Virus record (IMG/VR): IMGVR_UViG_3300037485_002668
Coordinates: 35,245-99,244 of that record
Length of the DNA: 64,000 bases
Origin: a virus
Strand: one strand, 5' to 3'
Part shown: one piece after another, positions 1-64,000 of the stretch
How the letters are laid out: each line of letters opens with the position of its first letter
Position numbering within the stretch: position 1 is the stretch's first letter
Made by a program: the position numbers and the translations under genes
Notes under the pieces: generated by a model
What the model saw: the letters and a program-made list of their open reading frames with translations, nothing else
Database searches by the model: none
Told to the model about the DNA's origin: nothing

Positions 1-292
1 CACGGCCTTCACATTGCCACATGAGACCCGTAGACCAATCCAAAATTACTTTAAAATTGTTTGGCAATATTTCAACTTTATAAAAATGCTGGCGGTCAGG
101 GGCGTGGGGATAGTCGTAATAATCGAATATTTTCAACTGGTCGATTTCAATCCGTACCTGGTGGTTTGATAGTTTATCCGCGACATGGCGAACTTTCATG
201 GGTGGCTGATAGTCGATAAAATTCAGGATGCCGCGGGTCATGAGATCACGGCTGATTAAAAAATCCAGGGAAGCGGTGTCATAACGAATCAT
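1..292 (-). CDS. Partial protein with a DUF1566-like motif (cut by window edge)
   Basis: Open from ATG at 292 to the left edge, so only about 97 N-terminal residues are present. The last residues contain ILDWSTGLMWQ, which resembles the TGLMW signature of DUF1566/Lcl_C (C-type-lectin-like) domains often found on phage and bacterial surface proteins. It is the last visible gene of the tail-tip block, so a receptor-binding or tail-tip role is plausible. The domain call rests on one motif because the rest lies outside the window. Confidence 0.6.
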   Translation of the reverse strand, partial: MIRYDTASLDFLISRDLMTRGILNFIDYQPPMKVRHVADKLSNHQVRIEIDQLKIFDYYDYPHAPDRQHFYKVEILPNNFKVILDWSTGLMWQCEGR

Positions 293-295
293 TTT

Positions 296-727
296 TTATT
301 GCCTTTCAATTACAAGTCCATACACAAAAGCTGGCGGGGGTGCGGGATTGGTATTTCTTTTAATAAAGTCTTCAATTTCGGCGGGTTGGTCGGAATAGAC
401 GGTCACGCGGCCATAGTGTATACCCCGTTCGGTAACGGGTTTATTTTCGAGCGTCCAGTAAACCATATAATTATCATAAGCGGTATATTCTGATTTACGA
501 TTGGGGTCATAAGCCCCTACCGCAGCCGCCGATAAAACAGGCGGTTTACCGTATATGACAGGGGGTCTTAAATCGAAATTGTGCGTGGCAATATCTTCGT
601 AAACATGCCAGGTGCAATTGGATTCTAATTTTAATTCCCAGGTATCAGAGTCCGGGGCAGACTTTTGGTAAAGATAAAAATGAACGCCGCCGGTACAGTC
701 GATACATTTTAGAAGTTTTTGAGTCAT
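296..727 (-). CDS. Tail-region protein of unknown function
   Basis: 143 residues from ATG 727, preceded by GAGG; an upstream in-frame start would extend translation back into the hairpin element. There is a CIDC pair near the N terminus and no signal peptide or membrane segment. It lies between the beta-helix protein and the lectin-like gene, 3 bp from the latter, so it is probably a tail-tip or fibre accessory protein. No family recognised. Confidence 0.7.
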   Translation of the reverse strand: MTQKLLKCIDCTGGVHFYLYQKSAPDSDTWELKLESNCTWHVYEDIATHNFDLRPPVIYGKPPVLSAAAVGAYDPNRKSEYTAYDNYMVYWTLENKPVTERGIHYGRVTVYSDQPAEIEDFIKRNTNPAPPPAFVYGLVIERQ

Positions 728-737
728 GACCTTGGCC

Positions 738-774
738 TCACAGTCATCCCTCCCCACGGGCAAGCCGTGTGGTG
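738..774 (-). repeat. Dispersed hairpin element 1
   Basis: Stem 752-759 / 765-772 with loop GCAAG and one mismatched pair; the flanking GTCAATCAT-like half is degenerate (cagtcat). It lies between the beta-helix gene and the 143-residue gene. Confidence 0.75.
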
Positions 775-781
775 ATGGGGG

Positions 782-1972
782 TTACCAGACGTTTTCTTCG
801 TCCCATTGCCAGCCACCGGTGAGGGCGGAAACTTTTACACGATTGGTGTCGCCGAACTGACGTTCAATTCTCCAGATTAGGGCTTTCGTAAAAGGTATCT
901 GAGGATTGCCAGTTTCGATGGTACAGGTATCACCGATGTCGGACATGAGATCAACTAATTCACATTCAAATTCCAGCAGGACCAGACCGTTTTTGTAAAT
1001 CGAATAGGCACGCTTGGCGGTCTTGAGCGCCTGGCTGGAAGAAACGGATTGCGTAAATTCATCGCCGCCCATACACCAAAAGCTGCGGGCATCGCCGTCA
1101 ATATCATCAAAAAATGCCAGGTATGGGTCGGCAGTCAGGTCAGCGCCCGCGGCATAAATATCGGAACTGGTATCCAGGCAATGCAAATCTTCACTGCCGC
1201 CAACGATACTGACCAGATTGTTGTTGACACTTTTGCTATGCAACGAATGCAAGCCAGGGGCGGTCGCATCCGATGAACAATTACAATCAGACTCAGAACT
1301 GAAAGTTCCGTCAAAATCATTATTATCCGAATCAAAGACAGCGTTATTTTTGGCAATCACCGTGCCGGTATTCGCGCCATTTACACGGATACCGTAACTG
1401 TTCAGGTAGACGGTATTGTTGTAAATATAGGCGGTGTGACAATCTTCGATATTCACACCAGCTCCGTTATGATTATAAATAAAATTATTGTAAAGGCGAA
1501 CATTGGCATCCGCATGGTCAATCCAAATGCCGTGACAGGTATCCACCCGGTCGCCATAAAATAAATTATACGCGATTAGAACTTCGGAAGCGGCGCCTGA
1601 ATTTTCCCACCAGATACTATAGTGACTGGCGTCCACATCGGTCGAATCAAATGCAATGCCTTCAATGCGGCAATAGTTGGTGAAATTTTTAATCGTATAA
1701 CCGTTGATGCCGGTGTAATTAATCGTGAACCCTGTGCCCGCGGTACCCGTGTGGCGCTCAGCCGTGGGGGTATAGACGCGGGGGTAACGGGTAGCATCCA
1801 CGACCCATCCGTTCATCATAAACGATTCATTCAGCACCGAATCGTTATAACAAGCGGCCTGCTCAATCGTATCGGCGGCAACCAGGTCGCCGTTTTTAGC
1901 CGCTTCCCAGAGAGTCAGCGTGGCGTAATTGCGGCCGGCGGAACCAACCGTGCTGGTATTGACCGTGGGCAT
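782..1972 (-). CDS. Right-handed beta-helix tail fibre/spike protein
   Basis: 396 residues. The region from about residue 90 to 290 is made of short repeating N/D-rich strands (YNNFIYNHNGAG, YIYNNTVYLNSYG, VIAKNNAVF) typical of parallel beta-helix, pectate-lyase-like proteins. The first residues (TVGSAGRNYATLTLWEAA) match the usual lead-in of such phage proteins. The C-terminal ~80 residues form a separate mixed domain. These folds serve as spikes or depolymerising fibres; I see no clear catalytic residues, so receptor binding versus glycan cleavage is undecided. Confidence 0.75.
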   Translation of the reverse strand: MPTVNTSTVGSAGRNYATLTLWEAAKNGDLVAADTIEQAACYNDSVLNESFMMNGWVVDATRYPRVYTPTAERHTGTAGTGFTINYTGINGYTIKNFTNYCRIEGIAFDSTDVDASHYSIWWENSGAASEVLIAYNLFYGDRVDTCHGIWIDHADANVRLYNNFIYNHNGAGVNIEDCHTAYIYNNTVYLNSYGIRVNGANTGTVIAKNNAVFDSDNNDFDGTFSSESDCNCSSDATAPGLHSLHSKSVNNNLVSIVGGSEDLHCLDTSSDIYAAGADLTADPYLAFFDDIDGDARSFWCMGGDEFTQSVSSSQALKTAKRAYSIYKNGLVLLEFECELVDLMSDIGDTCTIETGNPQIPFTKALIWRIERQFGDTNRVKVSALTGGWQWDEENVW

Positions 1973-2709
1973 TAGGGCTTCTCCGTGACAATATTTTTCC
2001 GCAAGGGGACGTCAAAGCGGGGCGGCATCGAAACCCGTTGATCCTCAATGACTTCCTGGAAACGGGTGGTATTGGAAAATTTATAATCGGCCTGAATGCG
2101 GGTAATCAGGCTTTTGAAAGCTTGCGAATCCGTGGCGGAAGTGGCCAGGTTTTGCAAGGTACGATTCGTGTTCAAATGCTGGCGGTAATTTATTTTAAAC
2201 TTGCGGTGTTTGGCGGCGTGGGGTTGACGCAAGGCTTTAATTTCTTTTTCATCAGCGAATTCAGCATCGGGAATATACAAGACCAAAAATTCCCGCAAGT
2301 CATTTTTACCATGGGATTTGGATTTTAAAAAATGGCGGGTCGGGTCCAGGTCGCTAAAGATTCGCAGCGCGCCGAAATGTGTTAATAAGTCGGGTTTCAC
2401 TTTTTCCAAATCCAGGGGGGCGCGCCAGCGGTCAATGGGGCGGTAATGCGGGAGCGCGGGCATGTGGCGAAAGGGGACGGCGGGGCGCGGCACCAGGTGG
2501 TAGGTTTTGTCGATTTCGTAAAAGTAAAAGCGCTGGCAATATTTATCGAACAGGGCGGGGACGAAGGGGATTTCCAGCGCGGGCGGGGTGGTGCCGCGGA
2601 TTAGCATGTGCGCCCAATCGCGAAGGATATCTGTGTCGGAATAGACTTCGAGAATATCGCCGTCATCGTAGACGGGGGAGTCGGAAATTTTCAGGACTAG
2701 TTCGGCCAT
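1972..2709 (-). CDS. Tail-associated protein of unknown function
   Basis: 245 residues from ATG 2709. The start codon abuts the conserved GACAGCC of hairpin element 2a, leaving no ordinary Shine-Dalgarno site. The stop shares a base with the beta-helix gene start. Rich in aromatic residues and prolines, no recognisable domain. Position between two tail genes suggests a tail-tip or baseplate component. Confidence 0.7.
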   Translation of the reverse strand: MAELVLKISDSPVYDDGDILEVYSDTDILRDWAHMLIRGTTPPALEIPFVPALFDKYCQRFYFYEIDKTYHLVPRPAVPFRHMPALPHYRPIDRWRAPLDLEKVKPDLLTHFGALRIFSDLDPTRHFLKSKSHGKNDLREFLVLYIPDAEFADEKEIKALRQPHAAKHRKFKINYRQHLNTNRTLQNLATSATDSQAFKSLITRIQADYKFSNTTRFQEVIEDQRVSMPPRFDVPLRKNIVTEKP

Positions 2710-2710
2710 G

Positions 2711-2747
2711 GCTGTCAATCATCCTTCCACCCAGACAAGCTGGGTGG
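2711..2747 (-). repeat. Dispersed hairpin element 2a
   Basis: Perfect 8-bp stem CCACCCAG/CTGGGTGG, loop ACAAG, with intact GCTGTCAATCAT flank. It lies directly beside element 2b. Confidence 0.9.
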
Positions 2748-2755
2748 TGGGTTTT

Positions 2756-2792
2756 GCTGTCAATCATAATTCCCCACGGGCAAGCCGTGGGG
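2756..2792 (-). repeat. Dispersed hairpin element 2b
   Basis: Perfect stem CCCCACGG/CCGTGGGG, loop GCAAG, GCTGTCAATCAT flank. Only 8 bp separate it from element 2a, with no gene between, as expected if a cassette was lost by recombination between elements. Confidence 0.9.
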
Positions 2793-2796
2793 TGGG

Positions 2797-4278
2797 TTAG
2801 TTGTTGATGCCGGGGCAAAAAAGGGTTTGGGATTTCTTTTTGCCGTACAGCTTGTAACTGGCGTTGGTTATGTCCGTTAGCGGCCAGGTCTTGACGGCGG
2901 CGTGTTCACGGGTGACATAATCGAACGCATATTCTACAATAAATTCGTTAATAAACTGGTCGTGGCCTACCAGCGGGTTGGTGATCACCGTGGGCGTCAG
3001 GGCGGCCAGACCAAAGTCCGGGTGAAACAATAACAGGCGCAACTTACCGCTTAACATTTGACCCATCTGCGCCAGGGAGTGAGGCAACACGACCAGCAAC
3101 GCTTGCATAATCGTATGCGGCTCATCAAAAGACAACGTAATCGTATTCGTTTTATCGGTATGGTACGCTTCATTGAATGAATAGTCCAGGGTGGTTTCAT
3201 CGGTGACGCCGGTGCCGCCGACATCGATATAATCATCGGCCAGGCCGGCGTAATCGCTGAGCAGTTCGTAAATAATTTCGGCGACGGTCTTGGCTTCGAA
3301 ATTAGCCGAAACCCGAAACGTCAGCACATCCCCTTCGGTGGGGGAATTCCAATCGGCGGCGGCGATTTTAATTTGCGAATCCGTGGCATCGGTCACATCA
3401 TAAAAATCGGCCAGAGTGGAACCGTTATTGGAATAATCGTTGGGGCCTGTAATTTGGAACGTAGAACCGCCTGCGCCCAGGGTGATCGTCCATTCGCCTA
3501 CGTACGCGCCCGTATAGACCGTGACTGCGTCCAGCGAAGACAGCGCGCCATCGTTCCACGTGAAACTGGTGACCAGGTGACCAGAGTTACTGGCGCGTAG
3601 CGTGGGCGTGGGACTGCTGGCGTAAATGCGCACGGGCTTATCGAAAAATTGCGATAGCAGATTATCCACCCGCAGCACCGCTTCCTGGCCTGTCCAGACA
3701 AACGGTTCGCGTACCAGACCTTTAAACACCGTGAGGGAATTGGCGTTACCGTCCAGGCGGAGATTCACCTGCACTAAATTGTTGGTAATGGGAAGCGTGG
3801 CCACCATGGAACCCGTGGCATACGTGGCACCCAGCGCGCCCACCCAGCCGATTTGATTGGCGCTGGCGGACGTTAACGTAAACGATTCCAGATTGTCGCC
3901 GTCCGTAATGGTGACTACATCGCCAATGGCAAACGTACCCAGGCCGGCGTTTAAGTCCATGGGGTTATTGGTACTGGCCTCGGCGGTAATGCGTTGAATG
4001 CGTTTGAACTTCGCGCCTGAGCGACCGGTGAAACTGGCGTAATATTCATTCGGGTCGGAAAAGACAATTTCAATATCCTGGAGAATAACTTCACCGCTGA
4101 AGGCGGGGTCAATTTCAATTTCGCCCGAAATTTGCGAAATGGTACGCACGCCTTTGACGCCGTTCAAAGTGATATTTTCACCATCGGGATCTAAAATCAC
4201 TTCCAGGTAAGGCTTGGCCCCGGCGGGGTTTTCCAACAACGTTTGCCAGCCGACGGGCAGGGAAGTTTTTGCGGGCAT
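2797..4278 (-). CDS. Tail tip/baseplate-type structural protein
   Basis: 493 residues, beta-rich, with repeated T/S/G/N-rich strands and no membrane segment. It overlaps the preceding gene by one base (4278) and follows the tape measure gene by one small gene, the position of distal-tail and tail-hub proteins in long-tailed phages. N-terminal residues 20-100 contain alternating hydrophobic strands (YLEVILDPDGENITL). No specific family recognised; the structural role is inferred from position and composition. Confidence 0.65.
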   Translation of the reverse strand: MPAKTSLPVGWQTLLENPAGAKPYLEVILDPDGENITLNGVKGVRTISQISGEIEIDPAFSGEVILQDIEIVFSDPNEYYASFTGRSGAKFKRIQRITAEASTNNPMDLNAGLGTFAIGDVVTITDGDNLESFTLTSASANQIGWVGALGATYATGSMVATLPITNNLVQVNLRLDGNANSLTVFKGLVREPFVWTGQEAVLRVDNLLSQFFDKPVRIYASSPTPTLRASNSGHLVTSFTWNDGALSSLDAVTVYTGAYVGEWTITLGAGGSTFQITGPNDYSNNGSTLADFYDVTDATDSQIKIAAADWNSPTEGDVLTFRVSANFEAKTVAEIIYELLSDYAGLADDYIDVGGTGVTDETTLDYSFNEAYHTDKTNTITLSFDEPHTIMQALLVVLPHSLAQMGQMLSGKLRLLLFHPDFGLAALTPTVITNPLVGHDQFINEFIVEYAFDYVTREHAAVKTWPLTDITNASYKLYGKKKSQTLFCPGINN

Positions 4279-4700
4279 TACGCAACCCTCCCGAAAAAAT
4301 GCAACTGCGTTTCGTACCGGGCGGCGCGGCGGCCATAGGTGATAATTTCCATATAGTTCGGGTCGAGAATCATATCCATGTACGTGCCGGCGACCTCCAG
4401 GTAACGGTAATAGACGCGGACTTTATAATTGTTCGCAATGACGGCGCGGACTTTTGTTAAAGTGGACAGATATTCGTGAAAAATATCCAAGTCCAAGCGC
4501 CAATGTTCACGGTTACTGGCGGCGGCGGAAACCTTAGTGGGGTCATAAAGCGTGGGGTAAGCGTCATTCGTTTCAAGCGTGAACAGATTATTGACCGTAT
4601 AAATCTGGGCGGCGTTAATTTCCATTTCGTCAAAATCGTAGGCGGTACCCCAGGCGGCGCCGTTATAAAGTTGAATGCGGGTAACGTTGACGGCAGGCAT
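4278..4700 (-). CDS. Small tail protein downstream of tape measure
   Basis: 140 residues, single-base overlaps with both neighbours, so translationally coupled with the tape measure gene. A beta-rich small protein in this slot is commonly a distal tail or tape-measure-associated component. No family identified. Confidence 0.65.
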   Translation of the reverse strand: MPAVNVTRIQLYNGAAWGTAYDFDEMEINAAQIYTVNNLFTLETNDAYPTLYDPTKVSAAASNREHWRLDLDIFHEYLSTLTKVRAVIANNYKVRVYYRYLEVAGTYMDMILDPNYMEIITYGRRAARYETQLHFFGRVA

Positions 4701-7700
4701 TATGACCTCCCGAAACTGGTGACAGTGGTAATATTTTTCGAGCGGTCACGATACCAGCGTTCGGATTTCTTTTTGAACTCCACCCAGGCACTCGGGTCGC
4801 CGCTGTGAACGATCACATCGAAATTCAGGTCCACGTTGGACGTGGCGGGTTTGGCGTTCGGGAAAACGTTGGGGTCGCCCGTGGAAATGAACTGACGCCA
4901 GTTGGGTTCGGGGTATTTGGAAACCACGCCTTCAGGGATTACGACTTCGTTGCGTTTTAGTTTGGCGATAACTTCATCGGCGGCGATAAGGCCGGTGTGG
5001 GCGGTGACATCGTAGCCGAAACCGCCGGTATGGAGTGGGGGCGGGGTTGGCGGTGGCGTACCGTTATTGGCGGCGGCCAACCACTCCATTAATGCCTGAA
5101 GTTGAGCGTAAGCCTTAGTTAAATCCAGGTCAATTTCAATTTTCTTTTGATTATATGTATCAATTAAAGTATTTAAATCATCTTCAAGCTTTTTTAATTG
5201 ATTCTCAAATTCAGTAATTTCTAAATCGATTTCAAGTTGTTTGTTGTTATAAGTGGTATATAGTTCGTCTAACTTTTTCTTGAGTGCTTCGATTTGGTCT
5301 ATCGCTTCTTGTTTAACAGCATCTTTGGCCGCGTTTTCATCCAGGACACCGCCAGCATCGGTAAATTTTTTCTTTAATTCCTCAAGTTGCGCCGCCATGT
5401 CTTTATACGCCTGGCTGTTTGGATCGAGCGTAGCCAGAAAGTCTTGCATTCTGAAAATCATGGCGTTAATTTGTTCGTCTGCGCCAGTGGTATTGAAATC
5501 GATTTTAAAATAAGTCAGTTTATCAAGCGCCTTAGTGGCAGTATCAAAATCGGTAGAAAATTGGTCGTAATCGGCAAAAAGCGTATCCAGCATTTCACCC
5601 CAGTTAATTACCAATGCGTGCGTTTGGCCTGAGATACCTTCGAGCAACTTTTGAATTTCATATAGATTAGGCGGTGTATTACTTCCCATCCGTGCTAAAA
5701 TTTCATTTAATGATTTTACATTAGAAGTTATTTTTGCACGGTCAATTTCAAACGCATGTGTCAGTAAACTTTTTTCTTTTAATTTATCAGTAATGCTTTT
5801 TTGAATATCCATAATTTGAAATTCAATTTTTTCACGATTGGCATTGAATTCTACCTCAAGACTAATTTTCTCTTTTTCTAAATCCGCTATGGTTTTATTC
5901 AAATCAGTAATGGCAGCCTCTACTTTATTTTTTAAATCAGCGGCCATTGAATTTAATTGTAGATTGTTTGCGATTAGCCACTCGTTTAGCGTTCCCTGAT
6001 AACCGTTCATGACGGCTAAAGCGTACTGAGCTTTGTAAATGTTATCGGTCAGGTCTTTGTACGCTTGCGACTGGGGATCGAGGGTTGCCAAAAGTGCTTG
6101 ATTGTCAGCAATTGCCGCTTGCAAATCCGCAGTCATTTGTGGAAATTGAATATTTCCATAATAATTTTTCAATTCCAAAGCTTTTTCCGCTAACGACCCG
6201 AGTCCCGTAATTTGCGATGTAACAGCATCCGCCAACTCCGTAGTTAAACCACCGGTCGCGGCAGTTGCAGCAAGTAATTGTTCTACCAGAGTTTGTAAAG
6301 GTTCGGCTGCATTATTTAGTGCTAAATTGTTTTCCAACAACCATTCGTTCAAAGTCCCCTGGTAACCGTTTAAAACCGCCACAGCGTATTGCGCCTGCAT
6401 AATCGCATCCGCCATGTCTCTATATGCTTGTGACTGTGGATCCAATGTAGCCAGTAAGGCTTGATTTTGCTGGATGGTGTTCAACAAATCGGTTTCGATA
6501 GTCATGTTCGGCATTTCGCCAAAATATTTTTTCAGACGAATTGCCTCTTCCGCCATACTGGTTAAGCCAGTCAGCGAGGAATCAAAAGCCGCGCCTAATT
6601 CAGCGGTAATCCCGGTGGTCGATTCAACAGCGGCTTTAAATTGATCCGCTAACGTTTCTATCTGGGCAGCCTGATTATTCAGGTGTAAATTATTATTTAA
6701 AAGCCACTGATTGAAATCACCCTGGAATCCGTTCATAACTGCCAGGGCGTATTGTGCCTTATAAATATTGTCAGCTAAATCGCGATAAGCTTGTGACTGT
6801 GGGTCCAGCGTAGCAAGTAACGCCTGGTTGTTTGCGATTGCGGCTTCCAAATCTGCTGTCATTTGTGGAAACTTAATATTCCCGTAGTAATTTTTAAGCT
6901 CTAAAGCTTTGTCGGCTAATGATCCAAGCCCGGTGATTTGAGAAGTAACCGCATCTGCCAGTTCAGCGGTCAATCCACCAGTGGCTGCAGTAGCCGCCAG
7001 TAGCTGGTCAATCAAAGTTTGAAGTGGTTCTGCTGCATTGTTAAGCGCCAGGTTGTTTGCTATTAACCATTCGTTCAGCGTGCCTTGAAATCCATTCATG
7101 ACGGCTAAAGCATATTGCGCTTTATAAATATTATCAGATAGGTCTTTATATGCCTGAGAAGTTGGATCTAACGTAGCTAAAAGTGCTTGGTTGTTGGCAA
7201 TAGCCGCCTCCAGGTCTGCGGTCATTTGTGGAAATTCGATGTCGCCAAAATATTTTTTCATTTCCAGTGCACGATCAGCCAGGTCACCAAGACCTTTCAC
7301 TGTGTCTTTAAACTGATTCCCTAACTCTTCAGTCAAACCAATCCCGAGCTGGAAAGCATCCACAAATTGTTCCTGGAAAGTTTGGACAGCGGCAGTCGTG
7401 TTGTTTAATGTAATATTGTGGAGTCGCAAGTATTCGTCTATACTGGCAACTTCACCACGTGCCACAGCCAGTGCGGCCTGGGCTTTCCAGATTTCATCTT
7501 GTAAATCACGGTACGCCTGAGACGTGGGATTCAAAGTTCCCAGTAAAGCTTGGTTGTCCGCGATAGCTTGCGCTAAAGCTTGTTCCATTTCGCCAGTCGG
7601 CATGTTAAAATATTCTTTTACCCTTAACAATTCGTCTGCCAAAGAACCTAATCCCTGACGACTGGAATCGAAAGCGCTGGAAAGTTCGGAAGTCAAACCA

Positions 7701-10700
7701 GTTATGTCAATCGATTCCAAAAAATTGGCGGCTAGTTCATGTAACGCTGCGAAGGTAGCTTCCGCCCCGTTAGCCATGGCATCTAAAACTGTTTTGGTAG
7801 TGCTTAGTGTGATATTATATTTTGTGAAATATTCGTCTATGGAACCTACTTCACCACGCAATACAGCTAATGCCGCTTCCGATTTCCAAATGCTATCTTG
7901 AAGTTCACGATATGCCACTGAAGTTGGATCAAGCGTAGCCAGCAATCCTTTGTTGTCAATGATCGCTGCTTGCAAGTCACGTTCCATGCTGGGAAATTTT
8001 ATATCACCAAATTTCGCTCGCAACTGAACGGCGTTATCGGCTAAATCTGTCATCCCCTTTTGTGACTTTTCGAAGGCACTCAGCCAATCACCTGAAAGTA
8101 ATTTGCGCCCGGCTTTTTCAAATTCTTCCCCCATCTTCTCAGCATCCTGTGCAATCTTTTGTTTCTGCATCCCCTCATTTAATTCCGCTAATTTGGCGGT
8201 TACCCAAACCAGTGCATCGCCAGAAAGCACCCCACTGTCACGTAATGCTTCTAATCCGGAGATTTGTTCCCGTAATGGCGCGCTTGAATCTAAAAGTTTC
8301 CCGTACAGACCATCCAGTTTATCCATTACTTGCTGGTATTCATAAGATCCGGCTTGCAATTTAGGTAATAGTTCGGAATAGGCGTTGATTTGTTCCATTA
8401 CGCCATCGGTTGTTTCAATGCCCAACTCAGAAAGTTTTTTCAAAAGTTCCTGGTGTTCGGTAAGTTGAACATTCGATTGACTTAGCTTTTCACGTAATTG
8501 GTCAATCGCCATCATGACATTTTCATATTCAATCGAATCTTTACTAAGATTCGCGGCCACGCCTTCCAGCATCTTGATTTGATCCGCTAAAGGCGTATCC
8601 GATGCCGTCAACTTCTGAATAAGACTATTAATATTTTCGGTTGCAACCTGATATTCAGCGGAACCGATTTGCATGGTAGTCGCTAAGGCGTACCACTGTT
8701 TTATCTGTTCGTCAATTGGTGCATTTGAATCGACCAACTTACTAAGCGCCTGGCCAATTTTATCATAAAGTTGACGGTATTCGTAAGAATTTACATCCAA
8801 TTGAGCGGCCAGTAACGTCCAACTTTGAACTTGTTTTAATACCGATGCCTGGGTTTCAACGCCTGCCGCATCCATTGCTTCGTTAAATTTTTCCTGAGCG
8901 GATTTTGCTTTTTCTATTACCTCGCCGGTATTATTTAGCTGTAAATTATTCGCCAATAGCCAGGAATTGAATTCACCCTGATAGCCATTCATGACCGCCA
9001 GGGCATATTGAGCTTTGAAGATATTATCAGCTAAATCTTTATACGCTTGAGATGCCGGATCTAAAGTAGCCAAAACAGCTTGATTGCCCGCAATCGCAGC
9101 TTCTAAGTCAGCCGTCATTTGTGGAAATTTTATATCACCATAATAGTTTTTCATTTCGATGGCTTTGTCCGCCAGAGAACCCAGGTCGGTTATTTGAGAT
9201 TTGACGGCATCGGCTAAGGCGGTGGTAAGGCCACCTAATTTTTCAATTGATTCCTGAATACTATCGGCAAAAGTCTTTTGACCTTCAGTGGCACGTTCGG
9301 ATGCATAGTTAGCCGCTAACATTTCATCACCCGTACCTTCGACCCGAATCGCTAAATTTTCAAACCATTGTTCCGTACTGGAAACTTCACCCCGTAAGAC
9401 TGCCATCGTTGCCTGCGCTTCCCAAACCTGGATAGTCATTTTTTTGTAAGCATCGGAAGTTGGGTCCATGGTTGCAAGCAAGCGTAAATTCCCCTGCACG
9501 TTTTCATTTATTAAATCAGCCAGTCCCTTTTGACCCCAATCGGCCTTGCCGAATTGTTCCTGATTCTTTGCCGCAACGTCAATTAAATATTGCAAGTCTT
9601 CAGTGGCTTTGGTAAAACTATTATCAAAAGTAAAGGCGCGGGTTAACCGTTCCAATTCAGCCGTGTTGTTCTTTAGTTTATCGGTAAATTCTTTTTGGAT
9701 TTTTTCGCCTAAATCTTTAAAGCCTTCACCCATGTTTTTCATGTTTGCGCCAATGGTAACCATTACTAAAAAGGCTTGATTGGTATTGTTCAGACTGGTC
9801 AATAGTTTTGATTCAAAATCATTGGCAAGGTTATTTACTAATTCGTCAAGGGTTGTAATTTGCGTACCTAAATCACCCAGGCTGTCTTTCATATCATTGA
9901 CAGTAATTCCGGTTTTTTCGGCGGAACCGCCTAACACATCCATCAATAATGACGCGGCTTGCAATCCCAAAGAAACAGGATCAAGGCCGCCTTTTAAAAA
10001 GCCAGTTACTGTACTTGTTAATAAATCGACCGCCTTAGAACCCGTATCACCTAAGCCTAAAAACTTTTTCGCAACGTCACCGATTTGACCGGCGTATTCA
10101 GTCCAGTCTTTTGCGCCTTTCTCCGATTTTTGTGAAAGTCCCTCTACCTGTTCCTGGCTAATCCCCGCCTGAGCGACAAAAGCCTCCCAGCCTTTGGTAT
10201 CGCCAATTTTTTCGTAAAGCGATTTGATATTACCTAAAAGTTGTTTTTCACCATAGGCATCGCCCAACTCTTTGGCAACGGGTATCAACGCCGCCTGATT
10301 TGCAATCTGTTCGCGAACGGAAGAGGTTAATTCGATACCGGCATCGGTTAACATTTGAAGCCCAGTCTTTTGAGCATCGATAGCACTATTTGACCGATCC
10401 ATCTCTTCCATTAAGGAAACGATTCGATCCTCGACCATCTGATAACCAGTGGAGCCCTCCACCAATTTAGAACGAACGTCTTGTAATTGGGAAATTTGTT
10501 TTTCAATAGGTGCATTGGTATCAACAACCTTATCAATAGTTTCTTTTATTTTTTTGGTTAACTGGTCGTAATAGCCTGAACCCTTTTCAACCTGATCTGA
10601 TAAGGCTGAAAATTTATCGATTTGTTTCGTATTGTTTTCTAATAGGTCAACACCTGCGTCACTAAGTCCTTTGATAAGCAATTCCTGTTTCGATAGGTGT

Positions 10701-12904
10701 GGATTGACCATGCCTAATTTTTCATAAAGTTCATTCAGCTTATCGTTAATCTGTTTCTTAGCCGCAATATCATTCCCGTAAGCTGTGTATAACCGTTCAT
10801 AAGTTTGGACTTCCTTTTGAACTTCTGAAGATAATTTTATATTTGATTCTTTTAATAAATCCTGGGTGGAAGTCATCTTTTTTATCGGTTCAACGGTATC
10901 GCCGACTTTAGTTTTCAAATCATTTATTTGCGCCGTCAATTGGTTGTAATCATACGTACCTTTTTGAACCTTGTCACGCGCGACTTCTAAAGTAGTTATT
11001 TTATCCCGTAAAGATTTTTCAGATTGAATACCAGCGTCGGCTAATGCTTTTTCAGCGCCCGTAAGCTGGTCAATTTCCTTTCGCATCGCTTCGGCTTTAT
11101 CGGTAGCTTTTTTCAGGTCGGTAGCAAAAGCGCCTGCATTACCCATGGCCACGCCAAAACCGACTTTCATCGCCCGCAGCCAGGAGTTGCTCGGTTCAAT
11201 TTCCTTTTGAATCTGGTCTTCAATCTCTTTGAGTTGCGTTTTTAGACGTTCCGTTTCGATTTCACGAAACGCCCGTGCAATGCCTGCCAGACTCATTCCA
11301 TACTGGTCAACGTTGATACCAGACTCTTCTAATTTCTTGCGTAAAGCTTCCGTAGTTTCGGTATATGCCGCCGTCCCCTCTTTGGTAGATTCAAGTTTTT
11401 TACCGAGCGCCTCAACCGAATCTACGTTGTCGGAAGTAGCATCGATTTCAGCAAGCATCGCCTGGTATTGACGTTCAAGGGCAGCGCTAAAAATAGCATA
11501 GACCGCGACCACAGCTCCGACTCCAATTGCCAAAGAACCGAGACTTGCACCGGATTTCCCAAGTGCCTCATTTACTGGTGATAGTTTATCTTTTAAGCCA
11601 TCAAAAGCTTCTTTCAACACGTCGACTGTTGCTTTGCCGGTTTCCCATGCTTTTTTAAAAAACTGAATTCCACCGGTTAATGCCACTATACTTCCAACTG
11701 ATATTGCAACTGCTTTTAAGGCTGCGGGATGTTCATTAATAATAGTAAGGGTTTTGTTAATTGCAGGTAAAAATTGACTGCCGAGAGTTATGGCCAGGTC
11801 ATTGACAATTACTTTTAACCGATTGAATTGAGCTGTGGTAGTTGCGCTTCGTACCGCGAATTCAGCGGCTAAAGAGGAATTTTCAGAATAAGAGGTAGCA
11901 CTATCATCTAAAGCTTTTTTGAATAAGTCAACCGATCCGGCACCCTTAAGAAGTGTTTGGCTAAGGCCGGCACCAGTATATCCAAGCTTATCTAAGGCGA
12001 CCATGCTGTCTTTACCCGATGCCTTTAAACCCTCAAGAAAAGTTATAATAGTACCAGCAGCGTCTTTTTCAAATGCTCTTTTAAATTCAGCACCCGTCAT
12101 TGTACCAGCAGCGGATGCCTTGCCGGCAACATTCGCAAGTTCCTCCAACTTGGCGCCGCCTTTGGCTACGGCAAGGGACATATCCATAACCAATTTTGAA
12201 AAAGCGGTGCCGCCTAATTCAGCATTCATCCCCGTACTGGCAAGTGACGCTGAAATTGCCAAAATTTGTTGTTGTGTAATCCCTGCCTGAGCGCCAGCGC
12301 CAGCAAGACGGCCGGCAAAGTTCATGATTTCGCCTTCGCCGGCGGCCGATGCCGCTCCCAACGTATTAACCGCCGATCCGATTCGACTTATTTGTTCCGC
12401 CGCTGACATGCCCGCCGGTGCGACCCCACGGGTAACGTTAACAAACCGCGCCATAGATTCGGAAGCCTCCTCTACGGACATATCGGTAGTTACGCCCAGC
12501 ATGGAAACGGTTTTGGTAAAGCCTAATAAATCCGAATTGGCGATACCTAGCTGACCGCCGATTTCAGCGATCCGGTTTAATTCGTTGACAGAAGTTCCCG
12601 ATTCAATTGCCAGTGAACGCAAACCATCCTGGAGTTTTTGACCGGCATCAGTTAATTTACCGGTGGAATCCCGTACCCCGTCAACTGTTTTAGCGACCCC
12701 AGCGAAAGATTCCTCAAATTTAGCGGCGGCTAAAATACTGCCGGTAATAGCTCCAGCCGTAGCAAGCATAGCCACGTTTAACACGGTATTTAAAGTTTGG
12801 GCGGTTTTGGAAGTATTGTCCTGAACCTTTTTTAATCCAGAAGAAAAAGTATCGGTTCCTTCCAGGCTTATGCGTGCAACGATATCGGTAACGCCACCAA
12901 ACAT
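4700..12904 (-). CDS. Tail tape measure protein, very long
   Basis: 2,734 residues, the largest gene here. Residues ~30-400 match TP901-type tape measure proteins (KFEESFAGVAKTVDGVRD, long Ala/Gly-rich helices). Hydrophobic segments follow near residues 395-415 and 455-475. The middle is coiled coil and contains about eight copies of an ~85-110-residue unit centred on NNQALLATLDPxSQAYKDL. The C terminus has further coiled coil, then a PPPTPPP linker and a globular end. The protein sets tail length and is injected with DNA; at roughly 0.15 nm per residue it implies a tail near 400 nm. AAGGA precedes ATG 12904. Confidence 0.95.
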   Translation of the reverse strand: MFGGVTDIVARISLEGTDTFSSGLKKVQDNTSKTAQTLNTVLNVAMLATAGAITGSILAAAKFEESFAGVAKTVDGVRDSTGKLTDAGQKLQDGLRSLAIESGTSVNELNRIAEIGGQLGIANSDLLGFTKTVSMLGVTTDMSVEEASESMARFVNVTRGVAPAGMSAAEQISRIGSAVNTLGAASAAGEGEIMNFAGRLAGAGAQAGITQQQILAISASLASTGMNAELGGTAFSKLVMDMSLAVAKGGAKLEELANVAGKASAAGTMTGAEFKRAFEKDAAGTIITFLEGLKASGKDSMVALDKLGYTGAGLSQTLLKGAGSVDLFKKALDDSATSYSENSSLAAEFAVRSATTTAQFNRLKVIVNDLAITLGSQFLPAINKTLTIINEHPAALKAVAISVGSIVALTGGIQFFKKAWETGKATVDVLKEAFDGLKDKLSPVNEALGKSGASLGSLAIGVGAVVAVYAIFSAALERQYQAMLAEIDATSDNVDSVEALGKKLESTKEGTAAYTETTEALRKKLEESGINVDQYGMSLAGIARAFREIETERLKTQLKEIEDQIQKEIEPSNSWLRAMKVGFGVAMGNAGAFATDLKKATDKAEAMRKEIDQLTGAEKALADAGIQSEKSLRDKITTLEVARDKVQKGTYDYNQLTAQINDLKTKVGDTVEPIKKMTSTQDLLKESNIKLSSEVQKEVQTYERLYTAYGNDIAAKKQINDKLNELYEKLGMVNPHLSKQELLIKGLSDAGVDLLENNTKQIDKFSALSDQVEKGSGYYDQLTKKIKETIDKVVDTNAPIEKQISQLQDVRSKLVEGSTGYQMVEDRIVSLMEEMDRSNSAIDAQKTGLQMLTDAGIELTSSVREQIANQAALIPVAKELGDAYGEKQLLGNIKSLYEKIGDTKGWEAFVAQAGISQEQVEGLSQKSEKGAKDWTEYAGQIGDVAKKFLGLGDTGSKAVDLLTSTVTGFLKGGLDPVSLGLQAASLLMDVLGGSAEKTGITVNDMKDSLGDLGTQITTLDELVNNLANDFESKLLTSLNNTNQAFLVMVTIGANMKNMGEGFKDLGEKIQKEFTDKLKNNTAELERLTRAFTFDNSFTKATEDLQYLIDVAAKNQEQFGKADWGQKGLADLINENVQGNLRLLATMDPTSDAYKKMTIQVWEAQATMAVLRGEVSSTEQWFENLAIRVEGTGDEMLAANYASERATEGQKTFADSIQESIEKLGGLTTALADAVKSQITDLGSLADKAIEMKNYYGDIKFPQMTADLEAAIAGNQAVLATLDPASQAYKDLADNIFKAQYALAVMNGYQGEFNSWLLANNLQLNNTGEVIEKAKSAQEKFNEAMDAAGVETQASVLKQVQSWTLLAAQLDVNSYEYRQLYDKIGQALSKLVDSNAPIDEQIKQWYALATTMQIGSAEYQVATENINSLIQKLTASDTPLADQIKMLEGVAANLSKDSIEYENVMMAIDQLREKLSQSNVQLTEHQELLKKLSELGIETTDGVMEQINAYSELLPKLQAGSYEYQQVMDKLDGLYGKLLDSSAPLREQISGLEALRDSGVLSGDALVWVTAKLAELNEGMQKQKIAQDAEKMGEEFEKAGRKLLSGDWLSAFEKSQKGMTDLADNAVQLRAKFGDIKFPSMERDLQAAIIDNKGLLATLDPTSVAYRELQDSIWKSEAALAVLRGEVGSIDEYFTKYNITLSTTKTVLDAMANGAEATFAALHELAANFLESIDITGLTSELSSAFDSSRQGLGSLADELLRVKEYFNMPTGEMEQALAQAIADNQALLGTLNPTSQAYRDLQDEIWKAQAALAVARGEVASIDEYLRLHNITLNNTTAAVQTFQEQFVDAFQLGIGLTEELGNQFKDTVKGLGDLADRALEMKKYFGDIEFPQMTADLEAAIANNQALLATLDPTSQAYKDLSDNIYKAQYALAVMNGFQGTLNEWLIANNLALNNAAEPLQTLIDQLLAATAATGGLTAELADAVTSQITGLGSLADKALELKNYYGNIKFPQMTADLEAAIANNQALLATLDPQSQAYRDLADNIYKAQYALAVMNGFQGDFNQWLLNNNLHLNNQAAQIETLADQFKAAVESTTGITAELGAAFDSSLTGLTSMAEEAIRLKKYFGEMPNMTIETDLLNTIQQNQALLATLDPQSQAYRDMADAIMQAQYAVAVLNGYQGTLNEWLLENNLALNNAAEPLQTLVEQLLAATAATGGLTTELADAVTSQITGLGSLAEKALELKNYYGNIQFPQMTADLQAAIADNQALLATLDPQSQAYKDLTDNIYKAQYALAVMNGYQGTLNEWLIANNLQLNSMAADLKNKVEAAITDLNKTIADLEKEKISLEVEFNANREKIEFQIMDIQKSITDKLKEKSLLTHAFEIDRAKITSNVKSLNEILARMGSNTPPNLYEIQKLLEGISGQTHALVINWGEMLDTLFADYDQFSTDFDTATKALDKLTYFKIDFNTTGADEQINAMIFRMQDFLATLDPNSQAYKDMAAQLEELKKKFTDAGGVLDENAAKDAVKQEAIDQIEALKKKLDELYTTYNNKQLEIDLEITEFENQLKKLEDDLNTLIDTYNQKKIEIDLDLTKAYAQLQALMEWLAAANNGTPPPTPPPLHTGGFGYDVTAHTGLIAADEVIAKLKRNEVVIPEGVVSKYPEPNWRQFISTGDPNVFPNAKPATSNVDLNFDVIVHSGDPSAWVEFKKKSERWYRDRSKNITTVTSFGRS
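5380..9540 (-). repeat. Protein-level tandem repeats within tape measure gene
   Basis: At least seven well-conserved units (centres around 6080, 6440, 6800, 7160, 7540, 7930, 9070) plus divergent copies near 5420 and 9460 share the motif ALLATLDPxSQAYKDLxDxIxKAQxALAV. Several also share FPQMTADLEAAIANNQ and LNEWLIANNLxLNN. DNA identity is clearly lower than protein similarity, so the duplications are old or under purifying selection. Confidence 0.85.
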
Positions 12905-12931
12905 GCGGATCCTTGTGTCAATAATAAGATA

Positions 12932-13444
12932 TTACGGTAAGCTGAATGGCGGTAACGATGGCGGGGAATCGTTGGCAGCTTGTTTTCTTAAAAGAGCATT
13001 CCACTTTTCAAGTCCCGAATATAACGAACTATGCAAGCGTTTGTGCTGAAGACTTTTCATAATTACCAAATTTTCGGGGTCGTTATTGTTCCTGTCGCCA
13101 TCAATATGATGAACATGTTCGTCGGGTAATAATTTTTTTTGGAAATAATCTTCCGCGACACGGCGATAACCAACCGGGTCGTCACTTTTAATAAAAGTTT
13201 CATCTGAAGACAGAATAAGCCGATAAAAATAATTCTTATCGATTTCATGGTTATTATTGACGGCAGCGCCTATTTTGTTGACAATTTCGATAAACGTTTC
13301 CGGGTCGTCCCGAAAGTCGATATAAAAACGGCAATCATCGGCAGCAATAATCTTTGAAGCTTCGTCGGCAATGTCTGGTAAATTGAAAGCCGGATTAGTT
13401 TCAAAGATGTTAAAATCGATATTCGGTAATTCCAAATCAGTCAT
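12932..13444 (-). CDS. HNH homing endonuclease-like protein
   Basis: 170 residues. The C-terminal half contains HVHHIDGDRNNNDPENL followed by QHKRLHS, the beta-beta-alpha HNH nuclease core with the His pair and downstream Asn/His. It sits between the tail-assembly chaperone and the tape measure gene, where a free-standing nuclease is out of place, and hairpin element 3 lies immediately before it. It is probably a mobile homing-type nuclease. Confidence 0.85.
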   Translation of the reverse strand: MTDLELPNIDFNIFETNPAFNLPDIADEASKIIAADDCRFYIDFRDDPETFIEIVNKIGAAVNNNHEIDKNYFYRLILSSDETFIKSDDPVGYRRVAEDYFQKKLLPDEHVHHIDGDRNNNDPENLVIMKSLQHKRLHSSLYSGLEKWNALLRKQAANDSPPSLPPFSLP

Positions 13445-13450
13445 TTTTTG

Positions 13451-13487
13451 TCTGTCAATCAGTTAACCCCGCGGGCGAGCCGCGGGG
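13451..13487 (-). repeat. Dispersed hairpin element 3
   Basis: Perfect stem CCCCGCGG/CCGCGGGG, loop GCGAG, flank tctgtcaatcag. It is the only copy between the tape measure gene and the capsid region, and it borders the HNH gene. Confidence 0.9.
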
Positions 13488-13490
13488 GGA

Positions 13491-13904
13491 TCAGGTTACT
13501 TTGAAATTCGGGGGGACTTCGTGCCAGACCGTGTTATCCTGGGGAAGTCCTGTGGAACGATTTTCGTCCTGAAATTGGATTAAGGGGGGAGGATTGCGCA
13601 CGCCCTGGAGGTGCGCCATGCGAGCACCGAGCGCGTTCACGTAGTTCGCAAACAGTTTCGGATAATGTTTCAGCAACGTATCCAGCAACGATTCAAACAT
13701 CAATTCCGAAGGGTTGCGATTGGGTAACGCATTGATCATAAATTCACGGCGCAGCGGGTCGGCTAAATCACGGTCCAGGTCGGGATCAAACATCCCCTTA
13801 TAATGCCAACGCTGAGCGGCCAAATCGCGCAGAATTATTTCGTCGCGTTCGGTTCCGCTGAAGAGTTTTTTATTGCGTCCTTTTTCGCCTGGTATAAATC
13901 CCAA
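13491..13904 (-). CDS. Tail assembly chaperone, frameshift extension (gpGT-like)
   Basis: This reading frame overlaps the end of the 185-residue gene upstream by 70 nt in the -1 frame, just before the tape measure region. That is the standard arrangement of gpG/gpGT tail chaperones. An A_AAA_AAC heptamer lies in the overlap in the correct phase. Shifting there joins 176 upstream codons to 124 residues of this frame, giving a ~300-residue fusion. The apparent independent start (MGFIPGEKG) is probably not used. Confidence 0.75.
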   Translation of the reverse strand: MGFIPGEKGRNKKLFSGTERDEIILRDLAAQRWHYKGMFDPDLDRDLADPLRREFMINALPNRNPSELMFESLLDTLLKHYPKLFANYVNALGARMAHLQGVRNPPPLIQFQDENRSTGLPQDNTVWHEVPPNFKVT

Positions 13905-14392
13905 AGCTTGGTATATTGCGACAGCAATAAATTACTCAATTCCATATCGGTTTTAACCCAGGCTTCCACCTCGGCCAAATCCTGGCGGCTGGGGAATAAC
14001 GGCTGGTCTTCCATGGTTTTCAAAAAACGGGGAATAATTTTCTGCATGGAAACCAACATCGACATATTTTCCGCGATTTGTTCCGCCCGATTTACGGGCT
14101 TGGACTTTTCCATATTCTCACGGGATTTTGCATCCGTGATGCGTTCGAGCCGTTGCCGCCATTCCTTTTCATTCACCGGCACGTCTTCGAAACCCTCGGC
14201 GCAGGCCAGGGCGTATTCACGTTCCCGAACATAGGTTTGTTCGCGTAAAATGTCGGTCATATCCAGACCTGAAATTTTGACCGGCACGGATTTATCGTTA
14301 CCCGATTCATCTTTACCGAGCGGCCAGTCGAAAATAACTTCAATTTTTTTTTGTTGCTGCGCGTCGCGAATTAATTGCAGGGTGGTACTCAT
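13835..14392 (-). CDS. Tail assembly chaperone (gpG-like)
   Basis: 185 residues, acidic and helical, overlapping the preceding gene by 4 nt (ATGA). It binds the tape measure protein during tail assembly if the gpG analogy holds. The identity is inferred from position before the tape measure gene and from the overlapping -1 frame with slippery heptamer at 13865-13871; sequence similarity to lambda gpG was not checked. Confidence 0.7.
   Translation of the reverse strand: MSTTLQLIRDAQQQKKIEVIFDWPLGKDESGNDKSVPVKISGLDMTDILREQTYVREREYALACAEGFEDVPVNEKEWRQRLERITDAKSRENMEKSKPVNRAEQIAENMSMLVSMQKIIPRFLKTMEDQPLFPSRQDLAEVEAWVKTDMELSNLLLSQYTKLWDLYQAKKDAIKNSSAEPNATK
13865..13871 (-). promoter_or_regulatory. 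Programmed -1 frameshift slippery site A_AAA_AAC
   Basis: On the minus strand the zero-frame codons ATA-AAA-AAC contain the canonical X_XXY_YYZ heptamer A AAA AAC. The -1 frame stays open to 13491, whereas the zero frame stops at 13835. Confidence 0.75.
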
Positions 14393-14748
14393 GATACAGT
14401 TTCCTTTGGTTTGGGGGTGTCTTGTTTTTCAGTTGTTTCTGGTTCATGTTTTGGCGTTTGGCCAGTGGGTTTAATTTCATTTCTGGCGATACTGAGCATT
14501 TTGTTACGATAGTACTGATAATTCAGCTCAAAAATAGCGAAGGCGGCTTCTTTGATAGGAGTGCCATCCTTAGCAGTCAAAATAATATGCAATTGAGACT
14601 CGGTAGGCAAAGAAGCGCCTTCGTATAATGCAATCGCCGTCCCTTTATGGTCGCGCGTAAACGAAGTAGGCTCAATTCCCAGCAGCGTTTTCACCGCGGC
14701 GATATAATGGAAATCGGTTTCGGGAATACTATTTTTTCCGTAATTCAT
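14389..14748 (-). CDS. Tail-region protein, unknown
   Basis: 119 residues. The C-terminal ~25 residues are Pro/Thr/Lys/Glu-rich and probably disordered. It lies between the major tail protein and the chaperone, overlapping the latter by 4 nt, so it may be a chaperone or tail accessory protein. No family recognised. Confidence 0.65.
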   Translation of the reverse strand: MNYGKNSIPETDFHYIAAVKTLLGIEPTSFTRDHKGTAIALYEGASLPTESQLHIILTAKDGTPIKEAAFAIFELNYQYYRNKMLSIARNEIKPTGQTPKHEPETTEKQDTPKPKETVS

Positions 14749-14789
14749 TTTTTTTGCTTTCTGTTTGTTTTTAAAAAGTCAGTTAGTTT

Positions 14790-15578
14790 TTAGGTATGCA
14801 GTTTCGGATAAAATACCTGCACTTCAGACGCGGCTTCGGGGGCGGTGGTAATGGTTAAAGTCGTGCCTGTTACCGAAGCGCCTGATTTAATAAAGGTACC
14901 GGTATCTTCCGTGCTTAATTTTTTCTTCAGACTGGCCAGCTTGGTATAATCGAACTGGGTATTATACAGCGCGGCGCTAACGCAAGCCACCGGGGTGGAA
15001 CTTAAGGTAAACGTGGTGGTGCTGCCAGAACCCGTGTATTTATCGTAAACCATTTCATAACCGGTCTTTAAAATCCAGGGTTTGGATTCGGTATAGAATG
15101 GAATTACGAAATCGGCGGTATCCAGCGGATGATCCACGGCCGGGGATTGAATGACCAGGTCTTCAAAAACCACCGTGTATAAATGGGTCAGGTTGTCGAA
15201 ATCCCGAACGATACATTCCAGGTGGATTTGCGGTAATTCATTATCGACCAGGAGGTTCAGACCGTAAGTGGTGGAAGTGCTAATGCCGAATAACTGCGCC
15301 AGCACGTCCAGCGACTTGCCTTGGTAACAGGTAAACGAACCCGTCCACAAGGGACCGCGTTTGTAACGTCGGGAACGGTCGCCGCCGCCCTGGTGGAACA
15401 ATTGGGCTTCGGACTGAAATGACGGGGCGCCGATATTGATATTCAGGATATAGCTCAAATTCGTCCAGACGACCGGGGCCAGCACGGACGCCTCCACGCG
15501 GACAAAGCGGTTTAACGTAAATTTATGACTTGGCTGTGCCGATTGTGGGACAATCGATAATTGATCAGTAGTTGCCAT
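14790..15578 (-). CDS. Major tail protein
   Basis: 262 residues, beta-rich (VSAALYNTQFDYTK, SGASVTGTTLTITT). It lies between the tail completion protein and the chaperones, the conserved slot of the tail-tube subunit in long-tailed phages. Ends with an immunoglobulin-like beta segment. The role is assigned mainly from gene order. Confidence 0.7.
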   Translation of the reverse strand: MATTDQLSIVPQSAQPSHKFTLNRFVRVEASVLAPVVWTNLSYILNINIGAPSFQSEAQLFHQGGGDRSRRYKRGPLWTGSFTCYQGKSLDVLAQLFGISTSTTYGLNLLVDNELPQIHLECIVRDFDNLTHLYTVVFEDLVIQSPAVDHPLDTADFVIPFYTESKPWILKTGYEMVYDKYTGSGSTTTFTLSSTPVACVSAALYNTQFDYTKLASLKKKLSTEDTGTFIKSGASVTGTTLTITTAPEAASEVQVFYPKLHT

Positions 15579-15590
15579 TTAAAAATTCTC

Positions 15591-16079
15591 CTAAGTTAAG
15601 AGATTGAGATCAAATTCAAGGCGGAACTGTTTGGTAGTTGAATCTTTGGTAATCCAGCGCGGGCCGGTCAAATTTTGCATCCGAATCCCTTGCGCAATCA
15701 AAGACGTATTGGTATAAGCAGTTCCGTAGTAATTTATATTGTATTTTATGCCATATAATGTTTGTGGATTGGTAAATGTCGTAATAATTGAATTTGAAAT
15801 CATGGCAATTTCGTTAATACCGCCACATTTATTTTCGTCCCAGCAACCCAGCGTGACCGACCACCAATGACCGGCCAGGCCCGCCTGATTTTCACGGGCC
15901 GCGCCCATGCGATAGGGCGGTTCGATATAAATTAACGGTTTCGCAATGGAAAAATATTGCGTTTCCGGGTAACCTTCAATCGGTTGCCAGCGTGACCAGG
16001 GGGCAGACGCGGTTAACTTTTCAAACAGCCGCAGCAGGTTCAACTGGGTATCGAGAATTTCATAACCGGAACGAATCAT
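15591..16079 (-). CDS. Tail completion/terminator-like protein
   Basis: 162 residues, overlapping the preceding gene by 4 nt. Size, position between the gp10-like neck protein and the major tail protein, and the mixed alpha/beta N terminus fit tail terminator proteins of the lambda gpU/HK97 type. No diagnostic motif seen, so the call is positional. Confidence 0.55.
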   Translation of the reverse strand: MIRSGYEILDTQLNLLRLFEKLTASAPWSRWQPIEGYPETQYFSIAKPLIYIEPPYRMGAARENQAGLAGHWWSVTLGCWDENKCGGINEIAMISNSIITTFTNPQTLYGIKYNINYYGTAYTNTSLIAQGIRMQNLTGPRWITKDSTTKQFRLEFDLNLLT

Positions 16080-16528
16080 GGATTAGCCCCTGGGTTAACG
16101 GGCTGACCCTGGAAAATTTTGTTCAGCGTATTGGTCCAGGTCGTCAGCACGTGATCCTTTACATCCCGGACTGAGTCGACAATAAAACGACGCGGCTGAA
16201 TGCCTTTCAAGCCTTCGTGAACATCGACATTATGCGGCGCAATGCTCCCCTTACTGGACACTGTCCATTCCGAGGCACTGATACGCTCCTTTTTAATCGA
16301 ATTCACCAACATGAAACGGCGGCGGGGGATTGGAATTTGGCCAATCCGGGGATCATCCCGGCCCGACACTTTCGGATCAATTGCGGGGCCGGTGACGAAT
16401 TGCAGGACTTTATCCTTGACCACCTGAGCGCCCCAATTGACCAAAGACGCCTGGACGACGGGCAAATTTTTCCGTAACAAGTCCAGACGTTCCTGCCATG
16501 AGCGGGTATCAAAAGACGGGTCAGGCAT
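16076..16528 (-). CDS. HK97 gp10-like neck/minor tail protein
   Basis: 150 residues. A helical N terminus with an amphipathic segment, RRRFMLVNSIKKE in the middle and PHNVDVHEGLKGIQPRRFIVDS near the C terminus match the look of HK97 gp10-type proteins, which normally carry G(T)xxxPxRPF-like ends. It joins head and tail. Overlaps both neighbours by a few bases. Confidence 0.65.
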   Translation of the reverse strand: MPDPSFDTRSWQERLDLLRKNLPVVQASLVNWGAQVVKDKVLQFVTGPAIDPKVSGRDDPRIGQIPIPRRRFMLVNSIKKERISASEWTVSSKGSIAPHNVDVHEGLKGIQPRRFIVDSVRDVKDHVLTTWTNTLNKIFQGQPVNPGANP

Positions 16529-17015
16529 ATTTAATCATTCCTACAATTTGGGCGGCTAACGAATTGGCGAGACGCAAGTCCAACACTCTTTTGATACGAT
16601 AATTGGAACTATTGTACGCCACGTAAACCGTCCGTTCGTCATCCACATAACCAGACAGATCTACAAACACGCCGCTGGTATTACATGTGCCATTTAAAAT
16701 CAATTCATATTTTAGAAATTCACCAATCGATTCCTGCTTGTACAAAAAATTACTGATCATCGATTTTTCGTAAACAGAAATTGCGGGGTCATGAAAAAAT
16801 GCTTTAATGGCGGTGGTGGTAGTCGTGGCGGCAATTTTCCCCGTGCCCAGGCAATCTTCAGCCAACGGAAACAGGCGATGATATTCCGGGTCGTAACGGG
16901 GAAAACTGGTGTTCTGACTGCGGTACGTCATGCAAGGGCAGGTCGTACCGGTTTTTACCACCAGATTTGCGCTGGCGCCGTAGTTCAATAAAAATTCGAT
17001 CCATCGGGTTTGCAT
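16521..17015 (-). CDS. Head closure/connector-type protein
   Basis: 164 residues from ATG 17015; a GTG at 17030 would extend it into the previous gene. Contains a Cys pair (TTCPCM) and an N-terminal helix. It lies between the gp6-like adaptor and the gp10-like protein, the usual place of the head-tail stopper. Function inferred from position only. Confidence 0.5.
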   Translation of the reverse strand: MQTRWIEFLLNYGASANLVVKTGTTCPCMTYRSQNTSFPRYDPEYHRLFPLAEDCLGTGKIAATTTTTAIKAFFHDPAISVYEKSMISNFLYKQESIGEFLKYELILNGTCNTSGVFVDLSGYVDDERTVYVAYNSSNYRIKRVLDLRLANSLAAQIVGMIKYA

Positions 17016-17020
17016 GGTGA

Positions 17021-17488
17021 TTACGCCCACAACGAATAATTGGTGGTGGAATAATCGATTTGAGTCGAATCATAACCATCGGGTTCGTAATCACTGCCGC
17101 CCGAAAACGAAATATAACAACGGGAAAGCTTTACCCCGGCGGCGGATAAATCGTCTAAAATTTCCTTTTCAATCTCTTCGATTAAAGCTACGCGATCCTT
17201 CACGGAGACGGTAATCGGATTGAACGGACCAATTAAAAACAGACTTTCTTCGGGCGCATACGCCAACACACGCGCGGCGCAGATACCAATTTCCGCGGCG
17301 TCAATTAAAACCTGCTGATACGCGGCGAGACTGGCGTAAGTTACCGAACCACGCGCGAGCCAGGAATCCGTCTTGGCCTCAGCGTAGGGGATATATGCCT
17401 TTGAATTCAGCGTGGTATCATCGAGCTGCGTGGTGTTCAGCTTGCGTAATCGCTGCCGAACTTCCGTCGGGGTAATGCGATAAGCCAT
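17021..17488 (-). CDS. Head-tail adaptor (gp6-like)
   Basis: 155 residues, mostly helical in the first two thirds (EEIEKEILDDL), then a Ser/Tyr/Asp-rich tail ending SLWA. It shares one base with the preceding gene. Location after capsid genes and the helical design fit gp6/gp15-type head-tail connectors. Confidence 0.55.
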   Translation of the reverse strand: MAYRITPTEVRQRLRKLNTTQLDDTTLNSKAYIPYAEAKTDSWLARGSVTYASLAAYQQVLIDAAEIGICAARVLAYAPEESLFLIGPFNPITVSVKDRVALIEEIEKEILDDLSAAGVKLSRCYISFSGGSDYEPDGYDSTQIDYSTTNYSLWA

Positions 17489-17790
17489 TACACTTCATTC
17501 TCTAAATTTTCAGTTTGTTTCCGACCGCGGCCAGGCTTGACGGGGGGACTCGTGGTATTAGGCATCCCGGCCAGCGATTCCGTGATGGATTGAAGCTCAT
17601 CATTTTCCGCATAGCGCAGGATTTTGGCCACGATTAACCCATTCCAGAACTGAGTGGCCGGGACTTCATAAACCCGTTTCGGATTTTCCTTAAATTGTTT
17701 TTCGGAAATATCCAGCACAAATTCATTTTCAACATCGTAGCGGAACGTCCATTCCAACGCCACAACGCGCATTTTCGTAGGTGTTTTCAT
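17488..17790 (-). CDS. Small head-region protein, unknown
   Basis: 100 residues. Hydrophobic beta-strand pattern up to residue 75, then a basic, Pro-rich tail (PPVKPGRGRKQ) likely disordered. It lies downstream of the capsid gene after a terminator-like hairpin and overlaps the connector gene by one base. No family recognised. Confidence 0.6.
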   Translation of the reverse strand: MKTPTKMRVVALEWTFRYDVENEFVLDISEKQFKENPKRVYEVPATQFWNGLIVAKILRYAENDELQSITESLAGMPNTTSPPVKPGRGRKQTENLENEV

Positions 17791-17833
17791 AAAAAACCTT
17801 TTTTTTTAGTGTTAAAATAAAGTTAAAATAAAT

Positions 17834-17849
17834 GCGGGCCGGAGCCCGC
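17834..17849 (-). terminator. Intrinsic terminator/attenuator after capsid gene
   Basis: 6-bp GC hairpin GCGGGC-CGGA-GCCCGC, followed on the minus strand by the T/A-rich run ATTTATTTTAAC. It would reduce transcription after the highly expressed capsid gene. Confidence 0.6.
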
Positions 17850-17857
17850 GGATTCGA

Positions 17858-18955
17858 TTAACTATGGGTATCCAGACAGCTTAGGCCGTTTTTATCGATC
17901 ACGTGCATGGCAACGCGTTTCGAAATCACATAGCGTTCCTTTTGCTTTTCGATAATCCGATCAGTTTCGGTTAACAGCATGTTGTCGTTGGTGACATACC
18001 CTAACGCTTCGTCATCGGTGCCGAAAATACGGTCGGACGTCACGGTCGAGGTATCCCATTCGTAAAACGTGGGTAACTGAATACTGGTAAAGCCCCACTG
18101 TACGGGTGGATTGTTCATTTTAACAAAAGCCGTCCACCAGAGTACGCCCATGGCTTTCACGCCCAGACAGTTGCTGACGATATACGGTTTCGGCGGCTTC
18201 GTGGCAAATTCCACAATATCGCCTTCCACGATAATATCATTAGTGGCTACCGTAGCCGTGTTCCCAGCAGGGAGGCCGTTGCTATTGGCAGTATTGTCAC
18301 CATTGATAATCATGTAAACCATATTATCGGTTTCGGTAATCGCGATTTGCTGACCCACGCGCTGCAATACAGTGGCAACTAATGGTAACGGAACGTCTTT
18401 AATTTCTTCATAATTGAACAGAAATTGTTTACCGTATTTTTGCAAATTGACGGTCTGTTCGCTGACGGCCATGGTCACTGAGGGGAATTCCCCACCCGCG
18501 CCAACCACCGCGAACGTCCGCTGCGCTTCGGTGTCATCCAGGTAAACCTTTTTGTAAGACATACCTTTGATGACAGTATAATTTTTAATAAAAACCTGGG
18601 TCAAGCCCATTTTCATCGCGCCGGCGTAAACCTGCAACGACACATATTCCGCGAACAGGGTCGTGGTGGCGGAGGTGGAGAAAAACTTTTCCACCGGGTC
18701 GGCATAATTTCCAAACGCGTTGACGCCGTAATATTTAATAATTTCTTCAATCGCCGTATCAGGTACGGGCTGATTCGATTTACGCAACTGATGTTTCAAT
18801 TGATAAATTTCAAAGTTTGACTTTTGAGAATACAAAGATGGGCCGATGGCCTTTTCACGTTGATTCTCCAGCCAAACACGCAGGGGGTAGCCTTCCATTG
18901 CGGCTTGGGTATAGACCCCTTTATCGAGGTTGAGAGATTTAATCCAATCTGACAT
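17858..18955 (-). CDS. Major capsid protein
   Basis: 365 residues. N terminus is basic and helical, then FEIYQLKHQLRK and an E-loop-like stretch. The middle (LVATVLQRVGQQIAITETDNMVYMIINGD) matches the spine helix and following segment of HK97-fold capsid proteins. It follows a decoration-like protein and the protease/scaffold, the classic head order, and has a terminator-like hairpin behind it. Assignment from order and fold pattern is strong; the exact subfamily is not established. Confidence 0.8.
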   Translation of the reverse strand: MSDWIKSLNLDKGVYTQAAMEGYPLRVWLENQREKAIGPSLYSQKSNFEIYQLKHQLRKSNQPVPDTAIEEIIKYYGVNAFGNYADPVEKFFSTSATTTLFAEYVSLQVYAGAMKMGLTQVFIKNYTVIKGMSYKKVYLDDTEAQRTFAVVGAGGEFPSVTMAVSEQTVNLQKYGKQFLFNYEEIKDVPLPLVATVLQRVGQQIAITETDNMVYMIINGDNTANSNGLPAGNTATVATNDIIVEGDIVEFATKPPKPYIVSNCLGVKAMGVLWWTAFVKMNNPPVQWGFTSIQLPTFYEWDTSTVTSDRIFGTDDEALGYVTNDNMLLTETDRIIEKQKERYVISKRVAMHVIDKNGLSCLDTHS

Positions 18956-18979
18956 GGTAATTTATTCCTTTCAAAAAGA

Positions 18980-19438
18980 TTAGATAATAATGTGAACGTA
19001 ATTAGTGGGCTCATCTTTGGCGATAACCGCGCCGGGGTTGCCGGACGTACCGCATTCCACATACATATAAGTGGAGCCATTTACCTGGAACGGGTCTTTC
19101 AGAACAATCGTACCGCCGGTATAGGGCAGGCACAGAATGCGGGTACAGGGACGCCAGTTGCTGGCTTTATCGGTATACCCCCAGAGATCGACCGTGAAAC
19201 GATAAGTATGATAATTGTCCTCTTCCACGTTAGTGATAATACCGTCCGGGACTGTATCATTCGGACAGTCGCTGATTTCCCAGTTGGTCGCATAGGTTAA
19301 TTTAATTAATTTTGAATGCTTGACCAGCGTTTTGGCAGCAATCAGCGCGGCGACTTTCGTATTCAAATCCGAGTCGCCATAAGCGGTAATTTCGAGCGAT
19401 TGACCAAACCAGCCATTCGCGCCGATATTTTCGGGCAT
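18980..19438 (-). CDS. Head decoration-like protein
   Basis: 152 residues, beta-rich with a C-terminal strand cluster (GTIVLKDPFQVNG, MYVECGTSGNPGAVIAK). A small beta protein between scaffold/protease and capsid is usually a capsid decoration or stabilising protein. No diagnostic motif; inferred from position. Confidence 0.55.
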   Translation of the reverse strand: MPENIGANGWFGQSLEITAYGDSDLNTKVAALIAAKTLVKHSKLIKLTYATNWEISDCPNDTVPDGIITNVEEDNYHTYRFTVDLWGYTDKASNWRPCTRILCLPYTGGTIVLKDPFQVNGSTYMYVECGTSGNPGAVIAKDEPTNYVHIII

Positions 19439-19447
19439 GTTGCCTCC

Positions 19448-21373
19448 TTAAATAATAGATTTGCTCAAATTGGTTTGTACGGCGGGCGCCGAGGACTTTT
19501 CAAGGTTCGGCGTAATTTTTGATTGCGGCGGATGTTCTTTTTCATAGGCGGAACTGAATGACGCGTGCAGGTCTAAAAGTTCAGTCAGCGCCATTTTCCC
19601 AAAAACCGTTTTGCGGGTGGCAACCAGTTCGGGATTGGTGTGGTCGAACATATTTAACAGACCGGCGAACGTCACCGTAGAATTTACCATTTCTTTGCGA
19701 AAAACGTCCAGCGCCGCGACCTGTTTCTTAATTTCCGGGAGGGGCTGGTCGGCAAAAATCTGATTCATTTCGGATTGAAAAGACTTGAGGGCAGTCAATT
19801 CCTGTTGAACTTGCTCGGGTGAAATGCCAGGGAAGGCTTTTTCAAAGTTGGCTTTGAACTCTTTGGCAGCGTCCCGCTCGGTAATGAGCATGGCAGCAGA
19901 CTTCGTAATTTCGTCCAACGCGGCCGTAAAATTCGGTTCCGTCAACTCGAATTCACGTTCCTGGATATTCAGAGCGGGAAGTGATAATTTCATCACGACT
20001 CCTGTATTAGTTAATGATTTTTCTTCTTTGGCTTTATGCGCCAAAAGATGATTTTCAGCTTTTTTTCTTAAATCTTCGGTAGAAACATTGGAACTTACAG
20101 CTTTAACCTGACCCATGCGCGCCAGCGCGTTATTGAAATGCGAGGCGTCCAGCGTGCCGCCGGTACCAGCGGCGCCATTGCCTTTGGCGTGATGGGGTAA
20201 ATGGCGGGCATTGCGGGGGGCGGTCAAACCATCGGCGTCTTTATCCAGGCCGGGTTCGACGGCGGCAAAACAATTGTCTTCCAGGGTATTAATATAGGCG
20301 GCTGACCACTGGGCTTTTTCGGCATCGGGGGTGACGCCGGCGGCGGCCAGGTCGAACATTTCGTAATAGTAGGCCAGGGGATCAAAATCGGGCGGGGGGG
20401 GTTTAACGGCGGGCGGAGGCATTTCTTTAGCGACACTGGACAGGGATTCCAGGGTGCGGGCGACCACGGTTTGAATTAACGTTTCAGGGAAATCAACGCC
20501 AGGGAAATAACTTTTGGTAACCTGCGCCGCGATTTGAGCGCCGAGGCCGACACTGGAAGTTTCCAGACATTCGACTTCAGCGGCGTCGGAATTTTGAAAT
20601 TCACAAAACATTAATTTAGGGTTGTCGCTGTTTTTCTCATAAATTGGTTTGTAGACAGGGACCGTAAAGCCGACGCTCAAATATTTATTGATTCCCATAT
20701 CAATTAAGCGACATTCCGTTTTTTCATCTTCCGTCACGTTGGATTTATAAAATTTAGCCGTGGCGAAATAAATCGCGCCGTCCAAAGATTGAATAAACTG
20801 AAGACGTTCTTTAAAACCTTTTTTAGTACGGCCGGGGATCATAGCCAGGGCTTCGTCAACCGTATACGCTTTTAATTCCGAATGATAAAAAAGCCCATCG
20901 CCAGGATTAATCCGGTCATGACCCGTCAATTTTCCTTTGCCTACCAGGGTATCTGACAAAGATTGCAGCGCGTCTTTACGGAAACGATCGGCGGCGCGGT
21001 CGGGAAAATTATTGGCGACCTGAGTTTCCCAGGTACGAACCATTTCGGGGGTAATTTTATCCGGACGCGGCATAAAACTTTTAATAATTTCCCAATCCGT
21101 TTCAGTAACGTCCGTACCTTTAATCTGAAGGTCAAACGTTTTATCAATTCGTGAATTGGGAATGAAATCTTTTTTCGCATCTAGCATAGCGACATACTCC
21201 AGGCAATCGTTGGCGGAGGTGAAATAGTTACGAAATTCGGCGGCGTCAGGCGAGGTTCCTTTGGCGAATTGAATATGGCGACCGGGTTTGGTGATAATAC
21301 CTTCAAAGTTTAGCGGGGGGCCATAATAATCGTCAAAATAGAAATACCGTTCAGTCGATTCGATTAAACGCAT
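19448..21373 (-). CDS. Prohead protease-scaffold fusion (probable)
   Basis: 641 residues. The N-terminal ~300 residues contain NKYLSVGFTVP and EVECLETSSVGLGAQ, resembling the (K/R)LSIGF and E(V/I)SLVxxPA regions of phage prohead proteases. Residues ~320-420 are Pro/Ala-rich. The C-terminal ~200 residues are charged and helical (coiled coil), typical of a scaffold. A fused protease and scaffold directly before the capsid genes is common in Mu- and HK97-like heads. Catalytic residues could not be assigned. Confidence 0.6.
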   Translation of the reverse strand: MRLIESTERYFYFDDYYGPPLNFEGIITKPGRHIQFAKGTSPDAAEFRNYFTSANDCLEYVAMLDAKKDFIPNSRIDKTFDLQIKGTDVTETDWEIIKSFMPRPDKITPEMVRTWETQVANNFPDRAADRFRKDALQSLSDTLVGKGKLTGHDRINPGDGLFYHSELKAYTVDEALAMIPGRTKKGFKERLQFIQSLDGAIYFATAKFYKSNVTEDEKTECRLIDMGINKYLSVGFTVPVYKPIYEKNSDNPKLMFCEFQNSDAAEVECLETSSVGLGAQIAAQVTKSYFPGVDFPETLIQTVVARTLESLSSVAKEMPPPAVKPPPPDFDPLAYYYEMFDLAAAGVTPDAEKAQWSAAYINTLEDNCFAAVEPGLDKDADGLTAPRNARHLPHHAKGNGAAGTGGTLDASHFNNALARMGQVKAVSSNVSTEDLRKKAENHLLAHKAKEEKSLTNTGVVMKLSLPALNIQEREFELTEPNFTAALDEITKSAAMLITERDAAKEFKANFEKAFPGISPEQVQQELTALKSFQSEMNQIFADQPLPEIKKQVAALDVFRKEMVNSTVTFAGLLNMFDHTNPELVATRKTVFGKMALTELLDLHASFSSAYEKEHPPQSKITPNLEKSSAPAVQTNLSKSII

Positions 21374-21379
21374 TTAGCA

Positions 21380-21709
21380 TTAGCGCTCCAGCGAAGGGAT
21401 ATCGGCGGTATCGGTAGTTTTTATGGCGGTTGGATTGGCATGAGTGACAATGGGTTTAAATTTTATTTTTTTTGGCGGGAAGGGCGGTGCTATTTTTTCA
21501 GGTTCGGGTTCAGAGACGGGTATTACTTTTGGCGGGAGGATCAATTCGGGCGGGGGTGGTTGGACAGGAAACAGGTCTTTGCGTTCCTTTTTCAATTTGG
21601 CGATGGCGGCTTCGGTTTCGAGTTCGAGTTGGCAGGGGGCGCAGTGAGTCCAGGGTGATTTGCCGGCGTGGTCGAACTCTTTTTTACAGCGTTTACAGAA
21701 GTCGAGCAT
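21380..21709 (-). CDS. Zinc-ribbon, proline-rich small protein
   Basis: 109 residues. The N terminus holds FCKRCKKEF and HCAPCQLE, two CxxC pairs forming a likely zinc ribbon. A helical segment and a long Pro/Lys-rich tail follow. It is the first minus-strand gene after the divergent region, with AAAGGA before ATG 21709. Function unknown; a DNA- or capsid-binding accessory is possible. Confidence 0.65.
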   Translation of the reverse strand: MLDFCKRCKKEFDHAGKSPWTHCAPCQLELETEAAIAKLKKERKDLFPVQPPPPELILPPKVIPVSEPEPEKIAPPFPPKKIKFKPIVTHANPTAIKTTDTADIPSLER

Positions 21710-21797
21710 GTGAATTCCTTTCGGAAAAAAGTAAGATTCAAAGGCTTTAATTTAAATAATACGTAAAAGTTCCAAATTTTTACACTTTCTGTAATTT

Positions 21798-21835
21798 GGC
21801 CGTCAATCATAAGTCCACCCAGGCGGGCTGGGAGG
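21798..21835 (-). repeat. Dispersed hairpin element 4
   Basis: Stem CCACCCAG/CTGGGAGG with one mismatch, loop GCGGG, flank ggccgtcaatcat. It lies in the 341-bp divergent region 21710-22050; apart from this element and the promoter below, I see only AT-rich sequence there. Confidence 0.85.
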
Positions 21836-21968
21836 GGGAAAGTTTTTTTCGTGGATTTTAAAAATATTTTTATGGTGAAAAGTGAACGGGGCGTTAGTGT
21901 TTGGGGCTATTGGGGGTAAAAAAATGGTAGAAAAACGGGGGTCTTTGGAAAATAATCTAAGAAAAGAC

Positions 21969-21997
21969 TTGACTTTTTAGATTTTTATGCGTATATT
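21969..21997 (+). promoter_or_regulatory. Sigma-70-like promoter for plus-strand block
   Basis: TTGACT at 21969-21974, a 17-bp spacer, and TATATT at 21992-21997, about 50 bp before ATG 22051. It is close to the E. coli-type consensus and faces the only plus-strand genes, so these are probably early genes read by host polymerase. Confidence 0.75.
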
Positions 21998-22050
21998 GTT
22001 AATGTAATAAGGAACGAAAGTTCACTGAAACCAAAAAGAGGAGCAAAACC

Positions 22051-22947
22051 ATGAAAATCGAACGAACAATCAAAAATGAAAAAGTAGAAATAGCAGTTTT
22101 CTACTTTCACACCATTCGCAATACAAACCAAATCATTGTACATCTGAATTCTGCCTGGTTTGAAAAAGAAATCATCGGCGAATACTTTTCCGAATATCAG
22201 GGCAAAAAAGGCGTTATTCGCATTGATTCTTTTGAAAACAAAAATACGATACGCTTGCGAACACTGACTGGGACTCCTGAGAAACAAACGATGGCTTTTT
22301 TGGTTTCCCCTGAGATGTCAAGTGAATTACAAGCGGCTTCATATAATTTTTTAAAAGCCAAAGAAGATAAAGAAAATCGAGAGAAGGCGTTCCTTGCTAC
22401 ATTAACAATCGAAAATTCAAATTTAATAGCTTATCATCAGGGTGCTGGGGATTATTCAAGCGACTCGGTTTATCTTTGTACGAAATATGAATTTGAAGGC
22501 GAAACAGGTCGCAAATCTTTTGACCTGACGAAAAGCCAAACCGAACATCTGTATGCGTTTACAGTCAAGTTTGCGCCAAACAATTTATATTATGATACTT
22601 ACGAAGTAGAGCTTAACGAAACGCAAAAAGCCGAATTACTTGCCCTTTTGAATGAAGGCAAAAAAGAAGATGACGCTATTCAAGATGAAAAGAATCGTTA
22701 CAATTTAATGAGTGAAAGTGGGAAACGGTTTTATCAGGCGCATAAGCAAGCAAAAAAGATGATGGCCGAATATGAAGGGTTAACTTATCGTTATTGTTTC
22801 GCTAATTGCCTGAGTGAGATAATTAAGATTCAAAAATTTAACAAGTTTCGCGATGCTCAGGCAAAAAAAGGTTTGGGTCAATGTTGGGAATGTGGTTGCT
22901 GGGTTCCTTTTAAACAACTGGACGAAACGGGTTATTGTGGATGCTAA
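22051..22947 (+). CDS. Early-region protein with C-terminal zinc ribbon, unknown
   Basis: 298 residues preceded by AGAGGAGC. The N-terminal half shows alternating strands; residues ~90-240 are charged and helical. The C terminus QCWECGCWVP...GYCGC has four or more cysteines forming a probable zinc ribbon. It is the first gene behind the 21969 promoter. Could be a nucleic-acid-binding or host-takeover protein; no family recognised. Confidence 0.75.
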   Translation: MKIERTIKNEKVEIAVFYFHTIRNTNQIIVHLNSAWFEKEIIGEYFSEYQGKKGVIRIDSFENKNTIRLRTLTGTPEKQTMAFLVSPEMSSELQAASYNFLKAKEDKENREKAFLATLTIENSNLIAYHQGAGDYSSDSVYLCTKYEFEGETGRKSFDLTKSQTEHLYAFTVKFAPNNLYYDTYEVELNETQKAELLALLNEGKKEDDAIQDEKNRYNLMSESGKRFYQAHKQAKKMMAEYEGLTYRYCFANCLSEIIKIQKFNKFRDAQAKKGLGQCWECGCWVPFKQLDETGYCGC

Positions 22948-22993
22948 TTCTCTAATTAATCATATTTTTAACAATCAAAAAAGAGGTGTTCAG

Positions 22994-23305
22994 ATGAAAC
23001 AAGTGATCAATAAGAAACTGTACAATACGGAAACGGCTGAAAAGCTGCATTCGTATACTTTTTCAAATACAGGTGATTTTCATTATATTTCGGAAAGCCT
23101 GTACAAAACGAAATACGGGAACTACTTTTTGGCAGGCACGGGTGGAGCGGCATCGAAATATGGGAAAGCCTGTGGAAATAATTCGATGAGCGGCGGCACT
23201 GCTATTACGCCGATGACGGTCACGGAAGCGATTCAGTGGTTGGAAGATCATGACGGTTCCGAAGTAATCGAAAATCATTTTGCGAGTGAAATTCAGGAAG
23301 CATAA
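22994..23305 (+). CDS. Early-region small protein, unknown
   Basis: 103 residues from ATG 22994 behind AGAGG. It contains FLAGTGGAASKYG and an acidic C terminus (WLEDHDGSEVIENHF). The look is that of small phage or plasmid proteins of unknown function. A GC hairpin GGGCGG/CCGCCC at 23311-23329 follows without a T-run. Confidence 0.75.
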   Translation: MKQVINKKLYNTETAEKLHSYTFSNTGDFHYISESLYKTKYGNYFLAGTGGAASKYGKACGNNSMSGGTAITPMTVTEAIQWLEDHDGSEVIENHFASEIQEA

Positions 23306-23367
23306 AGAATGGGCGGCTAACCACCGCCCGGAATAATGAACTGAAAATTTAAAAAAAGAGGTGTGAA

Positions 23368-23646
23368 ATGAAATATACAAAAAAACATTGGACTCAAGAC
23401 GGAAAACAAGAGACCATAACTACTTATGATAGTGATATGGTTAAAGAGGCAATTGATATATTTTATAGTAAAGGGAAGGTTTCTTTCGTGCACCGAAACG
23501 GGACAGTCACAACTCTTCATCGGTTCAAAAATGTTGTTGAATATTTCCATCCGGTAGACAATAGTGTAGACGGAGAAACAAAATTAGAAAAAATAGATGA
23601 GGGAACTATTGCAAGTTATTGTTCCGAACAATATCGAATTGGATAG
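23368..23646 (+). CDS. Early-region small protein, unknown
   Basis: 92 residues with AAGAGG ahead of ATG 23368. Mixed alpha/beta, no domain recognised. The gene is followed within 5 bp by a 69-bp repeated spacer. Confidence 0.7.
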   Translation: MKYTKKHWTQDGKQETITTYDSDMVKEAIDIFYSKGKVSFVHRNGTVTTLHRFKNVVEYFHPVDNSVDGETKLEKIDEGTIASYCSEQYRIG

Positions 23647-23648
23647 AG

Positions 23649-23717
23649 TCTAATCCCCGGTCGTTTCGGGCGTGACCGACGGCCGGGGAGCTACTTAATT
23701 AACTTAATTTTAACTTT
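23649..23717 (+). repeat. Repeated intergenic spacer, copy 1
   Basis: Contains CCCCGG...CCGGGG (23655-23660 / 23683-23688) and ends in ttaattaacttaattttaactt. A near-identical copy lies at 24051-24117, so the gene between sits within direct repeats. Confidence 0.8.
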
Positions 23718-23735
23718 AAACAAGAGGGGCAAGCC

Positions 23736-24050
23736 ATGAAATTAGAGGTAATGACTCGCAAACAAATAATTAAAGAAGCCGGAGAAACTGAAAACGTTCG
23801 GTATTGTATCACAGTGGGGTGGGCAAACGGAGAATGGAGATGTACCTGGTTCGAAGAAAACGAACCGTGGGAAAATTATCAATTTTTTGATCGGGGACGT
23901 GCGGGTTATTCATCTGCAAATAGGCATGTTTTCTTGATCGATAAAAAAAATAAAAAAATTTATTGTATCGAATGTCCAAATAAAGATGGGATTGAAGAGG
24001 TTGAAAGCTTTGCAACCGGATATAGAAAAAGTTTTACATTCAAAAATTAA
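23736..24050 (+). CDS. Early-region small protein within direct repeats, unknown
   Basis: 104 residues, behind AGAGGGGC. Rich in W and E (NGEWRCTWFEENEPWENYQFF) with a basic middle. Direct repeats on both sides suggest the gene is a replaceable cassette. No function recognised. Confidence 0.7.
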   Translation: MKLEVMTRKQIIKEAGETENVRYCITVGWANGEWRCTWFEENEPWENYQFFDRGRAGYSSANRHVFLIDKKNKKIYCIECPNKDGIEEVESFATGYRKSFTFKN

Positions 24051-24117
24051 TCTAATCCCCGGTCGCTTCGGGCGTGGCCGATGGCCGGGGGCTACTAATT
24101 AACTTAATTTTAACTTA
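24051..24117 (+). repeat. Repeated intergenic spacer, copy 2
   Basis: Matches copy 1 with only a few substitutions, including the CCCCGG/CCGGGG hairpin and the AT-rich right end just before the next ribosome site. Confidence 0.8.
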
Positions 24118-24126
24118 AGGAGATAT

Positions 24127-24366
24127 ATGGGGAAAAAATGGCTTGTTTTGGAATCGGGTCTAATGCAATTAGATGACCCGTATAACTGGATTTTAAGAAA
24201 TAGTAAAGAAAAAAATCCCCATTCAATAATCAGATGGTTGCCACTACCTCAACCATTGAGTTCCATCGGGGGATTACCAAAGGATCTATTCGAAAAAAGT
24301 AATGCCGTAAAGCTTTTTTCGGATGAAGACCTCTGGTTGGAGACATTCGGGATAAAAGTCAGATAA
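24127..24366 (+). CDS. Early-region small protein, unknown
   Basis: 79 residues with a strong AAGGAGAT site before ATG 24127. Pro/Leu-rich middle (IIRWLPLPQPLSSIGGLP). It ends 12 bp before a fragment copied from the PP-loop gene. No family recognised. Confidence 0.65.
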   Translation: MGKKWLVLESGLMQLDDPYNWILRNSKEKNPHSIIRWLPLPQPLSSIGGLPKDLFEKSNAVKLFSDEDLWLETFGIKVR

Positions 24367-24378
24367 CTAAACAAATCA

Positions 24379-24522
24379 TTGCAGGAACTCCCTGGCGTCT
24401 GTACCCGCGAACTGAATAGTGACGTCCTGCGTGATCTTGCCACGACTGACGTAATTTATGAATTGTTGAAAAAAATCAGCGGCAAGCCTTATTATGATTG
24501 GTTTGAAAAAATGAACACCCAC
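24379..24522 (+). pseudogene. 144-bp fragment copied from the PP-loop ATPase gene
   Basis: Matches the minus strand of 37733-37876 with about three mismatches over 144 bp. It corresponds to the C-terminal part of the PP-loop protein (LQELPGVCTREL...FEKMNTH). It has no start of its own and is a copied gene remnant in inverted orientation, 13 kb from its parent. Confidence 0.9.
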
Positions 24523-24535
24523 AGATGGAGGTTTA

Positions 24536-24865
24536 ATGAATAAAAAAACAATCAGTACCAGGGGGTCGATAGCCCTGGCTGAATGGGTTCAAAAAACATT
24601 CGGTAATCGGAACCGAGGCATGGAAGCAATGATTTGGTTTATCAAGGCTATTTTGGACAAAACGGAGTTGTCTTTCAGTGACGAAGTATTAAAAGAAATC
24701 GCCCAACGGGTCGGGAATTTACCGGCCGAATTTTGGGCGGATATTGAAGTCATTGCGATTATGGTTGGCGGAACTAACGGAATACTAATCAAGACATTGG
24801 ATGTCAATGAATGCTTTGCCATGATGGTACGCATTCAAAAGTTAAAAGTAAACAGTGAAAAGTAA
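24536..24865 (+). CDS. Early-region protein, unknown
   Basis: 109 residues with GGAGG before ATG 24536, only 13 bp after the copied fragment. Helical N terminus (SIALAEWVQKTFGNRNRGMEAMIWFIKAIL), acidic middle. No domain recognised. A short AT-rich stretch with repeated taaaag words follows to 24917. Confidence 0.7.
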   Translation: MNKKTISTRGSIALAEWVQKTFGNRNRGMEAMIWFIKAILDKTELSFSDEVLKEIAQRVGNLPAEFWADIEVIAIMVGGTNGILIKTLDVNECFAMMVRIQKLKVNSEK

Positions 24866-24917
24866 AGAGTTAAAAGTTAAAAGCAAACAGTAAAAATTTA
24901 AAATCAAGAGGTAAGTT

Positions 24918-25379
24918 ATGGCAAATTTAAGTGAAATGATTGATTCGGCTGTGTTTGGAACGCGGCCAAATAATGAACAGATTGAACCCGTTCCGGTTGA
25001 TCCGCAAACATGCCCAGCGTGTAACCAAAGAGCCGATGTTTATTTTGAAAAGAATATGTATTTTAAACATAATTGTGGTGCAAGGCTGGTTACGATTACC
25101 GATGGAAATGGCAATTATGGCGTTGCTTATGATCATCGTTATCGACATCACCGTGTATGTGGAAAAGTTTACGCATACGAGTTGGTGTTGAAATTAGATG
25201 ATAACCGTGGTTTAGGTTATGTTTACGGAACGCCGCCAATTGAAAGTTGTTATGGCGTTGGTGAAGACTCCTATTTATATTTGATAGGGGATACCCCTTT
25301 TGAACCTGCAAATAAGCCATTCTCGTATGTAAAGCGAATTGGCGAATTTGGCGATGGCCATTTCTTAATTCCAGAATAA
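24918..25379 (+). CDS. Early-region protein with CPAC zinc-binding motif
   Basis: 153 residues with AAGAGG ahead of ATG 24918. CPACNQRADVYF and HNCG near residues 31-60 suggest a small zinc site. It closes the plus-strand block just before the bidirectional terminator. Function unknown. Confidence 0.7.
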   Translation: MANLSEMIDSAVFGTRPNNEQIEPVPVDPQTCPACNQRADVYFEKNMYFKHNCGARLVTITDGNGNYGVAYDHRYRHHRVCGKVYAYELVLKLDDNRGLGYVYGTPPIESCYGVGEDSYLYLIGDTPFEPANKPFSYVKRIGEFGDGHFLIPE

Positions 25380-25400
25380 TCCTGCAATAACTTATCGAGT

Positions 25401-25435
25401 AAAAAAAAGCCTCGCGGTTTGCGAGGCTTTTTTTT
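25401..25435. terminator. Bidirectional intrinsic terminator
   Basis: 15-bp stem AAAAAAAAGCCTCGC / GCGAGGCTTTTTTTT with loop GGTTT. It lies exactly between the convergent plus-strand block and the minus-strand gene at 25437 and has T-runs for both directions. Confidence 0.95.
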
Positions 25436-25436
25436 G

Positions 25437-26366
25437 CTATTTAGTGGGGGATTTGAGGGCGGAAAAAAGTTTTGTCAGGAATTTGGAAAAGGGTTCCTGT
25501 TTGCAGGCGACGGTCAGGTTGTCGGGGTTAGCCTTGGGGAACCAGTCGGGGGACTCGAAATTCCAGGCGGCGATTTTGACGTCGGTGCAGGCGGCCAGTT
25601 GGGTGATACCAGAATCCTTACCGAGGTATAGTTTGGCGTTAGCAATTAACCAAAGAATTTCGGGCAGGCTGGCGCGGTTGCGTAAATCGATGAACGGCGG
25701 CCAGATTTCGAGCAGGTCGTTATCGGTGAATACGGGGTGGTCGTTACCAACTAAGACGATGCTTTTGAATTCGTTTTGACAGCGGCGCAAGACCTGCAAG
25801 ATACGGAAAAGTTCCTCGAAGGTGACGTTCTTTTCGGGCATGTCGTAAGCCCGCAGGTGGAATACAATGTAGGGTTGCGGGGGGATTTCGGCGGGCGGCT
25901 GAGGTTGGAAACCGGGATTCAATTTCAGTCCGCAATGTTCGACCAGGTCCGTAAGTTCCGCGGCGACATTAAACAAAAATACGTTTTTTGCCAGGCGGTC
26001 GGGGTGGGTCGGGTCACGGGGAATGAAATTATGATTTAGCATATTCGGCCAAAAGAGTTTGTCGTAATGCAAGCGGCCTTCCAGGAGGTGACTAAGCTGC
26101 TCGGTGGTGGTCAGGATTACAGTTTCGGTTGGATTTTGCTGGCGGTAATATTCAAAAATCGTATTGATCCAAATCCGATCCCCCAGGCGGTTAAATTCCG
26201 TACTCATGGCAAAATACGTTTGGGCGTTGGGCAGGGTCGGATATTTTCTTTTGGCAATGACTAAATAGCATTGCATACACTGCCAGCAACGGTCGGCGTA
26301 AAAATATTCGTCACGGGCGGGGTAATCGACTTCTTTGCCGCATTCACTGCAATGGAACAGGGGCAT
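25437..26366 (-). CDS. Zinc-ribbon/GT9 (heptosyltransferase-like) fusion
   Basis: 309 residues. The N terminus CSECGKEV...CWQCMQC gives a zinc ribbon of ~40 residues. The rest has a GT-B shape: YIVFHLRAYDMPEKNVTFEELF and, near the C terminus, IANAKLYLGKDSGITQLAACTDVKIAAW, matching the sugar-nucleotide region (D/N-SG-xxHLAA) of heptosyltransferase-type GT9 enzymes. It probably adds a sugar to a virion or host glycan target. The zinc ribbon fusion is unusual for GT9. Confidence 0.7.
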   Translation of the reverse strand: MPLFHCSECGKEVDYPARDEYFYADRCWQCMQCYLVIAKRKYPTLPNAQTYFAMSTEFNRLGDRIWINTIFEYYRQQNPTETVILTTTEQLSHLLEGRLHYDKLFWPNMLNHNFIPRDPTHPDRLAKNVFLFNVAAELTDLVEHCGLKLNPGFQPQPPAEIPPQPYIVFHLRAYDMPEKNVTFEELFRILQVLRRCQNEFKSIVLVGNDHPVFTDNDLLEIWPPFIDLRNRASLPEILWLIANAKLYLGKDSGITQLAACTDVKIAAWNFESPDWFPKANPDNLTVACKQEPFSKFLTKLFSALKSPTK

Positions 26367-26631
26367 TCGCAGGCTCCTCGGGTTTGGGGGTTACGGGTTC
26401 AGGATTAACGATAGTGGGTTTGGGATTCAATGGTTCATTTAGTTTATTAATAGCCGCGTTTAAATTTTCAAATTCCGTGATGATAATTTGAATGCACGTT
26501 TCCACCAGGCGATCCCGAATCAGGATTGAATCGGTGGGGAGTTTCAGCGCCAGATAATCGCCGGTATTTGGGATATAACGGTCATTCGATAAAATAATCA
26601 GGGCAGTTTTTAATTTTTGCGTATTTTTCAT
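26344..26631 (-). CDS. Small protein with Pro-rich tail, unknown
   Basis: 95 residues from ATG 26631 (AAGGGA ahead); a longer in-frame start runs back through a promoter-like region. Helical N-terminal 60 residues, then repeated NPKPTIVNPEPVTPKPEEP-type linker. It overlaps the GT9 fusion start by 23 nt. Function unknown. Confidence 0.6.
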   Translation of the reverse strand: MKNTQKLKTALIILSNDRYIPNTGDYLALKLPTDSILIRDRLVETCIQIIITEFENLNAAINKLNEPLNPKPTIVNPEPVTPKPEEPANAPVPLQ

Positions 26632-26640
26632 AAATTTCCC

Positions 26641-26669
26641 TTGACAATATAAAAAATTATGCTTACATT
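26641..26669 (+). promoter_or_regulatory. Plus-strand sigma-70-like promoter
   Basis: TTGACA at 26641-26646, a 17-bp spacer and TACATT at 26664-26669. It points into a region with no plus-strand gene but with a hairpin terminator about 100 bp ahead. Confidence 0.5.
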
Positions 26670-26675
26670 TAAATG

Positions 26676-26773
26676 ACAAGTATTTTGTCAAATCCGGTCA
26701 ATTTGCAAAATGCTTGCATGGATAGAGTCCGGTGTATAAAGCCCTGTTTGTAAGAGTGCAAGCGGGGCTTTTT
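26676..26773 (+). ncRNA. Candidate ~100-nt small RNA
   Basis: The segment between the promoter and an intrinsic terminator (AAAGCCCTG 26738-26746 / CGGGGCTTT 26763-26771, then Ts) contains hairpins GACAA-GTATT-TTGTC and TGCAA-AATGC-TTGCA and no ORF. It runs opposite to the surrounding genes. Structure and signals are visible; expression is inferred. Confidence 0.5.
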
Positions 26774-26789
26774 GCGATCAGTTGGCGTC

Positions 26790-26810
26790 CCACCCAGACA
26801 AGCCGGGTGG
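26790..26810 (-). repeat. Dispersed hairpin element 5 (hairpin only)
   Basis: Stem CCACCCAG/CCGGGTGG with one mismatch, loop ACAAG. The conserved GTCAATCAT half is missing, so this copy is decayed or truncated. Confidence 0.7.
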
Positions 26811-26840
26811 AAACGGGGGCGGACTCTTGGTCAGGTTTGT

Positions 26841-27845
26841 TCAGGGACGCAGGGCGGAAATTTCGCCGGGGGTCCAGGGAACCTGATATGGCGACGGGCG
26901 ATTCCAGGGGGAATTGACCGGGATGCCGGTGACGGACCAGACGGGTTCCCGTTCGCAGCGACAATTCGGATGGGTATCGCTGACGGGATACGGGCCTTCA
27001 CCATGACGCCAGACCTGGCCATCCAGCGCAGCGCAAATTTGACAACAGCCGGCAAAAGCCCGCCATTGATCGTAAGGCACACCAGCGGCATCAGCCATGC
27101 GGTCGTAAGATGCGTTTAACTGAAGCTGCATTTCACTACGTACCGTGCGCATCCACCACCAGGATTGACCTTCCCCCACATTCAAATGTAACCAACGGGC
27201 GATTTCCATCGCATCCGCTTCCCGCTGCGCCATTTCAGGGAGTACCGATTTCAATAATTTAAAATAGTCTTTGCCAATTTTTTCACGCAGGCGACCCGCG
27301 GCGGCAAGACTGGCGGCGGTGAAATAGTCATCGGCGGAGGTAGGAACCACGGGCAGGAATGAATTGGGATCTTTCCATTCGGGTAAACTTTTTTGAATCA
27401 AATCATAAAACTTTTTCAGGCCATAGCTGAACATGGAAAACAGCCAGAACGCCAGGATTGCTTTCTCGGAACTGGACATATTATCTGAATTTTTCGCGCC
27501 GAGTAAGTCGGTTTGCCAATTATCCAGAATCCGTTTCAGGGCGGGTTCCGACATTTCGTCATATTCCCAGGGGTCGGCGGCTTTCTGAAAAGACGCGCGG
27601 ACGCGGTCGATGGCTGGCAGGCGGTACAATTTTAGTAAGTCAGTTTCGTATTCGGTGGTTTTATCCAGCAGGTCGGTTAGCAATTTGTTACTCATTTGGG
27701 ATACTTTTTTATCCGGATGCGGCGCGAGTAACAATTGCATTTCGGACGCGCTGGGTGTGGGTGCGTTGACTTTGGAATGAATACAAATGGCGGCGGGTTC
27801 GGGGATAATGAGTCCCTGAATGATGGAAAGGATACGGTCGTCCAT
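26841..27845 (-). CDS. Phage Mu gpF-like head morphogenesis protein
   Basis: 334 residues. The C-terminal region contains YDRMADAAGVPYDQWRAFAG, CCQICAALDGQVW and DTHPNCRCEREPVW, the signature of Mu gpF/SPP1 gp7 minor head proteins (a paired-Cys, putative zinc-binding end). It normally follows the portal gene; here 25 kb of accessory DNA separates them. A C-terminal start-proximal helix bundle fits packaging-associated roles. Confidence 0.85.
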   Translation of the reverse strand: MDDRILSIIQGLIIPEPAAICIHSKVNAPTPSASEMQLLLAPHPDKKVSQMSNKLLTDLLDKTTEYETDLLKLYRLPAIDRVRASFQKAADPWEYDEMSEPALKRILDNWQTDLLGAKNSDNMSSSEKAILAFWLFSMFSYGLKKFYDLIQKSLPEWKDPNSFLPVVPTSADDYFTAASLAAAGRLREKIGKDYFKLLKSVLPEMAQREADAMEIARWLHLNVGEGQSWWWMRTVRSEMQLQLNASYDRMADAAGVPYDQWRAFAGCCQICAALDGQVWRHGEGPYPVSDTHPNCRCEREPVWSVTGIPVNSPWNRPSPYQVPWTPGEISALRP

Positions 27846-27874
27846 GCGAAAATCCTTAAATTAATTTAATAAAT

Positions 27875-28702
27875 TCAGAATAAATTTCCTTGTTTTAAAA
27901 TCGGGTCTAAACGTTTTTTTATAATCTCGCAATATTCAGGGCTGATTTCGGAACCAATCCAGTTCCGTTTTAACTTAATTGCCATTTTCGCCGTGGTACC
28001 GCTGCCCATAAACGGATCGTAGATTAAATTTCCTTCGTTGCTCCAGCTTATAATGTGGTCGGCAGCAAGTTGTTCAGGGAATATGGCTGGATGCTCAAAA
28101 GCAATTTTGTCTTTACTAGTATTATTAAACGAAACAATATAACTCCAAATGTTTGATATACATTTATCATTTTGTTTTACTTGGTAAATGTGCCTATCCT
28201 TGCATCTACCGTTTTCATCTCTAATGGCGTGATAATTTTTCAATCTTTTGTCTGATTTAGGTTCTAAAATCAAATTCGTAACTAACGGAATCCCCTTCGA
28301 AAGTATGAACATAAACTCAAATAAATTTTTATACCTATTTGTAGACGGAACATTATTTGCAAGTTTATTATAAATCATCGTATCGTGGATATTAAACCCA
28401 ACCTGCCTGAAATAAATCTTCTGGTAAGAACTGGCTAAACTTTCCGACCCGTTTATGGTCATATCGCCAACCACCCATACCACCACGCCGCCCTCTTTGG
28501 TCACTCGGTAAAGTTCCTTCGCAATCGCTTTAAAATCCCAGGTATAACCTTTATAGGTACGGAAACCATTTTTCGGTATAGGGTTAAAATCGGCATCCAT
28601 ATCATCGTAAGGTGGACTGGTCACCGTTAAATCGATAAAATTATCCGGCATCCGTGCCATGGTGTCCAGACAATTTTCACAGTATACTTTATTGATTTCC
28701 AT
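27875..28702 (-). CDS. DNA methyltransferase (TSPPY type)
   Basis: 275 residues. TSPPY at residues 28-32 is the catalytic motif and DPFMGSGTT near residue 225 binds SAM, followed by IGSEISPEYCEII. The catalytic-before-SAM order is the beta class. TSPPY is common in N4-cytosine and some N6-adenine enzymes, so the target base is undecided. The middle (about 28090-28390) is visibly richer in A/T than the two ends, suggesting a swapped target-recognition region. It probably shields phage DNA from host restriction. Confidence 0.85.
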   Translation of the reverse strand: MEINKVYCENCLDTMARMPDNFIDLTVTSPPYDDMDADFNPIPKNGFRTYKGYTWDFKAIAKELYRVTKEGGVVVWVVGDMTINGSESLASSYQKIYFRQVGFNIHDTMIYNKLANNVPSTNRYKNLFEFMFILSKGIPLVTNLILEPKSDKRLKNYHAIRDENGRCKDRHIYQVKQNDKCISNIWSYIVSFNNTSKDKIAFEHPAIFPEQLAADHIISWSNEGNLIYDPFMGSGTTAKMAIKLKRNWIGSEISPEYCEIIKKRLDPILKQGNLF

Positions 28703-28713
28703 ATTAAATCACT

Positions 28714-29436
28714 TTAAATTTCCTGTGGTTCCTGTTTTAGTTGCGCAACGATTTGGAACTTTTCGATTTCGGAATTGCGGGGTTGTTGAAAATAGAAAAT
28801 ATCGTCTTCCCAGGGGATCGGGCGGCGGCGACCCACGCCACAAGGAAGTGGTTTGAACACGTCTTCAAAAGTACGGTGAAACAATGGTTCCGGATATTCG
28901 TTGGTATTCAGGCCGTCCAGGATTTCCGGGCTGGAAGTGCGATAGATGAATTCCCGCAGGAAATCGTGACGGATCCAAATCAGTGATTGTTCCGCCCAGC
29001 CGGGCATAAACGAAATCCCTTCGCCAAAACCGTAACTAATGGGGCAGGTTTGAAGGTACGGGATTAATTTTTCCACGCCCCAGACCAGACAATCCTGTTC
29101 AACGAATAACAGGTCGAAATGGTTCATTAAGGCGTATTGGGCGGCCATAATCAACGTGGCGTGGAAATCGTGCTGGTGGGGGAGTTGCTGCGCGTCCAGG
29201 TAGCCGGTGACGATGGTTTGGGAAATGGGCTGAAAGTATTTCAACGGCAACACGGGCGGAGTCGGGCAGTTGGAAACGTAAATGAAATAGTGCGCGGGTT
29301 TCAGCCATTTTTCCAGCGGGGGGAGCCAGTAATGGTTGAGCCAGTACGGATCCAGGCACTGTTGGCTGCGGTTGGGGTTGGCGTGGGCGGTAGGGGCGCT
29401 GAACCAACCGGTGGCGAGGAGGAGGTTTTTGAACAT
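28714..29436 (-). CDS. Glycosyltransferase-like protein (GT-A type, tentative)
   Basis: 240 residues. LMNHFDLLFVEQDCLVWG in the middle resembles the acidic metal-site region of GT-A enzymes, and the C terminus has WEDDIFYFQQ. It sits in the accessory glycan block next to a methyltransferase. No exact family recognised; assignment rests on fold-level pattern and neighbours. Confidence 0.5.
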   Translation of the reverse strand: MFKNLLLATGWFSAPTAHANPNRSQQCLDPYWLNHYWLPPLEKWLKPAHYFIYVSNCPTPPVLPLKYFQPISQTIVTGYLDAQQLPHQHDFHATLIMAAQYALMNHFDLLFVEQDCLVWGVEKLIPYLQTCPISYGFGEGISFMPGWAEQSLIWIRHDFLREFIYRTSSPEILDGLNTNEYPEPLFHRTFEDVFKPLPCGVGRRRPIPWEDDIFYFQQPRNSEIEKFQIVAQLKQEPQEI

Positions 29437-29459
29437 AGTTTTTTCCTTCCATTGGTTTT

Positions 29460-29726
29460 TTAATCACCAATTTTTTCAGATATCTTTTTTAATTCGCCGG
29501 CAAACCATATAAATTCAGTATTTTTGGCTGCTCTGTCTTCCAGCATATTACTTAATATTTCTAGTTTTTGTTTTGCCCACGACAGCCGGTTCTTTCTCGA
29601 AATGTTTTTCGATAATTCAGTACTAATAAATTCAAATGCCCAGGATGGTATTTCAAAAAATCCGACTTCAGGAATTTTGTTTAAAGGATAGCCATAATTT
29701 CCGGGATAAAATTTGATAGTTTCCAT
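29460..29726 (-). CDS. Small helical protein, unknown
   Basis: 88 residues; residues 25-85 look helical and charged. It lies just downstream of the type IV-B-like operon but beyond hairpin element 6. A small helical protein near csf genes invites comparison with Cas11, but it is shorter than usual and outside the hairpin-bounded cassette, so the link is weak. Confidence 0.6.
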   Translation of the reverse strand: METIKFYPGNYGYPLNKIPEVGFFEIPSWAFEFISTELSKNISRKNRLSWAKQKLEILSNMLEDRAAKNTEFIWFAGELKKISEKIGD

Positions 29727-29743
29727 AATAATTCCTGTTTTTT

Positions 29744-29780
29744 GCTGTCAATCATCATTCCACCCAGGCAAGCTGGGTGG
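29744..29780 (-). repeat. Dispersed hairpin element 6 (downstream end of csf cassette)
   Basis: Perfect stem CCACCCAG/CTGGGTGG, loop GCAAG, full GCTGTCAATCAT flank. It closes the cysH end of the type IV-B-like operon. Confidence 0.95.
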
Positions 29781-29804
29781 TGTGGATTAAATTTTTTTAT
29801 ACCT

Positions 29805-30548
29805 TCAAAGATAACTTCTGATTTCAGGACATTTCGTAACTAAAAAATTGAACTGCTCAGGATAGTTCCGTTTCAAAAACAGATAAAATCCACGCTCGCC
29901 AATACTTAAAATATACCAATTTACACGAATCCACTCACGTTCCGGAATCGTATTGGCTTTTAAATAAATCGGATGGTATTCGTAGTCCGAATGAGTTATA
30001 AAAGAAAAAATATCATTGGCGTCTAAATAGGCGACGGGATAACAACTAAAAGCCTTAAAAGATTTGTTAAAAAAATAAGTGCCATTGACGCCAATGGTCA
30101 TTTTACGGGCACGGCTTTCCTGAACCCGGATCCCGGTAATCACCAGGTCATATTCCTTGTTCGTATTCCACCAGGGTTTTAAAATTTCCTTATTGACTTT
30201 ATTAATCGCCGTCAAATCAAAATACCCGGCCGTTAACTTTGCAATCAAAGGGTCAATCTTGGGATTAATTTCCCTTAAATTAAAGCCCAATTTTTCAGCG
30301 GCGGCCTTTACAAATGAATCAGTTTCAGGAAATTCGTAACCACTATTGAACCAAACCAACTCAGGCGTAAGGTTCAACTGTTTACACAAAATCGCACAGG
30401 TCAAGGAGTCTTTGCCGCCGCTAAAAGACAACGCTATTTTCTGTTTATTTTTACTGGCATTCTCCAGGATCAATTTGGCCCGTTTTATTTTTAGCATGAC
30501 CCGATTATTTTGATAATTCATCAAATCGAATTGCGTAAATTTATGCAC
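29805..30548 (-). CDS. cysH: CysH-like PAPS-reductase family protein of type IV-B module
   Basis: 247 residues. FSGGKDS (S43-S48) is the PP-loop ATP/PAPS site and GIRVQESRAR (139-148) matches the GIRxxES(R) motif of the family; YLDANDIFSFI is also typical. The gene starts 3 bp after csf3 and ends the operon. CysH-like genes are the characteristic companion of type IV-B CRISPR loci, where their role is not settled. Sulfate assimilation is unlikely here because no other cys genes are near. The AT-rich composition is shared with csf1-csf3. Confidence 0.85.
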   Translation of the reverse strand: MHKFTQFDLMNYQNNRVMLKIKRAKLILENASKNKQKIALSFSGGKDSLTCAILCKQLNLTPELVWFNSGYEFPETDSFVKAAAEKLGFNLREINPKIDPLIAKLTAGYFDLTAINKVNKEILKPWWNTNKEYDLVITGIRVQESRARKMTIGVNGTYFFNKSFKAFSCYPVAYLDANDIFSFITHSDYEYHPIYLKANTIPEREWIRVNWYILSIGERGFYLFLKRNYPEQFNFLVTKCPEIRSYL

Positions 30549-30551
30549 GGT

Positions 30552-31307
30552 CTACGCCCTGGCCAATGGTTTCAACTTAGTACCCGCAGGATATGAATTT
30601 ACTGGCTTTGAATTTATACCATAATACGGCGGACAAATTGGGCGCATTTCTATAAAATCATTTTCAGGAAACCAGCCTTTTTGTTTACAATAATCGACAG
30701 GCAAAGGACGCATTAATTTATCATAACGCATTAATGCAAAAGACGAATTGCCATTTTGTTTTTCAATTTCCCAGGTACATTCACCCCAACCGACACTATG
30801 CTTTTTACCGATATGAGCGGGATTGGGGATTATTTTTTTCAGCAATTCGATATTGCCTTCGCCAAAAATTTTATAATGCTTACGGTCAGAATATAAAGTT
30901 GGCATCAGATACGATTTAAAATCGCCTTGTTGGACGGAAACGCGTTTTGCATTTACCGAATTTAATAGTCGCTTTTCAAAACGTTTAGTCCAGTAAGTTG
31001 ATTTTTCAGGCAAATCAAAGAGATAACTACACATATAAAAAAAAGTATCTTTAAACTGGACTTTAAAAAGTGGAATCGTAATGGGCACCAACTCATCATG
31101 ATCATAACTCAAATTGAAATAATCAGATTGCAATACGTAAAGCATGGTATAGTGTGCAATCACCGAATCAAACGCCAAAATATCATTGCCACTGCGACCT
31201 GTTTTAAATTCAAGATGAATGATAAAATTTTCATTCAGTGCGCTTTTACGGGTCAGATTATTCCAATTTTCGACTTTGTTTAAAATTGAAGGTTCTAATT
31301 TTCGCAA
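30552..31307 (-). CDS. csf3: Csf3-like (Cas5 family) type IV CRISPR effector subunit
   Basis: 251 residues. IGKKHSVGWGECTWEIE (166-182) matches the conserved glycine-rich (I/F)GKKRxxGYGxV segment of Csf3/Cas5-type RAMP proteins. The C terminus has EMRPICPPYYG and a basic end. It lies 11 bp after csf2 and 3 bp before cysH, the order expected for subtype IV-B. Cas5 proteins cap the RNA 5' end in effector complexes. Identification is by motif and order together; either alone would be weaker. Confidence 0.8.
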   Translation of the reverse strand: MRKLEPSILNKVENWNNLTRKSALNENFIIHLEFKTGRSGNDILAFDSVIAHYTMLYVLQSDYFNLSYDHDELVPITIPLFKVQFKDTFFYMCSYLFDLPEKSTYWTKRFEKRLLNSVNAKRVSVQQGDFKSYLMPTLYSDRKHYKIFGEGNIELLKKIIPNPAHIGKKHSVGWGECTWEIEKQNGNSSFALMRYDKLMRPLPVDYCKQKGWFPENDFIEMRPICPPYYGINSKPVNSYPAGTKLKPLARA

Positions 31308-31318
31308 GGTAGCATCCG

Positions 31319-32506
31319 TTATTTTTTTAAATTTAACTGGTTCAGAGTGGCTTTAATTGCATCGCGCTGATTTGTTAAAAATGAATTTGCTAAAGTCGGA
31401 TCTAATTGCTGATCGTAACAGACGTTAATTTTCCCAAAACCCGCCCGGCTCATGCCACCGATTTTTCCATCTTCAGCAAAGAGAGTTAGCATCAAATGCA
31501 AAAAGGCGGTTTCAACTTCATTCAAATAAAAATGATCAACCGACCAATTAAACAGACAGCCCGCTTCCATCGCCAAAATAGAATAAAACATCTGAACATG
31601 CGAACCGCCCAATTCAGCCTGCCATTCTGGCGTAATAGCACCTTCATAATCATCTACCCGCGTCATGAAATATTCTTTAAGATAGCTAATCGCAGGCCGG
31701 TCATTCTGGCCGTTTTCCATACAATGTAAATGGGCAAAATTGACATTTATTTTGCCGGGCAAATCTTCGTTTCCAATCATGGCGCCTAAAATAGACAAAA
31801 ACGGCAATTTTTCACGTAGCTCCCGTTTGGTTGCAATATCCACAAATCCAGTCGATTTGGTTAACATACCGCCGCTAAAAAGAGTATGGTAAGCTTTCGG
31901 TTCATAAATTTGATGGGGGTCGGCGTTCTCAAAAACAATTTTTGTGACATAAGCCATAAGTTGATCCCGCATCCGGCCACGAATTGAATTGCCTGGGATA
32001 GTCGGAACCAAGAAGTCTGATTCGGTAGTAAGGATGTCTTCAGAAATAACGAACCCCTCGCGGAAATTGAAGGATTCGGTTTGGTAAATGGCCGCAGCTA
32101 CGAACAGATCAATATTTTCACGCGCCCACTGAAGAATGTTCAAATTTTCATCTTTTGAAAGTCCGAAAGCAAATTTAGTGGTATATTGATAAAAAGACGG
32201 CTCCGCTATTGGCAGGTGTTTTAAAAGATTAGTAAAAAATTGGGAGATCGTCGAGCTACACAAAGCGGCAAACACACGATCCCGAAACGCTTCGGTAAAT
32301 GAACGGGAACCAAAATTATCTTTATTGCAGTTACGATAAAACGAACCGACACATTTAATAAGCTCTTCAGCGATTTCTTTTTTAATAACAATCGTTTTTT
32401 TTGAATGCGGGACATGAATCATATAGGGAAGCTGAATGTTCCCCGATTTATCCCCACCTACGAAAACAGGGTCAATTGCGGTAATCGTTGCGTTTATTCT
32501 GGACAT
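31319..32506 (-). CDS. csf2: Csf2-like (Cas7 family) type IV CRISPR backbone protein
   Basis: 395 residues. FLVPTIPGNSIRGRMRDQL (PGNSIRG at 170-176) is the Cas7-family motif seen in Csf2 and Csm3/Cmr-type RAMP proteins, and GGMSRAGFGKINV (350-362) is the C-terminal glycine-rich segment. HTLFSGGMLTKS and SILGAMIGNEDLPGKI also fit Csf2. It overlaps csf1 by 13 nt. Cas7 subunits coat the guide RNA as a filament. Type III Cas7 was considered, but the csf1 zinc protein and cysH neighbours favour type IV-B. Confidence 0.85.
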   Translation of the reverse strand: MSRINATITAIDPVFVGGDKSGNIQLPYMIHVPHSKKTIVIKKEIAEELIKCVGSFYRNCNKDNFGSRSFTEAFRDRVFAALCSSTISQFFTNLLKHLPIAEPSFYQYTTKFAFGLSKDENLNILQWARENIDLFVAAAIYQTESFNFREGFVISEDILTTESDFLVPTIPGNSIRGRMRDQLMAYVTKIVFENADPHQIYEPKAYHTLFSGGMLTKSTGFVDIATKRELREKLPFLSILGAMIGNEDLPGKINVNFAHLHCMENGQNDRPAISYLKEYFMTRVDDYEGAITPEWQAELGGSHVQMFYSILAMEAGCLFNWSVDHFYLNEVETAFLHLMLTLFAEDGKIGGMSRAGFGKINVCYDQQLDPTLANSFLTNQRDAIKATLNQLNLKK

Positions 32507-33183
32507 GTTTTTACCTCTTCTGTTTTGATTTTATAAAGTGAATTAACCATTAATTTAAATTGTTCCGTATGTCGGACGGGTTGTAATTTTTTATAATCCG
32601 AAAAACTTAGGCTGTACTTTTGAAATTTCCAGGGTGGAATCGTACCGGCCAGCAGTTCATCTTTGGTACATTTATTTTCATAAAATGATTTTGCGATTTT
32701 ATAAAAATCAAACCACCGGGAGCGTTCAAACTGGATATTCAAGTTGTCAGTACAGACGTAAAATAATGCTGAATTATGTGAAACAAGCGACTTAAAAGCA
32801 ATATGTTTTTTCCCGCTCTGGCTAAAAACCAGAATAAACGGCGGGTTAAACGAATGTTCAAATAGATAGAACGGCTTTTCACTAAAGTCGATTTTAATAA
32901 ATTGATTGTTTTCTACCAGGTACGAATACAATCGCAAGCCACACCGCGCACCTTTGGGGCTTGCCAGGCTTTCATCGGAAAGTGAAAAAACGCAAAAATC
33001 ACAAAGTACGTCGGATTGTTTGTACCTCAGCATATTATAATCGGTAAAGTTGCCTGAAAAAATCTCTTTAGCTTTACGCCATTCTGACATGATTCGCGTG
33101 CCACCACATAGACAGCAGGTTTGGTCAGAATCGATTCCTGGCTTTTGCGTGATGGCGGTTACGATAAATTCTGTGTTGGTCAT
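32494..33183 (-). CDS. csf1: Csf1-like (Cas8-like) type IV CRISPR protein
   Basis: 229 residues. CxxC at C23-C26 and C61-C64 form the zinc finger seen in Csf1, and the length (~230) is typical. The C terminus (KYSLSFSDYKKLQPVRHTEQF) is basic and helical. It is the first gene of the operon, directly behind hairpin element 7. A nine-codon leader starting in the element, MIDSQKEAT, ends with a TGA overlapping this ATG. Between csf1 and csf2 there is no room for the cas11 gene normally found in IV-B. Confidence 0.8.
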   Translation of the reverse strand: MTNTEFIVTAITQKPGIDSDQTCCLCGGTRIMSEWRKAKEIFSGNFTDYNMLRYKQSDVLCDFCVFSLSDESLASPKGARCGLRLYSYLVENNQFIKIDFSEKPFYLFEHSFNPPFILVFSQSGKKHIAFKSLVSHNSALFYVCTDNLNIQFERSRWFDFYKIAKSFYENKCTKDELLAGTIPPWKFQKYSLSFSDYKKLQPVRHTEQFKLMVNSLYKIKTEEVKTCPE

Positions 33184-33197
33184 GTGGCCTCTTTTTG

Positions 33198-33234
33198 GCT
33201 GTCAATCATGATTCCACACGGGCAGGCCGTGTGG
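33198..33234 (-). repeat. Dispersed hairpin element 7 (upstream end of csf cassette)
   Basis: Perfect stem CCACACGG/CCGTGTGG, loop GCAGG, full flank. It lies 14 bp before csf1 and forms the start side of the type IV-B-like cassette. Confidence 0.95.
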
Positions 33235-33244
33235 TGATATTGGG

Positions 33245-34003
33245 TTATTCAAGTAATGTCAGGTATTCGTTCCAAATCCAGGTGTCACGGATGTCTTTTA
33301 ATTCGGATTTGGGCCAGGTGTCGGGCTGGCGTTCGACCAGGGATTTATAATGCGCGCCCCAATAAATGAGATCCATTTTCTTTTCCCAGGCCAGTGTACG
33401 GCGGGCAAGTTCGGCCTCTTTGCGCTGACGCCAATCGGAACGGAGCCAATAGTGCAAGGTTACGAGTTCATCGTGTTGCAGGATTTGGCGATTGGGGGCG
33501 GCCAGGCGTTCACCGTCAATTTCCAGGTCGGCGTGGTATTTGAACGCTAACTGGATGGGTAAATCGACTTTGTCTTTATAAAAAAAGTATTGGGTGCGGG
33601 GGTCAAAATGGTCGTTTTCGTCACCCGTGTAAAAGAAATTGAAAATATGCGCGAAGTCGATGGTATTGAAACCCTGAGCGTCTGCCAGTTCGATAAAGCT
33701 GCGCAAGGTGCGATGACGGCGGACGTAATAGAACATGTCCATACCGGCAATGACCGCCCAATCGGGTTTTAATTTATGCACGGCGGCGGTGTACTGGGCG
33801 TTCAATTTGGCCAGGGAAAAGATACCCTGGGTGTTGAACCGCTCGCCGGGGCAGCCGTTGGCCTGAAGATATTCCCATGAGCCGTCGGAGGACATGTTAT
33901 CCAGCGAATAGACGGCGTCGAATTCCTGTTCTTTGGCGTATTGGAGTTTGTATGGGAGCAAGGCCAGTTCGTTGTACAGGCATTGAAATAAAATGATTTT
34001 CAT
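33245..34003 (-). CDS. Glycosyltransferase family 2-like protein
   Basis: 252 residues. DAVYSLDNMSSDGSWEYL matches the nucleotide-sugar-binding start of GT2_4/GT92-like enzymes (DNxSxDGT) and DWAVIAGMDMFYY is in the position of the metal-binding acidic motif. It ends 11 bp before hairpin element 7 and follows another GT2-like gene. Likely transfers a sugar to a virion or host glycan. Confidence 0.7.
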   Translation of the reverse strand: MKIILFQCLYNELALLPYKLQYAKEQEFDAVYSLDNMSSDGSWEYLQANGCPGERFNTQGIFSLAKLNAQYTAAVHKLKPDWAVIAGMDMFYYVRRHRTLRSFIELADAQGFNTIDFAHIFNFFYTGDENDHFDPRTQYFFYKDKVDLPIQLAFKYHADLEIDGERLAAPNRQILQHDELVTLHYWLRSDWRQRKEAELARRTLAWEKKMDLIYWGAHYKSLVERQPDTWPKSELKDIRDTWIWNEYLTLLE

Positions 34004-34021
34004 AAATAGATTCTCAGGTTT

Positions 34022-34870
34022 TTATTTACTCAAATTTTGTTCGGGATAAAGTTCCCAAACCTTTTTTTGATTTTGGTTTGCCAAATCCCGGTATTTGGGG
34101 TCGAGCAGTTGCGCCAGTACGGGCGGCGGTACCGTGCTCATTAATTGAAAATGGGTCGCGGGTTTGAAAGGCGGCGACGGGTTCGTGAAAAAATCGTCAC
34201 GGTTGGAAACGTTATTCAATCCCGAAGTGTTCAGACTTAAATGGAAATCGGAGTCGGGCGTCCAGTCGACATTTAACGGCGCGGCTTTTTGGGCGGTGAA
34301 TTGTTGGAAAAGCCAATGGTCTACAAAACGGCGGGTCTGGCTGACGGGAACTTTTCGGAACCAGTCGGTTTTAGCGCCTATGTCCAATGAGCAGCGGGAA
34401 CTGGAGGGGACGGGGTAACTCTGATAATCAAATTCCAGGGTGCGTTGGGACTTGAAATCGAAAAAATAACCACGGCGGGCTTGAATCCAGTCGGGCGGAT
34501 TCGGACTGGAAAAAAGTTCCCAGGAATTACGCAGGCGCAAGGGGTGGGAATAGCAATCCGCCGCCTGGAGTAAGAAACCCAGGGAGGTGGGGCTGGCCAG
34601 GTTCCCCAACAAACGCCATTTTTCGGATAGGGGAATCCAACTTTGCAGGGGAACATATTCGATACGGGCGCAATTGACCAGGGTCAGGCGGTCGGCATAG
34701 GTTTCGATGGCGGCTTGACCTAGCGGAGAATCGAATTGTTCCTCGGCAATCAGGAGTTCCCAGCGGAAATAGGAAAAGATAACGTCCTGGCGGCAAAGGG
34801 ATTCGAGCGCGAGCCAGGCGATGTTCTGGGCGCGATAGAGGGGCAGAGCGACGGTGAGGGTGATGTTCAT
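34022..34870 (-). CDS. Glycosyltransferase family 2-like protein
   Basis: 282 residues. The N terminus MNITLTVALPLYRAQNIAWLALESLCRQ matches the GT2 opening (PVYNRxxxLxxALESLxxQ), followed by WELLIAEEQFDSP. The ATG overlaps the stop of the 105-residue gene. It forms a pair with the next GT2-like gene. Confidence 0.7.
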   Translation of the reverse strand: MNITLTVALPLYRAQNIAWLALESLCRQDVIFSYFRWELLIAEEQFDSPLGQAAIETYADRLTLVNCARIEYVPLQSWIPLSEKWRLLGNLASPTSLGFLLQAADCYSHPLRLRNSWELFSSPNPPDWIQARRGYFFDFKSQRTLEFDYQSYPVPSSSRCSLDIGAKTDWFRKVPVSQTRRFVDHWLFQQFTAQKAAPLNVDWTPDSDFHLSLNTSGLNNVSNRDDFFTNPSPPFKPATHFQLMSTVPPPVLAQLLDPKYRDLANQNQKKVWELYPEQNLSK

Positions 34871-35184
34871 CTGTAGGGTCCTTGGCTGTCAATCAGGTTT
34901 CCACCTGGCCTGTCCAGGTGGGGGAATAGATTATTTTTTAGTTGTTCGGCTTGTTCGTAGGTGGCGTCATCGACGTAGGATAATTCGGAAAAGCCACTCA
35001 GGGAATAGCCGACAAGCTGGGCAAATTGAATACGGTCTTCGTCTGAAAAATCCATCAGGGCAAGTTTGTTCAGATCATGTGGCCCATGTTCAAGCAAAAA
35101 TTGGACAATGGCATTGGCCTTGAAACGCAACGTGCCATGTTGGTCTTGAATAAGGGGTTGCAGGGGATGGGATTTATTTTCCAT
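34867..35184 (-). CDS. Small phage protein read through a hairpin element, unknown
   Basis: 105 residues from ATG 35184, which abuts the GCC of element 9, so there is no ordinary ribosome site. The core VQFLLEHGPHDLNKLALMDFSDEDR and VGYSLSGFSELSYV looks like a widespread small phage protein of unknown function. The last ~16 residues (PHLDRPGGNLIDSQGP) are encoded by hairpin element 8. An ancestral stop was probably lost. Confidence 0.65.
   Translation of the reverse strand: MENKSHPLQPLIQDQHGTLRFKANAIVQFLLEHGPHDLNKLALMDFSDEDRIQFAQLVGYSLSGFSELSYVDDATYEQAEQLKNNLFPHLDRPGGNLIDSQGPYR
34885..34921 (-). repeat. Dispersed hairpin element 8
   Basis: Perfect stem CCACCTGG/CCAGGTGG with unusual loop CCTGT, full flank. 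It lies inside the coding sequence of the 105-residue gene. Confidence 0.9.
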
Positions 35185-35185
35185 G

Positions 35186-35222
35186 GCTGTAAGTCATCCT
35201 TCCACACGGGCGAGCCGTGTGG
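35186..35222 (-). repeat. Dispersed hairpin element 9
   Basis: Perfect stem CCACACGG/CCGTGTGG, loop GCGAG, flank gctgtaagtcat. The next start codon overlaps its edge. Confidence 0.9.
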
Positions 35223-35236
35223 TGAGTGGTGTATGG

Positions 35237-35548
35237 TTAATTGCGCGGGGGGATTAGGTTTTTGTCCCGCAAATATAGAATTAATTCTTTGACCAGCTTT
35301 TTGCTGGCAACGAAACTTAGAATACCCATCACTAAACGGGTTTTGCGGCTGAGGCCGTAAGAGGCGTTTTCGATGGCGCTGACCCGATTTTTGGGATGGG
35401 AGAAACCCAGTAGTTCGCCGAACAATCGTTGCGAAATGCCGAGGCATTGGCGCAAGCGATAGACGGGGTGTTGACGTTTTTTGAGGGCTTTGGCGGAAAC
35501 CTTCGGGACGGAACTGGTTTTCGGGAGGTAATTTACGGTTTTTTTCAT
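35237..35548 (-). CDS. Xre-type helix-turn-helix regulator (probable)
   Basis: 103 residues. LRQCLGISQRLFGELLGFSHPKNRVSAIEN fits the Xre/Cro helix-turn-helix region (Q/S at turn, followed by recognition helix with IEN). The C terminus is helical and basic. It may regulate an accessory gene cluster. Single-gene call without a visible operator. Confidence 0.6.
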   Translation of the reverse strand: MKKTVNYLPKTSSVPKVSAKALKKRQHPVYRLRQCLGISQRLFGELLGFSHPKNRVSAIENASYGLSRKTRLVMGILSFVASKKLVKELILYLRDKNLIPPRN

Positions 35549-35598
35549 TAATAGTCAAGCAAAATTTTCAAAAATTTTTAGGGTTTGCTGGCGGAAAA

Positions 35599-36531
35599 TT
35601 AAGCAGGCAGGGTTTCGTCAAAAAAAGTTGGCGCTTTAACACGGTCTTCTATGCGTGTGCTGGCGGTTTGAAAATACTTGGGATCCTTTTCGATACAAAT
35701 CCACTTTCGGTTCGTGTTCATGGCGGCGATGGCAGTGGTACCGGAACCCGCGAAGCCGTCAAATACGGTATCGCCTTCGGATGTGTAGGTGCGAATCAGG
35801 TATTGAAAAAGTTCAATAGGTTTCTTTGATGGATGTTTAATTTTATAACGGCCTGATGTCAATGACTGAATTTTAATAATATCTATCGGATGTTTTTTAC
35901 CATCAAATGCAAGTTGATGTTCTTGAGGCCGACAGTTGGAATAATGGCTACTCTTTATATCACTTTTTCTACATTTTACTATTGCCTTCTCGCCTATTTT
36001 AAAACGTTTTAAAGATGATTCACTTCTAAATACACGGATTGGATTAAAAGTAAAACAGCTATCTTTAGAAAAAATCAAAACTTGTTCCTGTACTTTAAAT
36101 GGACGTACCTTTAAATTCATAAAATTTGAATTACCTCCTTTATCCCAAATCCACTCATATTTGAATCCATCTAACCAACTAATCACCAACAGGCTCGTAA
36201 ACGGCTGGCTACCAGTTAAGACAATCGCGCCGTTATCTTTGATGATTCGCTTGCGGGATTCCCAGTATTGCACCAGGTCAATTGGTAGTTTAAACAAGCG
36301 TTTGACAAAAGATTTTAACATATCCAGGTAAGCTTGATTTTCGCCGGGGTATTTTAACGCCTTCAGCCAGTTCAAGAAAGCGATTTGTTCGGCGTTGATT
36401 TGAGGCTTATCGAAAGCGCAGGCGGTGATGCCATAAGGGAGATCTTCGAGGATCATATCGATACTCTTATCGGGAACGTCACGAATCAGTTCAAAGGAAT
36501 CACCTAAATAAAGTTTGTTTAGTTCGAGCAT
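35599..36531 (-). CDS. DNA methyltransferase (DLPY type)
   Basis: 310 residues. DLPYG (30-34) is a DPPY-class catalytic motif with a Leu in place of the first Pro, and DGFAGSGTTAIAAMNTNRKWICIEKD near residue 260 binds SAM. This is the catalytic-first (beta) order. The central part (about 35830-36180) is much richer in A/T than the flanks, suggesting a replaced target-recognition region. The start overlaps the stop of the CgeB-like gene. Confidence 0.85.
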   Translation of the reverse strand: MLELNKLYLGDSFELIRDVPDKSIDMILEDLPYGITACAFDKPQINAEQIAFLNWLKALKYPGENQAYLDMLKSFVKRLFKLPIDLVQYWESRKRIIKDNGAIVLTGSQPFTSLLVISWLDGFKYEWIWDKGGNSNFMNLKVRPFKVQEQVLIFSKDSCFTFNPIRVFRSESSLKRFKIGEKAIVKCRKSDIKSSHYSNCRPQEHQLAFDGKKHPIDIIKIQSLTSGRYKIKHPSKKPIELFQYLIRTYTSEGDTVFDGFAGSGTTAIAAMNTNRKWICIEKDPKYFQTASTRIEDRVKAPTFFDETLPA

Positions 36532-37592
36532 GGCTGTTTCTCTGGTAAAATTGGGGTTGGTAGTTGACCTTTGCGCCAGCGGCGGAACATTTGTTTTAGT
36601 TCCAGGGCGCGGTGGTAATAGGTATGGTATTTTTCAATCAGACGGCGGCCAGACTGACCAATACGCACCGCGGCGGACGGGTGGCGGCGATAGTAATCGA
36701 TTAATTCAAATAGTTCCTGAATATTTTCGTACCAGACCAGGTGCTTGCGGTTCACAAACATTTCTTCAATACCGGCGAATTTGGTGACCAGAAACATGCG
36801 CCCCGTGGCCAGGCTGAGCCAGGTACGGTTGGACGTGGAACCATAAATTTCCCGATAATTTTGCACGCCCAAAACAATCCGGGCGCGGGACATCTGGTAA
36901 TTGGCATCGGATTCGAACGCGGCGGGCAGGTAAAAACACAATTGTTTCGGATCCCACCAGCGACCAACTATTAACATCTTGTACTGCCAGGCGGTGTTGT
37001 AAATTAAAAACTGGCGTTCCCGATTGGAATAGTCCAGGTAACGGGGCTGGGTAGATTTGTCGGAACCGATAAAAATCAGGTCAAAATCGCAGCGGTCTAA
37101 ATTATAATGCAGGGGATAATAAATTTCGGGATCAACGCCCTGGTGCCAGCATTGGATATTTTGCACGCCGGCGGTTTGGTAATTTTGCCATTGGGGGGGA
37201 TCCTGGTTATTCAGGAATAAGGCGTCACAAACTTTGCCCAGTTCGGATACGCGGCGGGTGAGAGCGCGATCCTGGTCGTAGAAATAAAAAAACGTGAACA
37301 TATCGGGGAACAATTCTTTAAACATTTTAATCTTCGCAGGGGTGGCGCTGTTATCGCTGAGCATCAGGATATCGGGGTGGAATTTAGCTACCTGATCTAA
37401 CAGCATTTCCGCCCAACTGGCGCCATGCTGAAGATGGCCGCCGCGATTATCGATTAAACGAACATTAAAACCCGCCTTTTTCAAGCCACGCAGCAATCCC
37501 GAACGGTGATACGGTGAAAAATTAGGTTCCAATTTTTGCCAGAAACTGCTATTTTCATAAGGCGCCAGGTGCATTAACTTTAAACGTGCCAT
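36519..37592 (-). CDS. CgeB-like GT-B glycosyltransferase
   Basis: 357 residues from ATG 37592. N-terminal Rossmann part MARLKLMHLAPYENS...FHPDILMLSDNSATPAKIKMFKELFPD, central DLIFIGSDKSTQPRYLDY and C-terminal SLATGRMFLVTKFAGIEEMF match CgeB/GT4-like phage glycosyltransferases with a glycosyltransferase-1-type end (LATGxxxLTxxxxGxEE). It overlaps the PP-loop gene by 13 nt, so the two probably work together. Confidence 0.75.
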   Translation of the reverse strand: MARLKLMHLAPYENSSFWQKLEPNFSPYHRSGLLRGLKKAGFNVRLIDNRGGHLQHGASWAEMLLDQVAKFHPDILMLSDNSATPAKIKMFKELFPDMFTFFYFYDQDRALTRRVSELGKVCDALFLNNQDPPQWQNYQTAGVQNIQCWHQGVDPEIYYPLHYNLDRCDFDLIFIGSDKSTQPRYLDYSNRERQFLIYNTAWQYKMLIVGRWWDPKQLCFYLPAAFESDANYQMSRARIVLGVQNYREIYGSTSNRTWLSLATGRMFLVTKFAGIEEMFVNRKHLVWYENIQELFELIDYYRRHPSAAVRIGQSGRRLIEKYHTYYHRALELKQMFRRWRKGQLPTPILPEKQPCSN

Positions 37593-38968
37593 ACTTGCTC
37601 CAGAAGTTTTAACCATTGCGAGGGGAGATTCTGATTTTTATTTTCGTCGGCAGGGGGGTCGTAAGCATATTCCACAAAATGTTCCCGCAAAATCGGGGTA
37701 ATCAAATCCGGGCGCCAGCTTAGGTTCAGGGCGTGGGTGTTCATTTTTTCAAACCAATCATAATAAGGCTTGCCGCTGATTTTTTTCAGCAATTCATAAA
37801 TTACGTCAGTCGTGGCGAGATCACGCAGGACGTCACTATTCAGTTCGCGGGTACAGACGCCGGGGAGTTCCTGCAACGTGGGTACAATATTTAAGGCGCG
37901 CAAATACAATTCCGTGCGACCACATTTGCCACAGCGGAAACAACTTTTTGCGGCGTGCATGCAACTGCCCTGATATTCAAACGCGGGTCGGTAACGGGTC
38001 AATAACAATTTTTGCACACCAAAATCGGACAGGCTCCAGAACGGGTCGGCAAAGGGAACGTTCAAAAGCTGGCTGAGTTGCGTCAGGGCAAAAAAGGACG
38101 GTTTCGGCCAGAACGGGAGTTTAGAATTTAATTGCACTTTAGTTTCGCCGATACTAGCGCCAATTAAAACCGCGGCAGGATTTAGCGGCAGAGCGTACAG
38201 CCACCAGGGAATTTCCCAGAACTTTACGGCATTCAGATTGGTTTCGGCGATAGTATGGCGGATATTGAAACGTGTGTAAAATTTACACAGATTGGCGTAA
38301 CGGTCGGGCCAGTCGTGGTTATACGCAAGCGTAAAACCGCAAAAGTCCTGACGCAATTCACGCAATAAAAGCGATAGGGTCAGGCCATCCTTGCCGCCGC
38401 CATTGCAGGCGTAAATCATTTGGCCGGGGGGGAATGGTTCCGGGTCGACAATATTTGCCGCGTGGATTTGGACGGGTTTCAAATGCAGCATTTGCGCGAC
38501 AAATTTCAAATGTAAATTTAAAATAGTTTGTTGCGTTTCCGTCAGGCAATCGAAACGTAAGTCGGTCGCGCCCCAGATCGCGTGTTCCATGAGCAGATAG
38601 CCGAAAAAGAAATTTAAGATTGACGGGGGGAGTGAAACGGGGCGGTCGTAATTGACCCAGATTAATTGCGCGGGGAGTGTGGCCAGCGGTTTGGCAAGAC
38701 GGCAGAATAATTGGTGGTCGTGAATTTGCGTCTGCACGGGAATGGCGGGACTTTCGGGCGGGCGGGGGGGCGGAATGACGGTGGCTTTGGTTTGGGTTTC
38801 GGAAACTAAAACAAAATAGCCGGCACGAATCTGGGCGCGCCAGAAATCGGTGTCCGGGATTTGCAGCACGGTTTTGGGGTTAAACTGGCGGGAGGAGATG
38901 TCCACCGTAAAACCGTGAGGGTCGGATTTTAGGAGCGGGGTAACGGCGGTGACGTTTAAAAGTTTCAT
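37580..38968 (-). CDS. PP-loop (adenine nucleotide alpha-hydrolase-like) protein
   Basis: 462 residues from ATG 38968. ACNGGGKDGLTLSLLL is a PP-loop ATPase signature similar to SGGxDS of QueC/tRNA-modification and sugar-amidation enzymes. CMHAAKSCFRCGKCGRTEL gives a Cys cluster like those of QueC-type enzymes (zinc or Fe-S). The substrate is unknown: a nucleobase, nucleotide-sugar or glycan step are all possible given the glycosyltransferase neighbour. A 144-bp piece of its C-terminal coding region is copied at 24379-24522. Confidence 0.7.
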   Translation of the reverse strand: MKLLNVTAVTPLLKSDPHGFTVDISSRQFNPKTVLQIPDTDFWRAQIRAGYFVLVSETQTKATVIPPPRPPESPAIPVQTQIHDHQLFCRLAKPLATLPAQLIWVNYDRPVSLPPSILNFFFGYLLMEHAIWGATDLRFDCLTETQQTILNLHLKFVAQMLHLKPVQIHAANIVDPEPFPPGQMIYACNGGGKDGLTLSLLLRELRQDFCGFTLAYNHDWPDRYANLCKFYTRFNIRHTIAETNLNAVKFWEIPWWLYALPLNPAAVLIGASIGETKVQLNSKLPFWPKPSFFALTQLSQLLNVPFADPFWSLSDFGVQKLLLTRYRPAFEYQGSCMHAAKSCFRCGKCGRTELYLRALNIVPTLQELPGVCTRELNSDVLRDLATTDVIYELLKKISGKPYYDWFEKMNTHALNLSWRPDLITPILREHFVEYAYDPPADENKNQNLPSQWLKLLEQVWHV

Positions 38969-38991
38969 GAAGGGGGTGTCGTCCTTGGCTT

Positions 38992-39028
38992 GCTGACAAT
39001 CATGATTCCACACGGGCAGGCCGTGTGG
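38992..39028 (-). repeat. Dispersed hairpin element 10
   Basis: Perfect stem CCACACGG/CCGTGTGG, loop GCAGG, flank gctgacaatcat. It separates the PP-loop cassette from the RNA ligase. Confidence 0.95.
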
Positions 39029-39038
39029 TGGGTGGTAA

Positions 39039-40229
39039 TTATTGGTTATATTTTAACAGATAATCGGGATTAATGACTTTGAATGAAAGCTGGTGTTCGT
39101 AATTGCGAATAACCAAACCTTCACGTAAACAATCGGCGATGGTACTTTTACCTTTTGAATAATCGACCAGTTCCGGGATATTCGTGCAAGTTAATTTGCT
39201 GTAAAATTCCAGCACGGGAACGGATTGTAATTTTTCACCAGGGATGCCAGAATAATTCATATCCGTAATCCGGGCTAAAAGCACCGATGAATCGTAACGG
39301 GTCGGGTTGTTAATACTAAATACATTGAAAACATAAAAGCGCAGTTCTTTAAATTTATATGGATTATCGCCGACGCCGGGGCCAACGATTTCGCCTTGAA
39401 TGGCGAAAGTTTCGTGGAACAGATCGTAAAGCAAACGCAGGCGTTTTTCAATGGCATATTTCGCGGCGATTTTCCAGTAAGTGGTTTTTAACGTGCGGAC
39501 ATTTTTGGGGATTAAAAAATTACGGGAACAGACGCCAAATTCCAGACGGCGCCAGAAAAACAAAAAGCGGCGGGGAATCAAGAAATAAGTGGCGCTCTGG
39601 CCATCCAGCTTTTCGGTAATGTCCACCCGTAAATCCTGGGTGACTATTTTATCAAACACGGCCGGGATAGCCTGAATGCGGGCTTCATCGGTTTTTGGGA
39701 TAAAGGACGGGAACGGGAGGCGTTGCAAAAAAGTACGTTTCAGCCAGTCGGAATGACGTAAAAATTTAGCGAAGCGGGAATTAAAAATTGATTTTTGCTG
39801 CGCCAGAATTTTCGTTTCCTGTTCCGCCTGGGGATCGTGTTTTACAATATTCAAATCGTCAGTAACGTCGTCGCCTATATCGTTATAACGATTAATTAAC
39901 CTAAATAATTTTGTGGCGTCGGTATCTTTGATAGTGGAATGACCTTGGATTGGGTCCAGAATTGAAAGGGGAAAACAGATACCTTGCGAAACCTGGCCTT
40001 TGAGTTTAATGGTTTTGACGCGGAATTTACGAGTGCGCATAAACTCAAATTCCGGGCGGTCGGGCAGGATGGAATCCACTTCGACATACACGCAGGGGTC
40101 GCCGGGATTAAAATCGCCTTTTTTTACAACGACTTCCCAGCCCAGGACGGTAGCTTTTTCGATAGCATCGGCGCCGGGGATGGGGTCGAGTTTGATAATT
40201 TTTTGGATAGTGGCAAGGGGACGGGACAT
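39039..40229 (-). CDS. RNA ligase (DraRnl/Rnl5-like)
   Basis: 396 residues. N-terminal OB-like domain (ATIQKIIKLDPIPGADAIEKATVLGW). KLDGQS (lysine 207) is nucleotidyltransferase motif I, QGEIVGPG is motif III, EGLVIRN motif IV and SFKVINPDYLLKY motif V. An N-terminal OB domain is the DraRnl arrangement. Such ligases seal nicked RNA, including damaged tRNAs; host defences that cut RNA may be the target. The gene lies alone between elements 10 and 11. Confidence 0.85.
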   Translation of the reverse strand: MSRPLATIQKIIKLDPIPGADAIEKATVLGWEVVVKKGDFNPGDPCVYVEVDSILPDRPEFEFMRTRKFRVKTIKLKGQVSQGICFPLSILDPIQGHSTIKDTDATKLFRLINRYNDIGDDVTDDLNIVKHDPQAEQETKILAQQKSIFNSRFAKFLRHSDWLKRTFLQRLPFPSFIPKTDEARIQAIPAVFDKIVTQDLRVDITEKLDGQSATYFLIPRRFLFFWRRLEFGVCSRNFLIPKNVRTLKTTYWKIAAKYAIEKRLRLLYDLFHETFAIQGEIVGPGVGDNPYKFKELRFYVFNVFSINNPTRYDSSVLLARITDMNYSGIPGEKLQSVPVLEFYSKLTCTNIPELVDYSKGKSTIADCLREGLVIRNYEHQLSFKVINPDYLLKYNQ

Positions 40230-40247
40230 GATTTTTTTCCTTTTTTG

Positions 40248-40284
40248 GCTGTCAATCATACTTCCCCACGGGCAAGCCGTGGGG
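40248..40284 (-). repeat. Dispersed hairpin element 11
   Basis: Perfect stem CCCCACGG/CCGTGGGG, loop GCAAG, full flank. Its leader reading frame MIDSQKRKK is in frame with the RNA ligase start. Confidence 0.95.
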
Positions 40285-40301
40285 TGAGTGTGGTGAATGG
40301 G

Positions 40302-41090
40302 TTAAAGCCGAATGTCGGCAAAGGTAATGAATTTAAAGTTGCGTTGGTGTTGCAATTGGGTCAGGACTTCGGTTAATTTTTCGTACTGGATGGGGTGCTT
40401 GACGTGACCCATCATAATGAAATAGCTATCCTTTTCCTGCTTACGATAAAGTTCAATTAATTGCATAATAGTCAGGACGGAATTGGCGGAGCCGCTTAAA
40501 TCCCAGCGCACGCCATTGGGCAAATAACCGATGGGAATTTCCCAGATACCGTCCCAAATTTCGTAAGGGGTGGGGTGGTTGGTCGTTTGGATTGAAGAAT
40601 CGAATTGAATGCCCAGGCGCTGCAAGACGGGGAAATTTTTTGAAAATGGTTTGATTTTATAGCCGCCGGCGCGATAAGCTACCACGGGGTTGTAATGTTC
40701 CAGTTTCTTTTTGCACTGGGTCAATTCCAGTTCGTAAGTTGAAAGGTCGATTTCATTCAGGCCGATTTCGACATTTTGGGTGTCCACGTATTTTTTTTCG
40801 GCGGCGTGCCATTCACGGAACAGCCATTGCGGATGGAAATGTAATTGCAGGGAAAAATTTTGTTTGACCATTTCCTTGAATTGGAATTTGAATTCGTTTA
40901 ATACCACGATGCTATGACGTTCGGCGTAGAGATATTCGGCCATGTCGATAAAGAACGTGGCGGGGATATGGAACCGTTGCAGGAACTGCATCAGTGGGTA
41001 GGTGGGACTGATGACGTTTTTAATGGGGTTCACTTGCTCGATGGCCTGCAAGTGATCTTCGTAATCGATGGTGATTAGGCCGTAGTTCAT
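40302..41090 (-). CDS. Polysaccharide deacetylase (CE4/NodB-like)
   Basis: 262 residues. TIDYED (D9, D12) begins the NodB fold, LHFHPQW gives the metal-binding HxHP motif and YRAGGY is the conserved Arg/Gly motif. EIPIGYLP and ITFADI match late strand positions. It likely removes N-acetyl groups from sugars and would fit a glycan cassette. The ATG overlaps the preceding gene stop. Confidence 0.75.
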   Translation of the reverse strand: MNYGLITIDYEDHLQAIEQVNPIKNVISPTYPLMQFLQRFHIPATFFIDMAEYLYAERHSIVVLNEFKFQFKEMVKQNFSLQLHFHPQWLFREWHAAEKKYVDTQNVEIGLNEIDLSTYELELTQCKKKLEHYNPVVAYRAGGYKIKPFSKNFPVLQRLGIQFDSSIQTTNHPTPYEIWDGIWEIPIGYLPNGVRWDLSGSANSVLTIMQLIELYRKQEKDSYFIMMGHVKHPIQYEKLTEVLTQLQHQRNFKFITFADIRL

Positions 41091-41353
41091 TTTTGTTCCT
41101 TTTTAATTGGTTGCTTTTCAGGGGGATTAAATTCAAGTTCCAACGCTTTGAGGGCGCGGAAAAAATCAAGTCGGGCTTGTTCCAGTTCGGCTTCGCAAAT
41201 ATCGTAATAAAATTCACGGGCGGCGGCAGCGAAAGCATAGCCCGCGGCCTGGATTGCACCCAGGTGGCCTTCGCCATCGACCCAACCTGATTTGATGCTG
41301 GCTTCGTTGTTGGGGTCTTCGATATTGTCGGACCAGACGCGGCCGAGGTTCAT
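41087..41353 (-). CDS. Small protein, originally separate gene (internal start)
   Basis: 88 residues from ATG 41353 with CAGGAG directly ahead. Sequence NLGRVWSDNIEDPNNEASIKSGWVDG looks like a stand-alone small phage protein. It is in frame with the longer upstream ORF, which reads through element 12 into it. The ribosome site shows it can start independently. Confidence 0.6.
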   Translation of the reverse strand: MNLGRVWSDNIEDPNNEASIKSGWVDGEGHLGAIQAAGYAFAAAAREFYYDICEAELEQARLDFFRALKALELEFNPPEKQPIKKEQK

Positions 41354-42463
41354 AAAATTCTCCTGGCGATTACTCAGACTCCCGCTCAGGCAAGCTGGGC
41401 GGTGGGGCAAGCTGGGCGGTGGGGCAGGGGTTAAAAAGTAAATTATTTTTTCAGTCCCTTCGGCGATTGAAGGGCATTTTTCAGCTATTAATTTGTAAAT
41501 TTCTTTCCAGGCTTGGTTTATAAAAAAATCGTTCGGCAAGCCTACACCCGCATGATCTGAAAATGGAACCATGTAATCAAAAATTGGATTATCGTTTTCA
41601 TCATATTTCACAAATTCGGCCTGAATATTTGTGCCAGCAATATCAATTTTAACGTCACGGATATAAACGGGGCGGAACAGGTCTTGCAAGGTACGATAAA
41701 TAGCCTGGTTCACCCGATATACGATACTTTCAGGCGGCCAGGTTAACCAAAAGCGTTCTAAAGGCTGCAACGGATTTGCCCGGAATTGTTTAAGATCTTC
41801 CAAACCATAATGATATTTAGGCGTATTTTTTATGACATTTTCGATTGTATGTTCAGGGTATAGCTGAACGAATTCGGTTTCCAGTTGCTCCGCCTCAAGT
41901 GACTTTTCATTAAAAAATAGTTGGTATCGTTCGTCTTCTGATTCAGGGAAAACACGGGACGGGTCGGCATTAAGCCACGCATCATAAACGGGTTCCATTT
42001 CTTCGACAGAAATGCTGCTACCCCAAAAATTGAAATTATCAAGGATGGTAATTTGTTTTTCTTTTAACGCCCACGCACGGAAAGCTTGATCCCGTTTAAT
42101 GTGAAGTTCATTTTGATTTTCTACCAATGCGTTAATTATGTTCCGGGATACGCAATAACCAAAACAATTCCCGTCCGAAGGTTTGATTAGCAGATACACT
42201 TCAGGCATCGGCGTAGTAACGATCCATTTCGCTAAATCCTTAAAATCATCCCAGCCGACAGCAGGGTAGCCGAAGCGACGGAAACAATAGGCCATTACAT
42301 CCGCTCCCTTAGGTTTTAAGTTCAGGCAAAGTTCAGCGGGGTAACTGGGGTCTAAAATTGAACCGCCCATGGCGCTTTCATAATTTAAAATAGGTTCAAT
42401 TGACTCAATCGCCTGGGCGGTAAAGCCATCAGCGTAAACGATTTCAGGGGTAAAAGTTAACAT
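41087..42463 (-). CDS. Long unknown protein fused through a hairpin element
   Basis: 458 residues as read. The N-terminal ~345 residues end at KIIYFLTPAP; then hairpin element 12 is translated as PPPSLPHRPACLSGSLSNRQ, followed by the 88-residue downstream gene in frame. A 17-bp tandem duplication in the element probably removed the stop or altered its frame. N-terminal part recognised by no family; it has GNCFGYCVSRNIINALVENQN and is acidic. Expression of the full fusion is not proven. Confidence 0.6.
   Translation of the reverse strand: MLTFTPEIVYADGFTAQAIESIEPILNYESAMGGSILDPSYPAELCLNLKPKGADVMAYCFRRFGYPAVGWDDFKDLAKWIVTTPMPEVYLLIKPSDGNCFGYCVSRNIINALVENQNELHIKRDQAFRAWALKEKQITILDNFNFWGSSISVEEMEPVYDAWLNADPSRVFPESEDERYQLFFNEKSLEAEQLETEFVQLYPEHTIENVIKNTPKYHYGLEDLKQFRANPLQPLERFWLTWPPESIVYRVNQAIYRTLQDLFRPVYIRDVKIDIAGTNIQAEFVKYDENDNPIFDYMVPFSDHAGVGLPNDFFINQAWKEIYKLIAEKCPSIAEGTEKIIYFLTPAPPPSLPHRPACLSGSLSNRQENFMNLGRVWSDNIEDPNNEASIKSGWVDGEGHLGAIQAAGYAFAAAAREFYYDICEAELEQARLDFFRALKALELEFNPPEKQPIKKEQK
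41361..41424 (-). repeat. Dispersed hairpin element 12 with 17-bp tandem duplication
   Basis: Stem CCGCTCAG/CTGGGCGG (one GT wobble), loop GCAAG. The right half caagctgggcggtgggg is repeated at 41391-41407 and 41408-41424. The GTCAATCAT flank is degenerate. Confidence 0.8.
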
Positions 42464-42822
42464 TAAAAAGCCTCATTTAATTTTATCTGGTTTTTTTCAT
42501 TGTACGTTGGGCAGCACCGTTCGTGAATATCGTAAACGTTCTGGCTGGTGCATTCTGCGTCGTGGTCGGAATAGCACGCACAGCCAGTTTCGTGCAGGGT
42601 ATGGCGATTTTCCCATTCCTGTTCAGTAAATGGCTGGTCACAAATAAAACAATCGGGGGTGGTCATTCGATAATAACCGCCTTCGATGCCAGCCTGGTAA
42701 TATTGTAATAGCCCGATATCCTCACGAACTAATCGTTTTTTACTTTTGCGGGATAATTTTCCGCGTCGGCATTGCCGTTGAATAAGACGGGGGGTGCCAT
42801 TGAAAAAGCCGATTCTATACAT
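42463..42822 (-). CDS. Cys-rich small protein, unknown
   Basis: 119 residues. CFICDQPFTEQEW, GCACYSDHD and HERCCPTYN place at least seven cysteines in the C-terminal half, suggesting zinc binding (several sites). The N terminus is basic (RQCRRGKLSRKSKKR). It shares one base with the fused gene. No family recognised. Confidence 0.65.
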   Translation of the reverse strand: MYRIGFFNGTPRLIQRQCRRGKLSRKSKKRLVREDIGLLQYYQAGIEGGYYRMTTPDCFICDQPFTEQEWENRHTLHETGCACYSDHDAECTSQNVYDIHERCCPTYNEKNQIKLNEAF

Positions 42823-42824
42823 TT

Positions 42825-43430
42825 TTATTGTTCCTTTAAATCGGCCAAAATTTCCCGCTCAAATTCCTTGTCTACTATCAGCCGGTGCTTGCCTGGCCGA
42901 TAATACAGCGGGTCGGTATATTCCAAAATCAGTTCGTTAATTTGTTCCTGAACGATTTCAAGCGCAGCAGGAATTTCGTCACATCCACCCGGCAAATCAA
43001 AAATAGTATCCAAACTCAACGCCCTGGCATAAACTGGCTGACAGTCCATCAATCGCAATTCGTCCAGATTCTCAACTTCAAAAAACAGATCATTTTCCTG
43101 CATGATATAAAGCAATTCATCTTCATCGAAAAAGTATTCGTCAAAGGCGTCCGAGTAAATCGGGAATTCCTGGGCGTTCCAATCCTTGCCAGGCAAATTA
43201 CGCCATTTTTCGATGTCCCGTTTTTCCCGACAATCCGGGCAAATGGAATATTGTTTTTCGACAATATTCGGGCAGCCTTCCGTTTTACATTTTTGATGAG
43301 TGCAGCCGTGGTATCGGGCGGAACGTTCGTCTTCTCCAAAATAAGTACGGTCGCTTGCGACCCAACCTGAAATGTCAGTTCGATATTCAGCCGCTTCGGG
43401 GCTATCGATTAAAATGATTTTTTCTTGCAT
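42825..43430 (-). CDS. Widespread phage zinc-finger protein, unknown
   Basis: 201 residues from ATG 43430. N terminus EKIILIDSPEAAEYRTDISGWVASDRTYFGEDERSARYHG and CKTEGCPNIVEKQYSICPDCREK resemble a common phage protein with a zinc ribbon and unknown role. Middle acidic, C terminus with EDxDLF-like repeats. It is 2 bp from the next gene. Confidence 0.65.
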   Translation of the reverse strand: MQEKIILIDSPEAAEYRTDISGWVASDRTYFGEDERSARYHGCTHQKCKTEGCPNIVEKQYSICPDCREKRDIEKWRNLPGKDWNAQEFPIYSDAFDEYFFDEDELLYIMQENDLFFEVENLDELRLMDCQPVYARALSLDTIFDLPGGCDEIPAALEIVQEQINELILEYTDPLYYRPGKHRLIVDKEFEREILADLKEQ

Positions 43431-43432
43431 TT

Positions 43433-44083
43433 TTAACCTCGCGTTCGGAATAAAGCGGTCCAGTACCATTGATCTAAATGGGAATGGGCGTTCGGGTCAA
43501 TGGGATAGGCCGGGATTTTTTCGTAAGTTCGGGCTTGACAGACAAGTTCTAATTCAGCGTCAATGGCGGCCAGGATATTTTCGGGGTCGATATTGGCTTT
43601 GGTGAAATTATTAATGCCAAATGAAATTAAAAAATAACCAACAGACGATAAAATTTCCTGATTCAATTTTTGAATTACCTGGGTTTGCTCTTCAGCCGAC
43701 AGGTAATACCATACGTTCAACGCCAGGACTAAATCGATTTTGCGGGGCGGGTGGTAATCCACAATATCGCCGCAGTGCCAATTGAAATCAGGATATAACG
43801 TTTTGCCAATTGCGACGGCGCGGGGGGAAACGTCCAGGGCGTAAACGTTCTGGAAAGGGATTACGATTTTAAATAATTCCGGGTCAGGTTCGATAATTGC
43901 GTGCGTTAATTGACCCCGTTGGCAGCCAATATCCAAAAGCGTAAAATAGTTGATAGGTTCCAACAGCAATTGAATAGTTCGAAATTGTAATGAATTCAGA
44001 CCATTGGAGGTGATTGCCTGATTGTAACGGGATTCAAGGTCGGGATCATTAAAATGTTCCTGACGTTGGTCATAAGGAATCAT
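43433..44083 (-). CDS. Class I SAM-dependent methyltransferase
   Basis: 216 residues. LLDIGCQRGQLTHAI is SAM motif I, YALDVSPRAVAIGK motif II and DLVLALNVWYYL motif post II/III. Small-molecule or sugar methylation is likely in this setting. It overlaps the upstream gene by 14 nt. Confidence 0.75.
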   Translation of the reverse strand: MIPYDQRQEHFNDPDLESRYNQAITSNGLNSLQFRTIQLLLEPINYFTLLDIGCQRGQLTHAIIEPDPELFKIVIPFQNVYALDVSPRAVAIGKTLYPDFNWHCGDIVDYHPPRKIDLVLALNVWYYLSAEEQTQVIQKLNQEILSSVGYFLISFGINNFTKANIDPENILAAIDAELELVCQARTYEKIPAYPIDPNAHSHLDQWYWTALFRTRG

Positions 44084-44990
44084 GGGAACCTCCGTTGACG
44101 CGTTCGTAAATTTTGGTTAGCGCCCAGGCAGCAATGGCGCGGACGCGGAAATTTTTGGCGCTCAGGTATTCGGTCGATAACCGGGGTAAAGCGTCCAGAT
44201 AGGCGGTGTACAGGACGGGAATATCCTGGCAGATACCGTCAATGGCAACTAACGTCATGGGTACGCCCCAGCCAATGCTGCCGGGACATAAATGGGAATT
44301 CAGCATTTTGCCGCAATTGGAACAGCGGGGCTTGGCGCGGGCTAAAAATTTCAAGATGCCGGATTGCAAGGGCAAGACGTTCAGATTGGAACAGGCGCCA
44401 ATTTCCCGTAACTGATAAAGCATCATAGCCAGGTGGTAGCAATCTTCCTGACGGGGGACGCTCAGGATTTCGTGACTTTCGTCCAGAGTGTAATAATTCC
44501 AGTTGCCATCGGGACGCTGGTGGTCTTCAAGTAACCAAAACAATTTTTCGACAACCTTAAAATTGTCCATAGAAGCATAGATCATGGCGGCGGCGGTAAT
44601 CGCGTTAGGAACGAAAAGATTAATTTCTTCGGAACAATAACGCGCTAAACCACTGGGATAAAGGCCAATCGTTTTAAAGCGGTTATAAATTTCATCCCAA
44701 AAATCACTACCTAACAGGGCGGCAATGGCAAATTCCATACATGCCCAAAGGGTGTAAGCATAGTAATTTTTTGCAGTGACCGGGGTATCGCCAATGAGCT
44801 TTGCGGCCTGAAGGGTAAAGTCCAGGCGTTCGATGGCGCGGCGGCAATCGTCGACGGGCAGACCACAGCGGGCACGGGCGGCGCCCAGGAAAGCGTAACC
44901 GTCGGTGGATTGGGATTCGTAATAGTCGTTTTCGCCAGGAGCGGGGAAGGGAACCTGGTCAATTAATTGAGTTAGGGTTTCGGGATTCAT
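44070..44990 (-). CDS. Helical repeat (alpha-toroid-like) protein with zinc knuckle, unknown
   Basis: 306 residues. Repeated helix pairs with RPDGNWNYYTLDE, a Q/W-rich turn seen in alpha/alpha-toroid enzymes, and CSNCGKMLNSHLC as a Cys cluster. Could be an eliminase/lyase or prenyl/cyclase-like enzyme acting on glycans, but no family motif is definite. Overlaps both neighbours by 14 and 4 nt, suggesting an operon. Confidence 0.5.
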   Translation of the reverse strand: MNPETLTQLIDQVPFPAPGENDYYESQSTDGYAFLGAARARCGLPVDDCRRAIERLDFTLQAAKLIGDTPVTAKNYYAYTLWACMEFAIAALLGSDFWDEIYNRFKTIGLYPSGLARYCSEEINLFVPNAITAAAMIYASMDNFKVVEKLFWLLEDHQRPDGNWNYYTLDESHEILSVPRQEDCYHLAMMLYQLREIGACSNLNVLPLQSGILKFLARAKPRCSNCGKMLNSHLCPGSIGWGVPMTLVAIDGICQDIPVLYTAYLDALPRLSTEYLSAKNFRVRAIAAWALTKIYERVNGGSHDSL

Positions 44991-45208
44991 GATTTTGGTT
45001 TCGGTTGATATTTTGGCAATAATTCAGCGCATTCGGGACAGACGTCCTGCCATTTGCCGTCTTCAGTTTTACGGCTGCGCCAGCCGTGCGATTTATCCTT
45101 TTTCCAATTAACAGCGGTTAAAAACGCGGGGAAGGTTTCTTTGGTCGTTACGTTGCGACAGACGTCACATTTAATGACGAATTCGCCAAAATTATTTCCC
45201 AGAATCAT
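44987..45208 (-). CDS. Small zinc-ribbon protein
   Basis: 73 residues. CDVC (residues 14-17) and CPEC near residue 59 form a single zinc ribbon with a basic middle (KKDKSHGWRSRK). Typical small phage protein; overlaps the helical repeat gene by 4 nt. Function unknown. Confidence 0.65.
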   Translation of the reverse strand: MILGNNFGEFVIKCDVCRNVTTKETFPAFLTAVNWKKDKSHGWRSRKTEDGKWQDVCPECAELLPKYQPKPKS

Positions 45209-45217
45209 TTGGTTCCT

Positions 45218-46099
45218 TTATAATTTTTCAGTATCGATATTTTTGGCAATTAATGCATCGCCTGTGATTAAATCCGTCAGCCATTTTTGGACAGCGCCGG
45301 GTTCGTAATTATTGACATCCACCTGGGAAACGGGTTCACGGGTGTAACAGTGAATGTCGAAAGCCGATTTGAGATACAAGGTATACGTGGGATCGTCGGC
45401 TAACGCCAGGTGCAGATTGCCGGTACTGACGTGAATGTTGGCATAGCACGCGGTTTGAATGGTGCGCAAATACTGCACGTCAGGCGCGATATCCCGTAAA
45501 TGGCGGGTAATGAAATCGTACTTTTCATTTTTAGGATTGAACCAGCGGTGCTGCATTAAGGTTTCGATGGGGATAAAGCCCGCGGCGATTATTTCCTGCC
45601 AGATTTGTTTGGCCACGGGATAGGGAGTGTTGCACTGGTCGGGCAGGGCGGTGGATTGAAAGGTGACGGCCACGAAACGGTTGGCAGAATCTGAAACCCA
45701 GGAGCCACACGGATTTAAATGCTCGGAAACATAATCGCATTCCAATGGCTGCGGTAGACCTAATTCGTTAATGGCGCATAATTCGGCCTTAGTATACTCG
45801 CCATTGAGGGGTTCCGCCATGGCGAATTCGATAACGAAAGTATAATCGAAACCGGGCAGCGGGGAATCGCCGTTGGTGACTGGGTAAGTGGAATCTGGCC
45901 CGAACAGGTGTTCAAAGCCGTTACCGCGTTCCGTGGCGATAACGATATGCGTATCCGGGTATAGTTCCCGCAATTTCAGTACGGAAGGGTAAAACATAAT
46001 CAGATCGCCGAGGCCGTGCCAGAAGACCAGCGCCACGCGGGCGGGTTTTTCGTTTAGAAAGTCGATTATTTTTTTAAGGGTAAAATTTTTAATTAACAT
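45218..46099 (-). CDS. GT9-like (heptosyltransferase-type) glycosyltransferase
   Basis: 293 residues from ATG 46099. VALVFWHGLGDLIMFYPSVLKLRELYP is the GT9 N-terminal motif (GxGDxxxxxPxLxxLRxxxP) and YANIHVSTGNLHLALADDPTYTLYL matches the C-terminal sugar-site region. It probably adds heptose- or hexose-type sugars. The gene follows hairpin element 13. Confidence 0.8.
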   Translation of the reverse strand: MLIKNFTLKKIIDFLNEKPARVALVFWHGLGDLIMFYPSVLKLRELYPDTHIVIATERGNGFEHLFGPDSTYPVTNGDSPLPGFDYTFVIEFAMAEPLNGEYTKAELCAINELGLPQPLECDYVSEHLNPCGSWVSDSANRFVAVTFQSTALPDQCNTPYPVAKQIWQEIIAAGFIPIETLMQHRWFNPKNEKYDFITRHLRDIAPDVQYLRTIQTACYANIHVSTGNLHLALADDPTYTLYLKSAFDIHCYTREPVSQVDVNNYEPGAVQKWLTDLITGDALIAKNIDTEKL

Positions 46100-46110
46100 G
46101 CTTGTCTTTT

Positions 46111-46149
46111 GGCCTTTCAATCAGTTAACCCCCCAGGCGGGCTGGGGGG
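46111..46149 (-). repeat. Dispersed hairpin element 13
   Basis: Perfect stem CCCCCCAG/CTGGGGGG, loop GCGGG, flank cctttcaatcag. A short upstream gene ends at the TGA inside its conserved half. Confidence 0.9.
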
Positions 46150-46287
46150 TGGATTTTGTAAAATTTTTAATGCGTATTCGAGCCATGTCAGCGCCACCGA
46201 GACGTCGACCGCTTTTGCAAGTTCTGAATCGCGTTTTATGGATAGCACATGAATGGCTTCCTCAATCGCTTGGCGACAGTTTAACAT
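46117..46287 (-). CDS. 56-residue helical protein, unknown
   Basis: ATG 46287 to a TGA inside the conserved ATTGA of element 13. The protein is helical (CRQAIEEAIHVLSIKRDSEL, VALTWLEYALKIL) and ends in a Pro/Gly run encoded by the element's stem. It overlaps the 65-residue gene by 26 nt. Short, but in an operon slot and with a sensible amino acid pattern. Confidence 0.5.
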   Translation of the reverse strand: MLNCRQAIEEAIHVLSIKRDSELAKAVDVSVALTWLEYALKILQNPPPSPPGGLTD

Positions 46288-46459
46288 TTACGGTTCCGAT
46301 TTTAGCATTTTTTTTAATTTCGTCAAAATTACGAAAACACTCTTTTTTTATTTCATTTGCGATTTGGTAGGTATGTTTTGCATATTTAACGCAAAGCCAG
46401 TCTTGTTTATCCCAAGACCAATCAATCGCATAGAGACATTTTGAACAGTCAATTAACAT
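46262..46459 (-). CDS. Small Cys-containing protein, unknown
   Basis: 65 residues with CSKC near the N terminus and a third Cys (WLCVKYAKHTYQ). Overlaps the neighbouring genes on both sides. A minimal metal-binding protein is possible; no family recognised. Confidence 0.55.
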   Translation of the reverse strand: MLIDCSKCLYAIDWSWDKQDWLCVKYAKHTYQIANEIKKECFRNFDEIKKNAKIGTVNVKLSPSD

Positions 46460-46779
46460 GAAATTTCATTCAACGCGTTTTTTTGCAATTCAATACCCCG
46501 TTTAAGCCAGGCAATAAGTTCCTGGGCGGTTTTGGCGCTGAACAATAAACAGCATTGAATTTCGTGAACATATAAATTATCAGTTTCGTCGGTAGAATCC
46601 GGGATTAAATTGGTGTCTTTTTCCCGATAGGTTACATGGGTACTGAGTACTTTTTTGGTCACGAAGCATTCACAATTAATTAAACCTTCCTGGGTGATAG
46701 CTCCGACAACGCCGTCACAATAGTAGGTGCGATAATGTTTGTCTTTTTCATTTACGAAAGTTATGATTTTGTCAGGCAT
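46453..46779 (-). CDS. Small protein, unknown
   Basis: 108 residues, beta-rich N-terminal half and helical C terminus (TAQELIAWLKRGIELQKNAL). Overlaps the 65-residue gene by 7 nt. Cysteines CEC and CC are not in a clear zinc pattern. Function unknown. Confidence 0.6.
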   Translation of the reverse strand: MPDKIITFVNEKDKHYRTYYCDGVVGAITQEGLINCECFVTKKVLSTHVTYREKDTNLIPDSTDETDNLYVHEIQCCLLFSAKTAQELIAWLKRGIELQKNALNEISC

Positions 46780-46797
46780 GAACGGGTTCCTTTTTAT

Positions 46798-47640
46798 TTA
46801 ATTAATTGCAAAACTACTTGGGTAAATTTGCATATCTTTTAAGTCTAAAAACTTTGACATAATTTCAGGTTCGTACAGACTAACCTGAATATTATGATCC
46901 CCGCGTATCAGATACGGATAAAATCCAGCGCCAAATGCTATTTTTTCAGTAGGCCGCGGTAATTTTGCAACGAGCAAATCCCAATTGATTATTTTTTTGG
47001 CAGCACGCCCCTGAACAGTATAAGGCAATAACACAAAATAATCAATTTGGGTATGCCATTTGTTGTATATTTCTAAAAAATATTCAATAGACTCGGCATC
47101 TGAAATAATGATATGAAAATTCAAACGAATATTTTTTTCAAGATATATTTGGGCGGCACGCTCCCAAAATGTTCGTAAATGGGGGTGACAACTAACCGCA
47201 ACGCCGCCACAATATTTATGAGACCAATTTACGATATGATCGTCAACCTCCATGCCGTTGGTGGTATAATTGGGTTCGATGCCCAAATCTTTAAAGGCTT
47301 TTAAAATGGCTTCAAATTCAGGATGCGAGGTGGGTTCGCCGCCGCCAATGGCGACCTGAAACGGACGTTCATTGGCGGACATGCGTCCAAAAAATGAATT
47401 AATTTTTTTAACTGCATCCATGTAATGCGGTTGAGACCGGGAGGAATCCATGTAACACCACGGACAATTCCCTTCGCAATAGCCAGTAATTTTTACATCA
47501 TAAAATTCGGGATATTGTAATTCTTTAATTGCAATTTTGGGGTCAATCGCGATCCGAATCGTTTTGCCATTAAACCAAAAAGCTTTATAGTTAGAAGCTG
47601 GAAAAACTCTGGCTTTAATCATCTCTTCCGCCGTCAGCAT
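46798..47640 (-). CDS. Radical SAM enzyme
   Basis: 280 residues from ATG 47640. CEGNCPWC (C55, C59, C62) is the CxxxCxxC 4Fe-4S motif and GGGEPTSHPEFEAIL is the GGEP motif with the usual following helix. The start overlaps the partner gene by 26 nt. The substrate is unknown: a glycan/nucleotide intermediate or a peptide (the partner protein) are the leading options. A C-terminal auxiliary cluster is not obvious. Confidence 0.85.
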   Translation of the reverse strand: MLTAEEMIKARVFPASNYKAFWFNGKTIRIAIDPKIAIKELQYPEFYDVKITGYCEGNCPWCYMDSSRSQPHYMDAVKKINSFFGRMSANERPFQVAIGGGEPTSHPEFEAILKAFKDLGIEPNYTTNGMEVDDHIVNWSHKYCGGVAVSCHPHLRTFWERAAQIYLEKNIRLNFHIIISDAESIEYFLEIYNKWHTQIDYFVLLPYTVQGRAAKKIINWDLLVAKLPRPTEKIAFGAGFYPYLIRGDHNIQVSLYEPEIMSKFLDLKDMQIYPSSFAIN

Positions 47641-48079
47641 CAATAGAATTCAAAAAGGATAACATTTTTTTGACCAATTCAATATGAATATTATTTTTTG
47701 GAATAATATGCAATGAAGTACTTCTTTTCCAAAAATCGCCTTCATATTCCTCGCATTTAACCATCCAGACTGGTTTGGGTTGGTTGCTTTTCATGATGGA
47801 TTCTTTTAAATTCTCGATATAAACATCTTGTTGTTTATAATCTTCAGGCCAGTCGGCTGGAAGTTCGTCATCGTCAAAATTATTTTCAGTATAATTGTCA
47901 TTATCAGACAAGAACACGCCAAAATAAAACAAGTTGTCAACGTTTTCCTGGCTGCCGGTGAGTTTTAAAATTTCCTGTAAAAGTTCTTTGGCTTCTTTTA
48001 CGCTATTTTGATAAGTATAAATAACCGTAGAACTATTGGTGATAACGTCAACAATTGAATGGATGTTAAGTTTTAACAT
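47615..48079 (-). CDS. Partner protein of radical SAM enzyme, unknown
   Basis: 154 residues. The N terminus has HSIVDVITNSSTVIYTY, a TNSS-type motif I have seen in other small phage proteins of unknown function. The middle is acidic (NFDDDELPADWPED). The stop overlaps the radical SAM start by 26 nt, so the two are co-translated. It could be a substrate or chaperone of the enzyme, but no leader/core structure is evident. Confidence 0.6.
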   Translation of the reverse strand: MLKLNIHSIVDVITNSSTVIYTYQNSVKEAKELLQEILKLTGSQENVDNLFYFGVFLSDNDNYTENNFDDDELPADWPEDYKQQDVYIENLKESIMKSNQPKPVWMVKCEEYEGDFWKRSTSLHIIPKNNIHIELVKKMLSFLNSIDADGGRDD

Positions 48080-48097
48080 TACGTTTTGTCTCCTAAT

Positions 48098-48781
48098 TTA
48101 GATTTTTTTACTTAAAATAAACGCATAGTGCCGAATGCCGCCCGTGAGAAATATTTGGCGAATGACCCAATTGTCGATTAAATACTGAGCCGGGATGGCG
48201 TTGCAGGCGGTGGGGTAATACTTTAGAATTTCCTTTAAATCGTCAGCGCCGTCATTTTTGAATTCGGGGACGGCCATACGGGACAGGCTGTTCACGAAAA
48301 GCAGGCGCTCGCATTTTTCGCCGATACGCTTGCAGGTGGCGCGCAAATCCCAGGCAGGGACGTGCTGCAAGACGTAGACGCACCAGCCAAATTGGAATTT
48401 TTTGTCAGAAGCATCCAGTTCGGCAGGGGTTATGAACGTCACGCGACCTGAACGGACATGCTCGGCGCAATAAGTTTTAGCCTGGGACAGCATGTTTTCG
48501 GACTGGTCTACGGCGATAATTTTGATTTCAGGGTAGGCATCCATGACGGCTTTGGTTAAACGTCCGCCGCCGCAGCCGTAGTCCAGGGCGTAATCGATAC
48601 CTTCCAGCCGAATGGTATAATGCAATTCTTTTAGCCGGGGCACGATAATATCGGTAAAGACGGCGGTTTCTTCGCGCCAGCGGTCGTCGGTGGGCAGGCC
48701 GTTGATGGCGCCGACGGTCATGTCCTGCATTTGGCGGAAGCTGGTTACGTTAAAGCCGGGGTAGAGCGAAGAGGTGGTCAT
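48098..48781 (-). CDS. SAM methyltransferase, paralogue of the 51775-52563 gene
   Basis: 227 residues from ATG 48781. ALDYGCGGGRLTKAVMDAYP is SAM motif I, IAVDQSENMLSQAKTYC motif II; shares FGWCVYVLQHVPAWDLR and FVNSLSRMAV with the second methyltransferase. Probably modifies a small molecule or sugar in the accessory pathway. Begins 4 bp from the membrane-protein gene. Confidence 0.8.
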   Translation of the reverse strand: MTTSSLYPGFNVTSFRQMQDMTVGAINGLPTDDRWREETAVFTDIIVPRLKELHYTIRLEGIDYALDYGCGGGRLTKAVMDAYPEIKIIAVDQSENMLSQAKTYCAEHVRSGRVTFITPAELDASDKKFQFGWCVYVLQHVPAWDLRATCKRIGEKCERLLFVNSLSRMAVPEFKNDGADDLKEILKYYPTACNAIPAQYLIDNWVIRQIFLTGGIRHYAFILSKKI

Positions 48782-48782
48782 G

Positions 48783-48992
48783 CTATTTATTTTCCCATCT
48801 TTGAATCGCATCCATAGCGGTTAACGCGGGAACTTCTGTGTTGCTATATTTACCCGTAGTTGCATACGATACGACTCTTATGGCGCAAAAATAGACTAAC
48901 TTTTTAGGTAATTTCCAAACGAACCAAAACATAAATTTTGTACCCAGTTTGTTTAATTTACATGATAAATAAAGTTTACTAAATAAACTCAT
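48783..48992 (-). CDS. Small membrane protein, unknown
   Basis: 69 residues from ATG 48992 with AAGGA 10 nt ahead. MSLFSKLYLSCKLNKLGT, then a hydrophobic FMFWFVWK / LVYFCAIRVV segment that may span the membrane. This small-protein pattern is common in phages and has no known role. An earlier in-frame start reaches into the RNA at 49015-49140. Confidence 0.65.
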   Translation of the reverse strand: MSLFSKLYLSCKLNKLGTKFMFWFVWKLPKKLVYFCAIRVVSYATTGKYSNTEVPALTAMDAIQRWENK

Positions 48993-49014
48993 ATTGTTAT
49001 TCCTTTTTAAAATT

Positions 49015-49140
49015 CGGCTGCCGATGGGTTGGGGGAGTCGAACCCCCGCATGGTTCATCTATTCTACTTGCTGAAACAAGTTTTTTTCACCATGATCTAA
49101 CGCCGGCGATAACCCACGTTTTCAGACGTTTCGGCAGCCG
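49015..49140 (-). ncRNA. tRNA-like structured RNA
   Basis: Read on the minus strand, a perfect T-arm (GGGGG-TTCGACT-CCCCC) lies next to AACCCAT, which pairs with GTGGGTT to form a 7-bp acceptor-like stem. An outer 10-bp stem CGGCTGCCGA/TCGGCAGCCG encloses all. A long arm CATGGT/ACCATG with inner hairpin ACTTG/CAAGT replaces the anticodon arm. No ordinary D-arm or anticodon is seen. It resembles the tRNA-like domain of tmRNA without a mRNA-like part, but no tag ORF is present. Confidence 0.55.
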
Positions 49141-49147
49141 TTTTTTT

Positions 49148-49184
49148 GCTGTCAATCATACTCCCACCCAGGCGGGCTGGGTGG
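49148..49184 (-). repeat. Dispersed hairpin element 14
   Basis: Perfect stem CCACCCAG/CTGGGTGG, loop GCGGG, full flank. It lies between the radical-SAM-type gene at 49197-49904 and the tRNA-like RNA. Confidence 0.95.
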
Positions 49185-49196
49185 AGGGTAAAAAGG

Positions 49197-49904
49197 TTAA
49201 TGGGGTGGCATGGCGTCATAAATTTTGCCTTGCAACAGGCGGCCGGCCTGGCCTTTATTTTTGCCGCCCCACTGTTTGAAATAAAATGGGATATTTAGCT
49301 TTTCACACTGTTCCTTAATGGAAAGTACCCAGCCCTGTTCCATCGGGCGGGGATGGCGGCCACTTTCGCCGCCGACGATAACCCAATCGATGCCACGTAA
49401 ATCCAGATCATTGGAAACGTTAGCCAGCAGGGGTTCAAACGAAACGAATTTCATTCGGGCGTTGGTCTGGCGTAGCTGGTCGATACGGTGGGTGGTAAAT
49501 TGGTCCTCTACGGTTACGCCCAGCCATAAATTTTTTGGCCACGGATAGGTTTGGAAATCCTGAAGGCGGCATGGGCGTTTGGTCAGGACTTGGAAAACAT
49601 GCTGAGGTAAAGCCTGGATTACGCCAAAGATTTTTTCAATGAAGACATTAGGAACATTTTCATGAAATAGGTCACTCATGGAATTGACAAAGATCATTTT
49701 TGGGGACTTCAGGTTATAGGGAATGTCCAGGGCGTCCGGGTGTAACGTAACCTGGAAACCGTGGGCATATTTCGGAAGTCCCATAGCCTGGAGCCGTTTG
49801 GCCATGGTTTCGGCGTAGCAATATTTACAGCCGGCGGAAATTTTGGAACAGCCGGTGACGGGGTTCCAGGTGAAATTGGTCCATTCGATTTTTGACGTGG
49901 CCAT
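49197..49904 (-). CDS. Gp37/Gp68-family (DUF5131) radical-SAM-like protein
   Basis: 235 residues from ATG 49904. IEWTNFTWNPVTGCSKISAGCKYCYAE (C19, C26, C29) is the diagnostic start of the phage Gp37/Gp68 family, a Cys-cluster protein thought related to radical SAM enzymes. FVNSMSDLFHENVP, TKRP and EPLL are further family motifs. The reaction is unknown; DNA or RNA modification has been suggested for the family. Confidence 0.85.
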   Translation of the reverse strand: MATSKIEWTNFTWNPVTGCSKISAGCKYCYAETMAKRLQAMGLPKYAHGFQVTLHPDALDIPYNLKSPKMIFVNSMSDLFHENVPNVFIEKIFGVIQALPQHVFQVLTKRPCRLQDFQTYPWPKNLWLGVTVEDQFTTHRIDQLRQTNARMKFVSFEPLLANVSNDLDLRGIDWVIVGGESGRHPRPMEQGWVLSIKEQCEKLNIPFYFKQWGGKNKGQAGRLLQGKIYDAMPPH

Positions 49905-49938
49905 CAGGCGACCTCGGAATATATGTTTTGTTAAGATA

Positions 49939-50025
49939 CTATTTTTTTTTAGCCTGGTCATTGAAATAGACGTACAGCAAAAAGACGATTAAAAGTAAAA
50001 TAACCAGACCGGTATTATCTGACAC
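49939..50025 (-). CDS. 28-residue single-span membrane peptide (candidate)
   Basis: GTG 50025 to TAG 49939. The peptide is MSDNTGLVILLLIVFLLYVY followed by a short basic tail: one strong hydrophobic helix. A GGAAA sequence lies 5 nt ahead. Small membrane peptides of this type occur in phages; the weak start site keeps confidence low. Confidence 0.45.
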   Translation of the reverse strand: MSDNTGLVILLLIVFLLYVYFNDQAKKK

Positions 50026-50039
50026 TTAAATTTCCAAAT

Positions 50040-50320
50040 TAAAAAGCCTCGCGGCCTGGGGCTGAACGATAAAATTGCGGGGATCCGTGGGTTGCAACAC
50101 GCAAATTTAAGACGTTCAGGGATAAAGTTGATTTTTTTGCGAAATGGAATTCAAGCGTCGGCTGTAAGATTGCAGGTTGCACGCCGCAAGTTACGTCTCA
50201 CTCAACTTGCGGGGTCGGCAATAACTGCAAAAGCGTCCAGGGTGAGGACCTGGTTACAGTTTTCACGTCTAGACGATTGAATTGGGAGACCATTTCAAAA
50301 ATGAACTTTGAACCCAGGCC
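50040..50320 (-). other. Unexplained structured intergenic region; candidate RNA
   Basis: The stretch from 50026 to 50437 has no convincing gene. On the minus strand it contains a 9-bp hairpin CCGCAAGTT/AACTTGCGG, a CCAGG/CCTGG arm closed by AACTG/CAGTT, a CGTCTAGACG palindrome and, at the low end, an AGCC/GGCT stem followed by TTTTT (terminator-like). No tRNA, tmRNA tag or RNase P motif recognised. Confidence 0.45.
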
Positions 50321-50325
50321 GGTTG

Positions 50326-50362
50326 GCTACCAATCAGATTTCTACCCAGGCAAGCTGGGTAG
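50326..50362 (-). repeat. Dispersed hairpin element 15
   Basis: Perfect stem CTACCCAG/CTGGGTAG, loop GCAAG, flank gctaccaatcag. A compensated C-G to T-A change at the second pair. Confidence 0.9.
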
Positions 50363-50437
50363 GGGAAATATCAAATTACAGAATATGTAAAACTAAAAGT
50401 ACAAAAATTTTTAATAATAGTCAAGCGAAATTTTTGA

Positions 50438-50755
50438 TTATTGCAAGTTTTTTAATCTTGCCAGGAATGGCGCGGCGGCGCGGGCTTGCTGTTCCTTGCT
50501 TTTCAATAAATACCGTAAGCGCATTCGTTTCAGGACGTCGGGTGAAACGGCGCCTTCAACCAAAGGATGCTGGACGATATAACCCTCGCCAAGGGTTTTG
50601 ACAACGTCCACGGCGTCGTTTAACGTGCCGCCCTGGAAGGGAATGACCGGGGTAAATTCAATGCCCAGATCGACACAATCCAATAGTTCGGGGGTGAAAC
50701 CTTCGTTTTGGTCGGCTTCTTTTAACAGGTCATCTAAAATCATTTGCAGCGCCAT
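50438..50755 (-). CDS. Small protein, unknown
   Basis: 105 residues, helical, acidic N terminus and basic C terminus (VLKRMRLRYLLKSKEQQARA). It lies alone between elements 15 and 16. The pattern resembles a widespread small phage protein of unknown function. Confidence 0.65.
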   Translation of the reverse strand: MALQMILDDLLKEADQNEGFTPELLDCVDLGIEFTPVIPFQGGTLNDAVDVVKTLGEGYIVQHPLVEGAVSPDVLKRMRLRYLLKSKEQQARAAAPFLARLKNLQ

Positions 50756-50842
50756 TTTTTTTGCCTCATTTTTTTTGTGAAAGGGTTCAGGTAATTATGA
50801 GGCGATAATATATAAAAATTTTTATAAAAGTCAAGTACTTTC

Positions 50843-50879
50843 GCTATCAATCATGGAACTACACGGGCAAGCCGTGTAG
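50843..50879 (-). repeat. Dispersed hairpin element 16
   Basis: Perfect stem CTACACGG/CCGTGTAG, loop GCAAG, flank gctatcaatcat. Confidence 0.9.
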
Positions 50880-50888
50880 GGGTAAAAA

Positions 50889-51782
50889 TTAATCGAACGT
50901 TAACATGCCGCCGCGGTAATAGCTGGTGACGGCTTCGGCGACGGTGGCGGGGTGAATCATGGTGAAACAACGGGCGTAGCCGCCGGTCAGGTTGACGCAA
51001 TCGGTTAATTTGGATTTCCAACAGCCGTCCCAGGCGCCGCATTTCAGCGCGCCATTGGTGTAGAGATAGCGTTGATTGGGGTAAAGTTCCCAATGCGGGC
51101 CTTCTTTGGCACCAGCCAATACGACCGCGGGGGCTTGGTAGGCGGCGGCCAGGTGCATTTGGAAGGAAATACCACCCAGGGTACCCTGCGCCCAATAACA
51201 CAGGCGAATCAATTGACGCAGGTCGGTTTTACCGATTAAGTTGAAAACGCCTTCCAGCGGGGGGTGGATGTGATCTTTGTGACCAATTTGAACGAATTGT
51301 ATTTTATCCCGCAACAGGTGCACGACTTCCTGGTAATAGGGGTAATATTTAAGCGGGCATTCGGGTTTATAGCCGGCGTTAATGAGCCAAAATTTACCGC
51401 TATAGCCGAATTCGGTTTGGACTTGATTGGTCCATTTTTTTTCCGCCTCGCTGAGATAAATTTCGGGACGGATTGAGGTGCGGGTAATGGGCATGCCCAG
51501 GTAACGTTCGGCGTCACGGATCATGCCTTCAGCGTAATGAATGCAACTCCAGCCAGACTTGTGCAGCCAGCTATCGTCGTCGGCCTTGATGGTGACCAGT
51601 TGCACCTGCGGGTCCCGTTCGCTGAGGGGGGTCAGGTGGGGGTTATTTTCAAAGATTTCCGGGCACGGGGTGCGGACGTCAATTTGCCAGGCGGGGTAGG
51701 TAGTTTTCAGATCGGCGATTAAGCGGGTGAAGACCAGGATATCGCCGGGGGATTGGGGCTGGGTCAGGATTAGTTTACGCAT
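50889..51782 (-). CDS. GT9-like (heptosyltransferase-type) glycosyltransferase
   Basis: 297 residues from ATG 51782. MRKLILTQPQSPGDILVFTRLIADLKTTYP is the GT9 N-terminal motif and GGISFQMHLAAAYQAPAVVLAG the C-terminal sugar-donor region. KCGAWDGCW adds a Cys pair. It starts inside the stop region of the methyltransferase gene, so the two are coupled. Confidence 0.8.
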   Translation of the reverse strand: MRKLILTQPQSPGDILVFTRLIADLKTTYPAWQIDVRTPCPEIFENNPHLTPLSERDPQVQLVTIKADDDSWLHKSGWSCIHYAEGMIRDAERYLGMPITRTSIRPEIYLSEAEKKWTNQVQTEFGYSGKFWLINAGYKPECPLKYYPYYQEVVHLLRDKIQFVQIGHKDHIHPPLEGVFNLIGKTDLRQLIRLCYWAQGTLGGISFQMHLAAAYQAPAVVLAGAKEGPHWELYPNQRYLYTNGALKCGAWDGCWKSKLTDCVNLTGGYARCFTMIHPATVAEAVTSYYRGGMLTFD

Positions 51783-52563
51783 GGGCGGGCACTCCAACAT
51801 AGTAGTCGTGGGGTGCTTGGCTGTCAATCACGGTTCCATCCGGGCAAGCCGGATGGTGACCTTCGTATTCAGCGTGCACTTGGCCGTTCACGGGGGCATT
51901 GGATTCAAAGGTGTGGCTGGTAAATGAACGTTTGGAATCGCAATACAAGGCGTAGTGCATGGTTTGGCCTTCCAGGAACATGGCGCGCATTACGTGATTG
52001 GTCATGACGGCGTTGACGGGGAGCGCCCAGGTAAAGTTGGTAAAATAGGCGTCCAGTTCGCTGAAGACGTTTACGCCGTCATCAAAAAAGGAATCTTTGT
52101 TTACGGCCATGCGGCAGACGCTGTTGACGAATAGCCAGCGGGGGGCTTTGCGTTGCATGGTTTCGAGCAGGTCACGCAGGTCAATGGCGGGGATATGCTG
52201 CAAGACGTAGACGCACAGGCCAAAATCGTAAACGGCGGGGTCGCTTAAATAATCGTGTAAAGTTTGCGGGGTGAAACGGTCGGACAGGACGTAACTTTTG
52301 GCGATAGATAACATTTGCGGGGATTGGTCAACGCCGGTAATTTCGATTTGGCGGGTGGGGTCGTTGGCCAGGATATATTTTTCCAGGCGACCGCTGCCAC
52401 AGCCGAACGACAGAATTTTTTTACCAGAAATTTTGGTTAAATCGGCGAGGAGTAAATCGCCGAAAATTTTAGTTTCGTGTTCCCAGCGGACGTGGGTCGG
52501 GATATTGTTACAATCGCCGACGGTCATGTGCTGGGATTCTTCGAGGGAGCGGGGAGAGAACAT
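51775..52563 (-). CDS. SAM methyltransferase, C terminus read through a hairpin element
   Basis: 262 residues from ATG 52563. ILSFGCGSGRLEKYIL is SAM motif I, GVDQSPQMLSIAKSY motif II; paralogous to the 48098-48781 protein (CVYVLQHIPAIDLR, FVNSVCRMAV). The last ~30 residues include EGHHPACPDGTVIDSQAP, which is element 17 translated, suggesting loss of an earlier stop. Confidence 0.75.
   Translation of the reverse strand: MFSPRSLEESQHMTVGDCNNIPTHVRWEHETKIFGDLLLADLTKISGKKILSFGCGSGRLEKYILANDPTRQIEITGVDQSPQMLSIAKSYVLSDRFTPQTLHDYLSDPAVYDFGLCVYVLQHIPAIDLRDLLETMQRKAPRWLFVNSVCRMAVNKDSFFDDGVNVFSELDAYFTNFTWALPVNAVMTNHVMRAMFLEGQTMHYALYCDSKRSFTSHTFESNAPVNGQVHAEYEGHHPACPDGTVIDSQAPHDYYVGVPAHA
51820..51856 (-). 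repeat. Dispersed hairpin element 17
   Basis: Perfect stem CCATCCGG/CCGGATGG (compensated pair change), loop GCAAG, full flank. It lies inside the methyltransferase reading frame. Confidence 0.95.
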
Positions 52564-52578
52564 GTTGTTTTTTCCTTG

Positions 52579-52615
52579 GCTGATAATCATGATTCCACCC
52601 AGGCAAGCTGGGTGG
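52579..52615 (-). repeat. Dispersed hairpin element 18
   Basis: Perfect stem CCACCCAG/CTGGGTGG, loop GCAAG, flank gctgataatcat. It lies between portal and the accessory region and marks the boundary of the inserted block. Confidence 0.95.
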
Positions 52616-52656
52616 GGGTTTTTTGTAAATTTTTTAGGCGCAAAATAAATTTTGCG

Positions 52657-54033
52657 TTACACAACGGCCAATAATTTGCCTTCGGATTGGAGTTGGTGAT
52701 ATAATTTTACGGCCTGGGCGTATTTGACGCGCTCGGCTAAACGGTACTTAATTTGTTCCACCTGGAGCGGGGTGAAATTCTTTTGACCCAATAGTTCGTC
52801 CAGGGGGGTGATACCCAGTTGCGCTTCCAGAATGGTGTTTTCGATTTCCACGGCGGCGGCCTCGGCGTTTAACTTGCGGGCAGTGGCGGAATCGACCAAG
52901 TCCAGCAGGTTTACCGAAGACCAGGAAATTTTTAATTTCACATCCCCCAGGCCGCTGAGGAGTAACAGTGTGGCGAACAGGCGCTTGTAAATCAGGCTTA
53001 GGCCGGTACGATAATATTCTACTTTGGCAATAATCTTTTGGTTTTGTACCTGGGACATCTTTTCCGTCGACGTCCAGCGGTACAGCGGGAACATAAAGTT
53101 TGGCAAGCCCGTGGGCGCGAGCAGTTCCTCAATCGTAATATGGAATGGAATTTCCAGGTTGGGGAGTTGGTAATCGCCGCCAATTACGGAAATAGACGCG
53201 TCGCCAGATTCGGGAATGCCAATCGTCAAATCACCCACCTGACCCTGCTTGCGGGCCTGCATTAATTTGGTGAATTCCGCTTTTAACAGGGGCGTGGCGG
53301 TGGCGGGATCAAAATCGGCGGCGGTATTGGCGGAACCACCGCGAATTTTCATAAAAAAAGACGGGTCGCCAAAACGCCAGACGCCATTATCCACGGCCTT
53401 TAATAAACGGGTAAAAATCTGGCTGACCGCAGGCAATGATTTAAAGATCGAAAGTCCCTGGGGGTGACCGTTCTCATTGTGGTAAGACAGGTAATAAATA
53501 TTATCCATCTTATCAAATACCACGGCGTTGCTGCGGCCATAGTTTTGCATCAACACCAGTTGGCCGTCTTTTTCCAGGAATTGGAAATCGTTGGGACGGC
53601 CAATCACCACATTTACAATCGACTTTAGCTGGCGGGAAAGCACCGTTTCAAAAATCCCAAAGCCTTTGGAAATGGCAGAATGCAGCACCTGGGATTGCAA
53701 CGAAATCAGACCTTTGTTATAGCGATTGACGCTGCAATTTTCCACAAAGTCATCAATTACCGTTTGCGCGGTGGGATTTTCGGCGGTGATTATGGGTAAA
53801 CCGACCAGGTCAATCCACATCCAAACGGCGGAAGACAACAGGGGGATCGCTTCCAGCATCGAATCATAAACGCCGAGGTCGAACATAAACGGCGAAATAT
53901 TACTGGCGATAGGCGATTGCCAGCTTTCGCGCAATTGCGTGGCGAAACTGAAGGCGGGTTTGGCGGCGGCTTTAGACGGTTCAAGCTGAAGACGCGGCGG
54001 TTTGCGTCTCAGAAAATTCGGAATTATTTGCAT
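52657..54033 (-). CDS. Phage portal protein (DUF935/Mu gp29-like)
   Basis: 458 residues from ATG 54033. LEAIPLLSSAVWMWIDLV, QSQVLHSAISKGFGIFETVL, YRTGLSLIYKRLFATLLLL and the C-terminal LDELLGQ/LTPLQVEQIKYRL follow the pattern of Mu-type portals. Ring-shaped portal proteins conduct DNA into the head. The order terminase-portal matches, but gpF is displaced by 25 kb. Confidence 0.85.
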   Translation of the reverse strand: MQIIPNFLRRKPPRLQLEPSKAAAKPAFSFATQLRESWQSPIASNISPFMFDLGVYDSMLEAIPLLSSAVWMWIDLVGLPIITAENPTAQTVIDDFVENCSVNRYNKGLISLQSQVLHSAISKGFGIFETVLSRQLKSIVNVVIGRPNDFQFLEKDGQLVLMQNYGRSNAVVFDKMDNIYYLSYHNENGHPQGLSIFKSLPAVSQIFTRLLKAVDNGVWRFGDPSFFMKIRGGSANTAADFDPATATPLLKAEFTKLMQARKQGQVGDLTIGIPESGDASISVIGGDYQLPNLEIPFHITIEELLAPTGLPNFMFPLYRWTSTEKMSQVQNQKIIAKVEYYRTGLSLIYKRLFATLLLLSGLGDVKLKISWSSVNLLDLVDSATARKLNAEAAAVEIENTILEAQLGITPLDELLGQKNFTPLQVEQIKYRLAERVKYAQAVKLYHQLQSEGKLLAVV

Positions 54034-54271
54034 AGACCACTTCCTTAATGAAGATAATTGCAATCCAATTAATCCGGCCGAATTTTAGGTCGGTCGTTAA
54101 CTTTTGCGCCATGTTGAACTTGACCTGTTCCAGGGTTTCGTAGCTCAACGGCAGGGGAACATCTTTGAGAAGCAAATTGCCTTTGATGACGCGGTTGGCA
54201 ACGGCGGCCAGTTCGACCAGCGGGCAAACCTCGGCTTCCCAAGTGAGGTAAAAAGATTGGGTTTTGACCAT
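53981..54271 (-). CDS. Small protein overlapping portal gene, unknown
   Basis: 96 residues from ATG 54271 (its start lies inside element 19's conserved half). A hydrophobic IAIIFIKEVVYAN near the end. Overlaps the portal start by 53 nt in another frame; a packaging accessory is possible. No family recognised. Confidence 0.55.
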   Translation of the reverse strand: MVKTQSFYLTWEAEVCPLVELAAVANRVIKGNLLLKDVPLPLSYETLEQVKFNMAQKLTTDLKFGRINWIAIIFIKEVVYANNSEFSETQTAASSA

Positions 54272-54304
54272 CAATCATCCTTTTCCCCCAGGCGGGCTGG
54301 GGGG
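54267..54304 (-). repeat. Dispersed hairpin element 19
   Basis: Stem TCCCCCAG/CTGGGGGG with one T-G wobble, loop GCGGG, flank gaccatcaatcat. Confidence 0.85.
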
Positions 54305-54318
54305 TGTAGTGTAAATAG

Positions 54319-55635
54319 TTAATTTATAAGTAAATCGAATTCACGGTTTAGGCACTTGATTTCTATTTCAGGGTTGAACTTTTTGGCACGGTTTAAAATT
54401 ACCTGGCAGTACTGAGGAGATATTTCCATACCATGGCAAATTCGGTTTAACTGTTCGCAGGCGATTAAGGTGGTGCCGGAACCGAGAAATAAGTCTAAAA
54501 CGATTTCATTCGTTTGGCTTGAATTTGAAATCAATTTAGCAATCAATGGAATTGGTTTCATGGTCGGATGCAAATCGCTTTTTAAAGGCTTATCGTATTC
54601 AAAAATACTGGTTTGGAACCCGCCATAAAATTTATGCGTGCCTTCCTTTTTCCAGCCAAATAAAATTGGTTCATGTTTATAGGCATAATCAGTGCGCCCC
54701 AGAACGTGATTATTTTTTAACCAAATTAATTCGTGACGAACTTGCCAGTCAGATTCGTTTAACATCATCATCATCATCATCATCATCTGATCGCCGCCTT
54801 GACAGGCAAATTGATAATAACTGGCTTGGTCGGAACACGAACTCAATGCGTTGATATGAGCGGCTTTCCAAATTTTGCAGGCATCTTCCAACGATAAATG
54901 GTCGTTTTCAATTTCGGTTTGAATACGCTTACCTTTATCGAATTCGTTTAAAAATTTATTTTTATCCGCATAACCAACTGCATACGGCGGATCGGTTAAA
55001 TAAAGTAAAGCTTTTTTTCCATCCATCAACAATTTAGCATTCGCCTCACTGGTGGAATCGCCACACATAACCCGATGCCGGCCGACCTGGAAAATATCCC
55101 CGCGCTGGATATTCGTCTTGATCGTTTCAATCGCCGGGGGTTCAAAACCGTCTTCAGCGGCGGGGTGATTGGCTTGCGCTAATTCAGTTTGAAACGCCTG
55201 CAAGTCGATTTCAGGGAGGTTAATGGACTGTTCAAATGCGGGTAGTTCCTGGGTTAATTCGGCGGTGGCCAGGAATTCGGCCAGACCGTCGTGGGTAATT
55301 TCGGCGTATTGGGCGGAGTAGACTAATACCAGGCGATGGGCGGCTTTCAGATCTTCACATTCAATGAAATCCGCTTTAAGCTGAGACGGAATTTTAATTT
55401 TACCGCGTTTAGCAACCTGTTCCAGCGCGACTTTCAGGTGATTGCCATCCAGACAGGCGAGCTTACCATCATGTTCCCAGACGTGGAACGCTTTGATAAT
55501 ATCGTTTTCTTCAATCGAATGAATCAACTTTTCCAGTCTATCGGGACGCAGTTGCTTGAGATTGCCTTGGATCCATTCCAGGGAACGCCAGTCGACCAGG
55601 GCTTGTTTCAGGACGCGATTTTTAAGTTCTTTCAT
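54319..55635 (-). CDS. ParB-like nuclease domain fused to DNA methyltransferase
   Basis: 438 residues from ATG 55635. N-terminal ParB-like domain with LDGNHLKVAL (62-71) and SIEENDIIK; C-terminal methyltransferase with TDPPYAVGY (DPPY at 215-218) and DLFLGSGTTLIACEQ as SAM-binding motif. ParB-MTase fusions are common in phages and methylate DNA, probably protecting it. Residues 284-291 are eight consecutive Met from an (ATG)8 microsatellite. Confidence 0.85.
   Translation of the reverse strand: MKELKNRVLKQALVDWRSLEWIQGNLKQLRPDRLEKLIHSIEENDIIKAFHVWEHDGKLACLDGNHLKVALEQVAKRGKIKIPSQLKADFIECEDLKAAHRLVLVYSAQYAEITHDGLAEFLATAELTQELPAFEQSINLPEIDLQAFQTELAQANHPAAEDGFEPPAIETIKTNIQRGDIFQVGRHRVMCGDSTSEANAKLLMDGKKALLYLTDPPYAVGYADKNKFLNEFDKGKRIQTEIENDHLSLEDACKIWKAAHINALSSCSDQASYYQFACQGGDQMMMMMMMMLNESDWQVRHELIWLKNNHVLGRTDYAYKHEPILFGWKKEGTHKFYGGFQTSIFEYDKPLKSDLHPTMKPIPLIAKLISNSSQTNEIVLDLFLGSGTTLIACEQLNRICHGMEISPQYCQVILNRAKKFNPEIEIKCLNREFDLLIN
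54763..54786 (-). repeat. (ATG)8 trinucleotide microsatellite in the methyltransferase
   Basis: Eight consecutive CAT on the plus strand, coding eight Met between the catalytic and SAM motifs. A tract of this kind can change copy number by slippage without shifting the frame. Confidence 0.9.
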
Positions 55636-55639
55636 TTTG

Positions 55640-55676
55640 GCTGTCAATCAGTAAACCACACGGGCGAGCCGTGTGG
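55640..55676 (-). repeat. Dispersed hairpin element 20
   Basis: Perfect stem CCACACGG/CCGTGTGG, loop GCGAG, full flank. The next start codon is four bases beyond GCC with no clear ribosome site. Confidence 0.95.
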
Positions 55677-55689
55677 TGATAAAATAAAA

Positions 55690-56931
55690 TTAACGGGCGC
55701 CATAGGCAATATAGACGCCGAGCTTTTTACGGGCGTGCAGGCGATGGTGGGTGTACATGGCGTAACGCATTGGGTCCATCGCATGGTTCATATAGTTTAC
55801 AGGCTCTTCTAAAATACGGCCGGTTTTATCCTTTTTGTGTTTATAGGCGCGAATTTCTTTTAGGGTATTAATCGAATCTTCTAAAATATGTAACTTTTTA
55901 CGGCGGCAAAAGTCGATACCGTCATTTACCGAATTCGGATTTTTATAGGCCAGGGTACTGTGCAGGAAACCAGCGTCAATAAATTCATTTACCCGGTCGG
56001 GTTCGGCGGCGTCGCAATAGATTATGGCTTTATCGGGGTTGGGAATAGCGGCGCGGCAACGGTCGATAAATTGCTGATTCGTGAGACCTTTTTGATAGAT
56101 ATGTTCACGGATATAATAATGCGGGTCACGGACGCCAATTTCCAGCAAGACACTGGGGGCGTTATATCCAAAGTCCACGCCGTAAATAGCCTCGTCGTAA
56201 TAGCTGGGATTCCAGACGCTCAGCGCCTCATAATTCGTATAAACCAGATTTTGTAAGACGCCCCATTCCCCCAGGGTGTAGATATCGTAAAAGACCTGGT
56301 CCTGATCCTTCAGGCTTTCCAGTTCGTCAATATATTCCTGGTTGATAAATTCGTTATCGTAAACCGTGGAATGGTCGATGGTGGTGTCTTCTTTGGGGTT
56401 TTTGAAGAAATAGTTATTCAGCCAGGAAAAAACGTCAATCGGGTTAAACGTAAGCATAATCTGCTGATACGTGCCCAGGTCGCCACGCAGCCGGAGATTG
56501 ATTTGGCGGAATTCGTCTTCGGTGAGTTCGGTGGGTTCCTCAATCCAGATCGCGGTAATACGTTCAATGGACTTTACCTTTTCGGGGTCGTCCACGGAAA
56601 CGGAAATGATTTGATTGCCATTGGGGGTATAGGTAATGGTCAGAGACGAATCATTGAACTTGAATAGTTCGCCGAGTTGCCATTTATAGATATAGTCTTT
56701 TAACAGCGTATAACACGAACGGCGCAGGGACGGGAACGTTTTCCGCACTAGCAAGATACGATGTTTGACCGGTTCAAAGAGAATCCGGTCCAAAATCTTT
56801 AATGCAGCAAAGTGGGACTTCCCGCTACCTGCGCCGCCGTACATTACGAGAAAACGGCTTTGATTTTTCAGGTACGGTAAGAAGTGGGCGGAATGAAAGT
56901 CTTCGGGATACCCGTTGAATTTAATTAGCAT
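55690..56931 (-). CDS. terL: Terminase large subunit (PBSX/TerL type)
   Basis: 413 residues. GGAGSGKSH (32-40) is Walker A; RILLVRKTFPSLRRSC and ITAIWIEEPTEL give the adenine-binding and Walker B (IWIEEP) regions. YGVDFGYNAPS and YCDAAEPDRVNEF are nuclease-domain motifs with catalytic Asp residues. It cuts and pumps phage DNA into heads. The gene is bracketed by elements 20 and 21. Confidence 0.95.
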   Translation of the reverse strand: MLIKFNGYPEDFHSAHFLPYLKNQSRFLVMYGGAGSGKSHFAALKILDRILFEPVKHRILLVRKTFPSLRRSCYTLLKDYIYKWQLGELFKFNDSSLTITYTPNGNQIISVSVDDPEKVKSIERITAIWIEEPTELTEDEFRQINLRLRGDLGTYQQIMLTFNPIDVFSWLNNYFFKNPKEDTTIDHSTVYDNEFINQEYIDELESLKDQDQVFYDIYTLGEWGVLQNLVYTNYEALSVWNPSYYDEAIYGVDFGYNAPSVLLEIGVRDPHYYIREHIYQKGLTNQQFIDRCRAAIPNPDKAIIYCDAAEPDRVNEFIDAGFLHSTLAYKNPNSVNDGIDFCRRKKLHILEDSINTLKEIRAYKHKKDKTGRILEEPVNYMNHAMDPMRYAMYTHHRLHARKKLGVYIAYGAR

Positions 56932-56934
56932 CCG

Positions 56935-56971
56935 GCTGTCAATCAGATTTCCACTCAGGCGGGTTGGGTGG
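56935..56971 (-). repeat. Dispersed hairpin element 21
   Basis: Stem CCACTCAG/TTGGGTGG with G-T wobbles, loop GCGGG, full flank. Confidence 0.85.
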
Positions 56972-57027
56972 GGTGGTTATGGGTTATGGCGGGGGGAACT
57001 AGAATATTTTGGGGCGGGGTGGCTGTG

Positions 57028-57064
57028 GCCGTCAATCATGATTCCACCCAGACAAGCTGAGTGG
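57028..57064 (-). repeat. Dispersed hairpin element 22
   Basis: Stem CCACCCAG/CTGAGTGG with one mismatch, loop ACAAG, full flank. It lies 57 bp from element 21 with no gene between, like a deleted cassette. Confidence 0.85.
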
Positions 57065-57080
57065 TGGAAATGGCTTGGCT

Positions 57081-57692
57081 TTATTCAATTTTATTGGCGG
57101 GTTCCTTTTTGGTATTTAGCAACGTATCCACCGAAGAAACGCCCGTTTCGAATGCGGCGGCGATTTCTGGGTCGGGCGGCGGCAATTCACGGGCGGGGGT
57201 GGGTACGTCATTAATTTCAATGGTAACGTCCTCGGCATCGGTGATTTCCAGTTCGTTGGGAGCGTTTAATGCCAACATCCGTTTGGCGGGCGGTAGTACA
57301 ATAATTTCGTTGTGAATGGTCGTTTGTTTTGGCGAATTGATACCCCAAACACGGGTGCGCAAAGCAATAATTTCCAACACCAAACGGCCGGAGCGGGAAT
57401 CGCCTTCCAGCGCTTTTTTCCACTGGGCAGATTGCAGGGCGTCCAGGCGTTCGGTTTCCAACGTGCGCAACTGGCGGGAGCCGTCCTCAGTAGTTTTGGA
57501 AATTCGTTCCATTTCCAGTTCCACGTCTTTGATGACCGACGGGACGTCATAATAACGCGGTAAATATTCGGCATATTCGGGATTGGAACGCAACGCCTGC
57601 AATATCCGCTGAAACGAAAAGCCCGCGATCCGTAATTGCGCCACGTAAGCCTGGCGGCGCTGGCTATAAATTTTTTTGTAGCTGCCAGCCAT
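57081..57692 (-). CDS. terS: Terminase small subunit (probable)
   Basis: 203 residues from ATG 57692. Helical N terminus (SYKKIYSQRRQAYVAQLRIAGFSFQRILQAL) with a helix-turn-helix-like DNA-binding region, followed by a coiled-coil middle. Directly before terL, the standard place for terS. Start overlaps the ParB-like gene stop (TAATG). Confidence 0.7.
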   Translation of the reverse strand: MAGSYKKIYSQRRQAYVAQLRIAGFSFQRILQALRSNPEYAEYLPRYYDVPSVIKDVELEMERISKTTEDGSRQLRTLETERLDALQSAQWKKALEGDSRSGRLVLEIIALRTRVWGINSPKQTTIHNEIIVLPPAKRMLALNAPNELEITDAEDVTIEINDVPTPARELPPPDPEIAAAFETGVSSVDTLLNTKKEPANKIE

Positions 57693-58336
57693 TACACGAA
57701 CGACTCCTCTGGGGTTTGGCTGGAATTGACACAGATATATTTTAACGCCGTCCAATCGCTGGAGGTACTGGCCAGGCGTTTAATCCGGGACATTTCGGTA
57801 AAATAGACTTCGGATTCGTCACGGGGGGCGATCACTTTAATCGTAATCAAGTCCGAATTTTCATCAAAAGACGGGGTTTTGGACCAGTTGGTATGCGACA
57901 GGTCGTAATACTTTTTTAATTCCTCGGCGGTTTCCGGCATAAAGGGGGCGATAGTTTGCAATTCCGGGAATTCGGGAATGACCGTGTTCACCATCAGGTC
58001 GGTAACCAGGGCGGTTTCTTCTGTGAACCAATCGTGATTGCGGCGGCGGGAAATCAGGACGGCTTTGGCATCGGAAATTTCGCCGAAATTTTCGACCGTG
58101 ATTTCTTGCCAGAATGGATCACGTTCAGCCAGACGTTGCAAGGCGATCAGGCGATGGTTGCCGTCAATAACTTCGTATTTTTCAAGGTTATTCAGCCAGC
58201 GAACCACGGGGACGCCGGCGGAATGATCTTGTTTAATAGAGGTGACCAGTTTAGCGGCGGCGTCGGGGTCATCACGTTTATAGTTCCATTTGGCGGGAAT
58301 TAATTGGGTCAGGGGAACTTTGATTAGTTCGGGCAT
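57692..58336 (-). CDS. ParB-like nuclease domain protein
   Basis: 214 residues. The N-terminal half has VPLTQLIPAKWNYK and VIDGNHRLIALQRL, the ParB/sulfiredoxin-type fold with GNHR motif. The C-terminal half is unassigned. It precedes terminase genes, a common place for ParB-like proteins in phages. DNA binding near packaging sites is possible. Confidence 0.75.
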   Translation of the reverse strand: MPELIKVPLTQLIPAKWNYKRDDPDAAAKLVTSIKQDHSAGVPVVRWLNNLEKYEVIDGNHRLIALQRLAERDPFWQEITVENFGEISDAKAVLISRRRNHDWFTEETALVTDLMVNTVIPEFPELQTIAPFMPETAEELKKYYDLSHTNWSKTPSFDENSDLITIKVIAPRDESEVYFTEMSRIKRLASTSSDWTALKYICVNSSQTPEESFV

Positions 58337-58545
58337 GTGTCTTTTCTTTCAAAATCGCCACAGAAATGCGCCCAATAGCGGAGAATAATTGGGTATAGCG
58401 GCTGACCTAGCTTTTCAAGGGACGGGTTGGCAACGGGCGCGTGGCGACAGCATTGGTAGCCAATCCGATATTTACAATTTTCGCAAATTTCAAATTTTTT
58501 AGTAAGCGCCAATTTTTCTATGGGGCACAAATTCGGTTCAGTCAT
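58324..58545 (-). CDS. Small Cys-rich protein, unknown
   Basis: 73 residues. CPIEKLALTKKFEICENCKYRIGYQCCRH gives 4-5 cysteines (zinc or Fe-S), with two further Cys at the C terminus (HFCGDF, DTCP). Overlaps both neighbours by 13 and 8 nt. Function unknown. Confidence 0.6.
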   Translation of the reverse strand: MTEPNLCPIEKLALTKKFEICENCKYRIGYQCCRHAPVANPSLEKLGQPLYPIILRYWAHFCGDFERKDTCPN

Positions 58546-58813
58546 ATAGCAACTTTAGAAATTCAAATAAAGGCTGCAACTTTTGTTGCATCAATTCAAT
58601 TTCGGCGGGGGTGAACGTAATTTTTTTCAGCGCCTTTGCCCGTTTTTCGGGGGACAGGTTATTTAATTTAGCGAACAAAATGGCGGCGCTATGGATACGG
58701 GAATAATAACCTGCGGCGGAAGCGTCGGGAAAAAGCGCGTTGATATTCAGCAACTTTTGTTTATCTTTTAGCAGTTCATGTAATTTTAACATGAGTTCAA
58801 TTGGTCGATCCAT
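58538..58813 (-). CDS. Small helical protein, unknown
   Basis: 91 residues, almost entirely helical (IELMLKLHELLKDKQKLLN, AEIELMQQKLQPLFEFLKLL). It shares one base with the recombination gene and may be part of the replication/recombination operon. Confidence 0.6.
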   Translation of the reverse strand: MDRPIELMLKLHELLKDKQKLLNINALFPDASAAGYYSRIHSAAILFAKLNNLSPEKRAKALKKITFTPAEIELMQQKLQPLFEFLKLLYD

Positions 58814-59949
58814 TATTTTTTATTACCTTTGGTTTTGATAATAGTTCCCAGCGAACTCAATACCTTTTGGTATTGGTCGGGTGGAATTTTGGCCGTCCAG
58901 GTTTCGAAAGGTTCCTGGTCGATGTTTAATGCAAATGTTTCGATAAAATAGCCGCCCACGAAACGCTTTGATTCGGGGGCTTGATTCATTAAATTTAAAA
59001 AGACCGCAACGTTTTTCTGGAATTTTTGCAATTCAGAATTTTGGGCATTGGGGTCGGCTTTAGGCGGTTCAGCGACCGGGGCGGCGACGGGCGGCGGTTC
59101 CATGCCCATGCGTTGTTTCGCCGCGGTCACGGCAGATTGAATTGGCGCAGGGGTATTTTTGACGGGTTCAATTACAAAAATATCGGCGACGGACATTTCG
59201 CCGGAGTCCAGCACGACCAGATCGGTTTCCATCATGGCCAGTACGGAAATTGGGATGGCGGCCGGGTCGCCGAAAGCGTACCGTTGTTTTAACATGTGAT
59301 CAGGAATTTTGTGGGCGGTCAGGCGGTCCAGATAGGATTTGCTGACCTGGGCGTGACCCTTGGCCGTAATTTGGTTTTGAATCGCTTCATGATGGGCGCC
59401 TTTGGCGGTTTTTAACGCCAATTGAATCAAGGGTTCCGGGATGCCACCGACAATTGTATTGCGCAGCCATTTAGAATAAGCTGAGGAAAAAGCCATTTCT
59501 TCCGCGCGTTCCGCCTGGTAGCCGCCCGAGACTTTGCGCTGCGCCCACAGGTATTGACGGGGGATCACCACGTTGCGTTCGTAATCGATAAACACGCCGC
59601 TCAGGATATGCTTTTCGCCAACGACCTGCATGGGGTCTTGTTCCACGGTGCAATTCCCGTACAATTGCATTAAGGTACGGGCGCCACCGATACTTAAATC
59701 GCTAACGATTACGTACTTTTGATCCTTTTCGCTATAAAACGTGAAAAAATAATAGAAACTTTCCGGGTTCAATTCGGCAAGCTGTTTCGTCTGTTCGGCA
59801 ATACTTCGCAGGTCACGGGGCTTAATCAGCGAAATTTGAGTTTGGGCGCGGCCTTTGATTTGAACCGCGGCCTGCTGATTTTGGGTGACGGCCTGGGTCA
59901 TGGGTTTCAGGTGATTGGGTTGGGTGGCGGGTAGGTTTGGATTATTCAT
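58813..59949 (-). CDS. Single-strand annealing/recombination protein (probable)
   Basis: 378 residues with AGGAG before ATG 59949. Ala/Gln-rich N terminus, LSIGGARTLMQLYGNC, AEEMAFSSAYSKWLRNTIVGGIP, and a Pro/Ala-rich linker before a C-terminal domain. It overlaps the exonuclease gene by 8 nt, as recombinase pairs do. RecT-like or other annealing family cannot be chosen from sequence alone. Confidence 0.6.
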   Translation of the reverse strand: MNNPNLPATQPNHLKPMTQAVTQNQQAAVQIKGRAQTQISLIKPRDLRSIAEQTKQLAELNPESFYYFFTFYSEKDQKYVIVSDLSIGGARTLMQLYGNCTVEQDPMQVVGEKHILSGVFIDYERNVVIPRQYLWAQRKVSGGYQAERAEEMAFSSAYSKWLRNTIVGGIPEPLIQLALKTAKGAHHEAIQNQITAKGHAQVSKSYLDRLTAHKIPDHMLKQRYAFGDPAAIPISVLAMMETDLVVLDSGEMSVADIFVIEPVKNTPAPIQSAVTAAKQRMGMEPPPVAAPVAEPPKADPNAQNSELQKFQKNVAVFLNLMNQAPESKRFVGGYFIETFALNIDQEPFETWTAKIPPDQYQKVLSSLGTIIKTKGNKK

Positions 59950-61087
59950 TGGTTGTTTCTCCTAAAAGTTTTTGAATTTTTTGTTTTACTTTTTCTTTTT
60001 CCAAAAAGTTCAGATTGAATGATTTAAATGACACATGCAACGTTCGGGTTGTTTCCGTGTTGGCCGCGGCCAGGTCGGATTTAATTTGCGCCAGGGCGGA
60101 TTCGGGCACCTGATATTTATCCAGCACGGCTTTCAATACCTGGGCGGTGGAAATAATCGACTTACCGGGTTTATAATAAATATGCCAGCCCTGGCCGCCG
60201 ACGCCTTCCAGGTCACGAAAGGCTTGTTTAATGGCTTCCCGCTGGGTTTCTTTGAGTTCCGTCAACTGGTCCAGCAGGGTGGTGACGTACCAATGTTCCA
60301 TAATTAGCTGCTGCGTTTCGGGCGTGACTTCGGTCAGGCTTTGAACAGGTTTCAGCGATTTGACGGAAGACAAGTACGTATCATGGGCGGGCGGGGGTAC
60401 TTTTTTCAGAATGTAATTTTTCCAGAAAAATTCGGCGACGGATTCAATTTCTTCGCACAGGTTACGGTCGTAAGGAATCCGGTAATACCGTTGCTGGAAC
60501 GTGTGAGCGATACCCAGGAGCATTAAATCCCGATGGCGGCGGGGATTGAATTTAAAACCCAGGTCGCCATTGGGGAACGTATCCATCGGCGGCGGGTCAA
60601 GATTGTAACGAATACCGGCAACGTCCACCAGGAGCATAATATCCCAATGGGGGAGCGGGGTGTCCAGGTATTTGGTGTACAAATGATTATACCACAGGCA
60701 CTGCAACTGAATATGTTCGGGGACGCCGGTAATCGTGAACGGGTCGCCGGGTTCCCAATTGGCATAGAATCCATTACGGTCGGTGGTTTTGACATCCACG
60801 CCGCGGGCGTCCACGTGGCCCACGCGCCAATCGGAACGGATAAACTGACCGACGTCTTTTAATTTCGTATGGGTATATTCGGCGTACAGACGCAGGCCGA
60901 TGGGTTCCAGTACCAGTCCCCAGTGCATAATTTTTGACATTTCAGCCGTGGGCGCACCGTGCACAATTTGGTTATAGACGGTGGTCATGTTGCCGTAGGG
61001 GGATTTGCCCAGGATCATGGCGATGGCGGAGCCGCCGATACCGGATTGGCGTTCGGGATTGGCAATTAGATTTGATTCTGCGTTCAT
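59942..61087 (-). CDS. YqaJ-like viral recombinase exonuclease
   Basis: 381 residues from ATG 61087. GIGGSAIAMILGKSPYGNMTTVYNQIVHG and HWGLVLEPIGLRLYAEYTHT, then GHVDARGVDVKTTD and VPEHIQLQCLWYNHL, follow the YqaJ exonuclease motifs (E, D, ExK/DxK, Q). It degrades one DNA strand for annealing by the neighbouring protein. Overlap of the pair by 8 nt supports co-function. Confidence 0.85.
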   Translation of the reverse strand: MNAESNLIANPERQSGIGGSAIAMILGKSPYGNMTTVYNQIVHGAPTAEMSKIMHWGLVLEPIGLRLYAEYTHTKLKDVGQFIRSDWRVGHVDARGVDVKTTDRNGFYANWEPGDPFTITGVPEHIQLQCLWYNHLYTKYLDTPLPHWDIMLLVDVAGIRYNLDPPPMDTFPNGDLGFKFNPRRHRDLMLLGIAHTFQQRYYRIPYDRNLCEEIESVAEFFWKNYILKKVPPPAHDTYLSSVKSLKPVQSLTEVTPETQQLIMEHWYVTTLLDQLTELKETQREAIKQAFRDLEGVGGQGWHIYYKPGKSIISTAQVLKAVLDKYQVPESALAQIKSDLAAANTETTRTLHVSFKSFNLNFLEKEKVKQKIQKLLGETTNE

Positions 61088-61097
61088 TAACAATTCT

Positions 61098-61307
61098 CTA
61101 TGGTTTCTTTTTTTCGGGACGGGCAGTTTCCATTTCTATTACGGCGCACTTCAGGCTCATTAAATGGTCTTCCATAGTTTTATAAGTAGGCTCTTCAATA
61201 TAGCCTTCCAAAAGTAAAAAATATAAGAAATTAGACAGGCTAAGCCAGTGATAATAGCCGTTTTCTTTAGCGAATTCACCATTGGGACATTTATCGCAAA
61301 CGGACAT
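61098..61307 (-). CDS. Small protein, unknown
   Basis: 69 residues with CDKCP at the N terminus and a helical middle, likely a single zinc-site or acidic accessory. Starts 2 bp after the next gene's stop, in the recombination operon. Function unknown. Confidence 0.55.
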   Translation of the reverse strand: MSVCDKCPNGEFAKENGYYHWLSLSNFLYFLLLEGYIEEPTYKTMEDHLMSLKCAVIEMETARPEKKKP

Positions 61308-61309
61308 GG

Positions 61310-61522
61310 TTATGATCCTTTTTTATTCAGTTGTTTCAATTTGCGGGCTATGGCGAATAACTCCTGTTGAGTCAACGCTTCGCCGCAGCCAGGCCAATAG
61401 CGCAATTTATTTAATTTGCGTCCGGTTTCAAGATAACCCCGGCAAAAGCCAAGTTCGCCTTTACCACAATTGTCGTTGATACGATAACCGTTTTTAACTT
61501 TGGTAAAAATGAATGTTTGCAT
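61310..61522 (-). CDS. Small Cys-containing protein, unknown
   Basis: 70 residues from ATG 61522, beginning directly after element 23. NDNCGKGELGFCRGYLETGRKLNKLRYWPGCG shows three Cys with a basic end. Function unknown. Confidence 0.55.
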   Translation of the reverse strand: MQTFIFTKVKNGYRINDNCGKGELGFCRGYLETGRKLNKLRYWPGCGEALTQQELFAIARKLKQLNKKGS

Positions 61523-61525
61523 TTG

Positions 61526-61562
61526 GCTGCCAATCTGTTTACCACCCAGGCAAGCTGGGCGG
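61526..61562 (-). repeat. Dispersed hairpin element 23
   Basis: Stem CCACCCAG/CTGGGCGG with one mismatch, loop GCAAG, flank gctgccaatctg. Confidence 0.85.
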
Positions 61563-61571
61563 GGGTAAATT

Positions 61572-61991
61572 TTATATCGTATGCAACACGGGATTAATCG
61601 TGCTAGCGGTGGCATGGCGCAGCAGGTGGATTAATGCCAGTTGCACACGGGTTTTGAAAAATGCCCTGGGGATGGGATAAATGGCTTTGACCCCAAAGGC
61701 GAATAGCGTTTTAAAATTATGATCTGAATTAATCAGATTCAGCCAGGGCAGGATGGCAATAATTTCCTGCACCTGGGCGTTATACAAAAAGTGCTCCAAA
61801 TGGTGGAACCGATTTTGAATAGACGTCAACAGGACAACATGGCCATTGGGGGTATTTTGGTGGACATGTCCCTGGCGTTGCAACGCCGCGTATAAAATCG
61901 GTTCCGCCTCCAGATAGGGGCAGAAATACGGTTCCTCACGCAAGAGCTCTAGAATTAGTGAACATATTTGGGTCGGTACGGGATAAATCAT
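61572..61991 (-). CDS. Helical protein, unknown
   Basis: 139 residues, helical, basic C-terminal half (KAIYPIPRAFFKTRVQLALIHLLRH). Overlaps the following gene by 56 nt. No family recognised; the first of three similar-sized genes in a row. Confidence 0.6.
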   Translation of the reverse strand: MIYPVPTQICSLILELLREEPYFCPYLEAEPILYAALQRQGHVHQNTPNGHVVLLTSIQNRFHHLEHFLYNAQVQEIIAILPWLNLINSDHNFKTLFAFGVKAIYPIPRAFFKTRVQLALIHLLRHATASTINPVLHTI

Positions 61992-62445
61992 AATTCGGTT
62001 CGATAAAAATGAAATTCAATTTACGACTCCAGGTCGCAATGGATTCAAGTTCGGCGGGGTATAGGTCTTGCGCCAGGACGCGTTGGCGGAAACTCCTGGT
62101 AGTATGGCGAAAGCAACTGGATAGCTCGCCCATAAACGATTGAAATTTTATCAGGCGATGGCTGCGGTGCATTACCTGGTAAAAGACGACCGGTGAAAAA
62201 GAAAACTCTTCGGGTTGCAACTGGAATCCGCATTGGCGCAGCCATTCCAAAATGCGCTTTTCGTCATTTGGCGAAATCCCTTTCCAGAAAGTGATGGGTA
62301 AACTACGAATACCCCGAATGCCCTGCGTGGGATAATCGAATATCTGCATATTTTCCAGAAAGTAATAAAATGGCACCATGGCAAAAGTACGGGTGTTGGA
62401 AAACAGCTTAAAAATTAACCCGTCATTCCCGACCCGTTCACGCAA
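61936..62445 (-). CDS. Paralogue of the next gene, unknown
   Basis: 169 residues. AELESIATWSRKLNFIF matches DLTRISTWSQKVGVTF in the 62438-62869 protein, so the pair probably arose by duplication. Its C terminus differs and overlaps the 139-residue gene. Function unknown. Confidence 0.6.
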   Translation of the reverse strand: MRERVGNDGLIFKLFSNTRTFAMVPFYYFLENMQIFDYPTQGIRGIRSLPITFWKGISPNDEKRILEWLRQCGFQLQPEEFSFSPVVFYQVMHRSHRLIKFQSFMGELSSCFRHTTRSFRQRVLAQDLYPAELESIATWSRKLNFIFIEPNYDLSRTDPNMFTNSRALA

Positions 62446-62869
62446 AGGTCACCCCCACTTTTTGAGACCAGGTGGAAATACGCGTCAGGTCAAAATCGTT
62501 CAGCGCCTGTTTATAAAAACGGGTGTGCATGGAACCGTATAACTGACCTTCACTTTCGAGCGTCAGGGCGCAAAGGTTTAAAAACGGGTAATGCCTGAAT
62601 TTCGAATAAATCACTGCGGCGGATATCGTTTCCATGCCGGCGGTGGGAAACGTGACGCCGACTTCACGTAAAAACTTTAGCAGGTTATTTTCATTTTCGA
62701 CGGACAGGCTCATGACGTCCCGCCGTCCGAAGCCGCTTAGCTTGCGATTTAGATGAATGATGCCGTGTTCGCCGGCGTAACGGATTAAGGCATTAATTTT
62801 TAACACCCGCGACTTGTGAACAAACTGGTATAAAGAACTTTCTTCAGGCTTCCGTGCGATTTTGGGCAT
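62438..62869 (-). CDS. Paralogue of the previous gene, unknown
   Basis: 143 residues; basic helical N terminus (FVHKSRVLKINALIRYAGEHG), C-terminal ISTWSQKVGVTFA shared with its neighbour. The overlap of 8 nt suggests co-translation. Function unknown. Confidence 0.6.
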   Translation of the reverse strand: MPKIARKPEESSLYQFVHKSRVLKINALIRYAGEHGIIHLNRKLSGFGRRDVMSLSVENENNLLKFLREVGVTFPTAGMETISAAVIYSKFRHYPFLNLCALTLESEGQLYGSMHTRFYKQALNDFDLTRISTWSQKVGVTFA

Positions 62870-62875
62870 GCGGTT

Positions 62876-63250
62876 TCACTCCAGATTCGCGACAATAAAG
62901 GCAGAATCCGCGCCGAAATTTACCTTTTTCGTTGAATCCAGAAATACCTCAGCGGCGATTTGAGTAAATTCGGCCTGGACTTTGAAACGGATCGGCAAAT
63001 CGGAAACAGCCAGGTTATTAATCGAATATTCAAACGGCGTTTTGACCGGGATATTTTGGAATAACACTCCGGTGCTGGTCGCCAGGGAAATGCGAACCTG
63101 CGATTTCAGGCTGGATTCACACCAAATTTTAGCATTAACCGTGCCCTGGGGCGCAGCGGGAATGAACAGGTAACAACTAATTGTGAATAATAAAACTACA
63201 AAAATTAAACAGCCGATACTTTTGAACTGAAACGATTTGCGAAACAACAT
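62876..63250 (-). CDS. N-terminally anchored membrane protein or lipoprotein-like
   Basis: 124 residues. The N terminus MLFRKSFQFKSIGCLIFVVLLFTISCYLF has a positive start and a hydrophobic segment; ISC could be a lipobox, though the following residues differ. The rest is a beta-rich periplasmic-like domain. Could be a lysis or superinfection-exclusion factor, but that is not shown. Confidence 0.6.
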   Translation of the reverse strand: MLFRKSFQFKSIGCLIFVVLLFTISCYLFIPAAPQGTVNAKIWCESSLKSQVRISLATSTGVLFQNIPVKTPFEYSINNLAVSDLPIRFKVQAEFTQIAAEVFLDSTKKVNFGADSAFIVANLE

Positions 63251-63258
63251 ACAGACTC

Positions 63259-63483
63259 CTAATTTAAGCTGATTTCAAACGGATCAATCAGGATCAATCC
63301 GACAGGGCGCTGGCCATTCAGGGCGCCATCCATCGCGGCTTGTAATGACGTATACTGGCGTTCGTGCTGGAAAATATAGGCCGGGTCATTCAGGGAATAC
63401 GAGCCGTCGCCGTTGCGAAAAACGTCTAAATGAATTTTATGTTTTTTCAGATAGGCGCTGGCGCGCGGCAGCCGTTTTCTCAT
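63259..63483 (-). CDS. Small protein, unknown
   Basis: 74 residues from ATG 63483; an earlier in-frame start would extend back. KRLPRASAYLKKHKIHLDVFRNGDGSYSLNDPAY looks like a small nuclease/recombination-associated protein, but no motif is definite. Overlaps the NinG gene by 47 nt. Confidence 0.5.
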   Translation of the reverse strand: MRKRLPRASAYLKKHKIHLDVFRNGDGSYSLNDPAYIFQHERQYTSLQAAMDGALNGQRPVGLILIDPFEISLN

Positions 63484-63922
63484 AGATTTCCTCAAGGAAC
63501 GGATACGCCAATCGCGGGTAAGGCAACGAGACGTCATAAAGCCATTGCGTTACTTCGATTAAATGACCCATATAATCCATGCCGCGGGCGGGGGTGTTGG
63601 CGCGGAGGTCTAATAATTCAAGTTCCCGTTGGGTCAGGCGTTGGCTATCCAGTAAAACCTGCGGCCATTTGGCGGGGTTGACGTGCAGGTAGAAATGGCA
63701 CCCGGAACAAAGACCGTAAACGTTTTGCGGATCCCAGCGGGTGGACATTTTTTTTCGGGAATGGTAATGCGCTGCCTGGTAGCTGTTGGGAACTTTACAG
63801 TCAGGCGTGAGGCGATATACCATACCGCAGCGGGAACAGGTCAAGTTATCCCGCAATCTAATGTACAGTGAAAACAGAGTGTCAATTTTTTCGATTAAAG
63901 CCCGGTGTGGGGCTTTAGACAT
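63437..63922 (-). CDS. NinG/Rap-like recombination nuclease
   Basis: 161 residues. CSRCGMVYRL, QAAHYHSRKKMSTRWDPQNVYGLCSGCHFYLHVNPAKW is the NinG (Rap) HNH-like nuclease core with CxxC pairs and AAHYxxR. It resolves branched DNA intermediates in recombination and fits with the exonuclease/annealing pair nearby. Confidence 0.85.
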   Translation of the reverse strand: MSKAPHRALIEKIDTLFSLYIRLRDNLTCSRCGMVYRLTPDCKVPNSYQAAHYHSRKKMSTRWDPQNVYGLCSGCHFYLHVNPAKWPQVLLDSQRLTQRELELLDLRANTPARGMDYMGHLIEVTQWLYDVSLPYPRLAYPFLEEIYEKTAAARQRLSEKT

Positions 63923-63951
63923 GGGACTCCTTGGTTAAAAATTTGCGGCCT

Positions 63952-64000
63952 GTCCCGGTGCAGGACTCGAACCTACCCTATCAGGTAAATCGTTTACTTG
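63952..64000 (-). tRNA. Partial tRNA at window edge
   Basis: Minus-strand T-arm GTAGG-TTCGAGT-CCTGC (63960-63976) is followed by ACCGGGA as acceptor 3' half. A hairpin GTAAA-CGA-TTTAC precedes it like a long variable arm, suggesting a class II tRNA (Leu, Ser or Tyr-like). The 5' half and anticodon lie outside the window. Confidence 0.6.

What the first reader, a model, noticed from the sequence alone, without database searches (positions are those of the whole stretch)
24379..24522. 144-bp copy of the PP-loop gene in the early region
A segment of the 37733-37876 coding region appears inverted at 24379-24522 with about three mismatches. It lies in an otherwise tight plus-strand block, has no start and cannot be a functional gene. 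Its high identity implies recent duplication, or maintenance for some use (recombination target, antisense RNA to the PP-loop gene).
Basis: seen in the sequence. Interest (0 to 1): 0.65.

Follow-up and report, generated by a model that had tools for sequence, protein, structure and literature searches.

The report
Stray gene-fragment copy in a phage
A 144-base piece from the middle of one phage gene was recently copied, intact, into the gap between two other genes of the same phage; it is a real but most likely inert leftover of a recombination accident, and the proposed antisense role does not fit its orientation.

Summary
Window 24379-24522 (+) matches the reverse complement of 37733-37876 at 141 of 144 bases. 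It is the strongest non-terminal repeat in the 99,244-bp phage contig, and no other gene-fragment duplication of this kind was seen there. The three differences are all C (parent) to T (copy) on the coding strand, all synonymous, so 48 codons are preserved. The copy fills the gap between two plus-strand genes: it starts 12 nt after one stop codon and ends before the Shine-Dalgarno-like GGAGG of the next gene. It has no ribosome-binding site of its own.

An assembly artefact is unlikely. The contig closes with a 127-bp end overlap, as in a k=127 assembly, while the longest exact run shared by the copies is 56 bp.

The best explanation is a recent ectopic duplication, tolerated because it broke neither neighbour and probably functionless. 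The phage encodes a RecE-like exonuclease, and the parent segment is bordered by 7-bp direct repeats. Weaker alternatives are an exapted promoter (TTGAAA-18-TATTAT) and an inversion switch. No relatives were found, so age, conservation and direction are only inferred.

The parts
24379..24522 (+). 144-bp copy of an internal coding segment (48 codons) of the PP-loop-like gene, in sense orientation
   Evidence: 141/144 identity to 37733-37876 reverse complement; three synonymous C-to-T differences
37733..37876 (-). parent segment inside the PP-loop-like gene, residues 380-427 of the 477-aa ORF
37580..39013 (-). parent gene: 477-aa PP-loop-like protein (NGGGKDG motif, CxxCGKCG motif); below-threshold match to DUF6395
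   Evidence: ORF; PF19932, E 0.009, 16.5 bits against a cut-off of 25
37877..37883 (-). ACCCACG, immediately before the parent segment; the same 7-mer recurs across the segment's far end (37732-37738, minus strand)
   Evidence: only two ACCCACG in the gene; border repeats of 7 bp or more occur at 0.12% of positions
24127..24366 (+). upstream early-block gene, 79 aa, intact; stop codon 12 nt before the copy
   Evidence: no Pfam, PHROG or NCBIfam match
24536..24865 (+). downstream early-block gene, 109 aa, intact, with its own GGAGG at 24527-24531, just outside the copy
   Evidence: no Pfam, PHROG or NCBIfam match
24379..24543 (+). 54-codon open frame through the copy (TTG start, no Shine-Dalgarno), ending 8 nt inside the next gene; probably not translated
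24466..24495 (+). promoter-like TTGAAA-18-TATTAT (10/12) inside the copy, pointing at the 24536 gene; the parent has CTGAAA (9/12)
   Evidence: 2.1% of 144-nt sense slices of the minus-strand genes carry a site this good

Best explanation
It is a recently duplicated gene fragment (a partial pseudogene). A 144-nt internal piece of the PP-loop-like gene was copied, probably in a single illegitimate recombination or template-switch event, into an intergenic gap of the early plus-strand block. It survives because it interrupts neither the upstream stop codon nor the downstream ribosome-binding site. It is transcribed, if at all, as a sense stretch of the early mRNA leader and has no function of its own. 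Shown: the identity, the orientation, the intact neighbours and the absence of a Shine-Dalgarno-like site. Inferred: the direction (PP-loop gene to gap), the mechanism and the lack of function.
For: Sharp borders, 98% identity and no homology in the downstream flanks. The copy lies wholly in an intergenic gap: with the 144 nt removed, 25 nt remain, against 46-89 nt for the other gaps of the block. Both neighbours are intact. The parent copy lies inside a long ORF, while the early copy is an isolated fragment. Its GC (44%) is nearer the parent segment (47%) than the early block (38%). The DUF6395 profile, where it matches weakly, expects about 106 more positions after residue 376; the gene has 101 residues there with the segment and would have 53 without it, so the segment probably belongs to the gene. 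A RecE/YqaJ-type recombination exonuclease is encoded at 59942-61093 (PF09588, E 1.3e-08; PHROG 434, E 7.8e-30). The donor segment is bordered by 7-bp direct repeats, a configuration at 0.12% of positions. It is the only such duplication in the contig.
Against: All three differences are synonymous: p = 0.009 if all substitutions are equally likely, 0.044 for transitions, 0.19 for C-to-T changes only. This could hint at coding constraint, though mutations in the parent, or an origin from another allele of the same gene, explain it equally well. A promoter-like site lies in the copy. No relative was found to show the empty site or that the copy is transient.
Confidence: 0.76

Rival explanations
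1. Exapted promoter or leader: the inserted fragment supplies an extra sigma-70-like promoter (TTGAAA-18-TATTAT) and a short leader for the downstream 109-aa gene.
For: The site scores 10/12 and points at the next gene about 40 nt away. The copy-specific T at 24466 improves the first hexamer from the parent's CTGAAA. Only 2.1% of 144-nt sense slices have such a site.
Against: Post hoc. The 15 promoter-like sites in the early region compare with 9.3 +/- 3.4 expected from shuffles. There is no extended -10, the spacer is 18 nt, and an equally good site with the standard 17-nt spacer (TTGACT-17-TATATT, 21969-21997) already lies upstream of the whole block.
Confidence: 0.09
2. Assembly or library artefact (chimeric join, amplification inversion).
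For: It comes from a single metagenome contig; inverted chimeras are known from amplified DNA (own knowledge). Reads are not available here.
Against: Three fixed differences. The longest exact shared run is 56 bp, while the contig ends overlap by exactly 127 bp, so the copies share no 127-mer. The insertion point falls in the 11% of the block that is intergenic and damages no gene.
Confidence: 0.05
3. Short peptide: the 54-codon frame makes a small protein identical to part of the C-terminal region of the PP-loop protein, for example an interfering or partner fragment.
For: The frame is intact and its amino acids are 100% conserved despite three base changes. It overlaps the next start by 8 nt, as coupled genes do, and is in frame with the upstream gene after its stop.
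Against: TTG start without Shine-Dalgarno; the other starts in the block have RBS-like AGAGGTG, AGAGGGG or GGAG(G) upstream. The synonymous pattern is not significant for C-to-T changes (p 0.19). No family match and no relative in phage records.
Confidence: 0.04
4. Recombination target: the inverted repeats let the 13.2-kb segment between them invert, swapping the last part of the PP-loop protein for RWRFNE and flipping the genes between.
For: A 144-bp inverted repeat at 98% identity, a RecE-like exonuclease, and a frame that stays open across the exchange.
Against: Inversion would turn a whole operon against the long minus-strand block and truncate the PP-loop gene. No dedicated recombinase gene was seen beside the repeats. 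No inverted form could be looked for.
Confidence: 0.03
5. Regulatory RNA: a sense decoy (sponge) for factors acting on the PP-loop mRNA, or a minus-strand antisense transcript.
For: Long perfect stretches; folding of the leader is somewhat more stable than shuffles (z = -1.78).
Against: Plus-strand transcription gives sense RNA, not antisense. There is no minus-strand promoter-like site in the copy and no Rfam match in the window.
Confidence: 0.03

Closest known systems
Partial gene duplications / gene-fragment pseudogenes formed by illegitimate or recombinase-assisted ectopic recombination in phages (general knowledge; no specific matching case was found in the papers searched)
   Same: Short, near-identical, start-less piece of a resident gene placed in an intergenic gap with sharp borders; the phage encodes a RecE/YqaJ-type exonuclease
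   Different: Inverted and 13 kb away, not tandem; donor bordered by 7-bp direct repeats; no relatives known, so the empty site cannot be shown
Invertible segments flanked by inverted repeats (Mu gin type, shufflons)
   Same: Two inverted repeats with an open frame across the possible exchange
   Different: No adjacent site-specific recombinase seen; the repeat is coding sequence of a gene, not a crossover site; no evidence of inversion
Antisense or decoy RNAs
   Same: Extensive identity to a resident mRNA
   Different: Orientation gives sense, not antisense, RNA; no dedicated promoter and terminator shown

Membership tests
Partial gene duplication (fragment pseudogene) | High identity to part of a resident gene with abrupt ends | tested here: met
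   141/144, sharp borders
Partial gene duplication (fragment pseudogene) | Lacks the signals to be expressed as the gene | tested here: met
   48 of 477 codons; no Shine-Dalgarno before the TTG
Partial gene duplication (fragment pseudogene) | Absent from close relatives (empty site) | tested here: inconclusive
   Relatives were sought but none found in viral or genome contigs or phage records
Antisense regulator of the PP-loop gene | Transcript complementary to the target mRNA | tested here: not met
   Plus-strand RNA has the target's own sense; no minus-strand promoter-like site in the copy
Invertible DNA switch | Inverted repeats flanking the segment | tested here: met
Invertible DNA switch | Both orientations present in the population | not testable with these tools
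   No reads
Invertible DNA switch | Adjacent site-specific recombinase | tested here: not met
   No such gene among the neighbours of either repeat that were searched; a tyrosine-recombinase-like ORF lies elsewhere in the contig (L003:17467-17931)
Mobile element insertion | Terminal inverted repeats, target-site duplication or several copies | tested here: not met
   Only two places, one being the gene itself; no duplicated target bases beside the copy

The most novel reading that the evidence does not exclude
The fragment was captured as a working early promoter: the phage built a new regulatory site from an internal piece of its own PP-loop gene, with a base that differs in the copy improving the -35 hexamer.
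Probability: 0.07. Interest if true: 0.45.

Novelty: new member of a known kind. Interest (0 to 1): 0.17.

Why it matters
It is a clean, recent example of how a phage acquires stray gene fragments in intergenic gaps, the raw material for new leaders, promoters or small genes. As a functional element it is probably ordinary. It would matter more only if the copy proved to be conserved or to act as a promoter.

Tried and rejected
Relatives of the PP-loop gene, of the downstream early gene, of the terminase and of the csf2-like gene in viral contigs: none confirmed. PP-loop protein in genome contigs, two scans: none. The piece of the PP-loop protein just before the segment in viral contigs: none. 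A 41-nt exact probe of the copy in viral contigs: none. A probe of the dispersed hairpin element in viral contigs: none. DNA and protein searches of phage records with the copy, the early block and the PP-loop protein: none. PDB by sequence: none. AlphaFold2 of the PP-loop protein from one sequence gave pLDDT 33, unusable, so no fold search was made. Mobile element: rejected, one extra copy, no terminal repeats or target duplication. Antisense RNA by plus-strand transcription: rejected on orientation. A simple microhomology insertion through the bordering ACCCACG does not fit, because the left junction of the copy lacks that motif; the exact mechanism stays open. Literature searches for a matching case of phage gene-fragment duplication gave nothing specific.

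Full report
Observation. It is the best non-terminal repeat in the 99,244-bp contig (blastn E 4e-66), and a DNA search of the contig finds only these two places. Similarity ends sharply; the 400-nt downstream flanks show none, and the upstream flanks only a weak local score reached by 3% of shuffles. Chance is excluded.

Is it an assembly error? The contig ends carry an exact 127-bp direct repeat, the signature of a circular contig from a k=127 assembler (my inference from how such assemblers work). The two copies share exact runs of only 14, 44, 27 and 56 bp, so they share no 127-mer through which a false join could be made. The three base differences also speak against a plain chimera. Reads would settle it and are not available here.

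Anatomy. The parent gene (37580-39013, minus, 477 aa) is a PP-loop-like protein by its NGGGKDG motif. The only Pfam match is DUF6395, below its threshold. The copied piece is residues 380-427. The copy lies on the plus strand between a 79-aa gene (stop at 24364-24366) and a 109-aa gene (start 24536, with GGAGG at 24527-24531). Removing the copy leaves a 25-nt gap with the ribosome-binding site intact; the other gaps of the block are 46-89 nt. The copy reads in the same frame and sense as the parent for all 48 codons, then RWRFNE and a stop that overlaps the next start by 8 nt. There is a TTG codon at its first base but no Shine-Dalgarno-like sequence before it.

Differences. All three are C in the parent and T in the copy on the coding strand (CCC/CCT, CTC/CTT, CTG/TTG), and all are synonymous. 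The probability that three random changes are all synonymous is 0.009 if all substitutions are equal, 0.044 for transitions and 0.19 for C-to-T changes, so constraint on the copy is not established. If the changes arose in the parent, or if the copy came from a slightly different allele of the gene, synonymy is expected anyway.

Orientation and the antisense idea. The parent mRNA is read from the minus strand, and the copy is the parent's sense sequence on the plus strand. Read-through transcription of the plus-strand block therefore makes sense RNA, which cannot pair with the parent mRNA.

Origin. The PP-loop gene is the likelier donor: there the segment is part of a long ORF, and the weak DUF6395 match leaves about 106 profile positions after residue 376, against 101 residues present and 53 without the segment. 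On its coding strand the donor segment is preceded by ACCCACG, and the same 7-mer spans its end; such border repeats occur at 0.12% of positions. This hints at a recombination or template-switch origin, although a simple insertion through that motif does not reproduce the left junction. The phage encodes a RecE/YqaJ-like recombination exonuclease, which makes ectopic exchange plausible.

Possible function. The only positive hint is a promoter-like TTGAAA-18-TATTAT inside the copy, pointing at the 109-aa gene; the T found in the copy makes the first hexamer better than the parent's CTGAAA. About 2% of comparable slices have such a site, and the region as a whole has only modestly more promoter-like sites than shuffles, so I give this under 10%. 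Folding of the leader is unremarkable (z = -1.78).

Relatives. No relative was found in viral contigs, genome contigs or phage records for the copy, the parent protein or the downstream early gene. The terminase has only distant relatives among phage records, the best at 48% identity. The empty site and the age of the copy therefore cannot be shown.

Verdict. Real, recent, and most likely an inert gene-fragment duplication. The surroundings contain more interesting things (a type IV-B-like csf cluster with a cysH-like gene, and about two dozen hairpin elements with paired stem changes before gene starts), listed under things noticed.

Noticed in passing
window 2722-61567, minus strand (about 21 copies), and three more outside the window at about -329, -644 and -8187: Dispersed 46-nt element, all copies on the minus strand and many close before gene starts: a mostly 8-bp GC-rich hairpin (loop often CTTGC or CCCGC) whose stem varies with paired changes (CCACCCAG/CTGGGTGG, CCACACGG/CCGTGTGG, CCCCGCGG/CCGCGGGG, CTACACGG/CCGTGTAG), followed by a conserved NTGATTGACAGCCAAA. 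No Rfam match in the window. The layout recalls the SAS/ESAS of cluster K mycobacteriophages (PMC3203893), but the sequence differs. Worth its own study.
   Followed up: partly
window 29805-33183, minus strand: Type IV-B CRISPR-like cluster in a phage: csf1-like (32494-33183), csf2-like RAMP (31319-32506), csf3-like (30552-31307) and cysH/PAPS-reductase-like (29805-30548); the csf matches are weak but collinear. No CRISPR array was seen among the window's repeats. A cysH-like gene and the lack of an array are marks of type IV-B (PMC8175902).
   Followed up: partly
contig ends: L003 1-127 and window 63874-64000: Exact 127-bp terminal direct repeat, so the contig is probably a complete circular assembly.
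   Followed up: yes
window 23649-23716 and 24051-24116, plus strand: Two 68-nt direct repeats, 93% identical, each a GC-rich hairpin with its flank just after the stop codon of an early-block gene.
   Followed up: no
window 25437-52590, minus strand: Large cargo region: several glycosyltransferase-like genes, DNA and SAM-dependent methyltransferase-like genes, a radical SAM protein, an RNA ligase and two PP-loop-type proteins (several only by reading the ORFs).
   Followed up: no
window 4700-12904, minus strand: 2734-aa tape-measure-like protein with internal repeats of about 300 nt at 60-78% identity.
   Followed up: no

What the first reader, a model, noticed from the sequence alone, without database searches (positions are those of the whole stretch)
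29805..33183. Phage-borne type IV-B-like CRISPR-Cas operon without array
Four tightly spaced genes in order csf1-csf2-csf3-cysH show the zinc-finger Csf1, the Cas7-type PGNSIRG motif, the Cas5-type GKK...GWG motif and a SGGKDS/GIRxxES CysH. This is the gene content of subtype IV-B. Also as in IV-B, no cas6, DinG, cas1/cas2 or CRISPR array is seen in the 64 kb. Finding it in a phage structural/accessory region is notable, because the physiological target and RNA source of IV-B complexes are unresolved. It may be an anti-host or inter-phage competition weapon.
Basis: partly seen in the sequence, partly recalled or inferred. Interest (0 to 1): 0.92.

Follow-up and report, generated by a model that had tools for sequence, protein, structure and literature searches.

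The report
Phage CRISPR operon with nested Cas11
A bacterial virus carries a small CRISPR-type gene set (subtype IV-B) that has no array and no cutting enzyme; its two filament-forming proteins, normally made from separate genes, are merged into one protein, an arrangement I found in only a few other places and that gives a new handle on what these puzzling systems do.

Summary
On the minus strand of a phage genome that looks complete (99,244 bp, exact 127-bp terminal repeat), csf1, csf2, csf3 and cysH form one tight operon. The three Csf proteins match type IV profiles, CysH is of the IV-B kind, and the predicted Csf2 fold matches solved type IV Csf2 chains best. No array, Cas1, Cas6 or DinG was found in the whole genome.

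The separate cas11 gene of IV-B is absent. A six-helix Cas11-like domain (residues about 40-147) is instead inserted in a beta-hairpin of the Cas7-fold protein Csf2. The same insertion occurs in three more viral contigs and one bacterial genome (two near-identical copies), in two well-supported lineages; in the bacterial copy the Cas11 match is unambiguous (E 5e-16). Most other loci keep cas11 separate.

The operon is AT-rich and sits between two copies of the phage's own covarying leader hairpin (23 copies genome-wide), so it looks like an acquired module under phage control. IV-B in viruses has precedents; I found no report of a Cas7 with a nested Cas11. RNA source and target remain unknown; capture of guides in trans is the best guess. 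Verdict: real; a new variant of a known kind.

The parts
32494..33183 (-). csf1 (Cas8-like large subunit), 229 aa, zinc-ribbon CxxC pairs at Cys23/26 and Cys61/64
   Evidence: PADLOC Csf1_0_IV E 9.7e-29; NCBIfam cas8u_csf1 1e-10, under cut-off; 38% identical to csf1 of L013; motif check
31319..32506 (-). csf2 (Cas7 backbone subunit) with Cas11 inserted, 395 aa
   Evidence: PADLOC Csf2_0_IV 2.7e-36 on residues 155-392; AF2 model pLDDT 78, best PDB matches are type IV Csf2; 48% identical over residues 8-391 to L013
32066..32389 (-). Cas11 (small subunit) domain nested in Csf2, residues 40-147, six helices between strands 29-40 and 160-170
   Evidence: PADLOC Cas11_0_IV 9e-4 and 3.6e-5; profile of 12 free-standing viral Cas11 proteins E 2.3e-4 among 1747 ORFs, 0 of 2000 shuffles as high; hhalign probability 86% against at most 1.2% for shuffled columns; best of 350,542 PDB chains is the IV-B Cas11 7jhy_g, though weak
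30552..31307 (-). csf3 (Cas5-like), 251 aa, TTG start
   Evidence: PADLOC Csf3_0_IV 8.1e-24; 41% identical to csf3 of L013
29805..30548 (-). cysH-like ATP pyrophosphatase, 247 aa, GTG start; SGGKDS PP-loop, RVQESRAR, no ECGxH catalytic cysteine motif
   Evidence: Pfam PAPS_reduct 8.7e-18; motif check with 15 relatives
33196..33235 (-). phage leader hairpin directly in front of csf1 (14 nt before its ATG)
   Evidence: one of 23 copies; 97.8% of stem cells paired, 6 of 8 pairs with changes on both sides
29742..29781 (-). second copy of the leader hairpin just after cysH, in front of an 88-aa ORF (29460-29726); marks the far edge of the module

Best explanation
It is a phage-borne, array-less variant of the type IV-B CRISPR effector in which the small subunit Cas11 has become an internal domain of the Cas7 subunit Csf2. 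Shown by sequence and fold: the four-gene operon, the nested domain, the missing array, Cas1, Cas6 and DinG, the foreign base composition, and the phage leader hairpins at both edges. Inferred: Csf2-Cas11 units polymerise along a short RNA with backbone and belly fixed at 1:1 (solved IV-B: 6 Csf2 to 5 Cas11), with Csf3 and Csf1 at the ends. The filament has no obvious nuclease, so it would act by binding. Lacking its own array and RNA processor, it would take guide-sized RNAs made by others, most likely host crRNAs or other small RNAs. CysH would spend ATP (alpha-beta cleavage, adenylyl transfer) to modify the bound nucleic acid. The net effect would favour the phage or prophage by withholding guides from host immunity or by silencing rival elements. 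Likelihoods: identity as type IV-B-like 0.97; nested Cas11 0.92; RNA captured in trans 0.6; which of the two effects is undecided.
For: Identity. Nested Cas11; two AF2 models; Foldseek with the insert alone ranks 7jhy_g first. Same insertion site in L013, L020, L037 and genome G407, where the G407 insert matches free-standing Cas11 at 5e-16 and the PADLOC Cas11 models hit L013, L020 and L037 at 1.6e-3, 1e-7 and 1.9e-6. No second Cas11 match in this genome and no array-like repeats. Operon GC 0.384 against genome mean 0.447 and about 0.50-0.52 for the two adjacent glycosyltransferase-type genes. RNA-filament behaviour of IV-B and its lack of target-cleavage subunits: PMC7937560. CysH without the catalytic cysteine, proposed alpha-hydrolase or AMP-transfer role: PMC8175902; ECGxH absent here.
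Against: No experiment: RNA partner, target and CysH substrate are unknown. For the window protein alone each Cas11 test is modest (E about 1e-3 to 4e-5; Foldseek E 1.2, probability 0.35); the case rests on their agreement and on the same-site relatives. The PADLOC Cas11 model also rings in 8 of 14 control genomes at E<=1. In L013 one of 2000 shuffles scored as high as the real insert. The step from structure to biological role is inference.
Confidence: 0.6

Rival explanations
1. RNA-guided interference: the complex loads crRNAs made by a host CRISPR system and silences competing plasmids or superinfecting phages without cutting, as IV-A does.
For: Fold closest to IV-A Csf2 in RNA-guided complexes; the phage carries an integrase, so a prophage stage with rivals to exclude is plausible; nuclease-independent repression is established for IV-A (PMC11519345); the Fuxivirus IV-B locus has a mini-array (PMC10848311).
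Against: No array or mini-array in this genome or in 25 fetched stretches around type IV loci, some overlapping; no Cas6 or DinG hit; the one purified IV-B complex bound mostly non-CRISPR RNA although crRNAs were offered (PMC7937560).
Confidence: 0.27
2. Guide sponge: the filament binds crRNAs or other small RNAs unspecifically and so disarms host RNA-guided defence (counter-defence).
For: Unspecific RNA of uniform length in the solved IV-B complex (PMC7937560); sponge hypothesis set out in PMC8175902; phage carriage and the missing array fit.
Against: Does not explain the conserved CysH; unspecific binding in E. coli may be an effect of overexpression.
Confidence: 0.28
3. The complex binds the phage's own transcripts through the 23 leader hairpins and acts as a phage RNA regulator.
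For: 23 covarying hairpins in front of phage genes, two of them at the edges of this operon; no other RNA source in the genome.
Against: L013, with the nearest Csf2, shows no such element; an exact-pattern scan of the viral collection found only unrelated chance hits; leader hairpins are easily explained as ordinary regulatory or boundary elements.
Confidence: 0.05
4. The inserted helices are not Cas11 but an unrelated helical domain, and the small subunit is absent or supplied by the host.
For: Weak individual scores for the window protein; Foldseek E 1.2; the two insert lineages do not match each other directly (hhalign 0.4%).
Against: Two independent profile sources agree; shuffled controls fail; the same-site insert in G407 is Cas11 at 5e-16; no other Cas11 candidate in the genome.
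Confidence: 0.07

Closest known systems
Type IV-B CRISPR-Cas (Mycobacterium sp. JS623 Csf complex, PDB 7jhy, PMC7937560)
   Same: csf1, csf2, csf3 and cysH-like gene; Csf2 fold; no array, no cas6; no obvious nuclease
   Different: cas11 is a separate gene there, and in all six plasmid loci fetched here a gene of Cas11 size lies between csf1 and csf2; in the window Cas11 is an internal domain of Csf2
Fuxivirus type IV-B system of Bathyarchaeia viruses (PMC10848311)
   Same: virus-encoded IV-B with csf1, csf2, csf3 and a CysH of the IV-B branch
   Different: archaeal virus with a mini-array; Cas11 is treated as its own protein in that paper; no mini-array here
Type III-E / III-I Cas7-11 (PMC12669027)
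   Same: Cas7 and Cas11 joined in one chain
   Different: Those join several Cas7 domains in tandem with Cas11 into a single effector; here one Cas7 carries one Cas11 nested in a beta-hairpin, and Csf1 and Csf3 remain separate
Type IV-A (Csf with DinG; PDB 7xg1, 8rfj)
   Same: closest solved Csf2 folds in the search
   Different: IV-A has array, Cas6 and DinG and lacks Cas11; none of the first three was found here

Membership tests
CRISPR-Cas subtype IV-B | csf1, csf2 and csf3 in one operon | tested here: met
CRISPR-Cas subtype IV-B | cysH-like gene next to the csf genes, with PP-loop and without the PAPS-reductase cysteine | tested here: met
CRISPR-Cas subtype IV-B | cas11-like gene in the operon | tested here: not met
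   No separate gene; the domain is inside Csf2. So: filed as a variant of IV-B, not as a standard member
CRISPR-Cas subtype IV-B | no CRISPR array, no cas6, no cas1 | tested here: met
   genome with exact 127-bp terminal repeat. One Pfam model per Cas family was searched; Cas2 was not searched
CRISPR-Cas subtype IV-B | assembles an RNA-bound filament | not testable with these tools
   needs purification
CRISPR-Cas subtype IV-A | DinG helicase, Cas6 and array | tested here: not met
CRISPR-Cas subtype IV-C | Cas10-like large subunit with HD domain in place of Csf1 | tested here: not met
   the operon has Csf1 in that role
Type III-E Cas7-11 | several Cas7 domains in one chain | tested here: not met
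   one Cas7 domain per chain

The most novel reading that the evidence does not exclude
The nested Cas7-Cas11 subunit marks a distinct type IV lineage of phages and their hosts that builds an obligate 1:1 double filament on RNAs the phage itself supplies (its dispersed leader hairpins), making an RNA-guided system without any CRISPR array.
Probability: 0.04. Interest if true: 0.9.

Novelty: new variant of a known kind. Interest (0 to 1): 0.62.

Why it matters
What IV-B complexes bind and do is an open question. A natural single-chain Csf2-Cas11 removes one component and fixes the ratio of the two filaments, so the complex can be made from three structural proteins plus CysH. It also allows a clean test of what Cas11 is for: remove the inserted helices and ask whether RNA binding or length control is lost. 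Its place under a phage leader element in a genome with an integrase points to inter-element conflict, not cellular housekeeping. Finding Cas11 as a separate gene, nested in Csf2 and fused to Csf1 shows that small-subunit architecture in type IV is more fluid than described.

Tried and rejected
Single-protein scans of IMG/VR with window Csf2 and TerL gave no relatives; an alignment with two haloarchaeal Csf2 proteins did. Phage records gave no Csf2 match by tblastn. CRISPR arrays and mini-arrays: none. Rfam: nothing over threshold; the one weak hit, SNORD70 inside cysH, is chance. The idea that the leader hairpin is part of the type IV system was rejected as unlikely, because L013 lacks it and the element also precedes many other phage genes, terminase among them. 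DNA-pattern hits elsewhere (L010-L012) are chance. Single origin of the fusion: not rejected (p-AU 0.14 to 0.24) and not shown. Two key papers on type IV diversity (Pinilla-Redondo 2020, Moya-Beltran 2021) were not held, so a mention of nested Cas11 there cannot be excluded.

Full report
1. The observation. Four intact ORFs lie head to tail on the minus strand: csf1 32494-33183, csf2 31319-32506, csf3 30552-31307 and cysH 29805-30548. csf2 overlaps csf1 by 13 bp, and the gaps to csf3 and cysH are 11 and 3 bp. PADLOC type IV models match Csf1 (9.7e-29), Csf2 (2.7e-36) and Csf3 (8.1e-24). Pfam PAPS_reduct matches CysH at 8.7e-18. NCBIfam csf1/2/3 models hit below cut-off, which fits a divergent member. 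By sequence the best solved relative of Csf2 is 7jhy, the IV-B complex.

2. The genome. The window lies in a 99,244-bp IMG/VR record whose first and last 127 bp are identical, so it is probably complete. It has a major capsid protein, portal, large terminase, a 2734-aa minus-strand ORF (probably the tail tape measure), RNA ligase and an integrase. The terminase is nearest, at 48%, to a Thermoanaerobacterium phage, but no close relative was found and the host is unknown. The operon lies between glycosyltransferase-type and methyltransferase genes. It is AT-rich (GC 0.384 against a mean of 0.447; only 2.7% of genome windows are as low), while its neighbours 33245 and 28714 are at 0.50 and 0.52. 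This suggests acquisition from elsewhere.

3. Standard IV-B has a separate cas11 gene (PMC8175902). All six plasmid loci fetched as comparison carry a gene of that size (about 130-160 aa) between csf1 and a csf2 of about 290-310 aa. Here no such gene exists and csf2 is 395 aa. The extra stretch interrupts the first beta-hairpin of the Cas7 fold, between 'IQLPYMIHVP' and 'LVPTIPGNSIRG'. The AF2 model places six helices (43-139) between strands 29-40 and 160-170.

4. Is the insert Cas11? (a) PADLOC Cas11_0_IV hits it at 9e-4 in the protein scan and 3.6e-5 in the genome scan, the only match in the genome. (b) I built a profile from 12 free-standing viral and bacterial Cas11 proteins. Among 1747 ORFs it ranks the window Csf2 with real Cas11 proteins (E 2.3e-4, residues 46-136); none of 2000 shuffles of the insert scores as high. 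(c) Profile-profile comparison gives 86% for the window/L013 insert and 95% for the L020/L037 insert; shuffled columns reach at most 1.2%. (d) The insert modelled alone (pLDDT 84, pTM 0.81) finds, out of 350,542 PDB chains, the Cas11-sized chain of the IV-B complex first, though weakly (E 1.2, probability 0.35, next best 0.14 or less). (e) The same-site insert in bacterial genome G407 matches the Cas11 profile at 5e-16. Together this makes the assignment secure, although no single test on the window protein does.

5. Distribution. The fused form occurs in the window phage, L013 (48% identical over residues 8-391, gene order csf3-cysH-csf1-csf2), L020 and L037 (IMG/VR), and G407 (two copies, 99.9% identical over 4,789 bp). 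On the Csf2 tree, window+L013 (100/100) and L020+L037+G407 (100/98) are firm groups; a single origin is neither shown nor rejected. Most other viral loci keep cas11 separate; one (L025) has a Cas11-like stretch at the C-terminus of Csf1. Of 396 genomes searched around the phylum of G016, three had a Csf2 match and only G407 carried the insert in the match. The fused form is therefore rare in this sample.

6. The leader hairpin. Twenty-three copies of a 40-nt element occur, all on the minus strand: an 8-bp hairpin followed by AATCATGATTGACAGC. Six of eight pairs show changes on both sides, 97.8% of cells pair, and slid controls fall to 52% or less. Most copies (16 of 23) end within about 25 nt of a start codon. 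One copy precedes csf1 and another follows cysH. The csf operon is thus read as one of the phage's own modules. L013 lacks the element, so it is not part of the type IV system. By analogy (from memory, not tested) it resembles the stem-loop cassettes that flank swapped modules in T4-like phages.

7. How it may work. The solved IV-B complex is a Csf2 filament with a Cas11 filament alongside, wrapped on RNA of uniform length and mixed sequence (PMC7937560). Fusion would fix the ratio and force co-assembly. I found no array, Cas1, Cas6 or DinG in the genome and no nuclease domain in the operon. CysH keeps the PP-loop and RxxESxxR but lacks the cysteine motif of true PAPS reductases, here and in all 15 relatives checked, in line with an ATP alpha-beta hydrolase or AMP-transfer role (PMC8175902). 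The likeliest working model is a phage RNA filament loaded in trans. Whether it disarms host guides or silences rivals is open.

8. Novelty. IV-B in a virus is not new (PMC10848311). Cas7-Cas11 joining is known in III-E and III-I (PMC12669027) but with several Cas7 domains in tandem (own knowledge for III-E). I found no description of a Cas11 nested inside one Cas7 in the papers I could search; two relevant surveys were not available. I rate it a new variant of a known kind.

Noticed in passing
window 33196-33235, 29742-29781 and 21 further copies (19 in the window, 2 in L003): A 40-nt covarying hairpin plus AATCATGATTGACAGC element repeated 23 times, all on the minus strand, mostly just before start codons; not in Rfam; not found in other viral contigs by exact pattern.
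   Followed up: partly
L045:3887-8059 and L046 (genome G407, contigs C4 and C5): Bacterial genome with two 99.9% identical copies (4,789 bp) of a fused type IV-B operon, csf1-X-csf2/cas11-cysH-csf3, one beside a large type II restriction-like gene; suggests recent movement. Gene X (252 aa) between csf1 and csf2 is unidentified.
   Followed up: partly
L025:6701-7879: Csf1 with a Cas11-like stretch at its C-terminus (PADLOC Cas11_0_IV 1.3e-3), a third placement of Cas11.
   Followed up: partly
L002:5315-6493: Adenylosuccinate synthetase homologue that matches the phage family of 2-amino-adenine (Z-base) synthetases (phrog_1211, 5e-52); possible modified DNA. MazZ, DatZ and DpoZ were not sought.
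   Followed up: partly
L003:1760-2761: Sigma-54-type transcription activator with a Fis-type DNA-binding domain, unusual in a phage; may control phage genes.
   Followed up: partly
G000 ends, 1-127 and 99118-99244: Exact 127-bp direct terminal repeat; the record looks like a complete phage genome.
   Followed up: yes
L013:6480-7229 and relatives: Several type IV CysH proteins have SFGKDS instead of SGGKDS in the PP-loop, which may mark a change of substrate or loss of activity.
   Followed up: no
window 29460-29726: 88-aa ORF of low GC (0.33) behind the second leader hairpin, no family match; could belong to the acquired module.
   Followed up: partly
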